Below, piece by piece: positions 1 through 64,000 of a stretch of 64,000 nt of DNA. Origin of the DNA: Lachnospiraceae bacterium (GTDB lineage: Bacteria > Bacillota > Clostridia > Lachnospirales > Lachnospiraceae). Within the stretch, counting starts at the first letter, position 1, and the number at the start of each line of letters is the position of its first letter. The DNA is taken from contig JAJQCZ010000023.1 in the NCBI GenBank assembly GCA_021202465.1, positions 115,092-179,091 of the forward strand, given 5' to 3'. The notes under the pieces are model-generated. The model searched no databases. It saw only the letters and a program-made list of their open reading frames with translations, and had not been told where the DNA came from. The position numbers and the translations under genes are program-made.

Positions 1-2238
1 TTTGCTTTGGCGGTGACCATGCCGCTGCTGTTTACGGTAGCTACGGAAGTATCACTCGAAGTGTACGTGATGGTTCCGGTTCCGCTCGCCGTGATCTTCG
101 TGGTTGTATCCACTTTGATCGAACTGCTTGCTGCCGTCGCCGTCACGGTCTGGCCGGCCTTAGCTACGGTGATTGAAATCGTCTTTACGGCGGATTCATT
201 ATAATTCGTTGATGCTTTCGCGGTGACCGTAATGATTGCGGAGCCTGCTGCCTGTATCGTCACCACGCCCGCAGGACTTACCTTTACAACATCCTCATCG
301 TTGCTTGCATAGCTCAGCGCACCGTCTCCGCTCGCCTTCGCATCCAGCGCAAACGCAGCATCTCCATACGTCCTGCTATAGAAATCTGTTCCGCTGACTG
401 TCTGGGAGGCCTTATTGATCGTAAACGTTTTTTCCACGCTGCCTGTATAGTTTCCGTTTCCCGTTATTGTAACTGTTGCTGTGCCGACCTTCGTATTATT
501 GCTGTAGGATACGGTATAGTCTCCATGACCCGCATCGTCCCGCGTCAGAGGTACACCCCCGTCCGTCACATCTACGTCCGGCGTTTTCGCGGTACCGTCA
601 TACGCAAAGTCTGTTTCAGAAAGCGTGATCTCGCAGCCGGAAATATCTTCTTTCACAGAAATAGTAAAGGTCTCTGAAGCCGCCAGATAATTCCCGGTCT
701 CATCGGCATACACTGTAATAACAGCCGTTCCGGCCGAAATTCCGCTGATCTTCCCGGATGAGTCCACCGATGCCACGTTATTATTATCGGAGTAATACGT
801 CAGCTGTACTTCCGTCGCGACAGTAATCAAAGCCGTACTCCCCACGGCAATTTCAGAAGCAGATACTGCGGCGCCGATGTCCTGCGTACCTTTTTCAATC
901 GTGAACGCTTTTGTCACCAGCCCGGTATATCCGCCCATGCCCTTTACGATCGCGATAGCTGTCCCCGCATTGACATTATTATCATAGGTTACCGTATAAT
1001 CCTCATTTTCTTTCAATGTCTCGTTTTCATGGGTAACCGTAACCATCGGTTCCTGTTCTGTTCCGTCAAATGTACAGCTGTTCGAAGTCAGAGAAACCTG
1101 GCATTCACTCAGGCTGAGCCGCTCCGTTCCCTCCTCTGTTACCGTAATCTCAAAAGACTGCGATACCTGATTGTAATTATCTCCGGATGCCGTAATTGTA
1201 ATGGTTGCTGTGCCCGCACTCACGCCTGTCACGGTAAAAGTATCTTTCTCCGCACAGACTACAGTTGCTATACTTTCCTGAGAGGACTGGGCAGTAAAGT
1301 TCGACTCGGCTGCCACCGCCCTGATGGCCGCAGTTCCTCCTACAGCAACATCCGTCGCTGACACGGATAACTCGATAGCCTGATCCGCTTTGGCAATTTC
1401 AAATATTGCCGAAATGGATTCCTTATAGTTTCCCTGCCCCGTCACAGTCACCTTTGCCTCACCGGCATTGACATTATCGCTGTAGGTAACCGTATAATCT
1501 GCATCCTCTGTCAGAACTGTATCACCGGAAGATACGATGACAACCGGCTTCTTCTCCGTGCCGTCATAAACATAGCTGTCAGCAGAAAGCATAAGCGTAT
1601 AATCTGCAATGCTGATTGCCTGTATCGTAAATTCTTTCTCAACAGTACTCTGATAATTTCCGCGGCCTGTAATGACAACGGCTGCCGTACCGGCATTGAC
1701 ATTATTTTTATAAGTCACCGTGAAATCCGCACCCTCTGTCAGCGCCGTGGAACCGTCTGCCACAATCACAGATGGCTTTTTCGCTGTTCCGTCATAGGTA
1801 TAGTCCTCTTCAGAAAGTGTCACCGTGCAGCGGCTGATATCAATGGCCTCAATGGTAAATTCTTTCGAAATCTCACCGGTATAATTCCCTGTACCGCTTA
1901 CAGAGACTGTCCCTGTGCCAATCGCTGTATTGTTGCCGTATGCCACAATATAGTCTGTATTTTCTTCAAGAACAACCGCTCCATTGGTCACTGTAACAGA
2001 AGGCGTCTTGGCCGTTCCATCATAGGTAAATGTGTCAGCGGAAAGTGTCAGCGCATATCCGGAGATTTCTGCGCGGATGATCGTATAGGATACCGTCTGT
2101 TCCCCGGTACAGTTATCCCTGCCTGTTATCGTTACTTTGGCGGTTCCCACATTTACATTACTGCTGTAAGAAACAGTATAATCCGTTCCTTCCGTCAGGA
2201 CAGAAGAACCCTTTGAGACCGTCACCGTCGGCATTTTT
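1..2238 (-). CDS. Giant secreted repeat protein, downstream part (cut by window edge)
   Basis: This frame is open on the minus strand from 2238 to base 1 with no stop, and it continues the protein that starts at 5374 after a one-base frame change at 2234-2238. It encodes tandem YDG/MBG-type units of about 75 residues. Each begins with a Y-x-Y-D-G-T-(E/A)-K-x-P motif (near 2238, 2030, 1810, 1575, 1080 and 612) and ends in G-N-Y-x-G. Two Big_2-like blocks (about 1390-1170 and 870-660) are interspersed. The last 411 bases are about 92% identical to 8251-8661 in the neighbouring giant gene, so the protein probably also ends in a Big-type and LRR C-terminus outside the window. Such repeats form extracellular beta-sandwich stalks. 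The ligand is unknown. Confidence 0.75.
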
Positions 2239-5200
2239 CCGTCCCATCATATGTATACTTGTCCTGAGATAAGCTCACAGTGCAATCCGAAAGTTCCGTC
2301 TGCGAAATCGTATACTCTGCCGTCGCCGTGCCGGTGTAGTTTCCGGTTCCCGTCACAGACACTGTGTATGTTCCGACATTTTTACTGTCACTATAGGTAG
2401 CGGTATAATCTGTATCCTGCGTCAGCGTGACAGAATGGCAGACCACTGTCACTCCGGGATTTTTCACTGTCCCATCATAGCTGTAGGAAGTCTGATCCAA
2501 CGTGATGCTGCTATCGGACAGATCTCTCTGAGTCACCGTAATATCTAAAGAAATACTACCGGCTTCATAGTAACTGTTGCCTGCCGCATTCACAGTAATC
2601 ACGGTTGTACCGACACCCACAGCCGTCACCACACCTTTTGATGAAACAGTAGCTACGGAAGAATCGCCGGTAACATACGTAATGGTTCCGTTACCTTTTG
2701 CTGTAATCGACGTCGTATCACCGAATACAATCTCCTCATCTGCCATCGAGACCGTTAACGTATTCTCCGCTTTATTGATTATAAAATATAGCGTCGCCGT
2801 CCCGGTGAAGTGACCGCTGCCGGTGACAGTGACGGTTGCCGTGCCGGGATAAACATTGTTCGCATAAGAAACCGAGTAATCCGTCGATTTCGTCAATGTC
2901 TGACTGCCGTATTTTACTGTTACAGTCGGCCGTTTTGAGTAACCATTATATGTGTACTCAGTCTGTGACAATGTGATTTCACAATCATTAATATCCGCTG
3001 TGCCCCAATTCACCTCTGTCGAACCGGCGCTGAGTCCTTCATCGCAATATGCAACTACCTGATAGGTGTACAAATTGCTATCGGAAACTTCGGAATCCGT
3101 ATAAGAGACTTCTGACGATGTCTGCAGCATCTCATATTCCCCCGTTCCCGTTTTCCTGTATATATAGTAACCGTCAGCCCCCTCAATTTCGCTCCAGGAA
3201 AGAACCGCCGTATCCTCATTTTCCGTCAGAGTGACTTTGGGAGACTCAAGGTAGAAAATAGAAATCGTATCTGAAGCTGCACTATATTGTTTTTCAGAGT
3301 TCCTGGCAGCTATCACATAAAAAGAGTACGTGGTTCCACTTGTGAGATAGTAACTGATAGTCAGCGACTGTGTGCTTGCGCTTCCGGCGCTGACGTTATA
3401 ATAAGATGATTCCTGAGATGTCGTGAAATACACAAAGTAGCTGGTTGCCCCCGGAACCGTCTCCCACGTAACCTGAATCCCTGTTTGGACATTACTGACA
3501 TCTAGCAGTGTCGGCACAGGCAGAAAGATCGACGACACTTCGCAAGTCTCATAACTGCTCTCATCATCAAACTGAACGACCACCTTATAGGTATAGGTCT
3601 CCCCACCAGATACATCCGTATCAATATAGATCGTGTCCTCTGTTGTTTGAATGAGCGTATAGGTCCCATCCTCTGTTTGTCGGTAAACCAAAAAAGATTT
3701 TGCACCGACAAGAGTACTCCATTCCACCTGTAATCCAGTTGAAACCGAAGATACCGATGGAATCATCACTTCCTGCTTATTCTGCGCAAGACTTTTCGAA
3801 TTTCCGGAATATGCTTCTACCCAGACGTAATAGTTCTTTCCGTTCGTCGCGCTAATCGTCGACGTCGTCCCGCCGTCCGCTACCGTTGTTTTACTGCAGG
3901 TACTCCCATACGCGCGATATACATAATAGCCTTCCGCGCCTTCCACCGCGTCCCAGCTTACCTCAAGGCTGCCCGATGATGTCTCAACACGGACATTCTC
4001 CGGCGCTTCCATGGCGGGATGAACGGAAAATGTTCCGTCTGAAGAAATTGAGTAGAAAACCGGCGTTGTCGACACAGAACCGTAGGAAGAGCTGTCTCCG
4101 GTCGCATACCAGACCACTGTCCCATCTGACACAATCGGCTGGCAGTCAGAGAGCTGACCATCTACCGTATAAATCTCACTGGTGGTATCGCCCGCTCCAT
4201 CCAGATAAACATAATGCAGTTTAGTCATTTTTGAATATGTAACGGAAGAATTTTCATATTCCGTCGTCGTCCACATCAGCAGGAAAGAATCCGAACCGAG
4301 TTTTACCAGCTGCGGCGTCGAAGCCGTGACGGTACCATCCGTATCATAATCCGTAATCCACTTTATTTCCGTTCCGGATGAAGAAAAATCACTTCGGGAA
4401 GTCACAGCAACATAGACATTACGGGCCGTATGACTGCTCCAGTTATCATCCTGGGTGACAGAATTGCCCGCCGCAAGATACGACGAGGAAGAATATTCCA
4501 GACCGCCCAGGGAAGCGCCGGTCTTGTTGGTGCCGGATTCTCCCTCAAAAGTTAACAGATTGATAGAGCTGTTACCACTGCCGCTGAACGTGCTGCTGCC
4601 AGCCTGCTTTTTATATTTGATCAAAACGGCTGCTCTGGGATATGCGTCTCCATGATCCAACGCGATCAGATTGGCCTCGTCATCTACCATGATAAACTGG
4701 TTAAAAGAATGGCTGACATATCCATAATTGACATTCATGACCGAATAGTACGAATCGGCAATCGTCATATCCGATTCCTGTACCTGTATCGTCAGGTTCG
4801 CCTGATGATGATACCCGTCACTGGAGGCATACATCGTATGGCTGGTACGAATATACAGATACCCTCCGTATTCCGTCATGCGGCAGCTGCCCGAGGCGAA
4901 CGGTACATAGGTATTCGCTCCGCATAAGCTGGCTGCACCTTCTCTTTCCCAGTCCGTACTGTATTTTACTACACGGATCACTTCCACCGTATCGTCTTCA
5001 TCGGTGTTCGACTGCCCGAAAACCAGGTAATATGCATCCTCTCCGGCATAGAATCCTCCAAAATAAGACAGCTCCATGTCAACGGTCTGAGCAGACACAA
5101 GATTGTAATTGCTATCATAATACTCTACGACGATGGACCCGCTGACATATTCGACCCTCATAAAACCATCATTCGTTTCCGTCAGATAGGAATAGGGCTG

Positions 5201-5374
5201 CGTCGCATAATATGTGGTATAGCTCTGATCCCCGGTATTATTGGACGCCGTCGCCGTGGCTGTCGTCTCCTCTGCATAAACCACGTCAGAACTGACTCCC
5301 CATATACATACAAGCACCAGAATCAGCACAGAAAAAATTTTCATTCCGGGATTTCGCAATCTTTCCCTTGTCAT
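2222..5374 (-). CDS. Giant secreted FN3/YDG-repeat protein, N-terminal part (frameshifted at its end)
   Basis: The N-terminus is a signal peptide: basic residues, a hydrophobic core (MKIFSVLILVLVCIWGVSS) and a VYA-E cleavage-like site. I choose ATG 5374 because GGGAGG (5384-5389) precedes it at good spacing. The longer ATG at 5434 lies almost at the transcription start implied by a TATAAT at 5440-5445. After a ~400-residue region that could be a beta-propeller (no recognised family) come at least four fibronectin-III-like domains (about 4010-3020), then YDG and Big_2 units. The frame stops at 2222 with a nonsense tail (KCRR) in the middle of a YDG repeat; one extra A in the A5 run (T5 at 2234-2238, plus strand) restores the repeat and opens the frame to base 1. 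This is probably a surface adhesin or matrix protein. The break may be a sequencing error, a true mutation or a slippage site. Confidence 0.8.
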   Translation of the reverse strand: MTRERLRNPGMKIFSVLILVLVCIWGVSSDVVYAEETTATATASNNTGDQSYTTYYATQPYSYLTETNDGFMRVEYVSGSIVVEYYDSNYNLVSAQTVDMELSYFGGFYAGEDAYYLVFGQSNTDEDDTVEVIRVVKYSTDWEREGAASLCGANTYVPFASGSCRMTEYGGYLYIRTSHTMYASSDGYHHQANLTIQVQESDMTIADSYYSVMNVNYGYVSHSFNQFIMVDDEANLIALDHGDAYPRAAVLIKYKKQAGSSTFSGSGNSSINLLTFEGESGTNKTGASLGGLEYSSSSYLAAGNSVTQDDNWSSHTARNVYVAVTSRSDFSSSGTEIKWITDYDTDGTVTASTPQLVKLGSDSFLLMWTTTEYENSSVTYSKMTKLHYVYLDGAGDTTSEIYTVDGQLSDCQPIVSDGTVVWYATGDSSSYGSVSTTPVFYSISSDGTFSVHPAMEAPENVRVETSSGSLEVSWDAVEGAEGYYVYRAYGSTCSKTTVADGGTTSTISATNGKNYYVWVEAYSGNSKSLAQNKQEVMIPSVSSVSTGLQVEWSTLVGAKSFLVYRQTEDGTYTLIQTTEDTIYIDTDVSGGETYTYKVVVQFDDESSYETCEVSSIFLPVPTLLDVSNVQTGIQVTWETVPGATSYFVYFTTSQESSYYNVSAGSASTQSLTISYYLTSGTTYSFYVIAARNSEKQYSAASDTISIFYLESPKVTLTENEDTAVLSWSEIEGADGYYIYRKTGTGEYEMLQTSSEVSYTDSEVSDSNLYTYQVVAYCDEGLSAGSTEVNWGTADINDCEITLSQTEYTYNGYSKRPTVTVKYGSQTLTKSTDYSVSYANNVYPGTATVTVTGSGHFTGTATLYFIINKAENTLTVSMADEEIVFGDTTSITAKGNGTITYVTGDSSVATVSSKGVVTAVGVGTTVITVNAAGNSYYEAGSISLDITVTQRDLSDSSITLDQTSYSYDGTVKNPGVTVVCHSVTLTQDTDYTATYSDSKNVGTYTVSVTGTGNYTGTATAEYTISQTELSDCTVSLSQDKYTYDGTEKCRR

Positions 5375-5439
5375 ATACAGTTTCCTCCCTTTTGCCGTTT
5401 TCCTCTCAACCATCTTAAAAGATTTGTTCCACATTTTTT

Positions 5440-5445
5440 ATTATA
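5440..5445 (-). promoter_or_regulatory. -10 box for the FN3/YDG-repeat gene
   Basis: A perfect TATAAT on the minus strand, with no convincing -35 box at 17 bases. Transcription would begin near 5433, leaving a ~60-base leader with the GGGAGG site before ATG 5374. Confidence 0.4.
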
Positions 5446-5577
5446 ACGAAAAGATGACCAAAAGTATACAACGGAATCAGACGAAATCACGAATTCGCCT
5501 TCCCCGATATAATCATAGCAGGTATTTCAACTTACACAGCCCATGACGCCAAGCTAATCTTATGGCAGCAAAACTTC

Positions 5578-5606
5578 TTGTCTTTTCACGGCTCCGCAAG
5601 TATACT
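5578..5606 (+). promoter_or_regulatory. Sigma-A-type promoter of the AAA-ATPase/nuclease gene
   Basis: TTGTCT (5578-5583), a 17-base spacer and TATACT (5601-5606) lie about 57 bases upstream of ATG 5663. No other gene reads into this region from the left on the plus strand, so the gene has its own promoter. Confidence 0.6.
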
Positions 5607-5662
5607 AGAGTCAGTCACAGCTTTTCCAATCACAGGCGGTGCCGGAAGGAAGTGAGCGTTTC

Positions 5663-7252
5663 ATGAGTAAGATTTTTAACACGACGGCAAACTGCATACC
5701 GGAAAAACATTATATGGTGGATCTGACTGATCGGCTCCGACAGTTCAAAATCATCGTAGATCGCGGCGATTATTTTACGATCAATCGCGCCAGACAATAC
5801 GGAAAGACGACCACCCTCCTGGCACTGGCGAAATATCTCCGGAACGACTATCAGGTGATTCGTCTGGATTTTCAGCGATTCAGTGAAGCTTCCTTTGCAA
5901 ATGAAGGCAGCTTTATCTTCGCGCTCGCGAAGCGGATTCTTCTGGCTGTAAATGAAAGTGAGATTCCAGAGGAGCCTCGAAAGCAGCTTGCCTTTTTTGC
6001 GGGAAAAAAAGGCAACGCAGAGACACTGGATGATTTGTTTATTGTCCTCAATGAATGGTGCGAACAGTCTGAAAAACCTGTCGTCCTCATGATCGATGAG
6101 GTGGATCAGGCCTCCAACTATCAGGTATTCCTGAATTTTCTGGCACAATTGAGAGCCAATTATATTGAGAGAGACCTGATTGCTACCTTCCACTCCGTCA
6201 TTCTGGCCGGAGTCCATGACATTAAGAACCTCCGGAGAAAATTTGTCGCACAGGAAGAGCATAATACAAATTCTCCCTGGAATGTGGCGGCAGATTATAA
6301 CATTGATATGAGTTTCTCCGCCGCCGATATCGCGGGGATGCTCCGTGAATATGAAAATGATTACGCCACAGGAATGAATCTGGAGGCCATCGCACAGGAA
6401 ATCTATGAATACACCTCCGGATATCCGTTTCTGGTGTCACGCATCTGCAAATATCTGGACGAAACCCTGCCGGGTACCGGCGGCTTCCCGGATCGAACCG
6501 CTGCCTGGACGAAAGAGGGAATCACAAAAGCGGTCGGCGCCATCGTCGTGGAGGAAAATACGCTTTTTGAATCCCTGATCGACAAAGTAAACCTGTATCC
6601 GGATTTAAGGGAAATTCTGTACGATATTCTGATAAACGGTGCGGACGTTTATTATAATCCGGACAGCGTAGCCATCAGTGTGGCCAAGATGTTCGGATTT
6701 GTCAAAAAAGCAGATTCAAAGATCATCATCGCAAACCGCATCTTTGAAACCCGTTTATATAACTATTTTCTACTCTCCGAGGAAAACCGGACAACGGATA
6801 TTTACCGTCTCGGAGTGCGGGAAAAATATCAGTTTATACGGGATGACGGACTTGATATGGAGCTAATCCTGGAACGGTTCGTCGTCAGCTTTGACGATCT
6901 CTACGGCGACCGGGAGCAGAAATTCAAAGAAGAAGATGGCCGAAAGTTCTTTCTTCTGTATCTGCGTCCCATCATTAACGGGGAAGGAAATTATTATATC
7001 GAATCCCGTACGCGCAATATGGAGCGCACAGATATCATTATCGATTACAAGGCCAAACAGTATGTGATCGAGCTCAAGCTCTGGCACGGAAACGCCTACA
7101 ACACACGCGGCGAAAAGCAGTTAAGTGATTACCTGGACTATTATCACCTGAACAAGGGATATATGCTGAGTTTCAATTTCAACCAAAAGAAAGAAATCGG
7201 CCTGAAGAAAATCCAGGTCGGAAATAAGCTGCTGGTAGAGGCGGTGGTATAA
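5663..7252 (+). CDS. AAA-ATPase-like protein with C-terminal PD-(D/E)XK nuclease-like domain
   Basis: About 529 residues from ATG 5663, which has GGAAGGAAG upstream; a longer GTG start at 5639 lacks a ribosome site. The N-terminal half matches the AAA-ATPase_like family (PF09820 type): a degenerate Walker A (ARQYGKTTTLLALA) and a Walker B (VVLMIDEVD). The C-terminal ~110 residues match the associated PD-(D/E)XK domain (DUF1703/PF08011 type), with D-I-I-I-D-Y and then V-I-E-L-K as the D...ExK core. This family is multi-copy in many gut Clostridia and Bacteroidetes; its biological role is not settled, and a DNA-related or defence role is often suggested. It stands alone between two giant surface-protein genes on the opposite strand, with its own promoter and terminator, as expected for an inserted cargo gene. 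Confidence 0.85.
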   Translation: MSKIFNTTANCIPEKHYMVDLTDRLRQFKIIVDRGDYFTINRARQYGKTTTLLALAKYLRNDYQVIRLDFQRFSEASFANEGSFIFALAKRILLAVNESEIPEEPRKQLAFFAGKKGNAETLDDLFIVLNEWCEQSEKPVVLMIDEVDQASNYQVFLNFLAQLRANYIERDLIATFHSVILAGVHDIKNLRRKFVAQEEHNTNSPWNVAADYNIDMSFSAADIAGMLREYENDYATGMNLEAIAQEIYEYTSGYPFLVSRICKYLDETLPGTGGFPDRTAAWTKEGITKAVGAIVVEENTLFESLIDKVNLYPDLREILYDILINGADVYYNPDSVAISVAKMFGFVKKADSKIIIANRIFETRLYNYFLLSEENRTTDIYRLGVREKYQFIRDDGLDMELILERFVVSFDDLYGDREQKFKEEDGRKFFLLYLRPIINGEGNYYIESRTRNMERTDIIIDYKAKQYVIELKLWHGNAYNTRGEKQLSDYLDYYHLNKGYMLSFNFNQKKEIGLKKIQVGNKLLVEAVV

Positions 7253-7282
7253 AACCACCGCCTTTACGCATTCTCTAAGACC

Positions 7283-7325
7283 GACAGCCTCCGGATTCCC
7301 GGAGGCTGTCGCTGTTCTTTTTTTC
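7283..7325 (+). terminator. Rho-independent terminator after the AAA-ATPase/nuclease gene
   Basis: A near-perfect hairpin (GACAGCCTCCGG / CCGGAGGCTGTC) is followed by TTCTTTTTTT. It sits between this gene and the convergent LRR-protein gene ending at 7362. Confidence 0.85.
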
Positions 7326-7361
7326 TTCACTGTCCTTCCCGCAGAGCCTTCATCGCATGAT

Positions 7362-10300
7362 TCAGCCCTTCTTCACCGTAATCTTACTGCTTGCTCCCTT
7401 CGCTTTAAAGATCTTCTTGTACGCAGAAACCTTCGCACTCGGCACCTTGAACGTACAGGTACTCTTGATTCCCTTAAAGGCGCTGGCGCCGACCTTCGAG
7501 CTGGTCAGCTTCGTGGTTTTCAATGTAACCGAAGCCAGCTTCTTGTCTCCATAAAAAGCCTTCTTGCCGATCGTCGTCAGCTTTGTGGACTTGCTCACGA
7601 AGGTCTTCAAGGCCGTGCAGCCCTGGAAGGCTGATGTGTCGATCTTCGTCAGCACCGTGGAGGTAAGGTTCACATAGGTAAGCGTCGTGCATTTATAGAA
7701 GGCCGAGGAACCGATGGTCTTCACCTTCGCCAGCGTGATCTTCCCTGATGTGCTGCCGATGGTTTTGATCTTCGTGCAGCCGTAGAAGGCCTTGCTGCCA
7801 ATCGTCGTTGCCTTCTGCAGTCCGGCTACCGTCGCCAGCTTACTGCAGCTCTGGAAGGCGCTGCTGCCTACGGAAGTGACCGCCGCGCAGCCGGTGACCT
7901 TTGTCAGCGCCGTGCATTTGTAGAATGCTTTCGATCCGATCGATGTCACTTTACTGCCGACAGACACCGTTTTCAGCTTCGTATACCCTGAGAAAGCGCT
8001 GGCGCTGATCGCCTTGACACTATACGTTACACCGCCGTATGTCACGGTGGCCGGGATTTTCGCCGAGGTGGCCGTTTTGCTCGACAAGCCCGTTACAGTG
8101 ACCGCACTGGCGGATGTCAGCTTGTATTTCACCGAGCCAGCCGTGAAGGTGTCTCCCTTTACAAGAGCCGTAACTTTGATCGACACAGTCTTCGTGCCCG
8201 CATTGTAGTTGCTGTTCCCGGCCGCCTTTACCGTAATGGTCGCTGTTCCCTTTGCCTTTGCGGTCACCTTGCCGCTGCTGTTGACCGTTGCAACGGAGGT
8301 GTCACTCGAAGTGTACGTGATGGTTCCGGTTCCGCTCGCCGTGATCAATGTGGTTGTATCCACTTTGATCGAACTGCTTGCTGCCGTCGCCGTCACGGTC
8401 TGGCTGGCCTTGGCCACTGTGATCGTAATCGTCTTTGCGGCGGATTCATTATAATTCGTTGATGCTTTCGCCGTGACCGTAATGATTGCGGAGCCTGCTG
8501 CCTGTATCGTCACCACGCCCGCAGAACTTACCTTTACAACATCCTCATCGCTGCTTGCATAGCTCAACGTACCGTCTCCGCTCGTTTTCGCATCCAGCGT
8601 AAACGCAGCATCTCCATACGTCCTGCTATAGGAATCTGTCCCGCTGACTGTCTGGGAAGCCCTGACTACGGTAATTGTAACCGACAATTCCGCCGCCATA
8701 TAATTGTCTGTTTCCGCAGCCGTGATTGTAATGACAGCAGAGCCTGCTCCCTGTATCGTTATCACGCCCGCCGAGCTTACCTTTACAACATCCTCATCGC
8801 TGCTCGCATACGTCAGCGCTCCATCCCCGGCCGTCCTCTTTGCATCCAGATTAAACGTTCCTGTTCCGTATGTCTTCGTATAGGAAGCCGTCCCGCTGAT
8901 GGTCTGCGAAGCCTTTACAACCGTAATGGCTATTGTTTTTTCAGCCTGTTCATAATTATCCGTGCCTTTCGCAGTCACCGTTATCGTCGCCGTTCCTGCT
9001 CCTTTAATGGTGACCTTTCCAGTTTCGTCCACGGTTACTACGCTCGTATCGCTGCCCGCATACGTCAGCGCCCCATCCCCGGCCGTCCTCTTTGCATCCA
9101 GGGTAAATGCTCCGTCTCCGTATGTCTTTGGATAGGAATCCGTCCCGCTGATGGTCTGCGACGCCTTATCAATCGTAAATGTCTGCGTCACCGTCCCGGA
9201 ATAGTTTCCGCACCCGGTCACGGTGATCGTGGCGGTTCCCGCGTTGATGTTATCCGTATAAGTCACGGTATAATCATTTTCCGGGGTAAGCACATCGCCA
9301 TCCGCATTTTTCACTGTGATACCCGGTGTTTTCTCCGTCCCGTCGTACGTATAATCATAGTCTTCGTCAGGCGTCACGGTCCATTCGTCCGTTGTATAAT
9401 AGACGGATAATTCTTTGACACTGCCTGCGAAGGACGATGCTGTTCCCGCATAATACAGCTGTACAGAGGATGCATACGCGTATCCCTCCAGACTGGCGCA
9501 GCCATCTGTTACCGTCAGGAGAATCGGTGTCATCTCCCCGCCCTCACTGTCTGTGAACACACAATATACATCCGCCGTCAGCCCGCTGAAGGAATACGTT
9601 CCCCCGCCATATACCGCCAGAACGTCTCCGGTCAGAGCGGGCCGCGCCGGAATATAGAGCTTTGTCGTATTCCCGCAATAGCTCTCCGAGGTTTCCGCCA
9701 CACGGATCCACAGATATTTCCCGACGGTTCCCGGTTCGAGAGCAATCGTGCTGCCGTCGCAATACGTCCAGTAAACCCCGTCAAAGCTGTACTCATAGGA
9801 ATCATCAAATGCCTCTGCCGTCGTCTCATTCGCATAATCCACTGTCACCGTCGGAGCCTCCGGCACATTCAGGACCGTCACCGACTGACCAAAGAGGATA
9901 TCCCGATAGCTCAGCACCTTCTCCTTGAACACGATGTAATACTCGTCGAGTTCATATTCCCGGCCGCTGTCCAGATCTGTAGCTTTCTCGGTCTTCGCCT
10001 CCGTGTTGAAGGTGACCCACGCCTGTTCGCCGATCAGACGCATCTTGATCAGATATTTCAGGCTCAGTGCCCAGTCGATGCTCTCTCCAGCGTAATAGGC
10101 TTCCCGCACACCGCCCCACAGAGCACGGGTCATAATGGCCGCCACACGCAGGCTGCGGATCTGGTCGATGGTCTCCTCCGCCCCAATCATCTTGTCGATG
10201 ATCTTCGAGCCGACCTTCAGCCCGATATATACAACATTCCACGCGCTGCTGCTCACACCAAACGCCTTCTGCAGACCCTTGGCAACATATTTGTACGTAA

Positions 10301-13300
10301 GACTCGTCGCTTCTGTCTTCAGGAGCTCCTGTACAAAGACCTCTTCCTGCGTGGCGAAGCCCTCTTCCAGACTCTGATAGATATCCCACAGTTCTTCCAC
10401 GACATCCTGTTCGAAGGACGTAAGTCCGCTGTCCGCAGCAGTACTTCCTATCTGAGAGAGCAGGTTTTCAATAGCCTCCAGTTCCCCGTATCCGGTCATC
10501 TGCTCCAGCAGCACGGTAAGCACATATTCCGCCTGCTCCCGGGCCGCGCTGATCGTGATAAACTGGTTCGTAATCTCGACGGAAGTCACCCATGCGGTCC
10601 CCGCATCATTCAGCAGGCCGATCGCGTCACCGAAACCGGAAACCACCTTACCGAATGAATCTGCAAAAAAGTCGTTCACGTCCTCACCATCTTGCAACAG
10701 AAGGGCCTTAATGGAGAGCTTCGCCGCACTGAAGCCGATCTTCTCCAGCGAATCCATGAATCCATCCACACCCGCGGTCTTTAACTGCATCGCGAGATGC
10801 ATCTGTGTCGCTGTCTCAGAGAGTGTAGTATTGATCAGGTCGTTTACTGACGCTTCACCAGACTGCCCGAGCACCGTACTGATCTCACCCAGAACCGATT
10901 TGACAACCTTCAGATACGTCAGGTCGACCTGCGTATCAACCGCCTCCTGGAAGGAGTCGTCCGAAAGCATCTCGCAGATATATTCCCGCGTGAGTTCCTT
11001 GATATCATCTCCCGTGAAATAATCCAGATCCTGATCAAGTAAGGCTTCCTTGGTGCCATAGAGCATCTCCCCGCACAGTCCGAGAAAGTCCTGATCGCTC
11101 ATTTCGGCATAGGTATAATAATTGAAATTCCCGTTTGTCGTGAAGTACGTATATGCATCATGTGTCTCTCCGCTGTAGGAAACACTTGCCAGGATCTCGT
11201 CGGCATCCTCTGTACTGTACAGATTCATATCCACGATGCGGATCTCCACCTCGATGCCGTACTCGTCCGCGACTTCCGCCACGGCGCTGTGCAGATACTC
11301 AAGATCTGATTCGGTTACAGCGCTATAGCAGGCATATTTCCTGGTATAGGTCTCTCCGACCGCCAGTGCGTTCAGCGTCTCGTCCGTTCCCAGGTACTGA
11401 CTGTAGCCGCTGGCATTTTCATAGACCGTGTTCAGCAGTGTGACCGATCTCGTCTCTTCAGTGGTCTCCGTGTCATCCCCGTCCGTATAGCTCTCGTAGG
11501 TATTCACAATATCTCCCACCACATTCAGCTGCGGCAGATAGATATCTGCTCCGCCCACGTTCTGCAGGGACAGGCTGAAATACAGTCCGCCCCAGGCGAT
11601 CGTACTGTTGATCTCGGCAATCAGACGGATCGCGTCCAGTCCGTAGACAGTGATCGGGTCTTCCGTCTGGAACAGCGCGGAAACCATGGTGTCAAACTGG
11701 CTCAGCACGCCGCTGTACGAAGCCGTCAGATCGTACTCGCCGGCCTGGTCTCCCCGCAGGATCCACTCGATGGTCTTTCCCGTCTGTCCACTCAGAGAAT
11801 CAAATGTCACCTCCGCATCATCACACGCCCCGCCCTCATTCATCAGCGTCAGGCCTTCCGGAAGATCCAGAGACACCACATTGTTGACCAGTTCAAAGCT
11901 GCTCGACGCATTGTTGAACAGGTAAAACTTTACGTCAAAGAATTCCTTCAGGTAGGACGCCTCCACCGGAACATCAAGAATCGCGATCGCCATGCTCTCG
12001 CTCCCGGAGCTTCCGTCGCCGAAGGTGACGGTCCAATTGGAGCCCGGACCCTTGTCGTCGTCATCGTCCGTACTATCATCTTCAATCCAGAGCGCAACGC
12101 TCAGATTCCGTTTGCCGTCGGAGGTCGTGACCGTCGCCTGCGAGCTTCCTTCACCGTCAAACAGATAGATCTCTGTATCCAGCGGCTCTGAGCCATAGGT
12201 CAGATGCAGGGTCACCCGGACCACATTCTGATTCGCCGGATCGTTGACATCAAAGCCCGCCGCCACGATCTCATCGAGCGTCATCCGGTTCACTTCAAAC
12301 TCTCCGCTGACAATCTCCTGGGCCGTCATGGTAATCGTAAGCGTAGCTGTCTCTCCCGCCGCCACGGTCACCTGGCGCGTTACCGGCAGGTAGCCGCTGT
12401 CATAAGCGCCGACCGTATAGCGGCCGGCTTCGGCCGTGAAAGAGGCGATACCGTCGACATTGGTCCTTGCGATGTTCTCCGTCGTATGTTCCATGTCAAA
12501 ATAGACCGGCACGCCGCTTATTGCATCCCCGTTTTCGTCAACGATCGTGATTTCGGCCGTCCCCAGCAGGGATTCATCCGCCACTGTGAGTGTTTTTGTC
12601 ACACTGGCCGTGTTCCCTTCTGCATCTGTCACAGTCAGAGTAAGCGTGTACGTTCCCTCTGTGGCCTCCTCCGTAGTTGTTCCGTCGTCCGAATCCTCCT
12701 GCGCGGTATCTTCGTTTTCCGCACTTGTATCTTCTGACTCATCCGTCTCCGACTTTGTATAGGTATGCGTCACACGGGCCGCCGTACCTGAGACCGGTTC
12801 ACTGCCATCCCCGAAATTAAAAGTATAGGAAACGATCCCGCAGTCCGCAGCGGACGCGGAGGCGTCGAAAACGTATTCCTTATCCCACTGCAGCGTCGAA
12901 TCACAGCTTACCGAAGCAGTCACAGAGAGCTCCGCTTCCACCCACGCCGCGTCACTCTCGCAGGAGGAGGTATTTCCGCACAGATCCACCGCTTCCACTT
13001 TATAATAATAGGTCTCATTCTCTGCCGCACCGGAGTCCTCATAAAGGAAGCCCGTGCTGCCGTCACTCCGGTTCTCTTCCCCGTCCTCCGCGCTCTTCTG
13101 CGCAACCAGGCTGTACATCCCGTCCTCGGTTCTCCGGTAGATCCGATATCCTGACAGGTCGCTCTCCGCCCAGCCGCTCCAGGTCACACGGATCACGCCG
13201 TCCGCACCGTCCGCAGCTACTTCCGTCACCTGCGGAGCCGTCCGGTCAATCGTATAGACTGTCTCCGTCCCGGAAACCGTCTCATGTCCGGCCGCATCCG

Positions 13301-15071
13301 TTACCGTCACGGTGACCGTCAGCACATCCCCGTCCTGCAGATCCGCGACAGGAATCTCTCCGCTGGCCAGTTTATAATAATTTTCGATGTCTGTCTCACT
13401 GACAAGTGTATATTCACTATCCGAGTCATCATTCACCGTATACGTCGCTCTGACCGTCTTAACGCGCCAGTTATCACTGACCAGCACGCGGAAGGTGGTG
13501 TTTGACGCACCGATCACACTCCCTGATGCCGGAGATACGCTCAGGATCTGAGGCGCCTCTGTATCCTCCGGCATCGTGCAGGTCACGCTTGCCGACGCCT
13601 CGCTGATATTGCCCGCCGCATCAGCCGCCTGCAGATAATACTGATACGTCTGTGCCGGTTCTGTACTCCGATCCGTATAGGTCTTTGAAGAAAGCCCTTC
13701 CGCCAGCAGGTCCCAGGTCTCCCCGTCCGTCGAGCGGAAAATGCGCATTCCTGCGAAATCAGCATCCCCATTTCCTTCCCAGCACAACACCACGGCGCCC
13801 GATGAGGCATCCGCCGTGAGTCCCTCCGGGACATCCGGCGCCGTGCGGTCTACGATATATTGCGTATAGGGAGCACTGGTCCCGGATTCACTCTCATTCC
13901 CCGACGTATCCGTCGCGATCCCCCGGATATAGAGATATCCCTCCGCATATACATAATTCCCTAATTCGTCCTGTTCGTCCAGGGAAATGGTCTCTGAGAC
14001 CGTCTCGCTCGTCCCGCCGTCCTCGTAAGAAACTGTCTTATAATCCTCCCAGATAATACCGTTCGCGGAGGTCTGGATCTGCACGGAGGCAATCCCCAGA
14101 TTGTCTGTCGCCGTGATCTGCAGCGCAATTTCTCCGTTATAATACCCCGCATCCGGTCCGATGGCAGTGATCACCGGCGCCGTCGTGTCCTCCTGCGTTG
14201 CGACCGTTACACTCTCAGACGCTTCTCCGCGGTTCCCGAGCCGGTCATAGGCAGCGACCCGGTAGGTATATTCCGTATTGGCCTGCAGATTATACAGGTT
14301 CACGCCCAGGGTGGAAGAAACATCCTGAACCTTCACATATTCCCCGTCAACCAGCTGTTCCACGCGGAAGAATGAGAAATCCGCGTCCTCCACAGCATCC
14401 CAGCTTAAAGTCACCGTCGTCGCCGTACTCACACCGGAAAGACCGGTCACCTGCGCCGGGCCGGTGTTGTCGACCGTATACGTGCGCGTCAGAGCATCGC
14501 TTTCGTTGTCTGCGGCATCCACGGCAACCGCTTTCACCTGGATCGTCCCATCCGCATAATCTGCCATGGAAAGCGTCATTTTTATGGATTCCGCTTCCGA
14601 CGAGCCGATTTCTGTCCACGTATCGCCGCCGTCCGTGGATACAGAGAGCCGGATTTCAGCTACCTGGATATTGTCCGTCGCCCGGGCATACAGCGTTGTC
14701 TCGCCGCCGATGACCGTGCTGTTGGCCGGTGTCAGCTGCACCACAGTCGGCGCTTCCGTATCGGAGGTGGCCGCCGCCACGACGGTCCTTGACGCCTCGC
14801 CCTCCTGGCCGAAGAAATTCACGCCGGTAACGTAGTAATAATACTTTTTATCTGCAACGATATCTTCATCCGTGTAGCTCTGCACAGAGCGCCCGGTTAT
14901 CTCTGCAAGCCGCGTATACTCTGTCTCATCTTCGCTGCGCCGGTAGATATAATAGGTCTCCGTATCCGCTTCCTTGGAAATGCCCCAGGAAAGGACGATC
15001 TGATAGGTATCGCCGGTAGCCGTCACAGAGGAAATCTTTGCCGGGACGGAATCGTCAACCGTAATGACCTG
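7362..15071 (-). CDS. Giant surface protein, piece 4: FN3/PKD/Ig-like, helical, Big-repeat and LRR C-terminus
   Basis: This frame follows directly, in phase, after the TAA at 15072-15074. It was probably one protein with the pieces upstream; an isolated start at GTG 15026 has no ribosome site. In order it has FN3-like domains alternating with Ig-like ones (to about 12950), a PKD-like unit (FNFGDG, about 12800), a carboxypeptidase-regulatory-like unit (about 12560-12310), and a long unique part with a helical domain (about 11100-9950). After these come a YDG unit (about 9380), Big_2/MBG repeats (9180-8190) and a C-terminal LRR_5/BspA block ending in a Lys-rich tail. There is no LPxTG or transmembrane anchor, so it is secreted or held non-covalently. 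The 8251-8661 part is duplicated at 1-411. Confidence 0.8.
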   Translation of the reverse strand, partial: QVITVDDSVPAKISSVTATGDTYQIVLSWGISKEADTETYYIYRRSEDETEYTRLAEITGRSVQSYTDEDIVADKKYYYYVTGVNFFGQEGEASRTVVAAATSDTEAPTVVQLTPANSTVIGGETTLYARATDNIQVAEIRLSVSTDGGDTWTEIGSSEAESIKMTLSMADYADGTIQVKAVAVDAADNESDALTRTYTVDNTGPAQVTGLSGVSTATTVTLSWDAVEDADFSFFRVEQLVDGEYVKVQDVSSTLGVNLYNLQANTEYTYRVAAYDRLGNRGEASESVTVATQEDTTAPVITAIGPDAGYYNGEIALQITATDNLGIASVQIQTSANGIIWEDYKTVSYEDGGTSETVSETISLDEQDELGNYVYAEGYLYIRGIATDTSGNESESGTSAPYTQYIVDRTAPDVPEGLTADASSGAVVLCWEGNGDADFAGMRIFRSTDGETWDLLAEGLSSKTYTDRSTEPAQTYQYYLQAADAAGNISEASASVTCTMPEDTEAPQILSVSPASGSVIGASNTTFRVLVSDNWRVKTVRATYTVNDDSDSEYTLVSETDIENYYKLASGEIPVADLQDGDVLTVTVTVTDAAGHETVSGTETVYTIDRTAPQVTEVAADGADGVIRVTWSGWAESDLSGYRIYRRTEDGMYSLVAQKSAEDGEENRSDGSTGFLYEDSGAAENETYYYKVEAVDLCGNTSSCESDAAWVEAELSVTASVSCDSTLQWDKEYVFDASASAADCGIVSYTFNFGDGSEPVSGTAARVTHTYTKSETDESEDTSAENEDTAQEDSDDGTTTEEATEGTYTLTLTVTDAEGNTASVTKTLTVADESLLGTAEITIVDENGDAISGVPVYFDMEHTTENIARTNVDGIASFTAEAGRYTVGAYDSGYLPVTRQVTVAAGETATLTITMTAQEIVSGEFEVNRMTLDEIVAAGFDVNDPANQNVVRVTLHLTYGSEPLDTEIYLFDGEGSSQATVTTSDGKRNLSVALWIEDDSTDDDDDKGPGSNWTVTFGDGSSGSESMAIAILDVPVEASYLKEFFDVKFYLFNNASSSFELVNNVVSLDLPEGLTLMNEGGACDDAEVTFDSLSGQTGKTIEWILRGDQAGEYDLTASYSGVLSQFDTMVSALFQTEDPITVYGLDAIRLIAEINSTIAWGGLYFSLSLQNVGGADIYLPQLNVVGDIVNTYESYTDGDDTETTEETRSVTLLNTVYENASGYSQYLGTDETLNALAVGETYTRKYACYSAVTESDLEYLHSAVAEVADEYGIEVEIRIVDMNLYSTEDADEILASVSYSGETHDAYTYFTTNGNFNYYTYAEMSDQDFLGLCGEMLYGTKEALLDQDLDYFTGDDIKELTREYICEMLSDDSFQEAVDTQVDLTYLKVVKSVLGEISTVLGQSGEASVNDLINTTLSETATQMHLAMQLKTAGVDGFMDSLEKIGFSAAKLSIKALLLQDGEDVNDFFADSFGKVVSGFGDAIGLLNDAGTAWVTSVEITNQFITISAAREQAEYVLTVLLEQMTGYGELEAIENLLSQIGSTAADSGLTSFEQDVVEELWDIYQSLEEGFATQEEVFVQELLKTEATSLTYKYVAKGLQKAFGVSSSAWNVVYIGLKVGSKIIDKMIGAEETIDQIRSLRVAAIMTRALWGGVREAYYAGESIDWALSLKYLIKMRLIGEQAWVTFNTEAKTEKATDLDSGREYELDEYYIVFKEKVLSYRDILFGQSVTVLNVPEAPTVTVDYANETTAEAFDDSYEYSFDGVYWTYCDGSTIALEPGTVGKYLWIRVAETSESYCGNTTKLYIPARPALTGDVLAVYGGGTYSFSGLTADVYCVFTDSEGGEMTPILLTVTDGCASLEGYAYASSVQLYYAGTASSFAGSVKELSVYYTTDEWTVTPDEDYDYTYDGTEKTPGITVKNADGDVLTPENDYTVTYTDNINAGTATITVTGCGNYSGTVTQTFTIDKASQTISGTDSYPKTYGDGAFTLDAKRTAGDGALTYAGSDTSVVTVDETGKVTIKGAGTATITVTAKGTDNYEQAEKTIAITVVKASQTISGTASYTKTYGTGTFNLDAKRTAGDGALTYASSDEDVVKVSSAGVITIQGAGSAVITITAAETDNYMAAELSVTITVVRASQTVSGTDSYSRTYGDAAFTLDAKTSGDGTLSYASSDEDVVKVSSAGVVTIQAAGSAIITVTAKASTNYNESAAKTITITVAKASQTVTATAASSSIKVDTTTLITASGTGTITYTSSDTSVATVNSSGKVTAKAKGTATITVKAAGNSNYNAGTKTVSIKVTALVKGDTFTAGSVKYKLTSASAVTVTGLSSKTATSAKIPATVTYGGVTYSVKAISASAFSGYTKLKTVSVGSKVTSIGSKAFYKCTALTKVTGCAAVTSVGSSAFQSCSKLATVAGLQKATTIGSKAFYGCTKIKTIGSTSGKITLAKVKTIGSSAFYKCTTLTYVNLTSTVLTKIDTSAFQGCTALKTFVSKSTKLTTIGKKAFYGDKKLASVTLKTTKLTSSKVGASAFKGIKSTCTFKVPSAKVSAYKKIFKAKGASSKITVKKG

Positions 15072-17984
15072 TTACAGACTGCCGGTCGCACCGTCCGCAT
15101 CCGTCAGTTCAAAGATCACGGTATACTCCGCAGCCTCAAGCTCATCAATATCCCAGTTTACAGTATAGAGAACTCCGTCGTCATCCACAGACTTTCCGGA
15201 AGTAAGTGCCTCTCCGATGGCAACTTTTTCACTGTCCGCATTCAGGTAATAAAACTGTCCCACCGCGCCGGTCAGGTTTCCGTCATCCTGAACCACGGCA
15301 TACAGATCACTGTGTTTATCCCCGACTTTGTAATCCGCATTTTCTGTATAGATACTCAGAACCTGCGGCTGAACCGTCGTCACGGTCACAGACGCCTCCG
15401 CTGTCGTCTCCTCGGATTCTTTGCAGCCGATTACCGTATAGGTATACGACGTCCCGGCTTCCAGCCCGCTGTCGGTATAGGACTGTTCCGCGGTCTCCGC
15501 AATCAGCGTGCCATCACGGTAAACCTCATATCCAGTCACGTTCTCACTGGCTGCCATCATCCAGGCCAGCGTGACAGAACGGCTGCGCACCTGCGTTGCG
15601 CGCAGGTTGGAGACGGAAAGCTTCTCAATAGATGTAAGAACTGTCTCATCGGACAGATAGCTGCTCCACGCAGATTCGTAGTCACTCAGACTGTCAGTCG
15701 GAACAAAAATCGTGCTTACAGTAAACGTGGGGAAGAAATATTGCAGACGCGATGTAGTCGTGCTGCTCCCCACCGTCGGCACAGCTGTTCCCAGGAAAAT
15801 CATACTTTCAAAAGAACAGCCATAAAAACAGCTTTTATCTGTCACCCAATTTGTATTCCATGTCCGCCTAGAAACATACAGCAACGTTACACCCGTTCCC
15901 AGAATAACATCAGAAAACCCCGTACAGCCGCTGAAGGCATACGCACCAATACTTTTCACAGAATCCGGAATTAACAGCGTACCATTCAGCTTAGAGCAGC
16001 CGCTAAAGGTATAACCGCTTACAGCCGTCAGGCCTTCCGACAGGGTAAGCACGCCGTCAAAGCCGCTGCAGGAGTTAAAAGCATACTCTCCCACCGTCGT
16101 GACCGCATCCGGCAGGAACAGATCGCCTGTCAGACCGCTGCAGTTATAGAAGGCGTAACTGCCGATGCTGATCAGCGTTTCCGGCAACTCCAGCGTCCCG
16201 GTCAGTCCATTACAGTAATAAAACGTATGACTGCCGATTTTTCCCAGTGAATCCGGCAGCTCCAGCGTTCCATTAAAACCTGTGCATACATAGAAAGCAT
16301 AGTCACCGATCTCCGTCACAGCATCCGGGATCACCAGATCTCCCGTCAGAGAACTGCACCAATAGAACGCATACGAACCAAGTGATTCCAGCGTCTCCGG
16401 CAGGTTCAGAGCTCCCGCCAGACTTTTACAATTATAAAACGCGTAATTGCCAACTTTCTGCAGCGTCTCCGGCAAAATAACGGACGACAGCGCCGAGCAA
16501 TTATAGAAAGTATACGCCTCTATCGTAATCAGCCCCGACGGCAGCGTCATTTCCGTCAGTGAGCTGCAGCCGTAGAACGCATAACTCCCGATTTCCATGA
16601 TCTGATCAGTCAATTCCGCGCTTTCAAGCGCCGTGCAGCCATAAAACGCATACGAGCCAATTTTCTCCACGCTCTCCGGAAATTGTACGTTTGTAAGCGT
16701 TGTGTTATTCTGAAAAGCACGGCTGCCGATTTCGGTAACAGTATCCGGGATTATAATCTCCGTCCCATCGCCCGTGTAGCTGACCAGCTCCCCGTCCTTT
16801 ACCACAAACGCATCTTCACCGTCCGCGACCAGCCTGGTCTGCGCCTGTATATATGGTGCATACGTGTCCGCATAACCGGCAAATGCATCCGCCGGAACCA
16901 CAATCTTCGTCAGGTTTTTAAAACAGTCGCTGCTAAAGAAATTTTTCACATAAGAAGTGCTTGTGCTTCCGGAATCCGAAGTGCTTATAAGCGGCGCCGA
17001 GTCGCCGGTAAAGGTAATTTCCGTAACACTGGAACAGTTATAGAACGAACACCGTGAAATGTATGTAGAAGTATATCCATACATCCAGGAAACATTTTCC
17101 CCGATAACAATTCCCGTAAAGCCGGTACATGAGCCAAACGCCCCCAGATTAATTTCCGTTACGGAATCCGGGATTGTCAGTGTGCCGGTCAGATTTTTAC
17201 AGTTATAAAACGCGTAATTGGCAATACTGCTTAAGGACCGCGACAAGGTCAGCGTTCCGTCAAATCCGCTGCAGCCGCTAAACGCAGAAGCGCTGATTGT
17301 CGTTACACTGTCCGGAATCACCAGATCACCCGTGAGGCCGCTGCAGCCGCAAAAAGCACACGAACCGATGGTTGTCAATCCGTCCGGCAATGTCAGATCG
17401 CCCGTCAAACCGCTGCAGCCATTAAACGCAGCAAAGGATATTTCCGTAAGAGACTTCGACAGAGTCAGACTACCGTTTAACCCGGAACAGCCGGAAAAGA
17501 CATATGTCCCCATTTCAGTCACACTGTCCGGAATCACCAGATCACCCGTGAGGCCGCTGCAGCAGTAAAACGCATACGCGCCAATAGTGGTCAGCGTTTC
17601 CGGCAGTTTCAGATCACCTGCAAGGCCGCTGCAGCTATAAAACGCATACCGGCCGATGGTTGTCAGCGTTTCCGGCAATTCCATGCTGCCGGTCAGAGCG
17701 GTACAGTTGTAAAACGCGTAATTGCCGATACTTACCAGTTTTTCCGGGAACGCAAACGAAGTAAGCGCCGTACAGCTGCGAAACGCGTTGGCATCAATCA
17801 CAGTCACACTCTCCGGGCAAATCACGCTCTCCACGATTGTATTATTCCGAAATGCATAGCTGCTGATTTCTGTCACCGTATCCGGAATTGTGACATCTGC
17901 CTCCGAGCCGGTATAGCTCAGCAACACGCCCTCTGCTATCACAAACGAATCTTCACTGTCGGCTGTCAGCCTGGTCTTTCCTTC
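15072..17984 (-). CDS. Giant surface protein, piece 3: two BspA-type LRR modules, FN3, Ig-like start
   Basis: Open between two in-frame stops (TAG 17985-17987 and TAA 15072-15074). The frame is the same as the flanking pieces, and the protein family pattern continues across both stops. It carries two LRR_5 (BspA-like, Treponema pallidum-type) solenoids of about 23-residue repeats with the consensus A-F-Y-x-C-S-x-L-x-G-x-L-x-L-P-x-x-L-x-x-I-G. The first solenoid closes with a cap like V-V-P-A-D-A-F-A-G-Y; the second ends in F-V-P-T-D-S-L-S-D-Y, then an FN3 domain (about 15600-15380) and an Ig-like segment. The first module is a close duplicate of piece 2 (compare 16984-17280 with 18121-18420). 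An alternative GTG start at 17942 exists, but the reading frame before it is plainly coding. Confidence 0.75.
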   Translation of the reverse strand, partial: EGKTRLTADSEDSFVIAEGVLLSYTGSEADVTIPDTVTEISSYAFRNNTIVESVICPESVTVIDANAFRSCTALTSFAFPEKLVSIGNYAFYNCTALTGSMELPETLTTIGRYAFYSCSGLAGDLKLPETLTTIGAYAFYCCSGLTGDLVIPDSVTEMGTYVFSGCSGLNGSLTLSKSLTEISFAAFNGCSGLTGDLTLPDGLTTIGSCAFCGCSGLTGDLVIPDSVTTISASAFSGCSGFDGTLTLSRSLSSIANYAFYNCKNLTGTLTIPDSVTEINLGAFGSCTGFTGIVIGENVSWMYGYTSTYISRCSFYNCSSVTEITFTGDSAPLISTSDSGSTSTSYVKNFFSSDCFKNLTKIVVPADAFAGYADTYAPYIQAQTRLVADGEDAFVVKDGELVSYTGDGTEIIIPDTVTEIGSRAFQNNTTLTNVQFPESVEKIGSYAFYGCTALESAELTDQIMEIGSYAFYGCSSLTEMTLPSGLITIEAYTFYNCSALSSVILPETLQKVGNYAFYNCKSLAGALNLPETLESLGSYAFYWCSSLTGDLVIPDAVTEIGDYAFYVCTGFNGTLELPDSLGKIGSHTFYYCNGLTGTLELPETLISIGSYAFYNCSGLTGDLFLPDAVTTVGEYAFNSCSGFDGVLTLSEGLTAVSGYTFSGCSKLNGTLLIPDSVKSIGAYAFSGCTGFSDVILGTGVTLLYVSRRTWNTNWVTDKSCFYGCSFESMIFLGTAVPTVGSSTTTSRLQYFFPTFTVSTIFVPTDSLSDYESAWSSYLSDETVLTSIEKLSVSNLRATQVRSRSVTLAWMMAASENVTGYEVYRDGTLIAETAEQSYTDSGLEAGTSYTYTVIGCKESEETTAEASVTVTTVQPQVLSIYTENADYKVGDKHSDLYAVVQDDGNLTGAVGQFYYLNADSEKVAIGEALTSGKSVDDDGVLYTVNWDIDELEAAEYTVIFELTDADGATGSL

Positions 17985-19012
17985 CTACAGCGAATCCGAC
18001 CATGCGCCGGCATAATCCTCGAAAGAGTCCGCAGGGACAACGATTTCTGTCAGGTTGGCAAAACAGCTGCTGCCGAAGAAATTTGTTATGTAAGCGGTGC
18101 TTGAGGTTGAGGAAGAACTTATAAGCGGCACTGACTCGCCGGTAAAGGTGATTTCCGTAACGCCGGAGCAGCCGTAAAACGGGCACCACGAAATATATGA
18201 GGAAGAATACCCATACATCCAGGAGACATTTTTCCCGAAAACAATCTTTGTAAAGCCGGTACAGGAGCCGAACGCCCCCCGATTAATTTCCGTTACGGAA
18301 TCCGGGATTGTCAGTGTTCCGGTCAGATTTTTGCAGTTATAAAACGCGTAATCAGCAATACTGCCTAAGGACTGCGACAGGGTCAGAGTTCCGTTAAAGC
18401 CGCTGCAGCCGTAAAACGCGGAGGCGTTGATTGTTGTCACACTGTTCGGGATCACCAGGTCGCCCGTCAGTCCGCTGCAGCCGTAAAACGCATACGAACC
18501 GATGGTTGTCAGTCCGTCCGGCAATGTCAGCTCACCCGTCAAGCTGCTGCAGCCATAAAACGCAGAGGCGCCGATGGTTGTCAGGCCCTCCGGCAGAACA
18601 ACGCTCGTAATCTCCGTATTATAAAAAACTTTCTCTCCGATTTCTGTGACGGACTCCGGAATCACAATGTCTGTCGCCGTTCCATTATAAGCGGTCAGCA
18701 CACCATTTTCATCAATGGTAAACTCGCTGTCTGCCTCATCGCCTGAATCACCGGACGCTTCCTCCCCGGTGTCGTCAGAAGCCGCTTCAGATACATCGGA
18801 AGAACTGTCTTCCGCATTCACCCCGGTCGTATCGGAGCTGTCCGCCTCTGACTGATCTGCTGTTTCCTCTGAATTGGAGACGCTATCGTCAGAACCGGCT
18901 TCCAGAGAATCTTCTTCTCCCTCAGAACCGGTTTCCGCGGAACTATCTTCCCCTTCCGCGTCGGCCTCATTACTATCCTCTGTGTCCGCAGAACTCAGCG
19001 CAAGCGAAGACT
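17985..19012 (-). CDS. Giant surface protein, piece 2: acidic linker and first LRR module
   Basis: This frame continues the signal-peptide ORF after a one-base correction in the G6 run (C6 on the plus strand, 19013-19018). It starts with a ~90-residue Ser/Asp/Glu-rich linker, then a BspA-type LRR_5 module of about eight repeats and a cap (V-V-P-A-D-S-F-E-D-Y). It ends at TAG 17985, 15 codons before the point where the next module would begin. In the sister module the same position reads straight through (TYAPYIQAQTRL against AWSDSL-stop-EGKTRL), so the stop interrupts a protein rather than ending it. A GTG at 18821 could be called as a start but has no reason to be one. Confidence 0.7.
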
Positions 19013-19176
19013 CCCCCCTCTTCTTCCTCTAAAAAAGAGCTGCCTTCCTCTACGACAGCACTCACTTCCTGCTGCGTACCGCTCTGAATCTCCGTCGCCA
19101 GTGCATCCAGCGGAAATGACTGAATCGCCAATGCCGCCGCAAGTAAAATCGCTATGATCCGCTTTCCGTTTTTCAC
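18973..19176 (-). CDS. Giant surface protein, piece 1: signal peptide and N-terminus
   Basis: GTG start at 19176 with GGGGGA upstream and a consensus promoter at 19242-19270. The first ~28 residues are a classic signal peptide (KNGKRIIAILLAAALAIQS, then a DALATE-type cleavage region), followed by a Glu-rich stretch. The frame runs out-of-phase after the G6 tract (19013-19018) and stops at 18973 with a Cys/Phe-containing tail unlike the acidic linker. With one G removed, the linker continues into piece 2. The four pieces would form one secreted protein of about 3,930 residues. Confidence 0.7.
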   Translation of the reverse strand: MKNGKRIIAILLAAALAIQSFPLDALATEIQSGTQQEVSAVVEEGSSFLEEEEGGVFACAEFCGHRG

Positions 19177-19241
19177 TTCTAATCCCCCATCTTCCCTGTA
19201 TAATAATGAAATGTTCAGGATTCTCCCCGACTATAAACACT

Positions 19242-19270
19242 ATTTTAAAGTAATATGATAATAAAATCAA
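19242..19270 (-). promoter_or_regulatory. Promoter of the giant LRR surface-protein gene
   Basis: On the minus strand, TTGATT (19270-19265), a 17-base spacer and TAAAAT (19247-19242). It is about 65 bases upstream of GTG 19176. A good promoter ahead of a broken gene suggests the decay, if real, is recent. Confidence 0.6.
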
Positions 19271-19297
19271 TGGGTCTTTTCAGATCATACAGACTTC

Positions 19298-19422
19298 GTT
19301 TTTACCTGCGCTTCCGGAGCAATGATCCCGCGCAGGACGCGCCCCACACGCTTATACAGAAGATACGTAATGAAAGAGGTCACGCCGTGCTTAAACAGGT
19401 TGAACGGGAACACGGAGACCTA
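19298..19422 (-). pseudogene. C-terminal fragment of an ECF-transporter S component (RibU-like)
   Basis: A minus-strand frame without a start encodes about 40 residues including P-F-N-L-F-K-H-G-V and L-L-Y-K-R-V-G-R-V-L, then a short tail and TGA. This resembles the last helix and C-terminus of riboflavin-type energy-coupling-factor S components. Nothing recognisable of the rest is present up to 19590, so it is a remnant. The family call rests on a short match. Confidence 0.4.
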
Positions 19423-19596
19423 CAGCAGAGATAAACACTGCAGGTGATAACAGCAATCTGGATATAGTATCTCTGAAATTCGGACGGGTGTTTCGGAGTC
19501 CCAGATCAGTAAAGTAATATTTCAAATTTGCACCGATGTATTTGATCGTTTTCTTTGGAAGAGACTATGCTGCGTAAGTCGATTTCAGACCGAATA

Positions 19597-19643
19597 AAAA
19601 TCCGGCAGGCTGGGCATCTGTTCATGCCCTCCTGCCGGATTGA
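19597..19643 (-). terminator. Rho-independent terminator of aroD
   Basis: Read on the minus strand, AATCCGGCAGG pairs with CCTGCCGGATT and is followed by TTTTATT. It lies ~20 bases after the aroD stop. Confidence 0.8.
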
Positions 19644-19663
19644 TCTGCGGGTCTTTTCTAAGC

Positions 19664-20431
19664 TTATTTCAGCAGCTCCCACATCTGGTTGACAACAGCC
19701 ACGGGAATCTGTCCGGGCGCGCTGGCTGCCTGGCCTACGACAAAACTCATGTCGGAGCCGTAGAGATCGCCGATCACGCGGGAGATCTTGCCGACGTCGC
19801 CCATGGACATGGTGATCATCGGCTGATCCACGGCCTCGGTGCGGGCGCGGTAGGTGGCGCGCATCAGTGTCAGGACGTCGTCAAAATTCTTCGGCATGAC
19901 GGCCAGCTTGGGAAGATCCGCTCCCAGGTTCTTCTCCTCCACCAGCTTGCTGTAGATGAAGTCCTCCGAAGGGGTGGACTGGAAGTTGTGGAAGGAAAGG
20001 ATCAGCTTCGCATTGTTGGCCACCGTCAGGGCCTTCACTTCCGCGATGAATTCCTTTTCATTGCAGGCCTCGATGTCGATGATGTCGGCGCAGCCGGTCT
20101 CCAGCGCCGCCCGGATCGTCGCCAGCCGCACCTCCTGAGGATACTCTTTGGCGCCGCCTTCGCAGACATGGCGGAAGGTGAAGATCACGGGGATCTCTGC
20201 CAGATACTGAGAAATCTCCTTCAGGGCCTCTGCCGTCGCCGCCGCGTCACCGGCCTCCTCAAAATAATCCACACGCCACTCGATGATGTCGGGCTTCATG
20301 GCCGCGACGGCCTTTGTCTCTTCGATCAAAGCTTCACGTGTCGCCGGAATCATGGGGATACAGGACAGGCACTTCTCGCCGCCGAATACCTTGCCTTTTA
20401 CTTCTACCTTCACTTTGCTTTCCAGTCTCAT
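19664..20431 (-). CDS. aroD: Type I 3-dehydroquinate dehydratase
   Basis: 255 residues, the usual length for the class I enzyme, which converts 3-dehydroquinate to 3-dehydroshikimate in the shikimate pathway in the cytoplasm. Visible motifs are E-W-R-V-D-Y-F near residue 50, F-T-F-R-H in the barrel core, the catalytic-histidine region (LSFHNF), the Schiff-base lysine in L-P-K-L-A-V-M-P, and the C-terminal S-A-P-G-Q-I-P loop. ATG 20431 has TAGGAGG upstream at good spacing. It is a single-gene unit with its own terminator; no other shikimate genes adjoin it. Confidence 0.95.
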   Translation of the reverse strand: MRLESKVKVEVKGKVFGGEKCLSCIPMIPATREALIEETKAVAAMKPDIIEWRVDYFEEAGDAAATAEALKEISQYLAEIPVIFTFRHVCEGGAKEYPQEVRLATIRAALETGCADIIDIEACNEKEFIAEVKALTVANNAKLILSFHNFQSTPSEDFIYSKLVEEKNLGADLPKLAVMPKNFDDVLTLMRATYRARTEAVDQPMITMSMGDVGKISRVIGDLYGSDMSFVVGQAASAPGQIPVAVVNQMWELLK

Positions 20432-20627
20432 AGTTATGCCTCCTAAGTCTTAGCCGTATAGCCTCAGCTGCCGCTGTTTTCTTATGACATTAGATTAACA
20501 CAGACCATATCCGGCGTCCAATTCTTTAATTTCACAAAAAGGATGGAATTTATGCAATATATGGCAAATTTTCATAAAGCCCTTCACTTCTATTCAAGTT
20601 TCAATATATAAAAATATGCAGTTTATA

Positions 20628-20680
20628 TAAAAATCCGGCCCCGGCGAATCCCGCTCCTGCGCTGTCGATTCATCGGGGCC
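20628..20680 (-). terminator. Terminator of the MacB-like permease operon
   Basis: Minus-strand hairpin with arms GGCCCCGATGAATC / GATTCGCCGGGGCC followed by GGATTTTTATAT. It is ~30 bases past the permease stop codon at 20709. Confidence 0.75.
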
Positions 20681-20708
20681 AAACGGAAATGCTGCACATG
20701 TAAAAGTG

Positions 20709-23700
20709 CTAATCCACCGATTTCAGGCTTTCCACCATGCTGATCCGGCGCAGCTGACGGGACATGACCAGGCTCACCAGCACCGTGAAGATCATGGTGA
20801 TGCAGGCGGAATACAGATAACTCACCGGATAGATTTCACGGCCGAACATCATGTAGGACACCTCCACGGTGAGGATGACAAACCGGTGCAGGGCAAAGCC
20901 TGCCACCAGACCCACTAGGATCCCGAAGATACTCAGCGGGAAGGTTTCCCGGAAGATATAGGCGTTGACCTCGCCGCGATGGAAGCCCAGCACCTTGATG
21001 GTGGCGATCTCCTTGTGGCGCTCGCTGATGTTGATGTAGATCAGGTTGTAGAGCACCACGAAGGCCAGCAGCCCGGCGCAGAGGATTAGTACCATCACGA
21101 TGTAGTCAATCTTGCCCAGCATATTGTCGTAGGTAGTGATCAGGGTAGAGGCAAACTGCGCGGAGGACAGGAAGGAGAACTGCAGCAGTTCCTCGATCTC
21201 CGCATCCTCTTCTTCCTCTCCCGAGGCATTCGACTTCACCAGCCAGGTCTGGCAGTCCGGGCTCTCCCCGTAGGCTTCCTGCCAGGCCGCCATCCCGATG
21301 TAGACATAGCCGCGCAGGTAATTCTCCGTGATGCCGGTCACGGTAAATTCCGCCTTCACACTGTCGCCGTTCTCCAGTGTGAACGTATCTCCCACGCCGA
21401 CACCCAGCGTGTCCGCCAGCTTCTCCGTCACGATCACCGAGTTCTCATCGAAAGCAACCGCTTCTTCTGTCTTTCGGTCCCGTAAGGTCATAAATTCCGA
21501 AAAACGCTCCGCATCCTCGGGGACCTCCGCGTAGATCGTCTCCGAAGCATCCCCGTTGCTGACGTCCAGAAGCTCACAGTAGATTGTCAGGTAGTCCTCC
21601 TGCCATTCTGTCAGCTTCTCTGCAAGAGCCTCCTTCTCCTCCTCTGTGGTATCATCATCCACCTCCAGCGTCAGTGCATACATCTGCAGCTCGTTGTACT
21701 GGATATCCACGATGCCGCCGATGGAGTCGCGGATCCCGAAGCCCGCCACCAGCAGAGCCGTACATCCGGCGATTCCCACGATGGTCGTAAAGAAACGCTG
21801 CTTGTAGCGGAAGAGATTGCGGGCTGTCACCTTATACGTGAATTTCAGGCGGTTCCAGATAAACGGAATACGTTCCAGGAAGATCCTTTTTCCTTCCTTG
21901 GGCGCCTTGGGCAGCATCAGCCGCGCCGGGCAGTCCGTCAGCGTCCCGTGGACCGCCGCCCAGACAGCCAGCAATACGCTGAGAATGGACGCAAAAGCCG
22001 ACGGCAGCGCATACTGCGCCAGGAAAGCCGTCTTAAAACCGGTATAGTAATACATGATGCCATAGGCATTCCAGATGATCGTCGGGAAGAGCCACTGCCC
22101 AACCAGAACACCGATCACCGCACCCAGGACACTGCCCACGCCGGCGTACAGGAGGTATTTCATGAAAATGGCCCACCTCCCGTAGCCCAGCGCTTTCATC
22201 ACGCCGATCTCCGTGCGCTCCTCTTCCACCATGCGGGTCATCGTCGTCAGGGCCACCAGAGCCGCCACCAGGAAGAAGAAAACCGGAAATACCTTCGCAA
22301 TATCAGAAACCTTGTCGGCGTTGCTGGAAAAGCTGTAGTAGGAGGAATTGGTCAGCCGGGTCAGGACATACCACTCAGGATACTCGATGTCTTCCACTTC
22401 TTTCTTCGCATCCGCGATCTCCTGCTCCGCGTCGGCAAACTCTGCCTCCGCCTCCGCTTTCGCCTCCTCGTAATCCGCCAGGCCCTCTTCATACTCTGCC
22501 CGGCCGTCCTCCAGCGTCCGGCGATTTTCCTCAACCTCGGCCAGTCCTTCTTCATAGGAAGTCAGACCGTCCTCGTACTCTGCCTTACCCTCTTCATAGG
22601 AAGCCAGACCATCCTCATATTCCGCAAGTCCCTCAGCGTATTCCGCCTCGGCTTCCTCCAGAGCAGCCAGTCCCTCCTCATACTCCTTCACAGAGTCTTC
22701 ATAGGTCTTGATGGCTGCCGTCATCGTCGGATAGTTCTCATCCCATTCTGCCACAGAAACACGGGCTTCCTCAATCTGTTCCGCCGAATCGCTCAGGGTC
22801 TTCCCGGCAGCCTCCAGCGTCTTCTGATTCGCCGCATAGGATTCCTCGCCGGAGGTCAGCTCTTCCAGCGCCGCTTCCAGTTCCGCCTGCGAGGCCGCAT
22901 AGGTCTCTTCGCCGGAGGTGAGTTCCTCCTTCGCTGCTTCCAGCTCCGCCTCCGCGGCCGCAAGGGCCGGCTCCGCCGCCTCGGCCTGCGCGGTGTATTC
23001 CGCCAGCCCGGTCTCATACTCCTGTTCGGAGGCCTCCAGCGTCGCACGGGCCTCTTCCAGTGCCGTCACGCCCGCCTCATAGGCCGCGGTTCCTTCCGTA
23101 TAAGAAGTAAGCAGTGCCTGCTGTTCCTCTGTCAGCACCTGCCCGGCATCCGCCAGAGCCTGCAGCTGCTCCGCCGTCTCCGCCAGCTGCTCGAGCTGCT
23201 GGCGCGCCGCCTCAAGCTGCGCCGCCTGCGCCTCGTATTCCTCCCAGCCGGCATCCAGTGTCGCGCGGGCCTCCTCCAGCGCCTCTGCCGCCGAAGTCAG
23301 CTCCGCCTGCGAAGCCGCCAGCTCCGCCGCTCCGGCTTCATATTCCTCCCAACCGGCATCCAGCGTCTCCCGGGCTTCCTCCAGCGCCGTCACGCCCGCT
23401 TCATACTCTTCCCACCCCGTATCCAGGGTCGCGCGGGCCTCTTCCAGCGCCGTCACGCCCGCTTCATATTCTTCGACACCGGCATCATACTCTTCTACCG
23501 CTGCCCGGGCCGTCTCGATGGTATCCTCATTTTCTTCGATGGTCTTACGGATTTCCGCGATCTGCTCCGCGGCCTCGTCGAGCTCCGCCTTGCCGGCGTT
23601 TAACGTCTCCCAGTTCGCGTCGAGCTCCGCCCGGCCGTCATCCAGCTCCTTCTTCGCATCCAGAAGCTGCTGCCAGGCATCCTCCAGTTCCGTCTTCGCC

Positions 23701-24686
23701 TCCGCGAGCTCCGCCGCGGCATCCGCCAGTTCCGTATCCGCCTCTGCGAGCGCAGTTTCCCCGTCGACGATCTCCTGCAGAGCGTCGTTCAGCTCCTGTC
23801 TGGCATCCGCCAGCTCCGCCTCGGCATCCGCCTTCTCCGATTCGTATTCCTCCTCGGCATCGGCGATCTCCTCCCAGGCCTCCGAGGTCAGACTCTCATA
23901 GCGAACCGCCTCCTGCGTTTCCCCCAGAGCCTCCAGCGTCGTCACACCGCTGTCCACCAGATCATCGTATTCATCCGTAAATGTACTCAGCGCCGCTGCA
24001 TCCGTCAGCGTTACAAAGAAATCCGTATAGATCTCCGTGTCAAATGCCTGCCGGTCCACATAGAAAAACGCCGTCACCGACCCGTTTCCCACCGAGGAGC
24101 TCTCCGTATCCGTGGACATATAGAGCGGCGAAGTGACCAGTCCGACCACAGTCAGCTCGGTCTCGACAAAGAGGTCTTCATCGTCCTCCTCCGGCGTCAC
24201 CGTGATCACATCACCGACCGAGGCATACTCGGAGAAGGGATCCACCACGATCTGCACGCACTCTCCGGCCTTCTCCGGATAGCGTCCCTCCGTCAGAGTC
24301 AGGCTGTTGACAGACTCCGCCTCCCCGGCGGAAAAATCGATCGCCAGGAACCGCCCGGCGCCGCTCTCTCCGGAGGCAAGCTCCACCAGCGCGTCGGTCT
24401 GATAGACGCCCGTCGCCGCCAGCACGCCGTCCGCCGCGGCGACGGCCTCCAGATCCTCCTCCGTCAGACCCATACTGGATTTGAGATCGATATCCATGAA
24501 GCTGTTCTCATCATAATACCGATCCACCGAATTCTTCATATCGGGCGCCGTACACAGCAGGCCCGTCAGGAAGCCGACCCCCAGCGCCGTAATGGCAAGG
24601 ATGGCAATGAAACGGCTCAGGCTCCCTTTCACGGTGCGGAGTACCATTTTCCAATAGCTTTTCTTCAAGGCATTCTCCTCCGTCAC
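20709..24686 (-). CDS. FtsX/MacB-like ABC transporter permease with ~500-residue coiled-coil insertion
   Basis: 1325 residues, starting at GTG 24686 immediately after the ATPase stop (TAAGTG, translational coupling). The order is one N-terminal membrane helix (about residues 20-42), a MacB-type extracytoplasmic domain (to ~260), and a very long Glu/Ala/Tyr-rich coiled coil (about 265-765) built of short E-Y-E-x-G-L-x-x-Y-E-type repeats. The first FtsX membrane domain with three helices follows (about 790-960), then a second extracellular domain, and a last FtsX domain ending in the typical E-S-L-K-S-V-D. The coiled coil resembles the spacer of YhgE/Pip-type proteins and could span the cell wall. 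Partner of the ATPase at 24687. The role is probably export or mechanotransmission; the substrate is unknown. Confidence 0.9.
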   Translation of the reverse strand: MTEENALKKSYWKMVLRTVKGSLSRFIAILAITALGVGFLTGLLCTAPDMKNSVDRYYDENSFMDIDLKSSMGLTEEDLEAVAAADGVLAATGVYQTDALVELASGESGAGRFLAIDFSAGEAESVNSLTLTEGRYPEKAGECVQIVVDPFSEYASVGDVITVTPEEDDEDLFVETELTVVGLVTSPLYMSTDTESSSVGNGSVTAFFYVDRQAFDTEIYTDFFVTLTDAAALSTFTDEYDDLVDSGVTTLEALGETQEAVRYESLTSEAWEEIADAEEEYESEKADAEAELADARQELNDALQEIVDGETALAEADTELADAAAELAEAKTELEDAWQQLLDAKKELDDGRAELDANWETLNAGKAELDEAAEQIAEIRKTIEENEDTIETARAAVEEYDAGVEEYEAGVTALEEARATLDTGWEEYEAGVTALEEARETLDAGWEEYEAGAAELAASQAELTSAAEALEEARATLDAGWEEYEAQAAQLEAARQQLEQLAETAEQLQALADAGQVLTEEQQALLTSYTEGTAAYEAGVTALEEARATLEASEQEYETGLAEYTAQAEAAEPALAAAEAELEAAKEELTSGEETYAASQAELEAALEELTSGEESYAANQKTLEAAGKTLSDSAEQIEEARVSVAEWDENYPTMTAAIKTYEDSVKEYEEGLAALEEAEAEYAEGLAEYEDGLASYEEGKAEYEDGLTSYEEGLAEVEENRRTLEDGRAEYEEGLADYEEAKAEAEAEFADAEQEIADAKKEVEDIEYPEWYVLTRLTNSSYYSFSSNADKVSDIAKVFPVFFFLVAALVALTTMTRMVEEERTEIGVMKALGYGRWAIFMKYLLYAGVGSVLGAVIGVLVGQWLFPTIIWNAYGIMYYYTGFKTAFLAQYALPSAFASILSVLLAVWAAVHGTLTDCPARLMLPKAPKEGKRIFLERIPFIWNRLKFTYKVTARNLFRYKQRFFTTIVGIAGCTALLVAGFGIRDSIGGIVDIQYNELQMYALTLEVDDDTTEEEKEALAEKLTEWQEDYLTIYCELLDVSNGDASETIYAEVPEDAERFSEFMTLRDRKTEEAVAFDENSVIVTEKLADTLGVGVGDTFTLENGDSVKAEFTVTGITENYLRGYVYIGMAAWQEAYGESPDCQTWLVKSNASGEEEEDAEIEELLQFSFLSSAQFASTLITTYDNMLGKIDYIVMVLILCAGLLAFVVLYNLIYINISERHKEIATIKVLGFHRGEVNAYIFRETFPLSIFGILVGLVAGFALHRFVILTVEVSYMMFGREIYPVSYLYSACITMIFTVLVSLVMSRQLRRISMVESLKSVD

Positions 24687-25391
24687 TTACCACTCGATGG
24701 CTTCCGCCGGCAGCGGATGGGGGTTCACCGTCATTTCCTGCACGCTTCCGTTCTTGATGCGGATGACCCGGTCGGCCATCCCGCAGATCGCCTGGTTGTG
24801 GGTAATGGCGATCACCGTCTTACCGCTCTGCCTGCAGGTATCATAGAGAAGCCCCAGAATCTGTTTGCCCGTATTGTAATCCAGGGCTCCGGTCGGCTCG
24901 TCGCAGAGAAGCAGCTTGGGGTTCTTGGCCATGGCGCGCGCGATGGAGACGCGCTGCTGCTCACCGCCGGAGAGCTGGGCCGGGAAATTGTCCTTTCGCT
25001 CTGTGAGCCCCACCTCCTGCAGCACCTCGTCCGCATCCAGCGGATCGCGGCAGATCTCCGCGGCGATCTCCACATTCTCGCGGGCGGTCAGGTTCTGAAT
25101 CAGGTTGTAGAACTGAAAGACGAAGCCCACGTCATGACGGCGGTACTCCGTCAGCTGCCGCTCGTTATATGTACTGATTTCCTCGCCGTCGAGAAAGATA
25201 TGCCCCTCGTCGCAGCTGTCCATCCCGCCGAGGATGTTGAGGACCGTCGTCTTCCCGGCGCCGCTGGGGCCGACGATGACGACAAATTCTCCTTTTTCCG
25301 CCTGGAAGCACACCCTGTCGGCAGCAGCGATCTGCTGCGTGCCGTTCCGGTAAAATTTGGACACATCCTGAAATTCTATGTATGCGCTCAT
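24687..25391 (-). CDS. ABC transporter ATP-binding protein (MacB/LolD type)
   Basis: 234 residues. Walker A ([12 protein letters not shown]), Q-loop in [14 protein letters not shown], signature [15 protein letters not shown], Walker B ([12 protein letters not shown]) and the switch histidine in AITHN are all present, so it should be an active ATPase. The sequence is of the LolD/MacB class that works with FtsX-like permeases, and the permease follows without a gap. AGGAGG lies upstream of ATG 25391. The TetR gene at 25497 is upstream in the same direction, which makes it the likely regulator. Confidence 0.95.
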
Positions 25392-25496
25392 TCGTCCCGT
25401 TCCCTCCTGTCCTCTTCCCCTCTGTGTGCCATAATCCGTGCGCCGGAGCCTGTGCTCCGTGCTTCCCGGTCCCCCTTCACAGCCCTGTTTCAGCGA

Positions 25497-26060
25497 TTAT
25501 TTCATCTTAATCAGATCAAAGATCGAGTGTGTGAGCAGGAATTCGTAGGCCTCGCACAGCTCGTCCGCAGAGACCTCTCCCTTCCCATTCTCGAGCCACA
25601 TTTTCACACTGGCAGTGATTCCCAGCGCATAATACATGGCGACGTTGTGCTCATTCAGCAGCTGATTCTTCGTATTCTGAATCAGCTTCGCACTCTCCAG
25701 CTTCTCCTTCCACATCTCGTAGGCATAATGCTGAAACATCTCCTCAAAGGAGTTCTGTCCCGTCACCTGAAAGGCCCGGCGATAGAATTCACGGTCGCGC
25801 TCGAGAGCCGAGAAAACGAACTTAATCGCTTCCCGCTCCATCCCCATCTTCGACATCTCCTCCACCTTCTCGATGATGTCCCGGCGCAGGATATATTCCA
25901 GCACATCGTATTTGTCCTGAAAATGATAGTAGAAGGTGGGACGGATGACGCCCGCCTCGTCGGTGATATTCTTGATGGTAATCTTCTCAAATTCCCGGTG
26001 CAGCATCAGATCGTGAAAGCTCTGCGCGAGAAGCTCCTTCGTCAGTTTATTCTTTTCCAT
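25497..26060 (-). CDS. TetR/AcrR-family transcriptional regulator (DhaS-like)
   Basis: 187 residues. The N-terminal ~50 residues are a TetR helix-turn-helix with I-T-I-K-N-I-T-D-E-A-G-V and P-T-F-Y-Y-H-F-Q-D-K-Y-D. The C-terminal part resembles the TetR_C_8 (DhaS-type) ligand domain. About 105 bases separate it from the downstream ATPase gene, all on the same strand, so it probably controls the exporter operon. The ribosome site before ATG 26060 is weak (TGGGAAT), in keeping with low regulator expression. Confidence 0.9.
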   Translation of the reverse strand: MEKNKLTKELLAQSFHDLMLHREFEKITIKNITDEAGVIRPTFYYHFQDKYDVLEYILRRDIIEKVEEMSKMGMEREAIKFVFSALERDREFYRRAFQVTGQNSFEEMFQHYAYEMWKEKLESAKLIQNTKNQLLNEHNVAMYYALGITASVKMWLENGKGEVSADELCEAYEFLLTHSIFDLIKMK

Positions 26061-26205
26061 TTATTCCCATTGCTTTCTCATACGCGGATATGATACTACG
26101 GATTGACCCCTCGTGTCATTATATCTGTTTATTTTAACAGGGATTTCTCTGACAGGCAATCTTTCTTTTTTTCGACAGGATTTTGAAGCCGTCATCCCTG
26201 TATGA

Positions 26206-26250
26206 CAAAAATGGCCGCTGCGAAGTCAGTGTGTGGCTCCGGCAGCGGCC
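26206..26250 (-). terminator. Terminator of the radical SAM gene
   Basis: Minus-strand hairpin GGCCGCTGC / GCAGCGGCC followed by ATTTTTG, directly after the stop of the radical SAM gene. Confidence 0.75.
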
Positions 26251-26263
26251 GTTTCTGATTTAT

Positions 26264-27718
26264 TTACAGGGCGTCCTGATCCATGGTCCCGTCATCGGCC
26301 AGGACGTTGCGCGGAGAATCCTTATAGTTCTCGTAATTCGGCGCCTTATGCTCCCGCCCGCTCCACAGCGCGCGGGCTTCCGGCGCCCAGGTCTTCGCGT
26401 AGTCAAAACACTTGCCACAGAGATGCTCCGCACTCTCTGGGGAAGCCAGATCGGTCGATTTGGCGCCGGACTGCGCCACCATCTCCAGCAGCAGCTCGGG
26501 ATTCTCCAGCATCGGGCAGGGCTGCAGATGGTTCTCGTTGAAGGGCTGACGATCGCGGTATTCACGGAACAGCGGCTGCTGCAGCGCCTCCAACAGAGAG
26601 ACCTCGTGAATATTTGCTCCGGAATAATGTACAAATACGCAGGGCTCTACGTCGCCGTTGGCATTGATATGGCAATAATTCCGCCCGCCGGCGATGCAGC
26701 CGCCGACAAACTCACCGTCATTCTGGAAATCCATGGCGAAGATCTGCTTTCCGCCGGTCTTGCCGCGAATCTCACGGATCCGGTGATACATATAGGTCCG
26801 CTGCTCCTTCGTCGGCAGCAGCTCCACGGCGGCGTCGTTGCCCACCGACATATAGTGGAAATACCAGCTGTACCGGCAGCCCTTCTCGATGATGAGATCA
26901 AGGAACTCATCCGAAGTAACCGCCTCCACATTGTTCCGTGTATAGCAGATCGACGTGCCGAAGATCTGACCATGCTCCCGCAGCAGATCCATGGCGTGCA
27001 TGACCTTGTCGAAGACACCCTTGCCCCGGCGCAGATCATTGACCTCGTTGAAGCCTTCCAGGCTGATGGACAGGGACAGGTTCCCCACCCGCTGCATATC
27101 CTTACAAAACGTCTCGTCCACCAGTGTCCCGTTCGTGAAACAATGGAAGGCACAGTCGTTGTGCTTCTCGCAGAGATGCAGCAGATCGGCCTTGCGCACC
27201 AGCGGCTCGCCGCCGGTGAACATGTAGAAATAGGTTCCCAGCGCCTTGCCCTCGGTGACGATACGGTCCAGATCCTCGAAGGTCAGGTTCATGCGGTTTC
27301 CATACTCCGCGGCCCAGCAGCCTGTGCAGTGCAGATTGCAGGCACTGGTGGGATCCATAAGAATCACCCAGGGAATATTGCAGTCATATTTCTTGCGGTT
27401 CGTGCGAATCAGCTTGGTTCCATGGAAGGCCGCTTCAAAGCCCAGGTTCAGAGCTGTCATATGAATCGTATGAGCATCCAGCTCCGCCATCCCTCGGTCG
27501 ATAAACTGCATCCACTTATTTTCCGGATCCCGGATCATGTTCCGTGCGCCCTCATAGGCTTCCTCCGGAAAGTTTTTTCCCATATATTTCTGTGCCAGAT
27601 CGACCAGCTGCAGAAGTGTCTTCTCCCGCTTCTCCGGCTCCTGCCGGAAGGCCTTCACCACCGCGTCGATGGCGACGCCAAACGCTGCTCTCTGTGCCGT
27701 ATGTCCTAAAGTACCCAT
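26264..27718 (-). CDS. Radical SAM protein with SPASM-like C-terminal cluster region
   Basis: 484 residues. A ~105-residue N-terminal helical part precedes the radical SAM core. The [4Fe-4S] motif C-x3-C-x2-C is present as ACNLHCTGCW, preceded by V-I-L-M-D-P-T-S and followed by the G-G-E-P SAM-binding loop (YFMFTGGEPLV). Later cysteines (GGCIAGGRNYCHINANGDV, then P-C-V-F, P-C-P and L-C-G-K-C) fit a SPASM/twitch domain with auxiliary clusters. Such proteins modify peptides or serve as sulfatase-type maturases, but no substrate gene lies next to it. ATG 27718 has TTGGAGG upstream. It seems to be a single-gene unit. Confidence 0.9.
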   Translation of the reverse strand: MGTLGHTAQRAAFGVAIDAVVKAFRQEPEKREKTLLQLVDLAQKYMGKNFPEEAYEGARNMIRDPENKWMQFIDRGMAELDAHTIHMTALNLGFEAAFHGTKLIRTNRKKYDCNIPWVILMDPTSACNLHCTGCWAAEYGNRMNLTFEDLDRIVTEGKALGTYFYMFTGGEPLVRKADLLHLCEKHNDCAFHCFTNGTLVDETFCKDMQRVGNLSLSISLEGFNEVNDLRRGKGVFDKVMHAMDLLREHGQIFGTSICYTRNNVEAVTSDEFLDLIIEKGCRYSWYFHYMSVGNDAAVELLPTKEQRTYMYHRIREIRGKTGGKQIFAMDFQNDGEFVGGCIAGGRNYCHINANGDVEPCVFVHYSGANIHEVSLLEALQQPLFREYRDRQPFNENHLQPCPMLENPELLLEMVAQSGAKSTDLASPESAEHLCGKCFDYAKTWAPEARALWSGREHKAPNYENYKDSPRNVLADDGTMDQDAL

Positions 27719-27778
27719 GATATTTCCTCCAATCTAATGAGTGTCCCCCGATTTATCGTTGTATGTTTCCTGTACCCA

Positions 27779-28378
27779 TCAGGCCAGCCCGCTCGCGCTC
27801 AGGCGAGCAAACAAACGAATCAGCACATCAATGCCCGCCAATGTCAGCAGAACACCGCCGACCCGCCAGGCAGGTTTCCGCACGCCAAGACCCAGCCGGT
27901 AGCCCATCAGTATCCCCACGACCACAGCAACTACCGTGACAATGAAAATACATACGGCCGAGAAAAACACCTCTGTATCCAGAAATGCCATCCCCATCCC
28001 GGTGAAAAAAGCATCAAGGCTGGTAAGAAACGCCAGCAGGCAGATTTCCTTCCACCGCAGCAGATCCTGCCTCCGCTCCTCGATCTCCTTCGCCCGGCTG
28101 GCCTTGATAAACATATAGACGCCGAGTCCCAGAAAGATCAACGTAGAGAGCACCAGCCAGATCGACGTGGCCGCCTCTCTGAAGCTTCCCATCAAAGAAA
28201 AGGCCGCCAGCGCGTTCCCGGCCAGGAGCGCCAGGACCTGCCAGAACGCAAAGAGAACACATTCGATGGCAACCACCCGTGTGCTCACCCGCGCCCATAA
28301 AGCTCCCTGGCATACCGTCGCCGTGAAGACATCCAGAGACAGACCGATGGAGACCAGTAAAACCTCCCAGAAAACCAC
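27779..28378 (-). CDS. MntP-family putative manganese efflux pump / sporulation-type membrane protein
   Basis: 199 residues with six predicted membrane helices and the family's two Asp-containing motifs: S-L-D-V-F-T-A in helix 1 and S-L-D-A-F-F-T-G-M-G in helix 4. These match the MntP family (PF02659), inner-membrane Mn2+ exporters; sporulation protein YtaF is a relative and cannot be excluded. The start is GTG 28378, supported by AAGGAGG at correct spacing. The stop lies 60 bases before the radical SAM start, so the two may be co-transcribed. No manganese riboswitch was recognised upstream. Confidence 0.85.
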   Translation of the reverse strand: MVFWEVLLVSIGLSLDVFTATVCQGALWARVSTRVVAIECVLFAFWQVLALLAGNALAAFSLMGSFREAATSIWLVLSTLIFLGLGVYMFIKASRAKEIEERRQDLLRWKEICLLAFLTSLDAFFTGMGMAFLDTEVFFSAVCIFIVTVVAVVVGILMGYRLGLGVRKPAWRVGGVLLTLAGIDVLIRLFARLSASGLA

Positions 28379-28589
28379 GGTTTATCCTCCTTCCGTATTG
28401 CATTTTCAAAAATACCGTCTCCGCCACGGCGGACGGCCTGCGGCTCCTCTGTTGTCTGTATCTTATCCGGAATCGACAAAATCAGCCAGAATCAGAAAAT
28501 CTGTTTTGTTTTGGGTTTTTGACAAAGAGAAGGATTTGTATGATTAAATTTACGCAGATATGAAGAAAGTATGCGGGTGAAAAATGAAG

Positions 28590-28629
28590 AAAAAAAGCAG
28601 GGACAGAAGTGTTTCCACTTCCGTCCCCG
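28590..28629 (-). terminator. Terminator of the epimerase-amidohydrolase-carrier operon
   Basis: Minus-strand hairpin GGGACGGAAGTG / CACTTCTGTCCC with a GAAA loop, then GCTTTTTTTC. It is about 30 bases past the YfcC stop. Confidence 0.85.
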
Positions 28630-28661
28630 CCTGACAGAGCCGTACAGACTAAATTATATCA

Positions 28662-30068
28662 TCACATCCCAAATCCGATCATATAGGCAACGACCATCAG
28701 CACCGCCTGCACCAGCAGCAGGGCGATGAAGACCGGAATGATGAATTTCCACCATTTCCCCACCTTGACGCCTGCCAGTCCGGCCAGAACTGCCGGGAAG
28801 GCCGTGGGCCATACGATGTTGGAGAGACCGTCGCCGAACTGGTACGCCAGAACTGCCATGTCGCGGGAGACGCCCAACAGGTCCGCCAAAGGCGCCATGA
28901 TAGGCATCGAAGTGGCCGCCTGACCGGAGCCGGACGGGATTACGAAGTTCAGGAAGGTCTGCATGATCAGCATGGCGACGCCGCACAGCCAGGAGGGCAG
29001 ATAAGAGAGCGGCAGGGACAGATAATACGCCACGGTGTCGATGATATTTCCGGCCTGCAGGACCATCAGGATACCGCGGGCCAGTCCGATCATCATACAG
29101 GCCATGGCAATCTCTGTAAATCCGCCCGAATACATTTCGCCGATCTTGTTCGGACCCCATCCCATCACGATCGCAGACAGAAGTCCCATAATGACAAAGA
29201 CCGCAGACAGCTCCTCGAAATACCAGCCATAGACCTTCGCGCCATAGACGACGGCAACGACACCGGCGAGAAGGATGCCCAGCACCAGCTTCTCACGCAC
29301 GCCAAAGGGAGCATTCTGTACCGATTCCTCACTCATGGAGATATGATTTTTGTCCCCGTAGGTCAGGCTCTTGGTCGGATCCGCCTGCACCTTCAGCGCA
29401 TAGCGCATGGTCAGGATCGACCCCACCACCAGCATGCAAAAGTGACAGAACAAACGGAAGCCGATGCCGGACATGGTGCTCACCTCGGCAATGCTCTGCG
29501 CCACACCGACTGTGAACGGATTCACGAAAGCGCCCGAGTAGCCCATGCCGGCGCCCAGCGCCACGATGGCCAGACCGACGATGGCATCGAATCCCATCGC
29601 CATGGCAATCCCGGCGAAGACGGGAACGAACGGGAACCATTCCTCGAACAACCCGATGGTCGAGGAACCCATGCCGATGATCAGCATGAAGATGGGGATG
29701 ATGGCCACCCGCATCCTGCCCTTGAAGATCTTCAGGAGGAACGCGACCAGTCCGTTGAAGGCGCCGCTCTTGATGATAATATTAATAGAAGCAAACGAGA
29801 TGAATACAAAGAAGATCACGGAACTGGCATCGCACATACCGTTATAGATCTGCTGAAACATCTCAAACAGGCCGACCGGACTGCTCTCCACCGTGTGATA
29901 AGTCCCCGCCACGGCGACCGTAGTCCCGGCGTCATTGACGACCCGGTCAAATTCTCCGGCCGGAAGCACCCAGGTCAGAAGGGTGCAGATGACAATGATG
30001 CCAAACAACAGCACGTAAATGTGCGGCATCGTGATCTTTTTCTTTTTTGTAGTTTTCTCCTCATTCAT
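28662..30068 (-). CDS. YfcC-family (DcuC-like) membrane carrier
   Basis: 468 residues, about 11-12 membrane helices, with the family features T-W-V-L-P-A-G-E-F near the N-terminus, G-M-G-S-S-T-I-G-L-F-E-E-W and G-S-G-Q-A-A-T-S-M-P near the C-terminus. The YfcC family (PF03606 type) is annotated as C4-dicarboxylate or basic amino acid/peptide carriers; the substrate is not fixed by sequence. It is the last gene of an operon with an M20 amidohydrolase (24 bases upstream) and a DapF-like epimerase, so uptake of an N-acylated or D-configured amino acid derivative is a plausible role. AAAAGGAG precedes ATG 30068. Confidence 0.9.
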   Translation of the reverse strand: MNEEKTTKKKKITMPHIYVLLFGIIVICTLLTWVLPAGEFDRVVNDAGTTVAVAGTYHTVESSPVGLFEMFQQIYNGMCDASSVIFFVFISFASINIIIKSGAFNGLVAFLLKIFKGRMRVAIIPIFMLIIGMGSSTIGLFEEWFPFVPVFAGIAMAMGFDAIVGLAIVALGAGMGYSGAFVNPFTVGVAQSIAEVSTMSGIGFRLFCHFCMLVVGSILTMRYALKVQADPTKSLTYGDKNHISMSEESVQNAPFGVREKLVLGILLAGVVAVVYGAKVYGWYFEELSAVFVIMGLLSAIVMGWGPNKIGEMYSGGFTEIAMACMMIGLARGILMVLQAGNIIDTVAYYLSLPLSYLPSWLCGVAMLIMQTFLNFVIPSGSGQAATSMPIMAPLADLLGVSRDMAVLAYQFGDGLSNIVWPTAFPAVLAGLAGVKVGKWWKFIIPVFIALLLVQAVLMVVAYMIGFGM

Positions 30069-30092
30069 GTACAGGTTTCTCCTTTTGCGTTT

Positions 30093-31289
30093 TTATTTCG
30101 TTTCCGAAGCTTCTGTTCCGGTGAACGCCTTTTCTCCCCTCATTTGCAGATACGACTGATACACCTCCTGCCGGAATGCTTCATCCGTCAGAACACGCAG
30201 AGACAGGCCGGCAATGAGCTCAGCACCCACGGCGATTGCCCGGTGCGCCTTCGGCTTTCTCGTCTCATCGCGAAATTCCGGCGTATGAAGTGCGTACGGA
30301 GTATCGGTGATAGAAAGCAGGGGCTGGATCGTCGGGCAATGGTAGCTGACATTTCCTACATCCGAGGAACCGTTCGGCAGCTGAACCTCCTTGCAGGGCT
30401 GTCCCAGTTTTTCAAGGACCTCTTCAACCTCTTTCTCCAGGACGGGGACCCGCACCATATCGGCGAAATCCTCGAAGCCCTTGCGGAAGCTGACCTGGCA
30501 GTCCATCGCCATCGCCGCGCCGTGGGCGCATTTCATGACGATGTCGTCAAGCTGCTCCAGCTTCAGCTGAGAATCCGAACGCAGCTCCATGCGGATCTCC
30601 GCCCGTTCCGGCAGGATGCTCGGCTGGAAGCCTCCGTCTGTGAACACCGCATTCACATGCATATCCGGCGTGAAGCATTCCCGGCGCGCATCAATCAGAG
30701 CCAGCATCCCCCGGGCAGCCGCCAGCGCACTGTGCGCTTCCCAGGGACCGGCCACGGCATGCGCCGACTGTCCGCGGAATTCCGCCAGGTAACAGCGAAG
30801 ATTCAGCACATCCATATCCGAGGTGCTTCTCTCGCCGCTCCAGCTGTGAATCATCACCGCCAGGGACATCCCGTCGAAGGCCCCCTGCGCCGCCATCCCC
30901 ACCTTGGCGCCGTTCTCCTCCTCGGCCGGGGTACCGAATACATACACCGTTCCCCGGAAGCTGTCCTTCATCTCCGCCAATGCCAGAGCAGCCAGCACCG
31001 ACATCGAACCATGGACATTGTGCCCGCAGGCATGTCCCAGCCCCGGCAGAGCATCATACTCTACCAGAATCGCCGTGGAAGGACCCTCTCCGTTCTTCAG
31101 AACGCCGCGAAATCCGGTCGGATAGCCCAGATAAGGATATTCCACCTCGTATCCGGCCTCCCGCAGGATCTCCACGATCTTTTTGCTGGAGCGAAATTCC
31201 TGATCCGGCAGCTCCGGATGATCCGCCAGATCTTCACTGAGAGAGACAGCCAGGCTATGGTGCTTCTCGATCGCTTCCCTCAGGTTCAT
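30093..31289 (-). CDS. M20-family amidohydrolase (aminoacylase/AbgB-like peptidase)
   Basis: 398 residues. The metal-site residues are visible: H-A-C-G-H-N near residue 90, E-E-E at ~125 (T-P-A-E-E-E, catalytic Glu pair), and a C-terminal histidine in A-L-H-T-P-E-F. The lid domain contains A-E-F-R-G-Q-S-A-H-A-V-A. This is the pattern of M20D amidohydrolases, which release amino acids from N-acyl or p-aminobenzoyl derivatives in the cytoplasm. ATG 31289 has GAGAGGAGG upstream and follows the epimerase stop by 13 bases, so the genes are surely co-transcribed. Confidence 0.9.
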   Translation of the reverse strand: MNLREAIEKHHSLAVSLSEDLADHPELPDQEFRSSKKIVEILREAGYEVEYPYLGYPTGFRGVLKNGEGPSTAILVEYDALPGLGHACGHNVHGSMSVLAALALAEMKDSFRGTVYVFGTPAEEENGAKVGMAAQGAFDGMSLAVMIHSWSGERSTSDMDVLNLRCYLAEFRGQSAHAVAGPWEAHSALAAARGMLALIDARRECFTPDMHVNAVFTDGGFQPSILPERAEIRMELRSDSQLKLEQLDDIVMKCAHGAAMAMDCQVSFRKGFEDFADMVRVPVLEKEVEEVLEKLGQPCKEVQLPNGSSDVGNVSYHCPTIQPLLSITDTPYALHTPEFRDETRKPKAHRAIAVGAELIAGLSLRVLTDEAFRQEVYQSYLQMRGEKAFTGTEASETK

Positions 31290-31302
31290 TTTTTACCTCC
31301 TC

Positions 31303-32085
31303 TCATTCTGAAAATTCCTCCGGTGCAGGCAGCGTCACGCTGCCTCCCAGAGAAGCTGCGACGATCCGGCCCTCCCGGCGCGTCACCTCCGCGGTCAGCG
31401 TCCCCGCCGGCTGAATCAGCGTACAGCGGGAAATTCCTTCCCTCTCCGAACGGCTGAGCGCCGCCGCAGCCGCCAGCGTCCCGGAACCGCAGCTGCCTTC
31501 CCAGACCGTCGTATCCGTGGAAAAGACGCGGACGATCGGCGTCATGCGTCCCTCGGCGCGGTTTACGAAGATCACGCCATAGGCGTCCGGCCGGGTTCCC
31601 CCGGAGAAGAGTTCTTCCACCCGCCGGAAAAAAATGATGTCCGGCGCGACGTTCTCTGCGACAACATGGGAGATTCCCTCCATCTCCACCAGCGTACAGG
31701 GAATGCCGCACACCGTGACCGGACGGATCACCTGAGGCAGCGGCATCTGTGCAAACGCGGTCTGCTCCTGCCAGTCCACCTCCACAGCCACCGGATGGCT
31801 GCAGCCGCTAATCTCCACCGTCACACGGGGCACACATCCCTGCTCCTGCGAGATCATCATACCGAAAGCCCGGGCCGCGTTACCGCAGAACTCGCCGCCC
31901 ATCATTTCCAGGCGTCCGGCTCCGCCCATCACCGGCGGACAGACGAATCCCACCTGCTCCGCACCCCACTGCGGCTGTTCCATCAAATGCGCCGCGAGCG
32001 GCGCCCGGTCCTCCCGGGGAACAGGATCCAGGACGAAGAGCGTGATATTTCCCGCCGGATCGGCTCTGACGATTCTCCATCTCAT
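31303..32085 (-). CDS. DapF-like amino acid epimerase/racemase
   Basis: 260 residues, close to diaminopimelate epimerase length. Both catalytic cysteines of the PLP-independent epimerase fold are present: G-G-E-F-C-G-N-A-A-R and W-E-G-S-C-G-S-G-T. The sequence between them is diverged from canonical DapF and closer to the CntK/histidine-racemase-like branch, so the substrate need not be diaminopimelate. It is the first gene of the operon with the M20 amidohydrolase and YfcC carrier, suggesting amino acid salvage rather than cell-wall synthesis. CAGGAGG precedes ATG 32085. Divergent from the flavodoxin-like gene at 32292, with a ~206-base shared upstream region. Confidence 0.8.
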   Translation of the reverse strand: MRWRIVRADPAGNITLFVLDPVPREDRAPLAAHLMEQPQWGAEQVGFVCPPVMGGAGRLEMMGGEFCGNAARAFGMMISQEQGCVPRVTVEISGCSHPVAVEVDWQEQTAFAQMPLPQVIRPVTVCGIPCTLVEMEGISHVVAENVAPDIIFFRRVEELFSGGTRPDAYGVIFVNRAEGRMTPIVRVFSTDTTVWEGSCGSGTLAAAAALSRSEREGISRCTLIQPAGTLTAEVTRREGRIVAASLGGSVTLPAPEEFSE

Positions 32086-32291
32086 GATATGTGCCTCCTG
32101 ATAATCTCTTTGGCTGAAGCAACGGAAAGTACCCGGATGCCGAAGTCCCGTTGATTATACCACATATGCCGTCTCTATGGCGACAAAAATATCAATTTTC
32201 TTGATTCATCTTCTGTCCTGTGATAAGCTTTACAGGGAAATCCAGCAAAAAACAATGGAATCCAACAAAAACCAGGAGGTATTCTGTCAAA

Positions 32292-32912
32292 ATGAAAGTT
32301 TTACTCTTAAACGGAAGCATGCACCGAAACGGTACGACATACGCGGCCCTGGCCGAAGCAGCCCGGACGCTGGAGGCGGAAGGCCTCGAGACAGAGATTT
32401 TTCAGATTGGACCCGGTCCCATCCGCGACTGCATCGACTGCCGCAAATGTACGGCGGAGGGATGTATCTTCACGGACGACCCGGTCAATGATTTCGTCGC
32501 CCGGGCGAAGGAGGCGGACGGTTTCCTCTTCGGCACACCGGTCTACTATGCACATCCCAGCGGCCGTGTCCTCTCCTTCCTGGACCGGGCGTTTTACTCA
32601 TCCAAGAAAGCCTTCGCCTATAAGCCCGGTGCGGCCGTGGCTGTGGCGCGGCGCGGCGGCACTTCGGCATCCCTGGACGCACTGAACAAATACTTCGGCA
32701 TCACGAGTATGCCGACCGTGGGCTCCTCCTACTGGAATATGGTTCACGGCATGGACGGCGAGGAAGCAAAGCTCGACATTGAAGGAATGCAGACCATACG
32801 CAACCTGGCCCACAACATGGCCTGGCTCATTCGCTGCATCGAGGCGGGGAAAGAGAACGGCGTGCCGCAGCCTGTCATGGAGAAGGGAAACCGGCTGAAT
32901 TTTATTCACTGA
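32292..32912 (+). CDS. NADPH-dependent FMN reductase / flavodoxin-like oxidoreductase
   Basis: 206 residues. MKVLLLNGSMHRNGTT is the phosphate-binding loop of flavodoxin-like reductases (N-G-S-x-x-x-x-G-T). A short Cys motif (C-I-D-C-R-K-C-T-A-E-G-C) follows at about residue 47, as in iron-sulfur-flavoprotein-like members. G-T-P-V-Y-Y-A-H-P-S-G is the second flavin loop. I start at ATG 32292, after AGGAGG, rather than the ATG at 32220 whose extension is not family-like. The substrate is unknown; quinone, nitro- or metal-reduction are the usual activities. Monocistronic. Confidence 0.9.
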   Translation: MKVLLLNGSMHRNGTTYAALAEAARTLEAEGLETEIFQIGPGPIRDCIDCRKCTAEGCIFTDDPVNDFVARAKEADGFLFGTPVYYAHPSGRVLSFLDRAFYSSKKAFAYKPGAAVAVARRGGTSASLDALNKYFGITSMPTVGSSYWNMVHGMDGEEAKLDIEGMQTIRNLAHNMAWLIRCIEAGKENGVPQPVMEKGNRLNFIH

Positions 32913-32976
32913 GCCTGACAGCCAGCCCTGGCGGCAAGCGCCGCGGAGATTTTCCATAGAAAATCACAGAATCTGT

Positions 32977-34695
32977 CTAATCCCCCAGCTTGACGACCAG
33001 CACGCCGTCGATGATTGCAAAGGAGCCTTCCTCCGGGTAGCAGGGCATGGCGGCTACCTCTTCGCTTCCCCGCAGCTCGGTCCACACGGAGGCCTCCGCC
33101 ATGACCGCCGGATTCAGCAGCACATACTCAAAATATGCCTGATAATAATTGCGCGAGGCCTGCCCGGGGACGTAGGCCGAGCGCAGGCCGGTGAGCTGCG
33201 AAAGCGCGGAGAATTCTGACGAACGCTGCAGGACGCTGTTCGGCTTCCCTGCGAAGACCACCGGCGTCTCGCCGGTCACGTAGCCGTCCATTTCTTCCAT
33301 CCGAAGAACGATCCTTGTAAACAGGGACAGGTTCGCCTCCTGCTCCCTGTATTTTTCTGCGTAGGCAGTGTTGGCGAAGCGGACATTTCCCCAGAGGATA
33401 ACCAGGACAAGGAGCGCGGCGGCAGTGCGAAGGCTCCGGCCTTTACTCCCCCATCTTCCATCATTCCAGGGGCCTCGTCCGTCATTCCGGAACCTCTGCC
33501 CATTTCCCCGGGAATCCTGCTCGTATGGCACAGAGTCCTGTTCATACTTCCGGAGCTCCTTTTTATTTTCTCCGGGCTCCTGTTCAAACTCCCGGGATTT
33601 CCATCTTTCCCCTGCCCGCTCCGCCAGCAGCAGCGCGAACAGATACGCCATCCAGAAGGCGTAATGCATCAGATCATGGCTTGTATTATTTGAAAGAACA
33701 TGAGCCACGTTCATTCCCAGCGGAAGCAGCGCCGTCAATACAATCGTCAGAAGCTTTGCACCCAGACTCATCGGGCCAAACAGCAGCTCTCTCAGAAGGA
33801 CGAACAGGATCACCGCAAGAATTCCAACATGAAGAAAAAGCGTCAGCGTCTCCGGAAGAATGGATTTTGTCTGTATCAAATTCGAAAGAGTGCTCGCATA
33901 GGCGCCGAGCAGGCTCTCTCCCCACGCCGCCGGTGACATGGACAACATCCGATCGAGAGAATTATAGCTGCCGGACTGCAGTGAGACGCCGGAGATCAGG
34001 CAGCCTATCTTTAATTCTATGATATACAGAACACCTCCCCCGATCAACATACCAATGCCTTCCCATCCCCTGCGAAAAACTCCCTTCCAGGCCCGCCCGT
34101 CCAGCAGGTCCAGGATTGAAGCCATCAGAATCAGCGTGATCGTCATCGCCAGATAGCTCTGATAAAGTCCGAGGGAAAATGCCAGAAGAAATGCGCCCGG
34201 AAGGAGCCCCCGGCGGCCCCGCCGCCAGAGATACGCCGCCCCTACCGCCAGAAGCATGGCAAACAGATCTGCATCCAGATCATTGATATAGGTGGCTGTC
34301 ACCGCGATCACCGTTATATTAGCTGTAAAAATTCCCGCTGCAAGGAAGGCAATTTTCCGAGATTTTACATCAAACAGTTTCATGACCAGAAAGACTGCCA
34401 TGCCCGTGTACAGAAGCGTCAGCAGACCGACCAGCCACGGCAGCGTGATGAATCCGCGTGTCAGCGCCTGATAAACCGGATAAAGCACCCGCCCCAGGCT
34501 GATCTTCCAGGAGAGTACCCGCATATCGGAGACGAACTCATTCAATGAATCGTGAGAGATCGAATTGTGCAGATACATCGTCCCGTGCGCGGCCAGGCCC
34601 CAGATGAATGTATATAGCAGGCAGCGAAGCAAAAACGGACGGTTAGACTGAAATTTATCCCACAAAATCATTTTCCTCTGATTGATTCGATGCAT
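32977..34695 (-). CDS. GtrII-like multi-spanning membrane protein (glucosyltransferase domain)
   Basis: About 572 residues from ATG 34695, chosen because GAGGAGG precedes it; the upstream ATG at 34773 has no site. At least 11 membrane helices fill the first ~360 residues, with features of the GtrII glucosyltransferase family (PF14264 type): the N-terminal H-D-S-L-N-E region after helix 1 and T-Y-I-N-D-L-D-A-D in an outer loop. A very hydrophilic Arg/Gln/Asp-rich insertion (about residues 362-425, with Y-E-Q-D-S twice) precedes the last helix, followed by a C-terminal extracellular domain. It probably decorates a surface glycan with a polyprenyl-linked sugar. No GtrA/GtrB partner is adjacent. 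Confidence 0.7.
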   Translation of the reverse strand: MHRINQRKMILWDKFQSNRPFLLRCLLYTFIWGLAAHGTMYLHNSISHDSLNEFVSDMRVLSWKISLGRVLYPVYQALTRGFITLPWLVGLLTLLYTGMAVFLVMKLFDVKSRKIAFLAAGIFTANITVIAVTATYINDLDADLFAMLLAVGAAYLWRRGRRGLLPGAFLLAFSLGLYQSYLAMTITLILMASILDLLDGRAWKGVFRRGWEGIGMLIGGGVLYIIELKIGCLISGVSLQSGSYNSLDRMLSMSPAAWGESLLGAYASTLSNLIQTKSILPETLTLFLHVGILAVILFVLLRELLFGPMSLGAKLLTIVLTALLPLGMNVAHVLSNNTSHDLMHYAFWMAYLFALLLAERAGERWKSREFEQEPGENKKELRKYEQDSVPYEQDSRGNGQRFRNDGRGPWNDGRWGSKGRSLRTAAALLVLVILWGNVRFANTAYAEKYREQEANLSLFTRIVLRMEEMDGYVTGETPVVFAGKPNSVLQRSSEFSALSQLTGLRSAYVPGQASRNYYQAYFEYVLLNPAVMAEASVWTELRGSEEVAAMPCYPEEGSFAIIDGVLVVKLGD

Positions 34696-34804
34696 GATGT
34701 TCCTCCTCACGGTATTTCGCATTTTACGGATTCGGGGAAAGCATAGCATGTCAATATAAAGAAAGGGGAGCAATAAAACGAAAGAAAAACCAAAGATAAA
34801 AAAA

Positions 34805-34870
34805 TGTTCCCCGATTAGTGTTGAATATTGGGGAACATTATGGCAATATAATATTCATAATTGTTCCCCA
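34805..34870 (+). promoter_or_regulatory. Palindromic operator and -10 box ahead of the MNT-HEPN pair
   Basis: An inverted repeat TGTTCCCC (34805-34812) / TGGGGAACA (34829-34837), with a third half-site TGTTCCCCA (34862-34870). A TATAAT at 34847-34852 lies between the palindrome and the third half-site. This is the arrangement expected for an autoregulated operon 70-140 bases ahead of ATG 34941. The binding protein is not identified. Confidence 0.5.
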
Positions 34871-34940
34871 AGTGAAGAGACGTAATGCCAGAGAACCCCG
34901 GTAGATTTAAAAAGCTTAACAAAGACAGAGGTATTCGACC

Positions 34941-35231
34941 ATGAAATACAACCTTCCCGAAAGGGTTTTTTATGACATATCATTATTTGCCAAAAAGCAC
35001 AGCATTGAAAAGGTAATACTTTTCGGTTCGAGAGCACGGGGAACCCATACAGAAAGAAGTGATATTGACCTGGCTGTATCCGGCGGCGATTTCGATGGCT
35101 TTTACTGGGATATTCAGGAAAAGACTCACTCGCTTCTGCTGTTTGATGTCATTGATTTAAGCCAGGAAATTTCTGATGAATTGAAGAGCGTCCTGGAAAA
35201 AGAAGGGATTGTCATATATGAAAAAGCTTGA
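34941..35231 (+). CDS. MNT-type nucleotidyltransferase (antitoxin of MNT-HEPN pair)
   Basis: 96 residues, minimal nucleotidyltransferase fold. The active site GSX10DXD is exact: G-S-R-A-R-G-T-H-T-E-R-S-D-I-D. In characterised MNT-HEPN modules this enzyme adds AMP units to a tyrosine of the HEPN toxin and so neutralises it. The downstream HEPN gene overlaps its end by 14 bases. The sequence is AT-rich compared with its neighbours, in keeping with transfer. A palindromic operator lies upstream. Confidence 0.9.
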   Translation: MKYNLPERVFYDISLFAKKHSIEKVILFGSRARGTHTERSDIDLAVSGGDFDGFYWDIQEKTHSLLLFDVIDLSQEISDELKSVLEKEGIVIYEKA

Positions 35232-35628
35232 AAATTTTACGAACTGCTTACATGACCTGAAAACAGCTGATTTTGAACAGACAAACCACGATGTCATTTA
35301 CAGAATGGGAATCATCGGGCAGTTTAATCTTACTTTTGAACTGGCATGGAAGGCTTTGCAGGTGACACTTCGCGTACATGGTGTCGAGAGTGCCGGGACC
35401 GGTTCTCCGCGTGAAATATTACAGCTCGGCTATAAGACCGGATTTATTGACGACCAGAATGCATGGCTGTTAATGCTGAAAAAACGCAACGTCATTGTGC
35501 ATATCTATAATGAAGATGACGCAGGCGAGATGCTGCTCTTAATTCGGGACAGTTTTATTCCGGCTTTTGAAAAACTGGAAAAAACCTTATACGAAAAAAT
35601 TAAAGAGATTGAGGACGATCTTCCATAA
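35218..35628 (+). CDS. HEPN-domain toxin (HI0074/NTase substrate-binding family)
   Basis: 136 residues from ATG 35218, which has AGAAGGG upstream and lies inside the end of the MNT gene. It is all-alpha and matches the HI0074-type family that pairs with MNT proteins. The HEPN RNase motif R-x4-H-x-Y is present as R-N-V-I-V-H-I-Y near residue 93, so both the ribonuclease residues and the tyrosine target of AMPylation are intact. I infer a functional two-gene toxin-antitoxin system. The start at 35209 (TTG) is less likely. Confidence 0.9.
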   Translation: MKKLENFTNCLHDLKTADFEQTNHDVIYRMGIIGQFNLTFELAWKALQVTLRVHGVESAGTGSPREILQLGYKTGFIDDQNAWLLMLKKRNVIVHIYNEDDAGEMLLLIRDSFIPAFEKLEKTLYEKIKEIEDDLP

Positions 35629-35657
35629 ACAAGGAACAAAGTTCTCATAATTGTCAC

Positions 35658-35694
35658 GGCGGGCGGATGGTTCACTCCATCCGCCGCCATTTCG
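35658..35694 (+). terminator. Hairpin terminator after the MNT-HEPN pair
   Basis: GGCGGGCGGATGG / CCATCCGCCGCC hairpin followed by a weak ATTTCGTT tract, 30 bases after the HEPN stop and facing the convergent gene at 35735. Confidence 0.55.
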
Positions 35695-35734
35695 TTACCA
35701 AACACATGGCGAGAGCGCCGCTCCCCTTCCGATT

Positions 35735-36319
35735 TCAGAAGCAGACCTCTTCCTTCCTCTGCTCACATGCGCGGGCTTTCAGATCCCTCTGGAACAGGAA
35801 TTTAAAGACTGTGCGCACCAGCGGCTGAATGAAGAACAGCTGACTGAAGAAGGCGAAGGGGAAGTTGAAGCAGACCAGCTTCAGCCAGTTCGCCAGCAGC
35901 GTCGCCAGATGGAAGCCGCTGTAGTAGAGATAGTAGAAGCAGGCCGCCAGGAAGCTCATGGCCGGGCACATCAGGCCCACAGTAGCGCAGATGATCGCAC
36001 TCTCAAAGATCACCGGGTGCGTCTCCTGCGGATTGAAATTCTTACAGGCAAGCTTAAAGGAAAGAGGGCTTCCCATCAGGCACTCCAGCCCGTAGGCAAA
36101 GCAGAATTCTACGAGGATGACCGCCCAGATCGGCAGCATCCGTCCGAACATATACACGCCGCCCTGCGCCTGAATCGCGTGAAGCACGCTGTCCGCGCCG
36201 TTCACCTCTATGAGCGTCGCGCCATTGATTACATAAAGGCTGTAAAACACATAGGCGTGTACAGTGATCACAACCGTGATCAAAGCAAAGATCATTCTCT
36301 GAAACTGATTTCTAGGCAT
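35735..36319 (-). CDS. DUF2798-like membrane protein
   Basis: 194 residues from ATG 36319, selected because AAGGAG stands 7 bases upstream; the extra 11 residues from 36352 are unlikely. It has about four membrane helices arranged as two similar halves, each opening with a basic stretch, with P-R-N-Q-F-Q-R-M at the N-terminus. This fits the DUF2798 group, common in Firmicutes and of unknown function. It is a single gene followed by the convergent MNT-HEPN terminator. Confidence 0.75.
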   Translation of the reverse strand: MPRNQFQRMIFALITVVITVHAYVFYSLYVINGATLIEVNGADSVLHAIQAQGGVYMFGRMLPIWAVILVEFCFAYGLECLMGSPLSFKLACKNFNPQETHPVIFESAIICATVGLMCPAMSFLAACFYYLYYSGFHLATLLANWLKLVCFNFPFAFFSQLFFIQPLVRTVFKFLFQRDLKARACEQRKEEVCF

Positions 36320-36558
36320 AACAAAACTCCTTTTTGGCCGCAAAAAAAACACAAGCGGCTTCGCTCACTTCCTCTTCAGATACTGTCAACATGATCTCGA
36401 GGTAAAGGTATATATACCCTGAGTAGCATCACATCCGTACCGTAATCAGATTTACGTGCAAAGCACCACTTGTGTCGTTCATGCGTGATTTTCAATTGCC
36501 TGAGAAGTTTACCACAAAAATTTCCAGAAAGTCAAGCGTCTTTTTAAGACCGACTTTT

Positions 36559-36589
36559 GCCGTCTGCAGCCCCCTGATCTGCAGACGGC
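36559..36589 (-). terminator. Strong hairpin after the Na/Pi cotransporter gene
   Basis: A perfect 11-base stem (GCCGTCTGCAG / CTGCAGACGGC) just after the stop at 36596. No U-tract follows directly on the minus strand, so it may be a processing or attenuation hairpin rather than a classic terminator. Confidence 0.4.
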
Positions 36590-36595
36590 CGGGAT

Positions 36596-38296
36596 TTACG
36601 ATTCGCTTCGGGCCTCCGAACCAAGGAAATAGGTGAAATTCACCTGATTCATGGCCACCTCGACCAGGTTCGCACAGCTGTTGCCCATGCGGTCGATGCA
36701 GTGCAGGATCTTCATGAAGGGCGCCGACAGGCGTTTCTCGCAGGTTCCCTCGCTCAACCGCTGCATATGAAGCTTGCGCATCTGGATGTCGAGGTCGAGG
36801 ATCTTCTCCTTCCTCTGGCGGCTCCGCTCCAGCGTCTCCGGCGTGCCGTTCGACAGCGCCTCCATGGCGTCCTCATACATTTCTTCAATGCAATTCATGC
36901 TTTCCAGCAGATCGCTCATCGCCTGCTGTGAATAGTCATATTTCCGGCTCTTTCTCTCTTCCATATAATCTGCCATCTCCACGGTCAGACTGCCCATACG
37001 CTCGACATCGCCGAGGACATAGAGGAGATGCGCGGTCTGCGCCGCCTGCTGCTCGGTGAGGACACCGGCGGAGAACAGCTCGGCCAGATAATCATCGATC
37101 TCCCGGTGAAGCATCTCCAGCGCCTCTCCGTACTGCCGCGCCTCCTTCAGGGCCAGCACCGTTCCATCCTGCACAGCTTCATTGACCTCGCGCAGCATGG
37201 TGCGCACCATCTCACTGCAGTGAATAACCTCCTGCGCGACCAGACGCAGCGCTGCGGCCGGCTGGTTCAACACATTGTGATCGAGATAGCGCGGTTTGGC
37301 CAGTGTCACCAGCTCTTCGCCTCTGTCCGGAATCAGCCGCGTAACGATCTTCACCATCCAGCCCAGAAGGCCGATCCAGATTACCGTCATCGTGATATTA
37401 AAAATCGTATGGGCATTGGCGATCTGCCGCGAGATCACCTCTACCTCGACTCCCTTAGGGGAAATATACTGGATAAACGACGCGTAGGGCTTTACGAACC
37501 AGATAAACAGAAGCGCACCGGAAATGTTGAAGATGCTGTGCGCCAGCGCCGTCCGCTTCGCGTCCCGGGACTGACCGATGGAGGCCAGCAGCGCCGTGAT
37601 CGTCGTACCGATGTTATCACCCAGCAGGATCGGAATCGCTCCCGTCAGCCCCAGGATACTGGTCACGCCGTCCGCGCCCGCCTGCGAAGCAAAATTCTGC
37701 AGCACCGCGATCGTGGCGCTGCTGCTCTGCACCACCAGCGTCATCAGCGTGCCGACCGCCACGCCCAGAATCGGGATGTCCGCCACCTGCGCAATCATAT
37801 TGGTAAAGACCTCACTGGAAGCCAGAGGCTTCATGACGTCTCCCATGGTCTCGATTCCCAGAAACAGTAAGCCGAAGGCAAAAATCGTCTGCCCGATATT
37901 TTTGACTTTTTCATTCTTGCTGATGAAGGATACCAGAAATCCGGCAAAGATAAACACGTAGATATAGTCGGTAATCTTAAAGGCAATAATCTGCGCCGTG
38001 ATCGTCGTACCGATGTTGGCGCCGAAGATGATGGAAATGGCCTGCGGCAGAGTCATCAGCCCCGCGCTGACGAAACCGATCGCCATGACCGTCGTCGCAC
38101 TGCTGCTCTGCAGCACCGCGGTCACCAGCGCACCGGCCAGCACCCCCATCAGACGGTTTCTCGTCAGCAGCTCAAGGATGTGCTTCATCTTCTCCCCCGC
38201 CGCCTTCTGCAGGCATTCACTCATCAGGTTCATGCCGAAGATAAAGATCGCCAGCCCGCCAAATAAACCAAACAGAATCTCCCAGGTTTCGCTCAT
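36596..38296 (-). CDS. Na/Pi cotransporter family protein with PhoU-like C-terminus
   Basis: About 566 residues. Two inverted repeats each carry the family's QSSSAT motif (VLQSSSATTVMAIG and VVQSSSATIAVLQ), with about eight membrane helices in the first ~310 residues. The C-terminal ~220 residues are helical and PhoU-like, typical of bacterial NptA/YjbB proteins. The expected role is sodium-driven phosphate movement across the membrane. ATG 38296 begins the conserved M-S-E-T-W-E-I-L-F-G-L-F-G-G; the ribosome site AGAGG is rather far from it, so GTG 38305 is an alternative start. Confidence 0.9.
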   Translation of the reverse strand: MSETWEILFGLFGGLAIFIFGMNLMSECLQKAAGEKMKHILELLTRNRLMGVLAGALVTAVLQSSSATTVMAIGFVSAGLMTLPQAISIIFGANIGTTITAQIIAFKITDYIYVFIFAGFLVSFISKNEKVKNIGQTIFAFGLLFLGIETMGDVMKPLASSEVFTNMIAQVADIPILGVAVGTLMTLVVQSSSATIAVLQNFASQAGADGVTSILGLTGAIPILLGDNIGTTITALLASIGQSRDAKRTALAHSIFNISGALLFIWFVKPYASFIQYISPKGVEVEVISRQIANAHTIFNITMTVIWIGLLGWMVKIVTRLIPDRGEELVTLAKPRYLDHNVLNQPAAALRLVAQEVIHCSEMVRTMLREVNEAVQDGTVLALKEARQYGEALEMLHREIDDYLAELFSAGVLTEQQAAQTAHLLYVLGDVERMGSLTVEMADYMEERKSRKYDYSQQAMSDLLESMNCIEEMYEDAMEALSNGTPETLERSRQRKEKILDLDIQMRKLHMQRLSEGTCEKRLSAPFMKILHCIDRMGNSCANLVEVAMNQVNFTYFLGSEARSES

Positions 38297-38514
38297 TTCG
38301 TTCACGCTTCCTCTCATGTCGCTTAATATATGTACTGCTTCCAGTCTAGGAAGTGTATGTAAGAACTGAAACGGGGAACTGGTAAATTTTTTGTAAATAC
38401 TCTGTAGAGTCCCGAGTGAAGAGCGCATCCGGCAACCGTCGAGCAATCACCTGTACGTCCCTGATCGAGTCGGCGACGACTTTGTCCAACTCTCCTCATC
38501 TGCACATAATAAAT

Positions 38515-38542
38515 CCGCCGCGAGCCAGTCTGGCCGCGGCGG
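38515..38542. terminator. Intergenic GC-rich hairpin
   Basis: CCGCCGCG / CGCGGCGG stem just after the dehydrogenase stop. T-rich stretches lie on both sides (weak on the minus side, GTTTTTTG on the plus side), so direction is uncertain. Confidence 0.45.
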
Positions 38543-38557
38543 TATCACTGTTTTTTG

Positions 38558-39550
38558 TTATTTTACATTATTGACAATATTGCGAGGAACCTCTCCGGCT
38601 TCCACCCGCCCGGCATTCTCCCACATGAGCGCATGGGCCCGGCGGAAGGTCGCGGCGGTGATGCCGCCCAGGTGCGGTGAGAAGAAGACACGCCGGTTCC
38701 AGGGCTCCGGAAGCTGCACCAGCGGACTATTTAACGGCACCGGCTCGGGCGAGATCACATCCAGGCCGTATCCGGCGATGCGGTTCTCCAGGAGAGCGGC
38801 ACGCAGAGCCGGATTGTCCACCAGGTCGCCCCGGGCCGTATTGATCAGATACGCGGTCGGCTTCATGGCGGACAGAAAAGCCGCGTCCACCATGCCCCGT
38901 GTCTCTTCATTGACGGCCGCGTGGAGGCTGACGATATCGCACTGCGCCAGCAGTTCCTGCAGCGGCAGATAAGAAACGCCATACTGCGCCTCGGTCTCCG
39001 GAGACTTCCGGTGACGGCTATAATACACGCAGGTGCAGCCGAAGGGCGCCAGACGCTCTGCTGTAGCCTTCGCGATATCCCCGAAGCCGATCAGACCCAC
39101 CCGGCACTCGGACAGTTCCTGAATCCCCTCCGTCATGCGGCGCTCCTTCATCTGAATCTGTCCTCCGTCCAGCACGGCCTGATGACCTTCCACGGCCGTA
39201 CGCAGGAGTCCCAGCATCAGAAGAATCGCCTGCTCCGCCACAGCTCCGGCATTGCAGCCCTTATTATTGCAGACGTAAATCCCCCGCGCACCGGCAGCCT
39301 CCGTATCAATGCGGTCGAAAGCCACTCCCTCCGACTGGATCAGGCGCAGCCGCGGCATGCCCTCGATCAGACGACGGCTCACCGGACTGATGGCGTCCGC
39401 AAAGATCACCTCCGCATCCTGCCCCGCCGCCAGCAGCTCTTCATCGGAGGAGCCCCGCGGACAGAATACAGTCTCCGCCCGCGTCTTCACCTCATTCGGC
39501 GTATCATAGCGCTCATAGCGTCCCGGGTCACCAATCACCAGAATCTTCAT
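38558..39550 (-). CDS. D-isomer-specific 2-hydroxyacid dehydrogenase family protein
   Basis: 330 residues. The Rossmann motif G-x-G-x2-A (G-F-G-D-I-A) is near residue 155. The catalytic triad regions are visible: N-T-A-R-G-D (Arg), D-V-I-S-P-E-P (Glu/Asp) and S-P-H-L-G-G-I-T (His). It fits the family of phosphoglycerate dehydrogenase and hydroxypyruvate/lactate dehydrogenases. The lack of a C-terminal ACT domain makes SerA less likely. The substrate cannot be read from sequence. GGGAGTGACAGGGA precedes ATG 39550; the RelA/SpoT-like gene is 28 bases upstream and likely co-transcribed. Confidence 0.9.
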   Translation of the reverse strand: MKILVIGDPGRYERYDTPNEVKTRAETVFCPRGSSDEELLAAGQDAEVIFADAISPVSRRLIEGMPRLRLIQSEGVAFDRIDTEAAGARGIYVCNNKGCNAGAVAEQAILLMLGLLRTAVEGHQAVLDGGQIQMKERRMTEGIQELSECRVGLIGFGDIAKATAERLAPFGCTCVYYSRHRKSPETEAQYGVSYLPLQELLAQCDIVSLHAAVNEETRGMVDAAFLSAMKPTAYLINTARGDLVDNPALRAALLENRIAGYGLDVISPEPVPLNSPLVQLPEPWNRRVFFSPHLGGITAATFRRAHALMWENAGRVEAGEVPRNIVNNVK

Positions 39551-39578
39551 TCCCTGTCACTCCCTCTTCACATTCGAT

Positions 39579-41456
39579 CTATAATGTCTCCCAGTCGGAG
39601 TCACCCAGCATCTCCCCCCGCATCTCATAGAGGAGCTTGTAATAGAAAGCCTGCCCGCCCTTGACGATGTTATAGCGGCGCATGTCGCTGTAGTGCTGGT
39701 GCCGTCCGAAGCTGCAGCTGATCACATCAGCCTCTTTGTAGCAGGTGCGGCGTTTCGGATCAATCACGCCTTCCGCATCGGCGCAGCCTGCCCGGTAAAT
39801 ATGAACACCCGGCGTTCCGTCCCAGGGCAGTCCCAGGGATTCCGTCAGCGCCTGCCCCACCGTCAGACCGGCTGTATAAATGTGCGTATAGCGTCCGGCC
39901 ATCCGCGTAAAGTCATAGACGCGGAAATTCTCCAGCCAGCTTTCATCCAGCCAGCCGTCCTCCCTCTCCTCGGAGAAGAAAATGCACACCGGGAAGGTTC
40001 GCTGCGGACTGCGGATCAGGCCGTCGATCTTCGGCACCTGCTCCGGCTTGAGAATGCGCCGGGAGGTCGAGCAATAACGCACATCAAAGACACCGATCCG
40101 GTCGGCGATGTTGGAATAGAACCGCGGACAGCTGAAATAGCGGTTCAGATAATTCCGCCTCTCCTCTGCCACCGCGTACGAATTCCTCACCTCCAGCATC
40201 TGCCGTCCGTCCTCCGCCAGATAGCACCGGGCCTCCGCCAGCCACAGCTGTCCCGGCGCGTCGAGATCCAGATTGGTCACTTCCATCTCCCAGTAGTCCC
40301 GCTCCGGCTCATAGACAAAGACCAGCCGGTAACCCAGCACATTCCGTTCCAGAGAGACAGGTTTCAGAGGCAGCGTACCAAAGAGGCGTCCATATTTCTC
40401 GTACACCCACGTGTAGGCCAGCCGGGCGGCCTCCAGGCAGGCCGTATGGCGGTCATAGCGGTATGTACTCAGGTTCACCCGGGCACGAAAAACCGAAGAC
40501 TTCTGCAGCGACTTCATGGAGTGGAAGGCGATCTCCTCTCCCAGAGACTCGTTGCCGTCGTCGAATACATCCTTCTCACGGAACAGCCGCTCCAGCCGCT
40601 CGTCGTGAATCACGGCCTGATTCAGCAGCGCGGCAATGGTATTCACATTGATGGGAATCCGGCGGGGCTGGTTCAGCAGCTCCCGGATCAGCACCTGCCG
40701 CTCCGTCTTGAAGATACGTTTGCCGAGATTATTCTCTCCCTTATCGTGATTGAGAAGCTCCTCCAGCTCTGGATACATGGGGCGCTCCTCCATCTTCAGG
40801 CGATAATGTGCCTTCATCATCCCGGCCCAGTTGCCCTCCTTGTACAGATCATGCCCCAGATTCTCAAACAGGGTGACCAGAGACTTATCGCAGAGCTCCA
40901 GCGTGGCCAGAATGCTGTTAAAATAGCGGGCGAAGCTGTTCTTCCCGCTCCACAGCTCGCCGCCCTTATACTTCATATCGTGCTCGATCTCATGCCAGCC
41001 CTCGAAGAAGACGGTCTTAAGCTGAATCTCGACCGTGTCGTCGATACACATCTCCCAGGTCTCCTCCGAGATCTGCTTGCGCAGATAGTGGGGCAGACGG
41101 AATACGCCGTTGATCTTCACCGGTTTGAACTCAATCTCGCTCATCTCCGACTCCGACCACTCCACCAGAGAAAACAGGTTCTCCAGAATGTTCTGGCAGA
41201 TCTTCACATCATCTTCAAAATACACGTCGATCCGGATGCCGATCAGATCCTGGATTTTTTTCTCCGAGCCATACTCTTTGATCTGGTATTTGCGGGCCAG
41301 AGACTCCGCCGTCTTGATCCGGGAAAAGCTGCGGTAATACAACCCGCACTGCTTCAGCCGCTCCTCCACCAGATATTTTAATTCTGCCTCGACGATGGCC
41401 GGCACCTTCACACGGGCTTCGATCTCTTCTCTGGTATAGGTTATCTTCTCACTCAT
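39579..41456 (-). CDS. RelA/SpoT-domain ((p)ppGpp synthetase-like) protein with long C-terminal extension
   Basis: 625 residues from ATG 41456, which has AGGAG nine bases upstream; the ATG at 41465 would abut the site. Residues ~30-200 are a RelA_SpoT synthetase domain, with S-R-I-K-T-A-E-S-L-A-R-K, then D-L-I-G-I-R-I-D and E-I-Q-L-K-T-V-F-F-E-G-W-H-E-I-E-H. No HD hydrolase domain is present. The remaining ~420 residues do not look like TGS or ACT domains; I do not recognise them. They contain a beta-rich part (VCIFF, VYDFTRMAGRYTHIYTAG). Known small synthetases are about 200-250 residues, so the extension is unusual. It could regulate the synthetase or make it an effector. Confidence 0.75.
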   Translation of the reverse strand: MSEKITYTREEIEARVKVPAIVEAELKYLVEERLKQCGLYYRSFSRIKTAESLARKYQIKEYGSEKKIQDLIGIRIDVYFEDDVKICQNILENLFSLVEWSESEMSEIEFKPVKINGVFRLPHYLRKQISEETWEMCIDDTVEIQLKTVFFEGWHEIEHDMKYKGGELWSGKNSFARYFNSILATLELCDKSLVTLFENLGHDLYKEGNWAGMMKAHYRLKMEERPMYPELEELLNHDKGENNLGKRIFKTERQVLIRELLNQPRRIPINVNTIAALLNQAVIHDERLERLFREKDVFDDGNESLGEEIAFHSMKSLQKSSVFRARVNLSTYRYDRHTACLEAARLAYTWVYEKYGRLFGTLPLKPVSLERNVLGYRLVFVYEPERDYWEMEVTNLDLDAPGQLWLAEARCYLAEDGRQMLEVRNSYAVAEERRNYLNRYFSCPRFYSNIADRIGVFDVRYCSTSRRILKPEQVPKIDGLIRSPQRTFPVCIFFSEEREDGWLDESWLENFRVYDFTRMAGRYTHIYTAGLTVGQALTESLGLPWDGTPGVHIYRAGCADAEGVIDPKRRTCYKEADVISCSFGRHQHYSDMRRYNIVKGGQAFYYKLLYEMRGEMLGDSDWETL

Positions 41457-41479
41457 CAATACCATCTCCTAAATGCAAA

Positions 41480-41513
41480 CAAAAACATCCGAAGACGCGC
41501 ACGCCTCCGGATG
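41480..41513 (-). terminator. Terminator of the murF-priA-def operon
   Basis: Minus-strand hairpin CATCCGGAGGCGT / GCGTCTTCGGATG followed by TTTTTGTTT, about 125 bases past def and before the RelA-like gene. Confidence 0.7.
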
Positions 41514-41636
41514 CATCGTTCTATCCACGATATTGTACCACAGGATTCCCGGTTTGCACAGCCATATTCGAATTTTTATGAAAAGTTCAGAAAAACTATG
41601 CAATATTTTTCGTGAAAATCCCTGCCGCAGATTCCT

Positions 41637-42119
41637 TTACTCCTCCTCTTCCGCTTCATTGTCCAGCAGCGGGCCGTCCTTTTTGTCTACATAGAGGATC
41701 CCATCCAAATGGTCGCACTCGTGAAGAACACAGCGAGCCAGGAGATCTGTCGCCTCCAGCTCGATCGGTTCCATCTCCACATTCTGCGCCCGAACCTTCA
41801 CATAACTCGGCCGGGTCACCTGGGCATGCTTTCCCGGAACGCTGAGGCATCCCTCCATCCCGGTCTGACTGCCGGAGGTCTCCAGAATCTCAGGATTGAT
41901 CAGCACCACCGGATCGTTCTGTTCCTCACTGACATCCATGACCACGACTCTCTTGAGAATTCCCACCTGAGGCCCGGCCAGACCGACACCGCCCACCTGG
42001 TACAGCGTCTCCAGCATATCGTCCACAACGCTCCGCAGCTGGGGCGTCATCTCCTTCACTTCCTTGCTCTTCTTGCGGAGCACCTCGTCTCCGATCTCGC
42101 GGATATTGCGAATCGCCAT
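41637..42119 (-). CDS. def: Peptide deformylase
   Basis: 160 residues from ATG 42119 (the family-typical M-A-I-R-N-I-R-E-I-G-D start, with GGAAGAG upstream); the ATG at 42176 adds a non-conserved extension. The three motifs are present: G-V-G-L-A-G-P-Q-V-G (motif 1, with Gly where Ala is usual), E-G-C-L-S-V-P-G (metal Cys) and H-E-C-D-H-L-D-G (metal-binding HExxH). It removes the N-formyl group from nascent proteins. The C-terminus is acidic (E-A-E-E-E-E). Third gene after murF and priA. Confidence 0.95.
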   Translation of the reverse strand: MAIRNIREIGDEVLRKKSKEVKEMTPQLRSVVDDMLETLYQVGGVGLAGPQVGILKRVVVMDVSEEQNDPVVLINPEILETSGSQTGMEGCLSVPGKHAQVTRPSYVKVRAQNVEMEPIELEATDLLARCVLHECDHLDGILYVDKKDGPLLDNEAEEEE

Positions 42120-42249
42120 TGCTTCTCTTCCATTCCTTTCTCCGGTCGCCCGGCTCATCTTTTTTATGATACTCATTCAGGCGACATTTGTCAATCATGA
42201 CGAAGTCCGCGCACGCATCCGTTTCCTCTGTTTCCCTGACCGGTCACCG

Positions 42250-44238
42250 TCAGAGCAGATCGGCCTGCACCGCACAGCCCGCACCGTCCTGACAGATGGC
42301 CCGGATGTCGAGAAGCACCTGTCTCTCCTCATGCTTGACGTAGATCATCTTCCGGTAGACATCCTGTACCTTGGCCACACCGGCATCCGAAGGACCGATC
42401 ACCGCCGGTTCTTCACGGGCAAAACGCACCCGGATCTCCGCCGCCAGTTCATCGGCGAAGGCGGCCGCCGTTTCTTCTTCCTCGCTGGTCACCCGGATTG
42501 ACATCATACAACCGGCGGGCGGGTAGTTCATCAGACGCCGGAATCTCATTTCTTCCTTATAAAAAGAAATATAATCCTGCCGCGCTGCCAGGACAATCGC
42601 ATAGTTCTCCGGACTGTAGGTCTGAATGACGACACGGCCGCCGCTCTCCGCCCGTCCGGCCCGTCCGGCCGCCTGCGTCAGCAGCTGGAAGGTGCGCTCG
42701 GAAGCACGGAAATCGCTACTGTGCAGGGAAAGGTCCGCCGCCAGGATGCCAACCAGCGTTACTTTCGGGAAATCATGTCCCTTGACGATCATCTGCGTCC
42801 CGACCAGGATATCAGCCTCGCCCGCGGCGAAGGCGGAAAGAATCTTACTGTGGGAATCCTTTTTCCCGGTCGTATCCAGATCCATCCGCAGCACACGGGC
42901 TGAGGGAAACTGCTTCACCACCAGGCTCTCCACCTTCTGCGTCCCGGTACCGAACCCGGCGATGTAGGGAGAGCCGCAGGCCGGACAGGCATCCGGCATC
43001 GGAACGGTATACCCGCAATAATGACAGACCAGCCGACCGCCCCGGTGGGAAGTCAGAGACACGTCGCAGTGCGGGCACTTCATCACATGGCCACAGGAAC
43101 GGCAGGAGACGAAGCCCGCATAGCCCCGGCGGTTGAGAAAAAGGATCACCTGTTCCTTTTTCTCCAGGCGATCCTGAATGTTCTCCGCAAGCTCCCGGCT
43201 GAAAATGCTCTTATTTCCCTCCCGCATCTCCTCCCGCATATCGACAATACGCACCGCCGGAAGATGGCTTCCGGCCCGCGCCCGATGGCGCAGAGTAAAG
43301 ATCGCATAGGTGCGGTCCATAGCCGCCGCGAAGGTCTCCATCGAGGGCGTCGCGCTGCCGAGAACGACCCCGCATCCGGCGATCCGGCTCCGGGCGACCG
43401 CTGTCTCCACTGCATGATAACGCGGCGCCGTCTCACTGTTGTAAGCGCCTTCATGTTCCTCGTCCACCAGGATCAGACCCAGGTTCGGAAAGGGCGTGAA
43501 AAGGGCGGAACGGGGACCGATCATCAGATCAACCTGTGCTTTCCGCGCCTTCTCGAAGCTGTCATATTTCTCGCCCGCCGACAGACGGAAATTCACCACC
43601 GCCACCCGGTCGCCGAAGCGGCGGTAGAACCGCTGCAGGTTCTGATAGGTCAGAGAAATCTCCGGAATCAGCAGGATCGCCTGTTTTCCTTCCCGCCGGG
43701 TGCGCTCGATGAGTTCCATATACACTTCCGTCTTGCCGCTGCCGGTGATACCGTAGAGGAGACAGGGACGCGGGGTCTCCGCATGGATCTCCGCCCAGAT
43801 GCCGTCCGCCGCGGCCTGCTGTTCCGCATTCAGTGCCGGAGGCTTCTCCCCCGGATCCGGCGCGGGAAGCTGTGTCTGCTGTACGCGGGGCGTCCGCGAT
43901 TTCACTCTCCGCCTGGCAGGGAGCACCGTCTTCAGCGCCTGAATCATCGTGCAGCCGTAGGTCTCCCGCATCCAGGAAGCCAGCTGGATCAGCGGCTGCT
44001 CAACGGGAATCCCCCGCTCCTCGACCGCCTCGATCTCCTTCATCTTCGCTTCCTCGAACTCCGGCGTATCGGTGAGCTCGACCAGGAACGCCCGCACCAT
44101 TCTCCCGCCGCTGCCGAAGGGAACCCGCACCGGCATGCCGACCCGGAGGGAGGACTGCAGAGAAACGGGAATCCGATACTGAAAGGTCCGATCCAGACGA
44201 CTCTGGGAAATATCGACGATCACGTTCGCGTATTTCAC
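42250..44238 (-). CDS. priA: Primosomal protein N' (replication restart helicase PriA)
   Basis: 662 residues, somewhat shorter than the usual ~730. Walker A is G-I-T-G-S-G-K-T-E-V-Y and the DEAH-type box is L-V-D-E-E-H-E. The zinc-binding Cys pairs are in C-R-S-C-G-H and C-P-H-C-D, then C-H-Y-C-G-Y and C-P-A-C-G-S. Helicase motif VI is in Q-A-A-G-R-A-G-R. The N-terminal DNA-binding domain is shortened. It restarts stalled replication forks. Its ATG overlaps the murF stop (ATGA), showing translational coupling. Confidence 0.95.
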   Translation of the reverse strand: MKYANVIVDISQSRLDRTFQYRIPVSLQSSLRVGMPVRVPFGSGGRMVRAFLVELTDTPEFEEAKMKEIEAVEERGIPVEQPLIQLASWMRETYGCTMIQALKTVLPARRRVKSRTPRVQQTQLPAPDPGEKPPALNAEQQAAADGIWAEIHAETPRPCLLYGITGSGKTEVYMELIERTRREGKQAILLIPEISLTYQNLQRFYRRFGDRVAVVNFRLSAGEKYDSFEKARKAQVDLMIGPRSALFTPFPNLGLILVDEEHEGAYNSETAPRYHAVETAVARSRIAGCGVVLGSATPSMETFAAAMDRTYAIFTLRHRARAGSHLPAVRIVDMREEMREGNKSIFSRELAENIQDRLEKKEQVILFLNRRGYAGFVSCRSCGHVMKCPHCDVSLTSHRGGRLVCHYCGYTVPMPDACPACGSPYIAGFGTGTQKVESLVVKQFPSARVLRMDLDTTGKKDSHSKILSAFAAGEADILVGTQMIVKGHDFPKVTLVGILAADLSLHSSDFRASERTFQLLTQAAGRAGRAESGGRVVIQTYSPENYAIVLAARQDYISFYKEEMRFRRLMNYPPAGCMMSIRVTSEEEETAAAFADELAAEIRVRFAREEPAVIGPSDAGVAKVQDVYRKMIYVKHEERQVLLDIRAICQDGAGCAVQADLL

Positions 44239-45614
44239 TGTTTCTCCCTCTTTCCGTCCCGCAGTGCTGCCAGCACCTCTCCCAGATGCATGCCGTTGGA
44301 TCCCTTCAGCAGGATCACATCGCCGGGACGGCGCCAGGCACGGACACGCTCCGCCGCATCCCGGTTGTTCTCACAGTACACGGCGCTGCGCCCCGTTTCC
44401 TCGAGGCCGCGCCCGATGTTCTTCGCCAACTCTCCCACCAGGAACACGGCGTCCACGGGAAGCTTCGCCGCATAAGCGCCAATCTGTCGATGATACTCCG
44501 GTGCGTCAGGGCCCAGCTCCAGCATATCCGCCAGTACCGCGATCCGCCGCCCGGCGGTCGGCGTCTCCGCCAGCACCTGCAGGGCCGCCCGCATGGAATC
44601 CGGGCTGGCATTGTAGGTGTCATCTATATAGGTATAACCATTCTCCGCGAAGACCTGCAGCCTGCGGTCAAAACCGTGGAATTCCGCCAGCTTTGCAGCG
44701 GCGGCATCCATATCCACCCCGCACTGATCCGCGACCGCCAGCGCTGCCAGCGCATTCATGACATTGTGAAGACCGGGTACGCCCAGAGACAACGCAAGCG
44801 TCCTCTCACCCGCCCGGACCGTGAAACAGGTCCGCCCGCCTTCCTGGTGAATGTCCTCCGCCCGATACTCGTTCTCCGGTCCCTGCCCGAAGGAAACGGT
44901 CCGGAAGCGGCCATTGTCCCGCCAGGCCGGGAGCAGATCATCGTCTCCATTAAAGATCAGGATATCCTCCGGGCCGAAGAAATCCGTGATATGCAGCTTC
45001 TCCCGGCAGATATTTTCCCGGGATCCCAGGTTCTCGATGTGAGACACACCGATGTTGGTCACCACAGCGATCTGCGGCCGCGCGATGGCCGCAATCCGGG
45101 ACATCTCCCCGGGCTCGCTCATCCCCATCTCCAGGACCGTCACCTCCGCCGACAGATCAGCCTCACTGATGGTCAGCGGAACTCCCAGCTGTCCGTTGCT
45201 GTTGCCGTGAGTGCTGTACACCCGCTTCCCGGCCGAGAGAGCCGCCGTGATCATCTCCCGGGTCGTGGTCTTCCCCACGCTGCCCGTGATCCCCACGATG
45301 GGCAGCGTCAGCCGCGCCCGGTACCAGGCTCCCAGCGCCTGCAGAGCCCGGACCGTGTCGTCCACACGAATCCAGGGGTGACTGTCCTCCTTCTCCTCGT
45401 CCTCTGAGGTAAAGGTCGCCGCCGCCCCCGCCGCGAATGCGCCGGGGATGAAGCGGTGAGCATCCACCTTCACCCCCCGGATAGGGACAAAGAGATCCCG
45501 GCCCTTCATCGTCCGGGAATCAATGCTGATATTCTCAACGAGCGTCTCCGGATCACCGCAGAGGAGTCTTCCTCCCACGGCTTCCGCGATGTCTCTGGCT
45601 CTTACGTTCTCCAT
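44235..45614 (-). CDS. murF: UDP-N-acetylmuramoyl-tripeptide--D-alanyl-D-alanine ligase
   Basis: 459 residues, normal length for MurF, which adds D-Ala-D-Ala to the UDP-MurNAc-tripeptide in the cytoplasm. The ATP loop is G-I-T-G-S-V-G-K-T-T-T, and E-M-G-M-S-E-P-G-E follows. Y-I-D-D-T-Y-N-A-S-P-D-S-M marks the C-terminal Mur ligase domain. The N-terminal S-I-D-S-R substrate loop is also visible. It is the first gene of murF-priA-def, with a TATAAT box upstream. Confidence 0.95.
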   Translation of the reverse strand: MENVRARDIAEAVGGRLLCGDPETLVENISIDSRTMKGRDLFVPIRGVKVDAHRFIPGAFAAGAAATFTSEDEEKEDSHPWIRVDDTVRALQALGAWYRARLTLPIVGITGSVGKTTTREMITAALSAGKRVYSTHGNSNGQLGVPLTISEADLSAEVTVLEMGMSEPGEMSRIAAIARPQIAVVTNIGVSHIENLGSRENICREKLHITDFFGPEDILIFNGDDDLLPAWRDNGRFRTVSFGQGPENEYRAEDIHQEGGRTCFTVRAGERTLALSLGVPGLHNVMNALAALAVADQCGVDMDAAAAKLAEFHGFDRRLQVFAENGYTYIDDTYNASPDSMRAALQVLAETPTAGRRIAVLADMLELGPDAPEYHRQIGAYAAKLPVDAVFLVGELAKNIGRGLEETGRSAVYCENNRDAAERVRAWRRPGDVILLKGSNGMHLGEVLAALRDGKREKQ

Positions 45615-45665
45615 ACTGCCTCCTGCGGGGCGTACCGCCCCTTTTCATGTCACTGTCTGGCAGTC

Positions 45666-45694
45666 ATTATAACACAACGCGGTGTGAATTCGCA
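45666..45694 (-). promoter_or_regulatory. Promoter of murF-priA-def
   Basis: Minus-strand TATAAT at 45671-45666; the -35 region at 17-base spacing (TGCGAA) is poor. About 55 bases upstream of ATG 45614. Confidence 0.4.
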
Positions 45695-45857
45695 GAGAAA
45701 ATTTATGATTCAGAGAATTCACGCATCATTTATACTTTTTTCCCGGATTTCATTTTTTTCTCAAACTTAGAACACCACTTCTTCACAATTTACTGGTACC
45801 ATAATCAGCGTCAGGAATCATATTCCTGAAATCGTTTTTCATATATTTTCCCCTTGG

Positions 45858-45903
45858 AAACAGGAGCCCTCCCCCCAAATGGCTCCTGTTTCTCTTTTCT
45901 TCT
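45858..45903 (+). terminator. Orphan hairpin-terminator between murF and prs
   Basis: AAACAGGAGCC / GGCTCCTGTTT hairpin followed by CTCTTTTCT. It faces the plus direction, but no plus-strand gene precedes it between 45615 and here. It may end a small RNA or act in a longer prs leader; the prs promoter proposed at 45948 lies downstream of it. Confidence 0.6.
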
Positions 45904-45947
45904 GCCCGTTTCAGGCACCCTTCTGCAGATTCTTTTCCCGGAATCTC

Positions 45948-45976
45948 TTGCGTTTCTCTTTGCTTGATGGTATAAA
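45948..45976 (+). promoter_or_regulatory. Promoter of prs
   Basis: TTGCGT (45948-45953), a 17-base spacer and TATAAA (45971-45976). It gives a leader of about 95 bases before ATG 46077. Confidence 0.55.
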
Positions 45977-46076
45977 TGTACCTGTGCACCGGGAAATATC
46001 CCGGAAAGAACCATGATCCGTGCGAAATATCCTGTGAGAGCGGGCGCGGATATCTCATGAGACATAGGAGGGCAAC

Positions 46077-47258
46077 ATGGCCAAAGACTACACCTTTAAG
46101 AATACCATCCCCCTGGCGCCACTGAAGATCATCGCCATGGAGAACTGCGCGGAATTCGGAAAAGTGGTCGACGACTACATCGTCGGATTCCGGAAGAACG
46201 ATCAGGAGATCCTGCAGCAGCGGGAATCCAACATTGAATTCCGCGGCTATGACCGGGACTCCTATCTGGTGGAGACCAGCTGCCCCCGCTTCGGCTCCGG
46301 GGAGGCCAAGGGCATGATCCACGAATCTGTCCGCGGCTCCGACCTGTTCATCCTGTCTGATGTAACCAACTACAGCATGACCTTCCCGATGTACGGGAGG
46401 GAGCACCGGATGTCCCCCGACGATCACTATCAGGATCTGAAGCGCATCATCGCCACCGCCATGACCTCCGCCCGCCGTGTCAATGTCATCATGCCCTTCC
46501 TCTATGAGAGCCGCCAGCACAAGAGAACCAACCGGGAGTCCCTGGACTGTGCCATGGCTCTGGAAGAGCTGGCAAATATGGGCGTCACCAACATCATCAC
46601 CTTCGATGTCCACGATCCGCGGGTGCAGAACGCCATTCCGCTTCACGATTTTGACAGCTTTCCCGTCGTCTATCAATTCATGAAGGCGCTGCTGGGGAAG
46701 GATAAAGACATTCCCACAGATAAGAATTCGCTGATGATCATCAGCCCCGACGAGGGCGCCATGGGACGAGCCGTCTATCTGGCCAACAACCTGGGCGTCG
46801 ACGTCGGCATGTTCTACAAGCGGCGCGACTACTCCCGCGTGGTAAAAGGCAAGAACCCCGTAGTGGCCCACGAATTCCTGGGCGCCGATGTGGAGGGCAA
46901 GACCTGCATCATCATCGACGACATGATTGCCTCCGGCGACAGCATGCTGGATACTGCCAAGGAGCTGAAACGGCGCAAGGCCAAGCGGATCATCGTCTGC
47001 TGCACCTTCGGCCTGTTTACCTCCGGCCTGGAGAATTTTGACCGCTATTACAATGCCGGCTATTTCGACTATGTCATCACCACCAACCTGAACTACCGGA
47101 TCCCGGATCTGCTGACCCGACCCTGGTATCTGGAGGCGGACATGACCAAATACGTCGCCACCATCATCAACACGCTGAACCACGATGTCTCCCTGTCCGG
47201 CGTCATGTCGCATACCGAGAAGCTGCAGAGACTGATTCACAATTACAGGAACAGCTGA
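46077..47258 (+). CDS. prs: Ribose-phosphate diphosphokinase (PRPP synthetase), long clostridial form
   Basis: 393 residues against ~315 for the classic enzyme. It makes PRPP from ribose-5-phosphate and ATP for nucleotide, His and Trp synthesis. The N-terminal half contains the extra segment typical of Lachnospiraceae proteins. The metal/active-site region F-D-V-H-D-P-R-V-Q-N, the flexible-loop lysine/arginine area (Y-K-R-R-D-Y-S), and the PRPP loop I-I-I-D-D-M-I-A-S-G-D-S are present. TAGGAGGG stands just before the ATG. It is the only plus-strand core gene of the right half, with its own promoter and terminator. Confidence 0.9.
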   Translation: MAKDYTFKNTIPLAPLKIIAMENCAEFGKVVDDYIVGFRKNDQEILQQRESNIEFRGYDRDSYLVETSCPRFGSGEAKGMIHESVRGSDLFILSDVTNYSMTFPMYGREHRMSPDDHYQDLKRIIATAMTSARRVNVIMPFLYESRQHKRTNRESLDCAMALEELANMGVTNIITFDVHDPRVQNAIPLHDFDSFPVVYQFMKALLGKDKDIPTDKNSLMIISPDEGAMGRAVYLANNLGVDVGMFYKRRDYSRVVKGKNPVVAHEFLGADVEGKTCIIIDDMIASGDSMLDTAKELKRRKAKRIIVCCTFGLFTSGLENFDRYYNAGYFDYVITTNLNYRIPDLLTRPWYLEADMTKYVATIINTLNHDVSLSGVMSHTEKLQRLIHNYRNS

Positions 47259-47301
47259 AGAGCAGGCTCCGGTTCTCTGCAGGACAGCCAGATATAAAAA
47301 C

Positions 47302-47346
47302 AATCCCCGAAAGAGGTCTTCCGAGAAGTGAACTCTTCCGGGGATT
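47302..47346. terminator. Bidirectional terminator between prs and pgeF
   Basis: ATCCCCGAAAGAG / CTCTTCCGGGGAT hairpin, with ATTTTTC after it on the plus strand and ATTGTTTTTAT on the minus strand. It serves both convergent genes. Confidence 0.85.
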
Positions 47347-47348
47347 TT

Positions 47349-48203
47349 TCATTTCAAACACAGGAACGCTCCCAACGTCCCTCGGTGTCCGCCGCTGGCA
47401 CGGTGTGAGAACAGCCACCGGGCATTGCAGGCGGTACACAGGTCAGTTACCTGCAGATTTTTCGCCTGGATTCCTGCGTCAAGCAAAATCTGCCGGTTGG
47501 CCGCCCACAGATCCAGCTGGTATTTCCCGCCGCCCTTCTCGTCCATGATCTCCGGCCAGACTATTTCCGGGAAAATGCCGCGGAAGGCCTCCGCGACATC
47601 CTCACTGACCTCGTAGCAGTCCCGGCAGATGCTGGGACCGATGGCCGCCAGTACGTCCTCCGGATGCGTCCCGAAGGCCTCCGCCATGGCAGTGAGCGTG
47701 ACCTGCCCCATCCGTCCCACGGTGCCCCGCCAGCCCGAGTGACTCAGGCCGATGGCCCGGTGCACCGGATCCAGGAAAAACAGCGGCACACAATCCGCGT
47801 AATGCGTCACCAGCGTGAGGCCCGGTACATTCGTGATCAGGCCGTCCACGTCTGTATAGTCCCGCTCGCGACAGTATCCCTTCCCCGCGTCCGCCTCCGT
47901 CACCCGGCGGACATTCGTCGTATGCGTCTGCGCCGACAGTACCAGGCGCTCCGGGTCCACACCCAGCGCGTGCGCCAGCCGGCGATAATTCTCCGTCACA
48001 TTCTCCTGCGTATCGCCGTCCCGCACAGACAGATTCATCGAGGCACAGCAGCCCGTACTCACGCCGCCCAGGCGCGTAGAGAAGCCGTGACGCACCAGAC
48101 TGGATTCCTCCAGATGCGTGTAGACGAGATAAGGAATTCCCTCCGCCTGCCGTTCCTGCAGGATAGGGCGCGTGTCACGGCGGTTCCATTGTATCTTATA
48201 CAT
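47349..48203 (-). CDS. pgeF: Peptidoglycan editing factor / purine nucleoside phosphorylase-like (YfiH/LACC1 family)
   Basis: 284 residues from ATG 48203 with AGGAAGG upstream. The conserved family core is present: H-G-F-S-T-R near the N-terminus, A-Q-T-H-T near residue 87, and T-H-Y-A-D-C-V-P-L and S-H-S-G-W-R-G-T near the middle (metal-binding His and Cys). Family members act on purine nucleosides (LACC1) and correct L-Ser-containing muropeptide precursors (PgeF). It follows the PBP gene by 23 bases at the end of the ruvA-to-pgeF run, so the cell-wall role fits. Confidence 0.9.
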   Translation of the reverse strand: MYKIQWNRRDTRPILQERQAEGIPYLVYTHLEESSLVRHGFSTRLGGVSTGCCASMNLSVRDGDTQENVTENYRRLAHALGVDPERLVLSAQTHTTNVRRVTEADAGKGYCRERDYTDVDGLITNVPGLTLVTHYADCVPLFFLDPVHRAIGLSHSGWRGTVGRMGQVTLTAMAEAFGTHPEDVLAAIGPSICRDCYEVSEDVAEAFRGIFPEIVWPEIMDEKGGGKYQLDLWAANRQILLDAGIQAKNLQVTDLCTACNARWLFSHRASGGHRGTLGAFLCLK

Positions 48204-48225
48204 CAAGCACCTTCCTTATATGGCC

Positions 48226-49686
48226 TCAGTTAAAATACGCCTCAAAAATCTTCTTCGCGATCGGAGCCGCCACGGAGCCGCCGCTGCCGCCGCCTTCCAC
48301 GATGACGCTGACCGCGATCTGCTTATCGGGATTGCTGTCGGAAGTAGCGTAACCGATGAACCAGGCGTTGGTCTCCGCGTCGCTGCTTACCTCCGCAGAG
48401 CCGGTCTTTCCGGCCGCCGTGTAGCCGTCACCGGCCGCGTCGTCGCCGGTGCCGTCCGACACCACAAGCTCCATCATGCCCTGCAGAATCTCAGCCTCTT
48501 CCTCCGTCATGATTGTCAGATATTCCGTGGGGGTGAAGGATTCCACCTTGTCCCCGTACTGACTCGTCACGGAGCTGATCAGATAGGGCGTCATCATGAC
48601 ACCGTCATTGCAGACCGCCGCCGCGATCATCGCATTAAAAATGGGTGTCACGGTCGTCTCGCCCTGCCCGATGGAGGTCTGCAGGATATCCCACAGGGAA
48701 TTATTATTATCCAGCACGAACGAACTGGCCGTAGCCGGAACGCCGCCGCTCCAGGTCTGGTTAAATCCGACTGATTCACAGAGATCATAAAAGCTGCTGA
48801 AGCTCAGCATCTGTCCCAGGTAGGCAAAGGCGCCGTTGCAGGAGTTGGCAAAAGCTTCCTCCAGCGTCTGCGTCCCATGCACAGCGCTGTGTGAACACTT
48901 GATCGTATAACCGTCTACAGTATAGGAACCGGTACAGGTAAACTCGAAATTCTCCCAGCTGTTGGGGTATTCGCGGATGTACTCCAGCACCGTCAGAAGC
49001 TTGAAGGTGGAGCCGGGCGTGTACAGTCCCTGCGTGGCGCGGTTCACCAGATTAGCATCGGTGTTGTCGTCGCTGACCAGGGAATCCCAGTCCTCCGCCA
49101 GCGTATTCGGATCGAAGTCCGGCTTGCTGACCATGGCCAGCACCTTGCCGGTGGAGGGCTCAAGCACCACGATGGCTCCGTCGTTGTCTCCCAGAGCCTC
49201 ATAAGCCACCTCCTGCAGCGTCACATTGAGCGTCGTGGTCACGGTATCGCCCACCGATTTATTGCCCTGCAGCGCATCGAGAATGCGCAGCAGAGGATTG
49301 GTGTGGGATTCCAGCAGATAGCTGGCCGCCTGAGATTCCAGTCCCGCCACACCGTTTACCGTATAGCCCACTACATGTGCGAAGATTCGGCCAAATGGAT
49401 AGGTCCGCGTCTCATTTCCGTCATCATCCACCTCTGTCACAGCCAGCGTGGTCCCGTCGGACGCCTGAATCTCGCCGCGGGTGTATTTATCCTCCAGAAG
49501 CGTCTGGCGCTTGGAATTATAACTGTTGTTCCGGTAGGTGTCCGCATCGTTGTAAAGAAAATACGCCATATAACCGAGAATTCCGATGAACAGAATGGTC
49601 ACCACCGTACAGACCGCCATGATCTCTCTGTTCGTCCGGCGCAGCTTGAGTTTCTCCTCACTGGCGCGTTTTCTTCGACGAGCCAT
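48226..49686 (-). CDS. Class B penicillin-binding protein transpeptidase (PbpA/FtsI-like)
   Basis: 486 residues from ATG 49686; the frame stays open to 49911, but that part is low-complexity Arg/Ser/Gly and overlaps the SEDS gene tail. A cytoplasmic basic segment and one membrane helix (~residues 20-45) precede a short pedestal and the transpeptidase domain. Active-site motifs are S-T-F-K (P-G-S-T-F-K-L), S-C-N (S-C-N-G-A-F) and K-T-G-S-A. It cross-links peptidoglycan outside the membrane. It directly follows, and overlaps by 29 bases, the SEDS gene, the usual glycosyltransferase partner. Confidence 0.9.
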   Translation of the reverse strand: MARRRKRASEEKLKLRRTNREIMAVCTVVTILFIGILGYMAYFLYNDADTYRNNSYNSKRQTLLEDKYTRGEIQASDGTTLAVTEVDDDGNETRTYPFGRIFAHVVGYTVNGVAGLESQAASYLLESHTNPLLRILDALQGNKSVGDTVTTTLNVTLQEVAYEALGDNDGAIVVLEPSTGKVLAMVSKPDFDPNTLAEDWDSLVSDDNTDANLVNRATQGLYTPGSTFKLLTVLEYIREYPNSWENFEFTCTGSYTVDGYTIKCSHSAVHGTQTLEEAFANSCNGAFAYLGQMLSFSSFYDLCESVGFNQTWSGGVPATASSFVLDNNNSLWDILQTSIGQGETTVTPIFNAMIAAAVCNDGVMMTPYLISSVTSQYGDKVESFTPTEYLTIMTEEEAEILQGMMELVVSDGTGDDAAGDGYTAAGKTGSAEVSSDAETNAWFIGYATSDSNPDKQIAVSVIVEGGGSGGSVAAPIAKKIFEAYFN

Positions 49687-51220
49687 TTCCTCTCTCGATA
49701 ATCTCGAATCCGTCTTCTTCGACGTATTCTGACGACCGCCGTCCCGTGCGCCGCTCCGGTTCGCTTCCCGCCCGGCTCCGGCGCGCGTCCTCGCGGTTCC
49801 GGCGCTGCCGCTCCTCGTACTGGCGGCGCTCCTCGTCCCGCCGCTGCTCTTCCCGGCGCCGCTGCTGCTCCTCGTAGTGTCTCTGCTCCTCGTGTCGTCT
49901 CTCTGCGTCAAGCTCCCGCACCTCCTTTTCTTTCATCAAATGCAGTCCCTGAATGATTCCGATGATGATCATGGTACTGAGCACCGAACTGCCGCCGTAA
50001 CTGATCAGCGGCAGGGTGATGCCCGTCATTGGAATCATTTTCGTGACGCCCCCGACATGCAGGAAAACCTGAAAGCCGAAGAGCACTGCCAGGCCGAACC
50101 CGACCAGCTTATAAAACATCTCATTCATCCAGGTGGACACCCAGATCATCTGGAGCACAAAACCCAGATATGTCAGAATCAGACAAATACAGAATATGCC
50201 GCCGAACTCCTCCCAGATGGCCGCGAACACCGCATCGTTGCGGGCCAGAGGAATCGTCGTGGGGATGCCCTGATAGAACCCCAGTCCCAGCCAGCCGCCG
50301 GTGCTGATGGCGAACATACACTGGGCGATCTGGTAGCTGCCGCCGCTGTAATCGTAAAACGGATCCTGCCACATCTTCACCCGGGTCTGCACATGGGTGA
50401 ACAATCTGTAGGCCAGTATCCCCACCACACCGCCGCTCCCAAAGCCCGCCGCCAGATACAGCGGCTGGTGCGTGGCGACAAACAGCATGAACACATAGGA
50501 GACAAAATACACCAGCGCACTTCCGAGATCGGTGGAAGCCACCAGAATCAGCACATGAATCGCCGCCACGATCGTCGTCACGACCACATTTTTAAAGGAT
50601 GTGCTCTTCTGCAGCATGGAAGCCGTAAAAAATACAAACGTAATCTTGATAAACTCCGAAGGCTGCAGCGTGATCGGCCCCAGAGAAATAGACAGCTGCG
50701 CGCCCAGCGTCGTGTTGCCGGTGCGCCAGACGACCGCCAGCAGCGCGATGCCGAGAATCCCGTAGAACCAGGCCCATTTGGCCAGAACATGCATGTAACG
50801 GATCACCACAGGGATCAGCAGCGTCAGCACAAAACCGATACAGACATAAAAGAACTGCTTCTGCGCATAGCTGACATCCAGCCGCGTCTGTTCCATGATG
50901 CCGATGGTCACCAGCATGATCGTATTGCTGATCAGCGCACGGGACCCGTGTCGATAAATGAGGCCGAAAAGCATATAGTATACGAAGAAGACGACCACCT
51001 GAATGGTATAAAACTGCAGCATCTCCAGCTCTTCCGTCTTGAGATAAATGATTCCGTATCCCAGAAACTGCAGCAGGAACGTCAGCCACATCTGCTTGCG
51101 GCAGATACGGTTCTGCCACGCCGGATCCAGGCTGCGCAGCGCATACAGATTCAATATGGTATAGAGAATCATGATCAGCAGCATCAGATAACGGGAATAT
51201 TCCAATAACAGATTTACCAT
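49658..51220 (-). CDS. SEDS peptidoglycan polymerase (FtsW/RodA/SpoVE family) with charged C-terminal tail
   Basis: 520 residues; about 10-12 membrane helices with family motifs G-P-I-T-L-Q-P-S-E-F-I-K and, near the end, S-Y-G-G-S-S-V-L-S. It polymerises glycan strands from lipid II. The last ~95 residues are an unusual cytoplasmic tail rich in Glu/Arg/Gln (repeated R-R-x-E-E-Q), whose DNA also gives a long open frame for the next gene. The ATG follows the upstream stop directly (TAGATG). Whether it serves division, elongation or sporulation cannot be told from sequence. Confidence 0.9.
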   Translation of the reverse strand: MVNLLLEYSRYLMLLIMILYTILNLYALRSLDPAWQNRICRKQMWLTFLLQFLGYGIIYLKTEELEMLQFYTIQVVVFFVYYMLFGLIYRHGSRALISNTIMLVTIGIMEQTRLDVSYAQKQFFYVCIGFVLTLLIPVVIRYMHVLAKWAWFYGILGIALLAVVWRTGNTTLGAQLSISLGPITLQPSEFIKITFVFFTASMLQKSTSFKNVVVTTIVAAIHVLILVASTDLGSALVYFVSYVFMLFVATHQPLYLAAGFGSGGVVGILAYRLFTHVQTRVKMWQDPFYDYSGGSYQIAQCMFAISTGGWLGLGFYQGIPTTIPLARNDAVFAAIWEEFGGIFCICLILTYLGFVLQMIWVSTWMNEMFYKLVGFGLAVLFGFQVFLHVGGVTKMIPMTGITLPLISYGGSSVLSTMIIIGIIQGLHLMKEKEVRELDAERRHEEQRHYEEQQRRREEQRRDEERRQYEERQRRNREDARRSRAGSEPERRTGRRSSEYVEEDGFEIIERGNGSSKKTRQ

Positions 51221-52030
51221 CTATTCCACTCCCCTCGTAAAATGTCCCCGTGTGAAGCTTCCGGAGGGCGTCCGCTCCCCCCGCACATACGCCCGGAGGA
51301 TTCGCCCCGCTTCCCCCACCTCTTCATCGGTGAAGGAAAAACGAATCCGGCCGCAGGCCGTCGGCACACGGTCGAGCAGCCACAGAGGCACACTGTTATA
51401 CAGGACACTATAGCAGAACCGGCAGCGGGAATCCTCCACGAAGAATGCTCCCTTCCGGTCACGCAGCCTGCGAAAGGAAGGCGTCCGGAAGATATCCTCC
51501 TTCTTCCCCCGCGCCGCCCGGCATGCCCCCTGCGTCTTCCCGGTGCACTGCGCGGAGATCATCGCCGGAAGCCGCCCGTAGACGACCAGCTCGCCATCCT
51601 CATAGCCCCGCTCCGCCAGTTCTCTCTCCCGCGCCTCATAGGGCAGCGTCAGAATATCGGCTCCCAGAGAGTACATGACCGCGGCGGCCTCCCGGTTCCA
51701 GGTATACATCCCGGCGTCAAAGATCCGCAATCCCGGCAGCCCCTGTTCGCTCAGGGATCCTGCCTCATCCAGGCTCCGTACCAGAAAACCATCAAAATAC
51801 GCCTCCGCCAGTTCCCACCCGTGTGCCGCGAAATACTCTCCGGTCTCCTTCCGGAAGATATGGGGCAGCGCCAGATACGCCTTCTTCCCGGCGCGCTGCA
51901 CGTGCGCCGCCGTATCCCGCCACTCCTCCGGCTCCAGACGATCCCCCGGCAGGAAGAGCCCGTCCACTTCGGGAATCTCCAGCACCTCCGGCACATGGTT
52001 CATATTCTCAACGGATACGTCGATAAGCAC
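51221..52030 (-). CDS. Peptidase U32 family, C-terminal ORF (own ribosome site)
   Basis: About 269 residues. In related clostridia this is the C-terminal half of one long U32/DUF3656 protein. Here it is in a different frame from the middle part and overlaps its end by 23 bases. AAGGAG at 52043-52038 stands 7 bases before GTG 52030, which begins V-L-I-D-V-S-V-E-N-M, so it can be translated by itself. It has conserved Cys residues (A-Q-C-T-G-K, C-R-F-C-Y-S) that fit the iron-sulfur-binding part of U32 proteins. Its stop abuts the SEDS start. Confidence 0.65.
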   Translation of the reverse strand: MLIDVSVENMNHVPEVLEIPEVDGLFLPGDRLEPEEWRDTAAHVQRAGKKAYLALPHIFRKETGEYFAAHGWELAEAYFDGFLVRSLDEAGSLSEQGLPGLRIFDAGMYTWNREAAAVMYSLGADILTLPYEARERELAERGYEDGELVVYGRLPAMISAQCTGKTQGACRAARGKKEDIFRTPSFRRLRDRKGAFFVEDSRCRFCYSVLYNSVPLWLLDRVPTACGRIRFSFTDEEVGEAGRILRAYVRGERTPSGSFTRGHFTRGVE

Positions 52031-52862
52031 CACAGATCTCCTTCTCCAGGTCCGCCAGGACCTCTCTGCGCAGCCGGTTGAGGACACCCACCGGGAGAAA
52101 TGCCTTCTCCCCGAGCTCCACCGTCAGCTCTTCAAAGACAAACGGCGCCTCCCCGGTCTTCCGCAGACAGCGCTCTACGTCCTCCCGGGTCAGCGGGCGG
52201 CTCTTCGCCGGGCTGACTTCGGGGCCGGTGCGCCGCACGGCCGCATCACCGCATCGCACCTCGATGAAAACCGGCTCCCCGGGATACATCCGTACACGTC
52301 CACTCACGGGCTCCTGATATTTCCCGGTCAGGAAGGCCTCATCCAGCTTTTGCAGCTGCTCCTCATCGGTCTCCCGGAAACGAGGCTTCTCCCCGGTATA
52401 GATCATTTCCGCGCCGTTATGCTGACGGAAATACCCCTCCGTGAAGCCGCCCCGGTCGAAAAGCTGCCGCAGCAGCTCCCGGTCCGCCTCGTCCACCCGG
52501 TATCCGGTGCGGCCGTGCGTCAGAACCCGGTCAATATATTTGCGATAGACACCGGTGACCCCGGCCGTATAGCGGGGACTCTTCATACGTCCCTCGATCT
52601 TCAGCGAATAGGCACCCGCCTCCAGAATCTCCGGCAGGATATCCAGCGTACACAAGTCCTTCAGATTCAGCAGATGCGAGCTGTTATACGGAAGGCGGCA
52701 GGGCTGCGCACAGCGCCCCCGGTTGCCGCTGCGGCCGCCGATCAGGCTGCTCAGCAGACACTGCCCCGAATAGCAGTAACAGAGCGCCCCGTGGACGAAG
52801 ACCTCGATCTCCTGTCCCGTCGTCGCGTGGATCGCCGCGACCTCCGGGAGCGAAAGCTCCCG
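52008..52862 (-). CDS. Peptidase U32 family, middle part
   Basis: This frame continues the U32 core after the C5 frameshift at 52862-52866. It carries the family signature: E-V-F-V-H-G-A-L-C-Y-C-Y-S-G-Q-C, then G-R-C-A-Q-P-C-R-L-P-Y and S-L-K-I-E-G-R-M-K-S-P. The four Cys residues are those that hold the [4Fe-4S] cluster in tRNA/rRNA hydroxylation proteins (TrhP, RlhA). A DUF3656-like domain follows. A GTG at 52655 could be called as a start, but the family core clearly begins before it. It ends at 52008, overlapping the C-terminal ORF. Confidence 0.65.
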   Translation of the reverse strand, partial: RELSLPEVAAIHATTGQEIEVFVHGALCYCYSGQCLLSSLIGGRSGNRGRCAQPCRLPYNSSHLLNLKDLCTLDILPEILEAGAYSLKIEGRMKSPRYTAGVTGVYRKYIDRVLTHGRTGYRVDEADRELLRQLFDRGGFTEGYFRQHNGAEMIYTGEKPRFRETDEEQLQKLDEAFLTGKYQEPVSGRVRMYPGEPVFIEVRCGDAAVRRTGPEVSPAKSRPLTREDVERCLRKTGEAPFVFEELTVELGEKAFLPVGVLNRLRREVLADLEKEICGAYRRIR

Positions 52863-53307
52863 GGGGAAGCACCAGGCGGCAGGCTCCCAGCTGTTCGGTC
52901 AGCCGGGCTCCCCAGGGGGAGGCCACGGTCATCTGCGTGCTGGCATGGATGTCCAGCCCGGGAAAATGCGCCCGGATGAAGGCGAGCACCCCCAGGTCCT
53001 GCACGATCACGGCGTCCAGACCATGCCGGTAGAGCGGTTCCAGATACTCTCCCAGCTCGTCCCGCAGCTCCCACTCCTTTAACAGCGTGTTGACCGTCAG
53101 ATAGAGCTTCTTCCCGTGCAGATGCGCCAGATCGATAGCCGCCCGCAGCCCGTCCTCATCGGGATTCTCCGCATACGCACGCGCCCCAAACCGCGGACCT
53201 CCCATATAGACCGCATCAGCGCCGGCGCGGAAGGCCGCCACCATGCTCTCCCAGGAACCGGCCGGGGCCAGCAGCTCACAGGGTAATTGGTTCCGCGAAC
53301 CCGTCAT
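52684..53307 (-). CDS. Peptidase U32 family, N-terminal part (frameshifted)
   Basis: Opens with the typical U32 start (E-L-L-A-P-A-G-S-W-E-S, then A-G-A-D-A-V-Y-M-G-G) and the TIM-barrel half of the protein, including D-A-V-I-V-Q-D-L-G and I-H-A-S-T-Q-M. After L-V-L-P the frame turns into a Gly/Arg-rich tail and stops at 52684. Removing one C from the C5 run (G5 on the plus strand, 52862-52866) restores the conserved P-R-E-L-S-L-P-E-V. The family is now linked to prephenate-dependent RNA hydroxylation. ATG 53307 overlaps the zapA stop. Confidence 0.7.
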   Translation of the reverse strand: MTGSRNQLPCELLAPAGSWESMVAAFRAGADAVYMGGPRFGARAYAENPDEDGLRAAIDLAHLHGKKLYLTVNTLLKEWELRDELGEYLEPLYRHGLDAVIVQDLGVLAFIRAHFPGLDIHASTQMTVASPWGARLTEQLGACRLVLPPGAFAPGGRGDPRDDGTGDRGLRPRGALLLLFGAVSAEQPDRRPQRQPGALCAALPPSV

Positions 53308-53645
53308 TCCGCCGTCTCCTCCGAAGCCGCTTCCTGCTCCCGACGCAGCTGCTCCGCCACCAGGCGGTGCTTCAGATCGTCAATCTCTCTCTCCAGAGAC
53401 TCCATCCGCGCCTCCATCACATCCGCCCGCTTCTTCTCCCGGAAATAATCATCCGCCATGTTCATTTCCAGAAGCAGGTTGCGATAGTCCACCGACTGGC
53501 GCATGAAGCCCCGCGTCTCCCGCAGCGCTCCCAGCTTGCTGTTGATATAGGTCGCGATCTTCTGGAGATACACTTCCTCCTCGAAGCCGCCCAGCGTATA
53601 GGTTCTCCCGTCGATCGTCACTTCAGTATATCTTTTCTCCATCAT
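53304..53645 (-). CDS. zapA: Cell division protein ZapA
   Basis: 113 residues. The N-terminal ZapA fold has the usual V-T-I-D-G-R-T-Y-T-L opening; the C-terminal ~50 residues form a coiled coil for dimerisation, ending in an acidic tail. It stabilises FtsZ bundles at the division site. Two adjacent ATG codons (53645 and 53642) follow GGAGATACT, and either may be used. It overlaps U32 by 4 bases, the gene order seen in many Lachnospiraceae. Confidence 0.9.
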   Translation of the reverse strand: MMEKRYTEVTIDGRTYTLGGFEEEVYLQKIATYINSKLGALRETRGFMRQSVDYRNLLLEMNMADDYFREKKRADVMEARMESLEREIDDLKHRLVAEQLRREQEAASEETAE

Positions 53646-53725
53646 AGTATCTCCGCGCGGCGGCGCACTCCTTCCTGTATCAGCCCCTCTTCCAGGGGGC
53701 GTAAGGCTGCAATAAGGCTTCCTTA

Positions 53726-54727
53726 TTATACTCCGGGCATCTTCCGGTGCAGATGCTCACAGGCCAGCGGCGTGACCACCCGCCCCCGGGGCGTCCGGTT
53801 GATAAATCCATTCTGAATCAGATACGGCTCACAGACATCCTCGAGGGTCCCCGCGTCCTCGCCCAGCGCCGCGGCCAGCGTTTCAAGGCCCACCGGCCCG
53901 CCGGAAAATTTGTCGATGATCGCCAGCAGCACCTTCCGGTCCGTGGCATCCAGTCCATAGCGGTCCACCTCCAGCAGCGTCAGCGTAGAATCCGCCACCT
54001 CGCGGGTAATGCGCCCGTCAAACCGCACCTGCGCGAAATCCCGCACCCGCTTCAGCAGGCGGTTCGCCAGACGCGGCGTTCCCCGGGAACGCCGGGCAAT
54101 CTCCTGCGCCCCTTCCGGCTCGATCTCCACCCCCAGGACCTGCGCCGAGCGGTTGACGATGGTCGTCAGCTCCTCCGGCGTATAGAATTCCAGCCGCTGA
54201 ATCACACCGAAACGATCCCGCAGCGGCGCGGTCAGCATCCCGGCCCGCGTCGTCGCACCCACCAGCGTGAAATGCGGCAGATCCAGACGAATCGAACGAG
54301 CGGAAGCTCCCTTGCCGATGACGATGTCGATCGCGTAATCCTCCATCGCCGCATAGAGCACCTCCTCCACCTGCCGGTCCAGCCGGTGAATCTCATCAAT
54401 GAACAGCACATCCCCCTCCTGGAGGTTGTTCAGCACCGCCGCCATCTCCCCGGGCCGCTCGATGGCGGGACCGGACGTCACCTTCATGTGGACCTCCATC
54501 TCATTGGCGATGATCCCGGCCAGCGTCGTCTTGCCGAGGCCGGGCGGCCCGTAGAACAGGATGTGATCCAGCGCCTCGCCGCGGCTCTTCGCCGCCTCGA
54601 TGTAGACCTTCAGCGTCTGCTTGATCTTCTCCTGCCCGATATAGTCTGCGAGAAGCTGCGGCCGGAGGGTATTCTCGATCCGGCTGTCCTCCTCGGTCAG
54701 CTCTGTATTTATAATGCGTCTCTCCAT
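53726..54727 (-). CDS. ruvB: Holliday junction branch migration ATPase RuvB
   Basis: 333 residues, family-standard. Walker [11 protein letters not shown], Walker [10 protein letters not shown], sensor-1 loop G-A-T-T-R-A-G, the arginine-finger region (R-D-R-F-G), and the C-terminal winged helix with [13 protein letters not shown] are all present. It forms the ring motor that drives branch migration with RuvA, encoded 84 bases upstream on the same strand. Confidence 0.97.
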
Positions 54728-54811
54728 AACAGATCTACTCTTCTATCCATTCTGATAATAACGGCACTTCACAGTCCTCCCCGGTACACCTTCCGGCTGA
54801 CGATCCCTGCT

Positions 54812-55429
54812 TCAAAACAGCGACAGCCCCTTCAGGGCCTGCTTCAGCAGCTCCTCCACGTCCATGCCGTCCGCGCCCTCGACGCCGCGAACCGCCCGCA
54901 GCGCCTCCGTCGCCGAATAGCCCAGCGCCGTCAGAGCCTCCACGGCCTCGCCCTTCGCATCGGAGGCCGCAGGTCCCGAAGCCGCTCCCTGCGCGCCGTG
55001 CTCCAACCGCTTCTCGAAGGCATCCTCCAGGTTCAGCTTATCCTTCAGCTCCAGGATCACCTTCTGCGCCGTCTTCGGTCCCAGCCCCGGCGCCCGGGCG
55101 ATGGCCTTCGCATCCCCCGAGAGAACGGCAAAGCGCAGATCATCGGTCGTCATCACAGACAGGACGCCGAGCGCCACCTTAGGCCCGACCCCGCTGACGC
55201 CGAGCAACATCCGGAAAATCTCCCGGTCGTCCCGGGTCAGAAAACCAAAGAGCTGCATCGCGTCCTCGCGCACCTGAAAATGCGTGTAGATCCGCACCTC
55301 CTCCCCGATCGGCGGAAGCTGCCCCACCAGAGACTGGGGCACGCGGATATTGTAGCCAATCTGCCCCGCCTCCACCACGATGGACTCCGCATCGACAGAA
55401 ATCAGCTCTCCTCGTACATAAGAAATCAT
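54812..55429 (-). CDS. ruvA: Holliday junction branch migration protein RuvA
   Basis: 205 residues from ATG 55429, which has GGAGGAG upstream and the conserved M-I-S-Y-V-R-G-E-L opening; the longer frame to 55492 is not family-like. Helix-hairpin-helix motifs are L-L-G-V-S-G-V-G-P-K-V-A and A-P-G-L-G-P-K-T-A-Q-K. The C-terminal domain that contacts RuvB (A-L-T-A-L-G-Y-S-A-T-E-A) follows a flexible linker. It is the first gene of the run continuing to pgeF. Confidence 0.97.
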   Translation of the reverse strand: MISYVRGELISVDAESIVVEAGQIGYNIRVPQSLVGQLPPIGEEVRIYTHFQVREDAMQLFGFLTRDDREIFRMLLGVSGVGPKVALGVLSVMTTDDLRFAVLSGDAKAIARAPGLGPKTAQKVILELKDKLNLEDAFEKRLEHGAQGAASGPAASDAKGEAVEALTALGYSATEALRAVRGVEGADGMDVEELLKQALKGLSLF

Positions 55430-55676
55430 GGCGTTCTCCTCCGCCCTTCGGCGGCCGCCCTGCCTCCTCCGCTCCCGGATATCACAGGGCATATTTATGT
55501 TCTACTATATCATAGGGCCGGGAATAAATCAAGGGACGCGAACATTCGTTCGCGTCCTGTGTCCGTTCCTCTCTTATAATAGTTTCTGCACCACATGGGC
55601 ATACTGTTATTCGCCTAACAGAAATCGCTTTCTCCTGATTTCCAGAACTGTTCAGGCGATTAATCTCCTAACAGCC

Positions 55677-55705
55677 TTGTCTTTCCCCTAATTCCATGCT
55701 ATGAT
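55677..55705 (+). promoter_or_regulatory. Promoter and CCTAA-repeat operator of the Fic gene
   Basis: TTGTCT (55677-55682), a 17-base spacer and TATGAT (55700-55705). CCTAA elements flank and overlap it: CCTAACAG at 55614-55621 and 55667-55674, CCTAA at 55687-55691, and inverted TTAGGCG at 55705-55711. This looks like a multi-site operator. The regulator could be the winged-helix domain normally found at the C-terminus of such Fic proteins. Confidence 0.5.
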
Positions 55706-55744
55706 TAGGCGCAAGGAATGTTGTGACAGAGAGGAGGGAATCCG

Positions 55745-56290
55745 ATGAGAACATTTGATTACACGCAACTTGCATTAAGGCAGTGGGACAGTGAGATGCT
55801 GGGGCTTGTTGCACAAATACACGAATTCAAAGGACGCCAGGAAATGTTTTTGAAACAGAAGCCGGCAGTCCTCGATAAACTGGTGGAAATCGCAAAAATC
55901 CAAAGCACTGAGGCATCCAATAAGATTGAAGGAATCGTGACTACCAGCACCAGAATACAGCAGCTGTGCAACGAAAAAACCACCCCCCCCCCCCGCAACC
56001 GGGATGAGGAGGAGATTCTTGGATATCGTGATGTGCTGAACACTATCCACGAAAACTACGAGTACATCCCTATTCGCACATCTTATATTCTGCAATTGCA
56101 TAAGGATCTGTACAGATATTCCGGGAAAACCATCGGCGGAAGGTTCAAAAGCACGCAGAATTTCATTGCTGAGACACATACAGATGGTACGCAGTTTATT
56201 CGCTTCATGCCTCCTGGCCCCTATGAAACGCCAGGCGCAGTTGATGCCATCTGCGCAAGTTTCAACCAGGCAATCGATGCCTGCAGCTGA
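55745..56290 (+). pseudogene. Fic-family protein, truncated, with C12 tract
   Basis: 181 residues. It has the Fic/DOC N-terminal domain, including the inhibitory-helix motif (S-T-E-A-S-N-K-I-E-G-I, the [S/T]xxxE[G/N] type), and the first part of the Fic core (I-L-Q-L-H-K-D-L-Y-R). The reading frame stops before the catalytic HPFxDGNGR motif, so it cannot AMPylate. Where it stops, sequence resembling an IS30-type transposase end begins (56283). A run of twelve C (55983-55994) encodes Pro-Pro-Pro where relatives have one residue; it is in frame at this length. GAGAGGAGG precedes ATG 55745. The tract may have been a phase-variable switch when the gene was whole. Confidence 0.75.
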
Positions 56291-56377
56291 GCCAGTTCTA
56301 CGGCCCATAGCTCCGCAGAGGACTTAAAGCCGAACGAGCGACGTGGATAGTTATTTATCCAGTCCCTGTCTGCAAAG
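56283..56377 (-). mobile_element. C-terminal remnant of an IS30-like transposase
   Basis: About 31 codons on the minus strand read W-I-N-N-Y-P-R-R-S-F-G-F-K-S-S-A-E-L-W, the kind of C-terminus seen in IS30-family transposases (N-x-x-P-R-x-x-x-G-x-x-S). No inverted repeat was found. It lies exactly where the Fic frame breaks and the ATPase gene begins. The match is short, so the family call is tentative. Confidence 0.45.
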
Positions 56378-56393
56378 ACATGTTCCGGCGGCA

Positions 56394-57818
56394 TTACTTT
56401 TCTACATCCGCTTTTCTCAGAACGTTTTTCAGACGTTCTTCCAGATCAGCCGTTTTCCCTACCCGCATTGCATCAATCTCTTTCAGATACTCTTCTGCGT
56501 TGATATAATCCACATCATATCCGCGTAAGGATGGACCACTATAGATGACAGCCCGCCTCTTCACCGGAGCAAAATGCTCTCCCACGTAGGTGATAAAATC
56601 ACCATTTATCAGATGCCTGGTCTGCTCCTCCACCATTTCCTGAGAGTGCTTTACTTCAAACAGATATGACTCTTTATTATCCAGATCAACAACGATCAGA
56701 TCTGCCTCTGCTGTCCGTCCCTGATAGCCTTCTTCTCCCTGTCTTATCGTAAGCTGCGAGACATAATACTCTTTACTGCCGCGCTCTCCCTGCAATGCAA
56801 GAAATGTTTCTGACAGAATAATATTCTCCAGAATCTCGCCCTTCACAAACCCGTCGGCCCGGTCGATAAAAGCCTTCCGTTCTTTTATCCCGCACGCCTC
56901 CATCCAGACCTTATCGTCTGCCAGCTTTTGAACCAGCTCCGAAGAATGTGCATATATCATGCCTGGCTGGAGAAAGATCTCCATATCGGGCATCCGCGAT
57001 CCTTTATTCAAGGAACGGTATTGTGGAACATAGAGAAACAGATCCAGATCTTTCAGATAACTATTTAGCTCTTTTAAATGTTCTTCCTGGAATTCCGTTT
57101 CCACTTCATCCTGATTCAGTATACCTAATGAATTTTTTACGCTTTCATCAACCCCGACAATATCCAGCATTTCCAGATAATTGATTTCAAGGATTGAATT
57201 CACGGTAGCGTGCATCGGAGCGCTCTCATAATTTTTTCGAATTGCTCTCATAGTTAGATTGTAGCTAAAGCGGTTGATCAGCTTGTTAATCGCAGACTTT
57301 ATTTCCTGTGTGTTATATATAGATGCCAAAGAATGCCAACAGCGCTTTGAATCCTCTCCCGCTTCCAAAGCGTGCAGAATATTGTCTGCAATGGCCATAT
57401 TCAGATACTCTTCACGTTTTTGATTGTCCTTATAGGAGGTATTAACCAGCGTTCCGCCATACTCCATGTATTCATCCAGGCTCTTTTCTTTGAGGAGCCG
57501 GGAATATTCCGCGTAGGGGATATGCGTTGTATGGATCATAAAAGCCCTGTCATACAAGGTATCTGACGCGGCCATCCGGATCCCCAGTGAATCCGTTCCC
57601 GCAATAACAACACGTCCTCTTTCCGCGTAACTATCGGACAGGACATTGGAAAAACGCTGAAAGTCTTCCACCAAAGTGATCTCGTCAATGAAGAAATTCT
57701 CAATTCCTTCTTTACGCAGATCCTCCAGTACCTTCCGTAAGGCGAGCATAGTAGTTCCCTGGAGACACAGGATGTAAGCACTCTTTTCCTTCTCTTCGAC
57801 CGGCATCTCCGAAATGCA
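56394..57818 (-). CDS. DUF4143-type ATPase, main part after an in-frame TAG
   Basis: Continues, in the same frame, the ORF stopped at 57819. About 474 residues: the rest of an AAA domain with a Walker-B-like F-F-I-D-E-I-T-L-V and a sensor region (R-V-V-I-A-G-T-D-S-L-G), then a DUF4143-like C-terminal domain ending in a nuclease-like core (A-D-L-I-V-V-D-L-D, then Y-L-F-E-V-K-H-S). Such ATPases are frequent in gut genomes, of unknown function, perhaps linked to genome defence. ATG 57776 (M-P-V-E-E-K) allows a protein without Walker A, which would not be an active ATPase. Confidence 0.75.
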   Translation of the reverse strand, partial: CISEMPVEEKEKSAYILCLQGTTMLALRKVLEDLRKEGIENFFIDEITLVEDFQRFSNVLSDSYAERGRVVIAGTDSLGIRMAASDTLYDRAFMIHTTHIPYAEYSRLLKEKSLDEYMEYGGTLVNTSYKDNQKREEYLNMAIADNILHALEAGEDSKRCWHSLASIYNTQEIKSAINKLINRFSYNLTMRAIRKNYESAPMHATVNSILEINYLEMLDIVGVDESVKNSLGILNQDEVETEFQEEHLKELNSYLKDLDLFLYVPQYRSLNKGSRMPDMEIFLQPGMIYAHSSELVQKLADDKVWMEACGIKERKAFIDRADGFVKGEILENIILSETFLALQGERGSKEYYVSQLTIRQGEEGYQGRTAEADLIVVDLDNKESYLFEVKHSQEMVEEQTRHLINGDFITYVGEHFAPVKRRAVIYSGPSLRGYDVDYINAEEYLKEIDAMRVGKTADLEERLKNVLRKADVEK

Positions 57819-58001
57819 CTACTTCATCATGACAGTTTTACCCGTCCGGCGCAGACCGTACAGAGCGCAGAGCTTCCCATAGTGCAGCTCATAGGTATCC
57901 ATATACTTTTTGAGGTCTGAATAGCAATCTCTTTTTTCGTCAAACTGCGGGGCCGTTACCTCTGTCCCTATTTTTACGTCAAAGTATTCAGCAATATCCA
58001 T
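57819..58001 (-). CDS. DUF4143-type ATPase, N-terminal part (stopped by TAG)
   Basis: Starts at ATG 58001, with GGGAGG upstream. It contains Y-G-L-R-R-T-G-K-T-V-M-M (Walker A) and stops at TAG 57821-57819, four codons after the lysine-threonine of the P-loop. The frame is open on both sides of the stop, and C-I-S-E-M-P follows directly. Homologues of this family normally read through this position without a break, so the TAG is a nonsense mutation or an error; a CAG to TAG change is a plausible origin. Confidence 0.7.
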   Translation of the reverse strand: MDIAEYFDVKIGTEVTAPQFDEKRDCYSDLKKYMDTYELHYGKLCALYGLRRTGKTVMMK

Positions 58002-58127
58002 ACTGTCGCCTCCCATACTTTGTTATTTCTTCACTCTAACATCCGTTCGCTAAAAATATTGGTTTTATTATACAGTCTGACCCTTGTTTTGTAAACTGTC
58101 GTCCTTTGGAACAAAAGACGGCAGGCG

Positions 58128-58319
58128 TTACTCTGTCGTCTTTTTCTTCGCTGCTTTTGCTTCTTTTGTCCGGCCATCCGGATAAGGCTCTTCGCTGTCC
58201 ACAAGCCAATCCCGCCCCATCTTTACGGCGGTTTTCAGCCCTCCACGGGCGGCTAACTGCCTAACGGATACTGGAGCACGCCCGTGAATCTGGGCATATT
58301 CTTTTAATGTAATTAACAT
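58128..58319 (-). CDS. Small helix-turn-helix / excisionase-like protein
   Basis: 63 residues. The N-terminal half (L-K-E-Y-A-Q-I-H-G-R-A-P-V-S-V-R-Q) reads as a MerR/Xis-like winged helix; W-L-V-D-S-E-E-P-Y-P-D follows, with a Lys-rich end. Proteins of this kind accompany mobile or toxin-antitoxin loci in clostridia. AAGGAGA stands before ATG 58319. The local DNA is AT-rich. Its partner is not clear; the AbiEii stub is immediately upstream. Confidence 0.65.
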   Translation of the reverse strand: MLITLKEYAQIHGRAPVSVRQLAARGGLKTAVKMGRDWLVDSEEPYPDGRTKEAKAAKKKTTE

Positions 58320-58465
58320 GATTTAAGTTCTCCTTGCCTCTACCAAGACAATGCATCTTTTACAATGTATTATCAAGCGTTTTTTTCATTATTTTGAAGC
58401 ACTTTATCAATTTCATTGAGAGTTATTTCCGGCTCCTCTCCTCTGTTACGTCGCATCGTCGGCTA

Positions 58466-58604
58466 CTATATTTCATAGCAACGATGTAACAAACTCATCA
58501 TCGTTTTTTGATTAGAACCTCTGATACCCAAAGACTTCAAATCAATGGTTTCCTTTTCCATTTCGTCTAAACCTCTCTTGAAATTTTGTGAATCCCATCA
58601 CCAT
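58466..58604 (-). pseudogene. Deleted AbiEii-like nucleotidyltransferase toxin
   Basis: Directly after the AbiEi-like stop (TGAATG), ATG 58604 opens M-V-M-G-F-T-K-F-Q-E-R-F, like the start of AbiEii/AbiGii-type nucleotidyltransferases. It then shifts frame into E-T-I-D-L-K-S-L-G-I-R-G-S and L-L-H-R-C-Y, like the C-terminus of the same family, and stops at 58466. The junction is near 58565. Everything between, including the catalytic GSxxxD region, is missing. The toxin is therefore lost. The call rests on two short but well-placed matches. Confidence 0.5.
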
Positions 58605-59555
58605 TCAGCCAGCCCACACTCCTTCCAGCAATTCTTCCACTGCTTCCTCTATTCGTTCATCTTCATTTTCCAAAAAAGACAATGCAACAGATATCCTGTC
58701 TGCCATCTTTTTGCCGGAAAACTGTCTTGGGTCATATTCCCACAATTCGATCCGGACCTGTTCATCCGGGTCAACCAGTTCATTCATCAGCAAGCCTTTG
58801 TTAAACGCTTTCGTATAAATAGCATAGGTTGCTGTTCTGTCCGGATTTAACATGGTTTCTTCTGCCAATACACTCTCTCCGGCAATAACCATTTCATTGG
58901 TCACCTCATTTTTTTTCAGATAACCAACCTTACGAACCGGAGAAGATAGATAATCTTTCAACCGTTCGTAGAGTTCCGGACGGTCATAATCTGATTCAAT
59001 AACTTTGTTTACCCCATCCTTTGTTACGTGAAACAGGCCGGTCGCTTCCAGCTGCTTTACAGCCCGGCTCACAGTCATTGCCGTAAAGGGAAGTGATTTT
59101 GTCGCCTCGGAAACATATAATTTTTTCTTATTCTGATAAAGATAAAGCAGAACCAGTTGCTGTGTGGAAAACATAAATTTCTTTAGTTCTTTTTCTTCCC
59201 CATTTTCTTCTGCTAAAAATGTACCCATAAAAGGCAAAAACATCTGTTTGTCTGTGATGAAAGGTATCTTGTTTTCTATCATCTTATTTCTGCGGTAATA
59301 AGAAATTGTCGGAAGCTTTAATACTACTGGTACATTATCAATCTCCTGAATTCTCTTAATTTCTTTCTTTAATGCGGGCAGCGTAACAAGCTCTTCTCTG
59401 GGAGTTATTACAATACATCTGCATCCATTAAAGGTTGCCACTGCGAAATCATAGCTGCCGACAATATATAAAGGTAATCCATTCTGTTTATTCCAATTCT
59501 CGGACTGCACTTGTATTCCAAAAACCTTCGTAAGTAAATCCATAGTAATCGCCAC
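58605..59555 (-). CDS. AbiEi-like antitoxin / winged-helix regulator
   Basis: 316 residues. The middle (~residues 135-190) is a winged helix (Y-V-S-E-A-T-K-S-L-P-F-T-A-M-T-V-S-R-A-V-K-Q-L) that reads like MarR/AbiEi type DNA binding. The N-terminal ~130 residues and the C-terminal part match regulators found upstream of AbiEii-type nucleotidyltransferase toxins in clostridia. The frame is intact. The toxin gene that should follow is only a stub (58466-58604). AT-rich, probably acquired. An untethered antitoxin may remain useful against invading copies of the same system. Confidence 0.65.
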   Translation of the reverse strand: MAITMDLLTKVFGIQVQSENWNKQNGLPLYIVGSYDFAVATFNGCRCIVITPREELVTLPALKKEIKRIQEIDNVPVVLKLPTISYYRRNKMIENKIPFITDKQMFLPFMGTFLAEENGEEKELKKFMFSTQQLVLLYLYQNKKKLYVSEATKSLPFTAMTVSRAVKQLEATGLFHVTKDGVNKVIESDYDRPELYERLKDYLSSPVRKVGYLKKNEVTNEMVIAGESVLAEETMLNPDRTATYAIYTKAFNKGLLMNELVDPDEQVRIELWEYDPRQFSGKKMADRISVALSFLENEDERIEEAVEELLEGVWAG

Positions 59556-59611
59556 CTTTACTCAATTTATCAAATTATAACTTTTTCAAAGTTAGAAGTC
59601 AATGTTTTTAA

Positions 59612-59806
59612 GTTAAAATCGAACTGGTCAGAAATGCGGCCACTGAGAAAATCGGGAAATTCACAAAAAGCGAAATGATGGAGCTTGTTCCCAGTGTCGG
59701 AAAGGCATCCGTAGAAAATTCACTGAAAAAACTCGTAGAGGAAGGGTTTTTGACGCGGCATGGCAAAGGGAAAGGGACATTTTACACGCGAAATATTAAA
59801 AATTAG
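59612..59806 (+). pseudogene. C-terminal winged-helix remnant of a Fic-type protein
   Basis: About 64 codons without a start, reading K-I-G-K-F-T-K-S-E-M-M-E-L and G-K-A-S-V-E-N-S-L-K-K-L, and closing with H-G-K-G-K-G-T-F-Y-T-R. This is the winged-helix end seen in Fic proteins of the type truncated at 55745-56290, on the same strand. It may be the displaced 3' end of that gene, with about 3.3 kb inserted and the catalytic core lost, or the relic of another copy. Confidence 0.5.
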
Positions 59807-59872
59807 CCCCTGTGGCGAATCTTTCGGAAAATTCCGGAAGATTCGCCATTTTTTCATACACTTTTCTCCGGC

Positions 59873-60080
59873 TTACTCTTCCAGCAGTGCGGTCTCCCGG
59901 ATCTGCTCCAGCAGTTCGTGTACATCGGCGGCGATCTCCTCCTCCGTGGTCTCCGACTGCAGCCGTCGACAAAGAAAATCCGCCGTGTCATTGTTCCGCA
60001 TCAGGCCGTTGAACTGCTTGCGCGCTTCGCCGACCGTCACCGCCTCCTGCGAGATCATACAGCCCAGTTCTTTAATGGGA
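59873..60080 (-). pseudogene. Rearranged PqqD/HPr-kinase-like remnant
   Basis: A minus-strand frame reads E-L-G-C-M-I-S-Q-E-A-V-T, which matches the C-terminus of the HPr-kinase-like protein at 63169. It runs directly into V-G-E-A-R-K-Q-F-N-G-L-M-R-N-N-D, which matches PqqD at 62906, and lacks about 15 PqqD residues further on. It is thus a fused, internally deleted copy of the HprK-PqqD junction. There is no credible start. Confidence 0.6.
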
Positions 60081-60286
60081 GCCCGGCCCCAAAACCTCTT
60101 ATTTTTTATGATTGGCTTCAAATTTTAAGGTCGTCTTCAAGCCTTTTACCTTGCACAACACAATAAACTTTGATATACTACAAAAGAAGAGAAATTGAAT
60201 CTCAAGCTCAACTAAAAGTACTGAATCCACAACCCAATGATTTCACCAGCTAATAAAAGGAAATAATAAATCGGGGGAAGAAGTTC

Positions 60287-61087
60287 ATGAAAAAACTTAT
60301 TGAAACAGTTGGTTTCATTTCAGGATTAATAACCATCATCGATTGGATAAAGAATCTATTTGCGGGAAACAGACTCCTTTCCCCCGCCGGCTTCATATGT
60401 CTGCTAATTTTTGTTCTATGCCTCTTTTTATTGATACTTCGACATAAAAAGAAGGCTCGTTATACAATTTTCAAATATTTTAGTTTTTATTTTCGAAGAC
60501 CAAATTTACCGTATTATCTCAACAAAAAAGAAATCATATATACCTATAAATCATTGCAGGAAATGAGTTACCAGAAAAAAATAACCCTCGTCTCCAAGGT
60601 TGATGGTTTCTCAAGTTTTAAGGGGAAATTCAGATGGTCAAAACCGCAAGAGCTTTCAAAATATCACGTTTCATGCCTGTCGCCGCATAATAAACTTATC
60701 CTTGGCCGTGATACAACATGGAATACATACACTGTAGAGTTTACTCCCGCACCGAAAGGAAGCGTACGAGTTGTTGATATTTTGATTGATGATTTAAAGG
60801 ATCCAAACAGAGAAGCGGTTCCATTTTGCAGTGCCAGCATTGTAGAGCATACTAAACTGCTCTGCATCAAAATCAATCTGGAAGGTGAGCTTCAATTTGA
60901 CCTTGATAGTATCAAGTTTCTGGTATATAATAATGCTGCATCGACCTTCCCTATTTTAGAAGAAACATACTCACCGTCTGACAGGCATTCAATTATAGAA
61001 TGCGACAGAGAATGCAAACATTTGTCTATCAAAGAAAAATTCCCGGCGTTTGGATATAAATACCAAATTTCGTGGGATTTTAAATAA
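60287..61087 (+). CDS. Hypothetical membrane-anchored protein
   Basis: 266 residues, not recognised. Two hydrophobic stretches near the N-terminus (about residues 8-20, weak, and 33-52, strong) and then a basic patch (R-H-K-K-K-A-R) suggest an anchored protein with a large cytoplasmic C-terminal domain of mixed beta type. GGGGGAAG precedes the ATG at good spacing. The gene is AT-rich and codon use differs from the core genes, so it was probably acquired. It stands alone among remnants of defence and mobile genes; a defence role is possible, but nothing in the sequence shows it. Confidence 0.7.
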   Translation: MKKLIETVGFISGLITIIDWIKNLFAGNRLLSPAGFICLLIFVLCLFLLILRHKKKARYTIFKYFSFYFRRPNLPYYLNKKEIIYTYKSLQEMSYQKKITLVSKVDGFSSFKGKFRWSKPQELSKYHVSCLSPHNKLILGRDTTWNTYTVEFTPAPKGSVRVVDILIDDLKDPNREAVPFCSASIVEHTKLLCIKINLEGELQFDLDSIKFLVYNNAASTFPILEETYSPSDRHSIIECDRECKHLSIKEKFPAFGYKYQISWDFK

Positions 61088-61204
61088 AGGCACCCGCTAT
61101 TATTACAAAGTTAAACAAGGAGCAAAAATATGGATGAAGAGTAAGTGATGCAATCAACTTCCAGTCTAATGACGCAGGCGACAAAAGGGATTTTGTCGCC
61201 TGCA

Positions 61205-61265
61205 TCATTTTTTCAAGTACTTTTCTCCGGCTCACTCCTCCAGCAGTCCGGTCTCCCGGATCCCT
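61205..61265 (-). repeat. Third copy of the PqqD gene 3' end
   Basis: TTTTCTCCGGCTCACTCC and the following ~25 bases match 59857-59905 and, from the stop codon on, 62903-62940 (encoding I-R-E-T-G-L-L-E-E-stop). Only the last ~10 codons are present here; then the sequence changes to unrelated DNA at ~61263. Confidence 0.6.
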
Positions 61266-61284
61266 GATCTCATCCTGCTCGATA

Positions 61285-61412
61285 CGAAGGAGCACCACAT
61301 CAGCAATACGGGCGGATGCACCGCCGCTTCCTCAAGGAACATCGCCTATCGTCTACACCAACAAGGTTTTGGATGGCACCCTTTTCGAGCATCTTGGCCG
61401 AGCTTATCTACA
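61285..61412 (+). mobile_element. TnpV-like remnant
   Basis: Plus-strand reading G-R-M-H-R-R-F-L-K-E-H-R, then after a one-base shift I-V-Y-T-N-K-V-L-D-G-T-L-F-E-H-L, resembles the core of TnpV, a small protein carried on clostridial conjugative transposons (G-K-Y-G-R-M-R-x-x-Y-L-K-E-H-R type). Start and end are missing. Confidence 0.45.
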
Positions 61413-61417
61413 GTTAA

Positions 61418-61703
61418 TTACAAAATATTCCAGCGTTGGTATGGCACTGACGCTAGGATATTTTTATTTTTCAAAGTAGAAAGGTGGCGTTCAAACGCTA
61501 CTTTTTCTGCACCAAGCGCTACTTTTTCGGGTTCAAGCGCCACCTTTTTAATGTCAACATCAAAATCATAATCCAGATAATAAAGAAAGCTGCCGGTCAT
61601 CCCATCATGGTTCTGTCCCTGATAATATTCCGCATGGCGAGCATTTTCAAAAGGTTGTTGCAATCATAAAGTGTCGTTTGCCGTTCCTCTCCATCTTAGC
61701 CAT
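61418..61703 (-). pseudogene. RloB-like start fused to a KVAL-repeat remnant
   Basis: ATG 61703, preceded by GGGAGG and overlapping the ATPase stop, reads M-A-K-M-E-R-N-G-K-R-H-F-M-I-A, as at the start of RloB-like proteins that follow RloA-type ATPases, but ends at TGA 61649-61647. A second frame (61663-61418) reads N-A-R-H-A-E-Y-Y-Q and a repeat K-V-A-L-E-P-E-K-V-A-L-G-A-E-K-V-A-F. K-V-A-I-type repeats of this kind occur before the C-terminal helix-turn-helix of some AlbA_2/RecG-like ATP-binding proteins. I read it as two fused relics. Confidence 0.4.
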
Positions 61704-62872
61704 CCGATTCCTCCCCGAACATATCAAAACTCTTCAAAGTCGGTATAGCACCATACTTTCCAAGAAGATAATTCTTCTCGTAGCTTTCATCCTTTCGAAT
61801 CCTGGCCCCGTTTGCATCCACAAAATCTGCCAGAGAATACAACGTTGTGGCTCCATCATCATCTTTTTCCGTAAACCAGATTTCATCCCGGCGCAACAAA
61901 TTCGTTGAAAGCTGCCAGGAATCATGTGTAGTAAAAACAATCTGCGCATGGTGCACGTTAATTTCCGGATTCAAAAACGTAATCAAAAAGGTCCTGACTA
62001 ACAGTGGATGAAGTCTGGCATTCAATTCATCAACAAAAAGTACACTCCCTCTCTCAAGGGTGTCCTGCAGAACCGGATAAAGAGCAAACATCTTTAATGT
62101 ACCATTGGATTCCTCCTGTAATGGTATAGATGTTGTTTCTCCTCCCTTTAAGCGATGAATGGCATCAATCTTAACATATTTGCCTTCTTCCCCGTCTCTA
62201 TTGCTCTTTTCGACATGAAATCCCACAATCGAAGGATCAAACGCTGCGAAGTATTCGACCACTTTATCCTGCACCGACTTATCCTCCGCAAAACCTTCCG
62301 GAATAACGGATGAAAGAAATGCATTCTCATATGGATCACCAAAATCAGCAATATTCGCACTGTAGAACCAATCACGAACCCCTTTTAGTTTCGCAATTTT
62401 CAGCTTTGCCCCCAGGGAAACAAGAAGTGTTTCTTTCTCCAGGGCAATAGACAGATTTTCACGGCTTTTTTCAGGAATACCGGTAAGCTCAAGCTCGTTG
62501 GTATCCCGATAAAATATCCGTCTGTATTGTCTGGCGGATTTTGCTTTGTAATTCAGCCATTCTTCCGTTACACCATCTTTTCCCAAAAACAAATCCGTAA
62601 TTATAGCTCCTGTATCCATGTTCTTCCGTGTCCATGTAATAAACTTCGAACAGGGATTCTTCATTCCTGGTGGAAACGTCAAACAGAAACGGCGTCATTT
62701 TAGCCTTGCGCTTCTTTCCCTTTTTTTCCTCAGAGTCTCCGCCATAAGAGAACGATTCCAGGACATACGTCATCATAAACCGAAACGCTTCAATAATATT
62801 GGATTTTCCGCTGGCATTGGCTCCAAATATGGCAGCCGCCGGCAACAGTTTTTCATATCCGGCTGCAATCAC
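61696..62872 (-). pseudogene. RloA-like AAA ATPase (AAA_15 type), truncated and frameshifted
   Basis: Walker A is G-A-N-A-S-G-K-S-N-I at the very start, and the usual ~35 residues before it are missing because PqqD DNA begins at 62906. The frame breaks in an A4 run (T4 at 62578-62581): with one A removed, Y-G-F-V-F-G-K joins D-G-V-T-E-E-W. The second part has the signature-like and Walker B region (V-L-F-V-D-E-L-N-A-R-L-H) and Q-I-V-F-T-T-H-D-S, as in Rlo/AbiL and OLD-like ATPases of abortive-infection systems. Two lesions and a broken partner make function unlikely. Confidence 0.7.
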
Positions 62873-62905
62873 CCTGTCCGAATGCTCAGAAATCGAGGTT
62901 GCGGC

Positions 62906-63172
62906 TCACTCTTCCAGCAGTCCGGTCTCCCGGATCTGTTCCAGCAGTTCGTGTACATCGGCGGCAATCACCTCGCGCGGCGCGTCATACTCCTCGAACA
63001 TCGCCTCGACGATCGCCTCCTCCGTGGTCTCCGACTGCAGCTGCCGGTAAATAAAATCCGCTGTGTCATTGTTCCGCATCAGGCCGTTGAACCGCTTGCG
63101 CGCTTCGCCGACCGTCACCGCGACGTGGTCACCGCCCACATCGCGCAGGATCAGTCCTTCTCGTAATCTCAT
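62906..63172 (-). CDS. PqqD-like protein (RiPP recognition element type)
   Basis: 88 residues: a small winged-helix PqqD fold with L-I-L-R-D-V-G-G-D-H-V-A-V, then F-N-G-L-M-R-N-N-D-T-A and a C-terminal helix (D-V-H-E-L-L-E-Q-I). Such proteins bind leader peptides and present them to modifying enzymes, often radical SAM proteins. The ATG overlaps the end of the HPr-kinase-like gene by 4 bases, so the two are coupled. No precursor peptide or radical SAM gene is seen downstream in the window; they may lie to the right. Confidence 0.8.
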   Translation of the reverse strand: MRLREGLILRDVGGDHVAVTVGEARKRFNGLMRNNDTADFIYRQLQSETTEEAIVEAMFEEYDAPREVIAADVHELLEQIRETGLLEE

Positions 63173-63948
63173 CGTGTCTCTCTCCCTTCGTTTCTGTCTG
63201 TTGCCGCCCCGGTCAGGGCGTTGTAGGCCAGTGTCACCGCCTCCTGCGAGATCGTACAGCCCAGTGAAAACACCGGCAGCTCCGTCAGGCGCTGCACCAG
63301 ATCCAGCGTGCGGATCATCCCCTCCGCGTCCTGCGGGCGATAGGCCTGATTGAACAGCAACGGAAATGCCTCTCTGGCCGTCAGCCGACGAATCGCATTC
63401 TCCGGCGCCTGATGCAGGACCACGATCCCCGCCACCGGCGCGCTGGTATTCGTCTGCAGCCTCTCCTTCCCGGCATAGGGCGTGCCGTACACCGTCACCC
63501 CCTCCTCCCGGATCGCCAGCAGCGGTTTGTCATCATTGATCATCGTCACCCGCTCGCCAAATCGCTCCCGCCACAGCCCCGCATGCGTACTCTTCCCCGT
63601 CCCCGACGGCGTGGTGAAGAGATAAGCACTTCCATCCAGCCGCAGAGCCGAGCAGTGAAATAACAGGATATCATCCTGCAGAACATGCTCACAGATGCGG
63701 CGGTAAATGGCGAGGGATTCCAGATAGGCGTCCCTCATGGGCTTTGCCTGCGGGGGAGCAGCTGCAGCTGCTGCCTGCCGGTTGATGGATTCCTGCGCCA
63801 GAGTCCGCTCATGGGCGAGCTCTTCGTCGGAGATGTGAATATATGTCCCACCGGGGGCGTCTGTCCTGTAGTCATGGAAAAGCCTCGCTAAAGAGGCAGA
63901 ACGAGGAGCGATGGCAAATGTGTGCTCTGCGAGACGGATTGAAAACAT
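63169..63948 (-). CDS. HPr-kinase/PEP-carboxykinase-like protein of a RiPP-type cassette
   Basis: 259 residues. The P-loop T-P-S-G-T-G-K-S-T-H-A-G is at ~residue 113, followed by I-N-D-D-K-P-L-L, the pattern of HprK-like kinases found beside PqqD proteins in peptide-maturation loci (ScmC-like). The N-terminal ~90 residues are a separate beta-rich part. The substrate is unknown; phosphorylation of the precursor or a partner is the usual proposal. AAGGAAT precedes ATG 63948. The operon may begin to the right of the window edge. Confidence 0.75.
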   Translation of the reverse strand: MFSIRLAEHTFAIAPRSASLARLFHDYRTDAPGGTYIHISDEELAHERTLAQESINRQAAAAAAPPQAKPMRDAYLESLAIYRRICEHVLQDDILLFHCSALRLDGSAYLFTTPSGTGKSTHAGLWRERFGERVTMINDDKPLLAIREEGVTVYGTPYAGKERLQTNTSAPVAGIVVLHQAPENAIRRLTAREAFPLLFNQAYRPQDAEGMIRTLDLVQRLTELPVFSLGCTISQEAVTLAYNALTGAATDRNEGRETR

Positions 63949-64000
63949 GTGGGAATTCCTTCCTGGGGGTGAGATGCGGTTTGCTGGTTGGGGGGAGTGG

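Follow-up and report, generated by a model that had tools for sequence, protein, structure and literature searches.

Three interruptions in a giant LRR surface protein gene of a Lachnospiraceae bacterium and its possible place in a putative slippage-switched gene set

In the assembly of a Lachnospiraceae bacterium (3.13 Mb in 67 contigs; G000), a single minus-strand gene, here called gene A, is predicted to encode a surface protein of ~3,930 residues, and its frame is interrupted at three points. Is this gene decaying, switched, translated whole in spite of its breaks, or broken only in the assembly? The window analysed is a stretch of 64,000 nucleotides (C64:115092-179091), in which gene A occupies positions 19176-7362. 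From its relatives, its siblings and the ordinary genes of the same genome, we give a probability of about one half to the reading in which slippage in G runs would switch a whole set of giant surface genes, gene A being a member that was locked off recently.

Gene A and its whole relatives

The following elements make up gene A:

18973..19176, minus strand: piece 1 (A1), GTG start at 19176, signal peptide and acidic linker, 67 codons plus stop
19013..19018, minus strand: G6 run (C6 on the plus strand), site of the frame change between A1 and A2
17985..19028, minus strand: piece 2 (A2), remaining linker and first LRR_5 block, TAG at 17985-17987
15072..17984, minus strand: piece 3 (A3), LRR_5 blocks and fn3, TAA at 15072-15074
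7362..15071, minus strand: piece 4 (A4), fn3/PKD-like/Big modules, a long domain that matches nothing in Pfam and a C-terminal LRR_5 cassette

The open frames of pieces 2, 3 and 4 extend over 19028-17988, 17984-15075 and 15071-7365, with the natural stop at 7362. Pfam domains above cut-off were LRR_5, fn3, Big_2 and LRR_8, and PKD scored below it. LRR_5 (PF13306) scored 141.1 bits in piece 2, 479.9 in piece 3 and 115.8 in piece 4, well over its curated cut-off of 27.7, which places gene A among the BspA-type LRR proteins. Neither an LPXTG motif nor a membrane anchor was found at the end of piece 4, whose terminus is SSKITVKKG. The original prediction, made from the sequence of this window, had read four minus-strand ORFs as one protein, broken at a C6 tract (19013-19018), a TAG (17985) and a TAA (15072); all four frames and all three breaks were confirmed. 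It had also considered promoter and signal peptide intact. The signal peptide agrees with both relatives described below (residues 1-54 aligned to P0004 and P0006), but the promoter is weak: two minus-strand candidate sites matched the consensus at 9/12 positions each, in a search that returned 3 sites in total versus a mean of 0.8 in shuffles.

Two relatives of gene A, P0004 (3,924 aa) and P0006 (3,864 aa; a named Lachnospiraceae MAG protein), are each encoded by one uninterrupted ORF. In protein alignments, residues 1-54 of A1, 2-347 of A2, 1-970 of A3 and 1-2569 of A4 correspond to residues 1-54, 51-399, 401-1344 and 1346-3924 of P0004, with identities of 83, 82, 79 and 85%; identities of the four pieces to P0006 are 78, 89, 85 and 61%. 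This colinearity with single-ORF relatives excludes a chance arrangement of the four frames, and the end-to-end alignment with both proteins bears out the family-consistent sequence that had been noted around the stops. As the pieces are contiguous on P0004, exactly one residue falls on each stop, and at both sites (TAG and TAA) P0004 and P0006 have a sense residue. Since the gene is intact in the relatives, gene A represents a broken allele of it; by these alignments it was once whole and carries three lesions in the present assembly. P0004 and P0006 likewise rule out that the pieces are separate genes in all homologues, the observation that would have refuted the original prediction.

A broken gene A might still be translated whole by readthrough or programmed frameshifting, and a readthrough protein was among the earlier proposals. 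Conservation of both sides of each break in the relatives would agree with this, and G runs could be slippery for the ribosome or the polymerase. However, the relatives are simply whole, translation would have to get past two stops as well as a frame change, and TAG, TAA and TGA terminate 41, 94 and 113 of 248 genes, respectively. TAG is an ordinary terminator here and not a reassigned codon, and no suppressor tRNA was detected in the 32 loci scanned, which represent part of the genome. Readthrough or recoding of gene A was rejected on this stop usage, and we regard its whole translation as highly improbable.

Recent decay, which had been proposed as well, is supported for the G000 allele, because neither the TAG nor the TAA is reversible by slippage; both relatives are open at these sites, as expected for a pseudogene with whole counterparts. 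The neutral nonsense-to-missense ratio of ~0.04 was not used for dating, since gene A is a mosaic. Compared in steps of 100 residues, P0006 is for the most part the nearer relative across pieces 2 and 3 and up to residue 300 of piece 4 (up to 99%). Over residues 701-1800 of piece 4 the nearer relative is P0004 (88-100%), whereas the intervening residues 301-700 resemble neither of them closely (52-63%). Furthermore, the C-terminal LRR cassette of gene A is common to siblings B (93%) and C (94%), the three being tandem genes. These mosaic blocks and the common cassette point to an exchange of segments among alleles and siblings. They also distinguish the present genes from the BspA-type LRR_5 giants of Lachnospiraceae and Clostridiales, which A, C, D and E resemble in containing LRR_5.

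Sibling giants with runs at the secretion signal

Among 14 large surface-type genes of G000 (at least 570 codons, breaks judged by reading), seven are broken (A-G). No break was seen in the other seven, the start of C4:34387-38631 being left out. The siblings of gene A are arranged as follows:

2222..5437, minus strand: first frame of gene B (signal peptide, 1,071 codons), colinear with P0165
2234..2238, minus strand: A5 run, site of the frame change in gene B
C64:111760-100804: gene C, signal frame followed by G8 and 3,455 open codons
C39: gene D, ribosome site, ATG and basic residues, G8, then hydrophobic signal core in another frame
C4:49476-38676: gene E, signal frame, G8, then LRR_5 repeats
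C50: gene F, frame change at an A7 run according to codon scores, without a whole relative
C57:43010-50665: gene G, G8 within the signal peptide, like gene D

The second frame of gene B runs from 2246 past the left window edge, and both of its frames are colinear with P0165 (2,092 aa). Gene D shifts a second time, at a short C run, and is colinear in its two frames with a counterpart in the sister species G005. The body of gene G gave FIVAR matches, and a search for LRR in it returned no match. Ten lesions lie in ~82 kb of giants versus two in 83 kb of ordinary segments, a rough contrast given the different detection methods.

In C, D, E and G, frames differ across the G8: the run separates the signal peptide, or its start, from the body and is positioned within the signal peptide (D, G) or just behind it. 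Secretion signal and body are likewise divided into two ORFs, with a long G tract between them, in the sortase-pilus switch of Bifidobacterium breve UCC2003 (bbr_0113, bbr_1889; PMC9187656). Both cases have the split near the 5′ end of a large surface protein in a gut bacterium, and in both the tract is present in sister species too. The affected proteins here are giant LRR/FN3/Ig-like proteins and not pilins, no sortase-pilus operon was seen, the runs comprise 7-9 G with switching deduced from their layout, and gene A itself has a G6 and two stops. In addition, gene A differs from a sortase-dependent pilin in having no LPXTG in piece 4.

For siblings C, D, E and G, phase variation is the best reading of this layout. 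Replication slippage would add or remove a G in the run and thereby turn the surface protein on or off in single cells, the switch runs being placed in or behind the secretion signal. Gene A would have lost its frame at the place corresponding to the sibling runs, behind the signal peptide, and, once silent, would have accumulated nonsense codons; intact segments could return by recombination among the alleles and siblings. The first break of gene A is located in the acidic linker behind the signal peptide, as in the two L037 genes described below.

The original prediction had suggested phase variation for gene A itself. Its signal/body layout at a G run fits, but the run is only G6, for which reason gene A is not filed as a slippage switch; no variation in the length of this run was seen, the whole relatives are in frame, and the two stops are not slippage events. 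Further points speak against the reading of a switched set: B, F and the second site of D shift at short A or C runs; frames are broken at G runs in the genes for PhoU and an RNA methyltransferase as well, neither of which belongs to the classic switched kind; gene G lacks an LRR match; dN/dS upstream of the run in gene E is 0.48; and G005 contains junk poly-G. No giant with a long run in the on state was seen; the readable G8 runs in the giants here and the runs in G005 and L037 are all out of frame.

InlA is a protein far shorter than ~3,900 residues. The inlA gene of Listeria monocytogenes encodes an LRR surface protein shortened by a frameshift at a 5′ poly-A tract (PMC2831843). Gene A is comparable in the truncation of an LRR surface protein by a 5′ homopolymer frameshift, and differs in its poly-G run and its ~3,900 residues.

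G runs in the genome, in sister species and in a separate MAG

Windows of G8 number 43 in G000, 133 in G005 and 14 in G002, whereas each of the remaining eight genomes of the genus has 0-6. Exact G7 runs number 4-30 in each of the eleven. An apparent G7 deficit in a 542-kb sample was dropped, as G000 has 16 G7 runs genome-wide. Four of the 26 distinct runs of at least 8 G in G000 are those of C, D, E and G, and five belong to a polysaccharide cluster on C67; one each is found in the genes for PhoU, the RNA methyltransferase, a gamma-glutamyltranspeptidase and a histidine kinase, and one before a GntR-type gene. Frames are discordant across the runs in C, D, E, G, PhoU and the methyltransferase. 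They are concordant in the histidine kinase and the gamma-glutamyltranspeptidase and, judged by open frame, in two glycosyltransferases; the remaining runs have a weak frame signal or lie at gene ends. When runs of at least 6 bases were scored in G000, 11 of 79 looked shifted, a count that is not a random sample because several stretches had been chosen for G runs or giant genes. On reading, five of the 11 were real (A, C, PhoU, methyltransferase, F), five were gene starts or ends, and one (C4:110473) was ambiguous. The same scoring in five relatives flagged 1 of 69 runs, with an in-frame stop.

The polysaccharide cluster (L113; G000:C67:46000-63000) contains its five G8-G9 runs within ~6 kb, among TupA-like, glycosyltransferase-2 and acyltransferase genes, and two of the five are in frame inside glycosyltransferase-2 genes. 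Such clusters are a usual place for G-run switches. Poly-G phase variation of the surface-glycan gene cgtB of Campylobacter jejuni is described in PMC6437147. That system and our data have G runs in surface-glycan genes in common; C. jejuni is from another phylum, giant secreted proteins carry runs here too, and the layout of our runs is known from assemblies.

In the PhoU gene (G000:C59:55209-55219; L115, L194), a G11 separates two PhoU domains in different frames, and across three close species this run is G6 and in frame (G002), G10 (G005) or G11 (G000). At the signal site of gene D the run is G8 in G000 versus G9 in G005. Since the run at a given site varies in length from species to species in D and PhoU, no single programmed frameshifting step fits. 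The run before the GntR-type gene is G10 in G000 and G9 in G005. Gene E has G8 in both species, inside 70 identical bases, which indicates a shared site with no length change. The RNA methyltransferase gene (PF04452; G000:C35:80101-80108, L070) changes frame at a G8 near its end. A pattern of start plus run was found among the 11 genomes only in D, G and the D gene of G005, together with one control hit, in G005.

Two tandem genes of the giant build were found in L037, a contig (JAJQDT010000075.1) of Lachnospiraceae MAG MI.11_2 with cov_46 in its title. The second consists of a frame with signal peptide and acidic linker, a G8 and a body of at least 359 codons, up to the contig end, in another frame. 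In the first, of which the part read begins after the gene start, a linker frame is followed by G7 and then, in another frame, by a body of 1,138 codons. No run of at least 7 G was detected in four other named MAG loci (L040 lying outside the scan). For gene C, the annotated start of its relative P0079, whose contig equals that of P0004 in length, is at the residue adjoining the run, which suggests that the signal frame may be out of phase there too; P0080 starts at residue 169 of the gene C frame.

Constraint, mutS and breaks in ordinary genes

Values of dN/dS against G005 were 0.15 and 0.14 for the two parts of gene D. Gene E gave 0.48 ahead of its run and 0.24 beyond it, and mutS 0.06 before and 0.02 after its stop, again against G005; PhoU downstream of its run gave 0.08 against G002. 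By these ratios, D, E, mutS and PhoU are under selection now or were until lately. Such persisting constraint fits switched genes, very recent breaks or consensus errors, and not old pseudogenes.

The mutS gene (G000:C6:22007-24619, L090) has an in-frame TAG mid-gene, with strong constraint on both sides and an open mutL adjoining. Seven aligned relatives have a sense codon at the TAG site; mutS is open and full-length in eight, including G005, has a TGA elsewhere in G002 and is partial in G009. The stop in G000 could be a consensus error.

Breaks in conserved ordinary genes were counted in a census from which segments with less than 65% identity, less than 80% coverage or no coding signal were dropped. 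After review, 2 of 65 segments of G000 were broken: mutS and a gene for a U32-type peptidase, which changes frame at a short C run (window 52862-52866) and whose parts match one ORF in G005 and G002. A third flagged segment, C39 9798-10789, was discarded on account of a gapless DNA alignment. Unreviewed flags amounted to 8/46 in G005, 7/29 in G002, 2/21 in G004, 0/29 in G006 and 1/24 in G007, and murF of G002 was among the flagged breaks. The assemblies of G005 and G002 have poly-G junk at contig ends and gaps.

These counts bear on the possibility that gene A is whole in the cell, its run length being misread and its stops representing miscalls or a minor strain. The breaks in mutS, strongly constrained downstream (0.02), PhoU and the RNA methyltransferase hit genes expected to be whole, and the sister assemblies G005 and G002 are rich in flagged breaks (unreviewed), murF included. 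Illumina reads, moreover, fail at G tracts (PMC9187656). Because genes expected whole are hit and both sister assemblies look poor, consensus or assembly error stays alive as an explanation. It has to contend with a broken fraction of 2/65 among ordinary segments versus 7/14 among giants, with runs at the same sites in other assemblies, including the named MAG with cov_46 in its title, and with nonsense codons, which are not homopolymer errors. On balance we regard it as the main rival of the set reading, though as rather unlikely.

Gene A and some siblings could also be plain recent pseudogenes, decaying in one strain without any switching and perhaps with mutS as mutator. The three lesions of gene A, two of them stops, the mutS stop in G000 and the short-run breaks in B, D, F and the U32 gene would agree with this, as would Vibrio mutS mutants, in which most single-base indels fall in homopolymer runs (PMC5854121). 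On the other hand, D, E and the L037 genes have their runs in comparable positions although they come from separate genomes, and G8 windows are more numerous in G005, where mutS is open, than in G000. The latter weakens an explanation by mutS alone, although some G005 windows are junk at contig ends or gaps. We consider decay without switching unlikely.

The reading of gene A as a locked-off member of a switched set can be widened to a clade-wide repertoire of LRR giants, capsule glycosyltransferases and perhaps PhoU under G-run switches, in which the mutS stop would have sped switching and locked some giants off in this strain; we propose this wider version only tentatively. No report of G-run switching in Lachnospiraceae was recognised in searches of the open-access literature. 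If the set reading is true, the kind of slippage switch that Bifidobacterium pili have at the secretion signal would also govern the giants of a Lachnospiraceae clade. Such genes would seem broken in assemblies and enter databases as headless proteins, and switched-off genes and real pseudogenes would be confusable. As runs of this length fit within ordinary reads, on and off states could be directly visible in public metagenomes.

Three other features of the window were recorded. A C12 run (55983-55994) lies inside a plus-strand frame (55745-56290) whose codon scores are coding and in frame on both sides; a Pfam search of this frame gave no match, and its N-terminus may be Fic-like. Between giants A and B, on the plus strand, 5639-7252 encodes an AAA-like ATPase with a weak PD-(D/E)XK nuclease match. 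Beside a stretch of low G+C (~56-62 kb), 61696-62682 encodes an AAA ATPase with an AbiLi-like PADLOC match.
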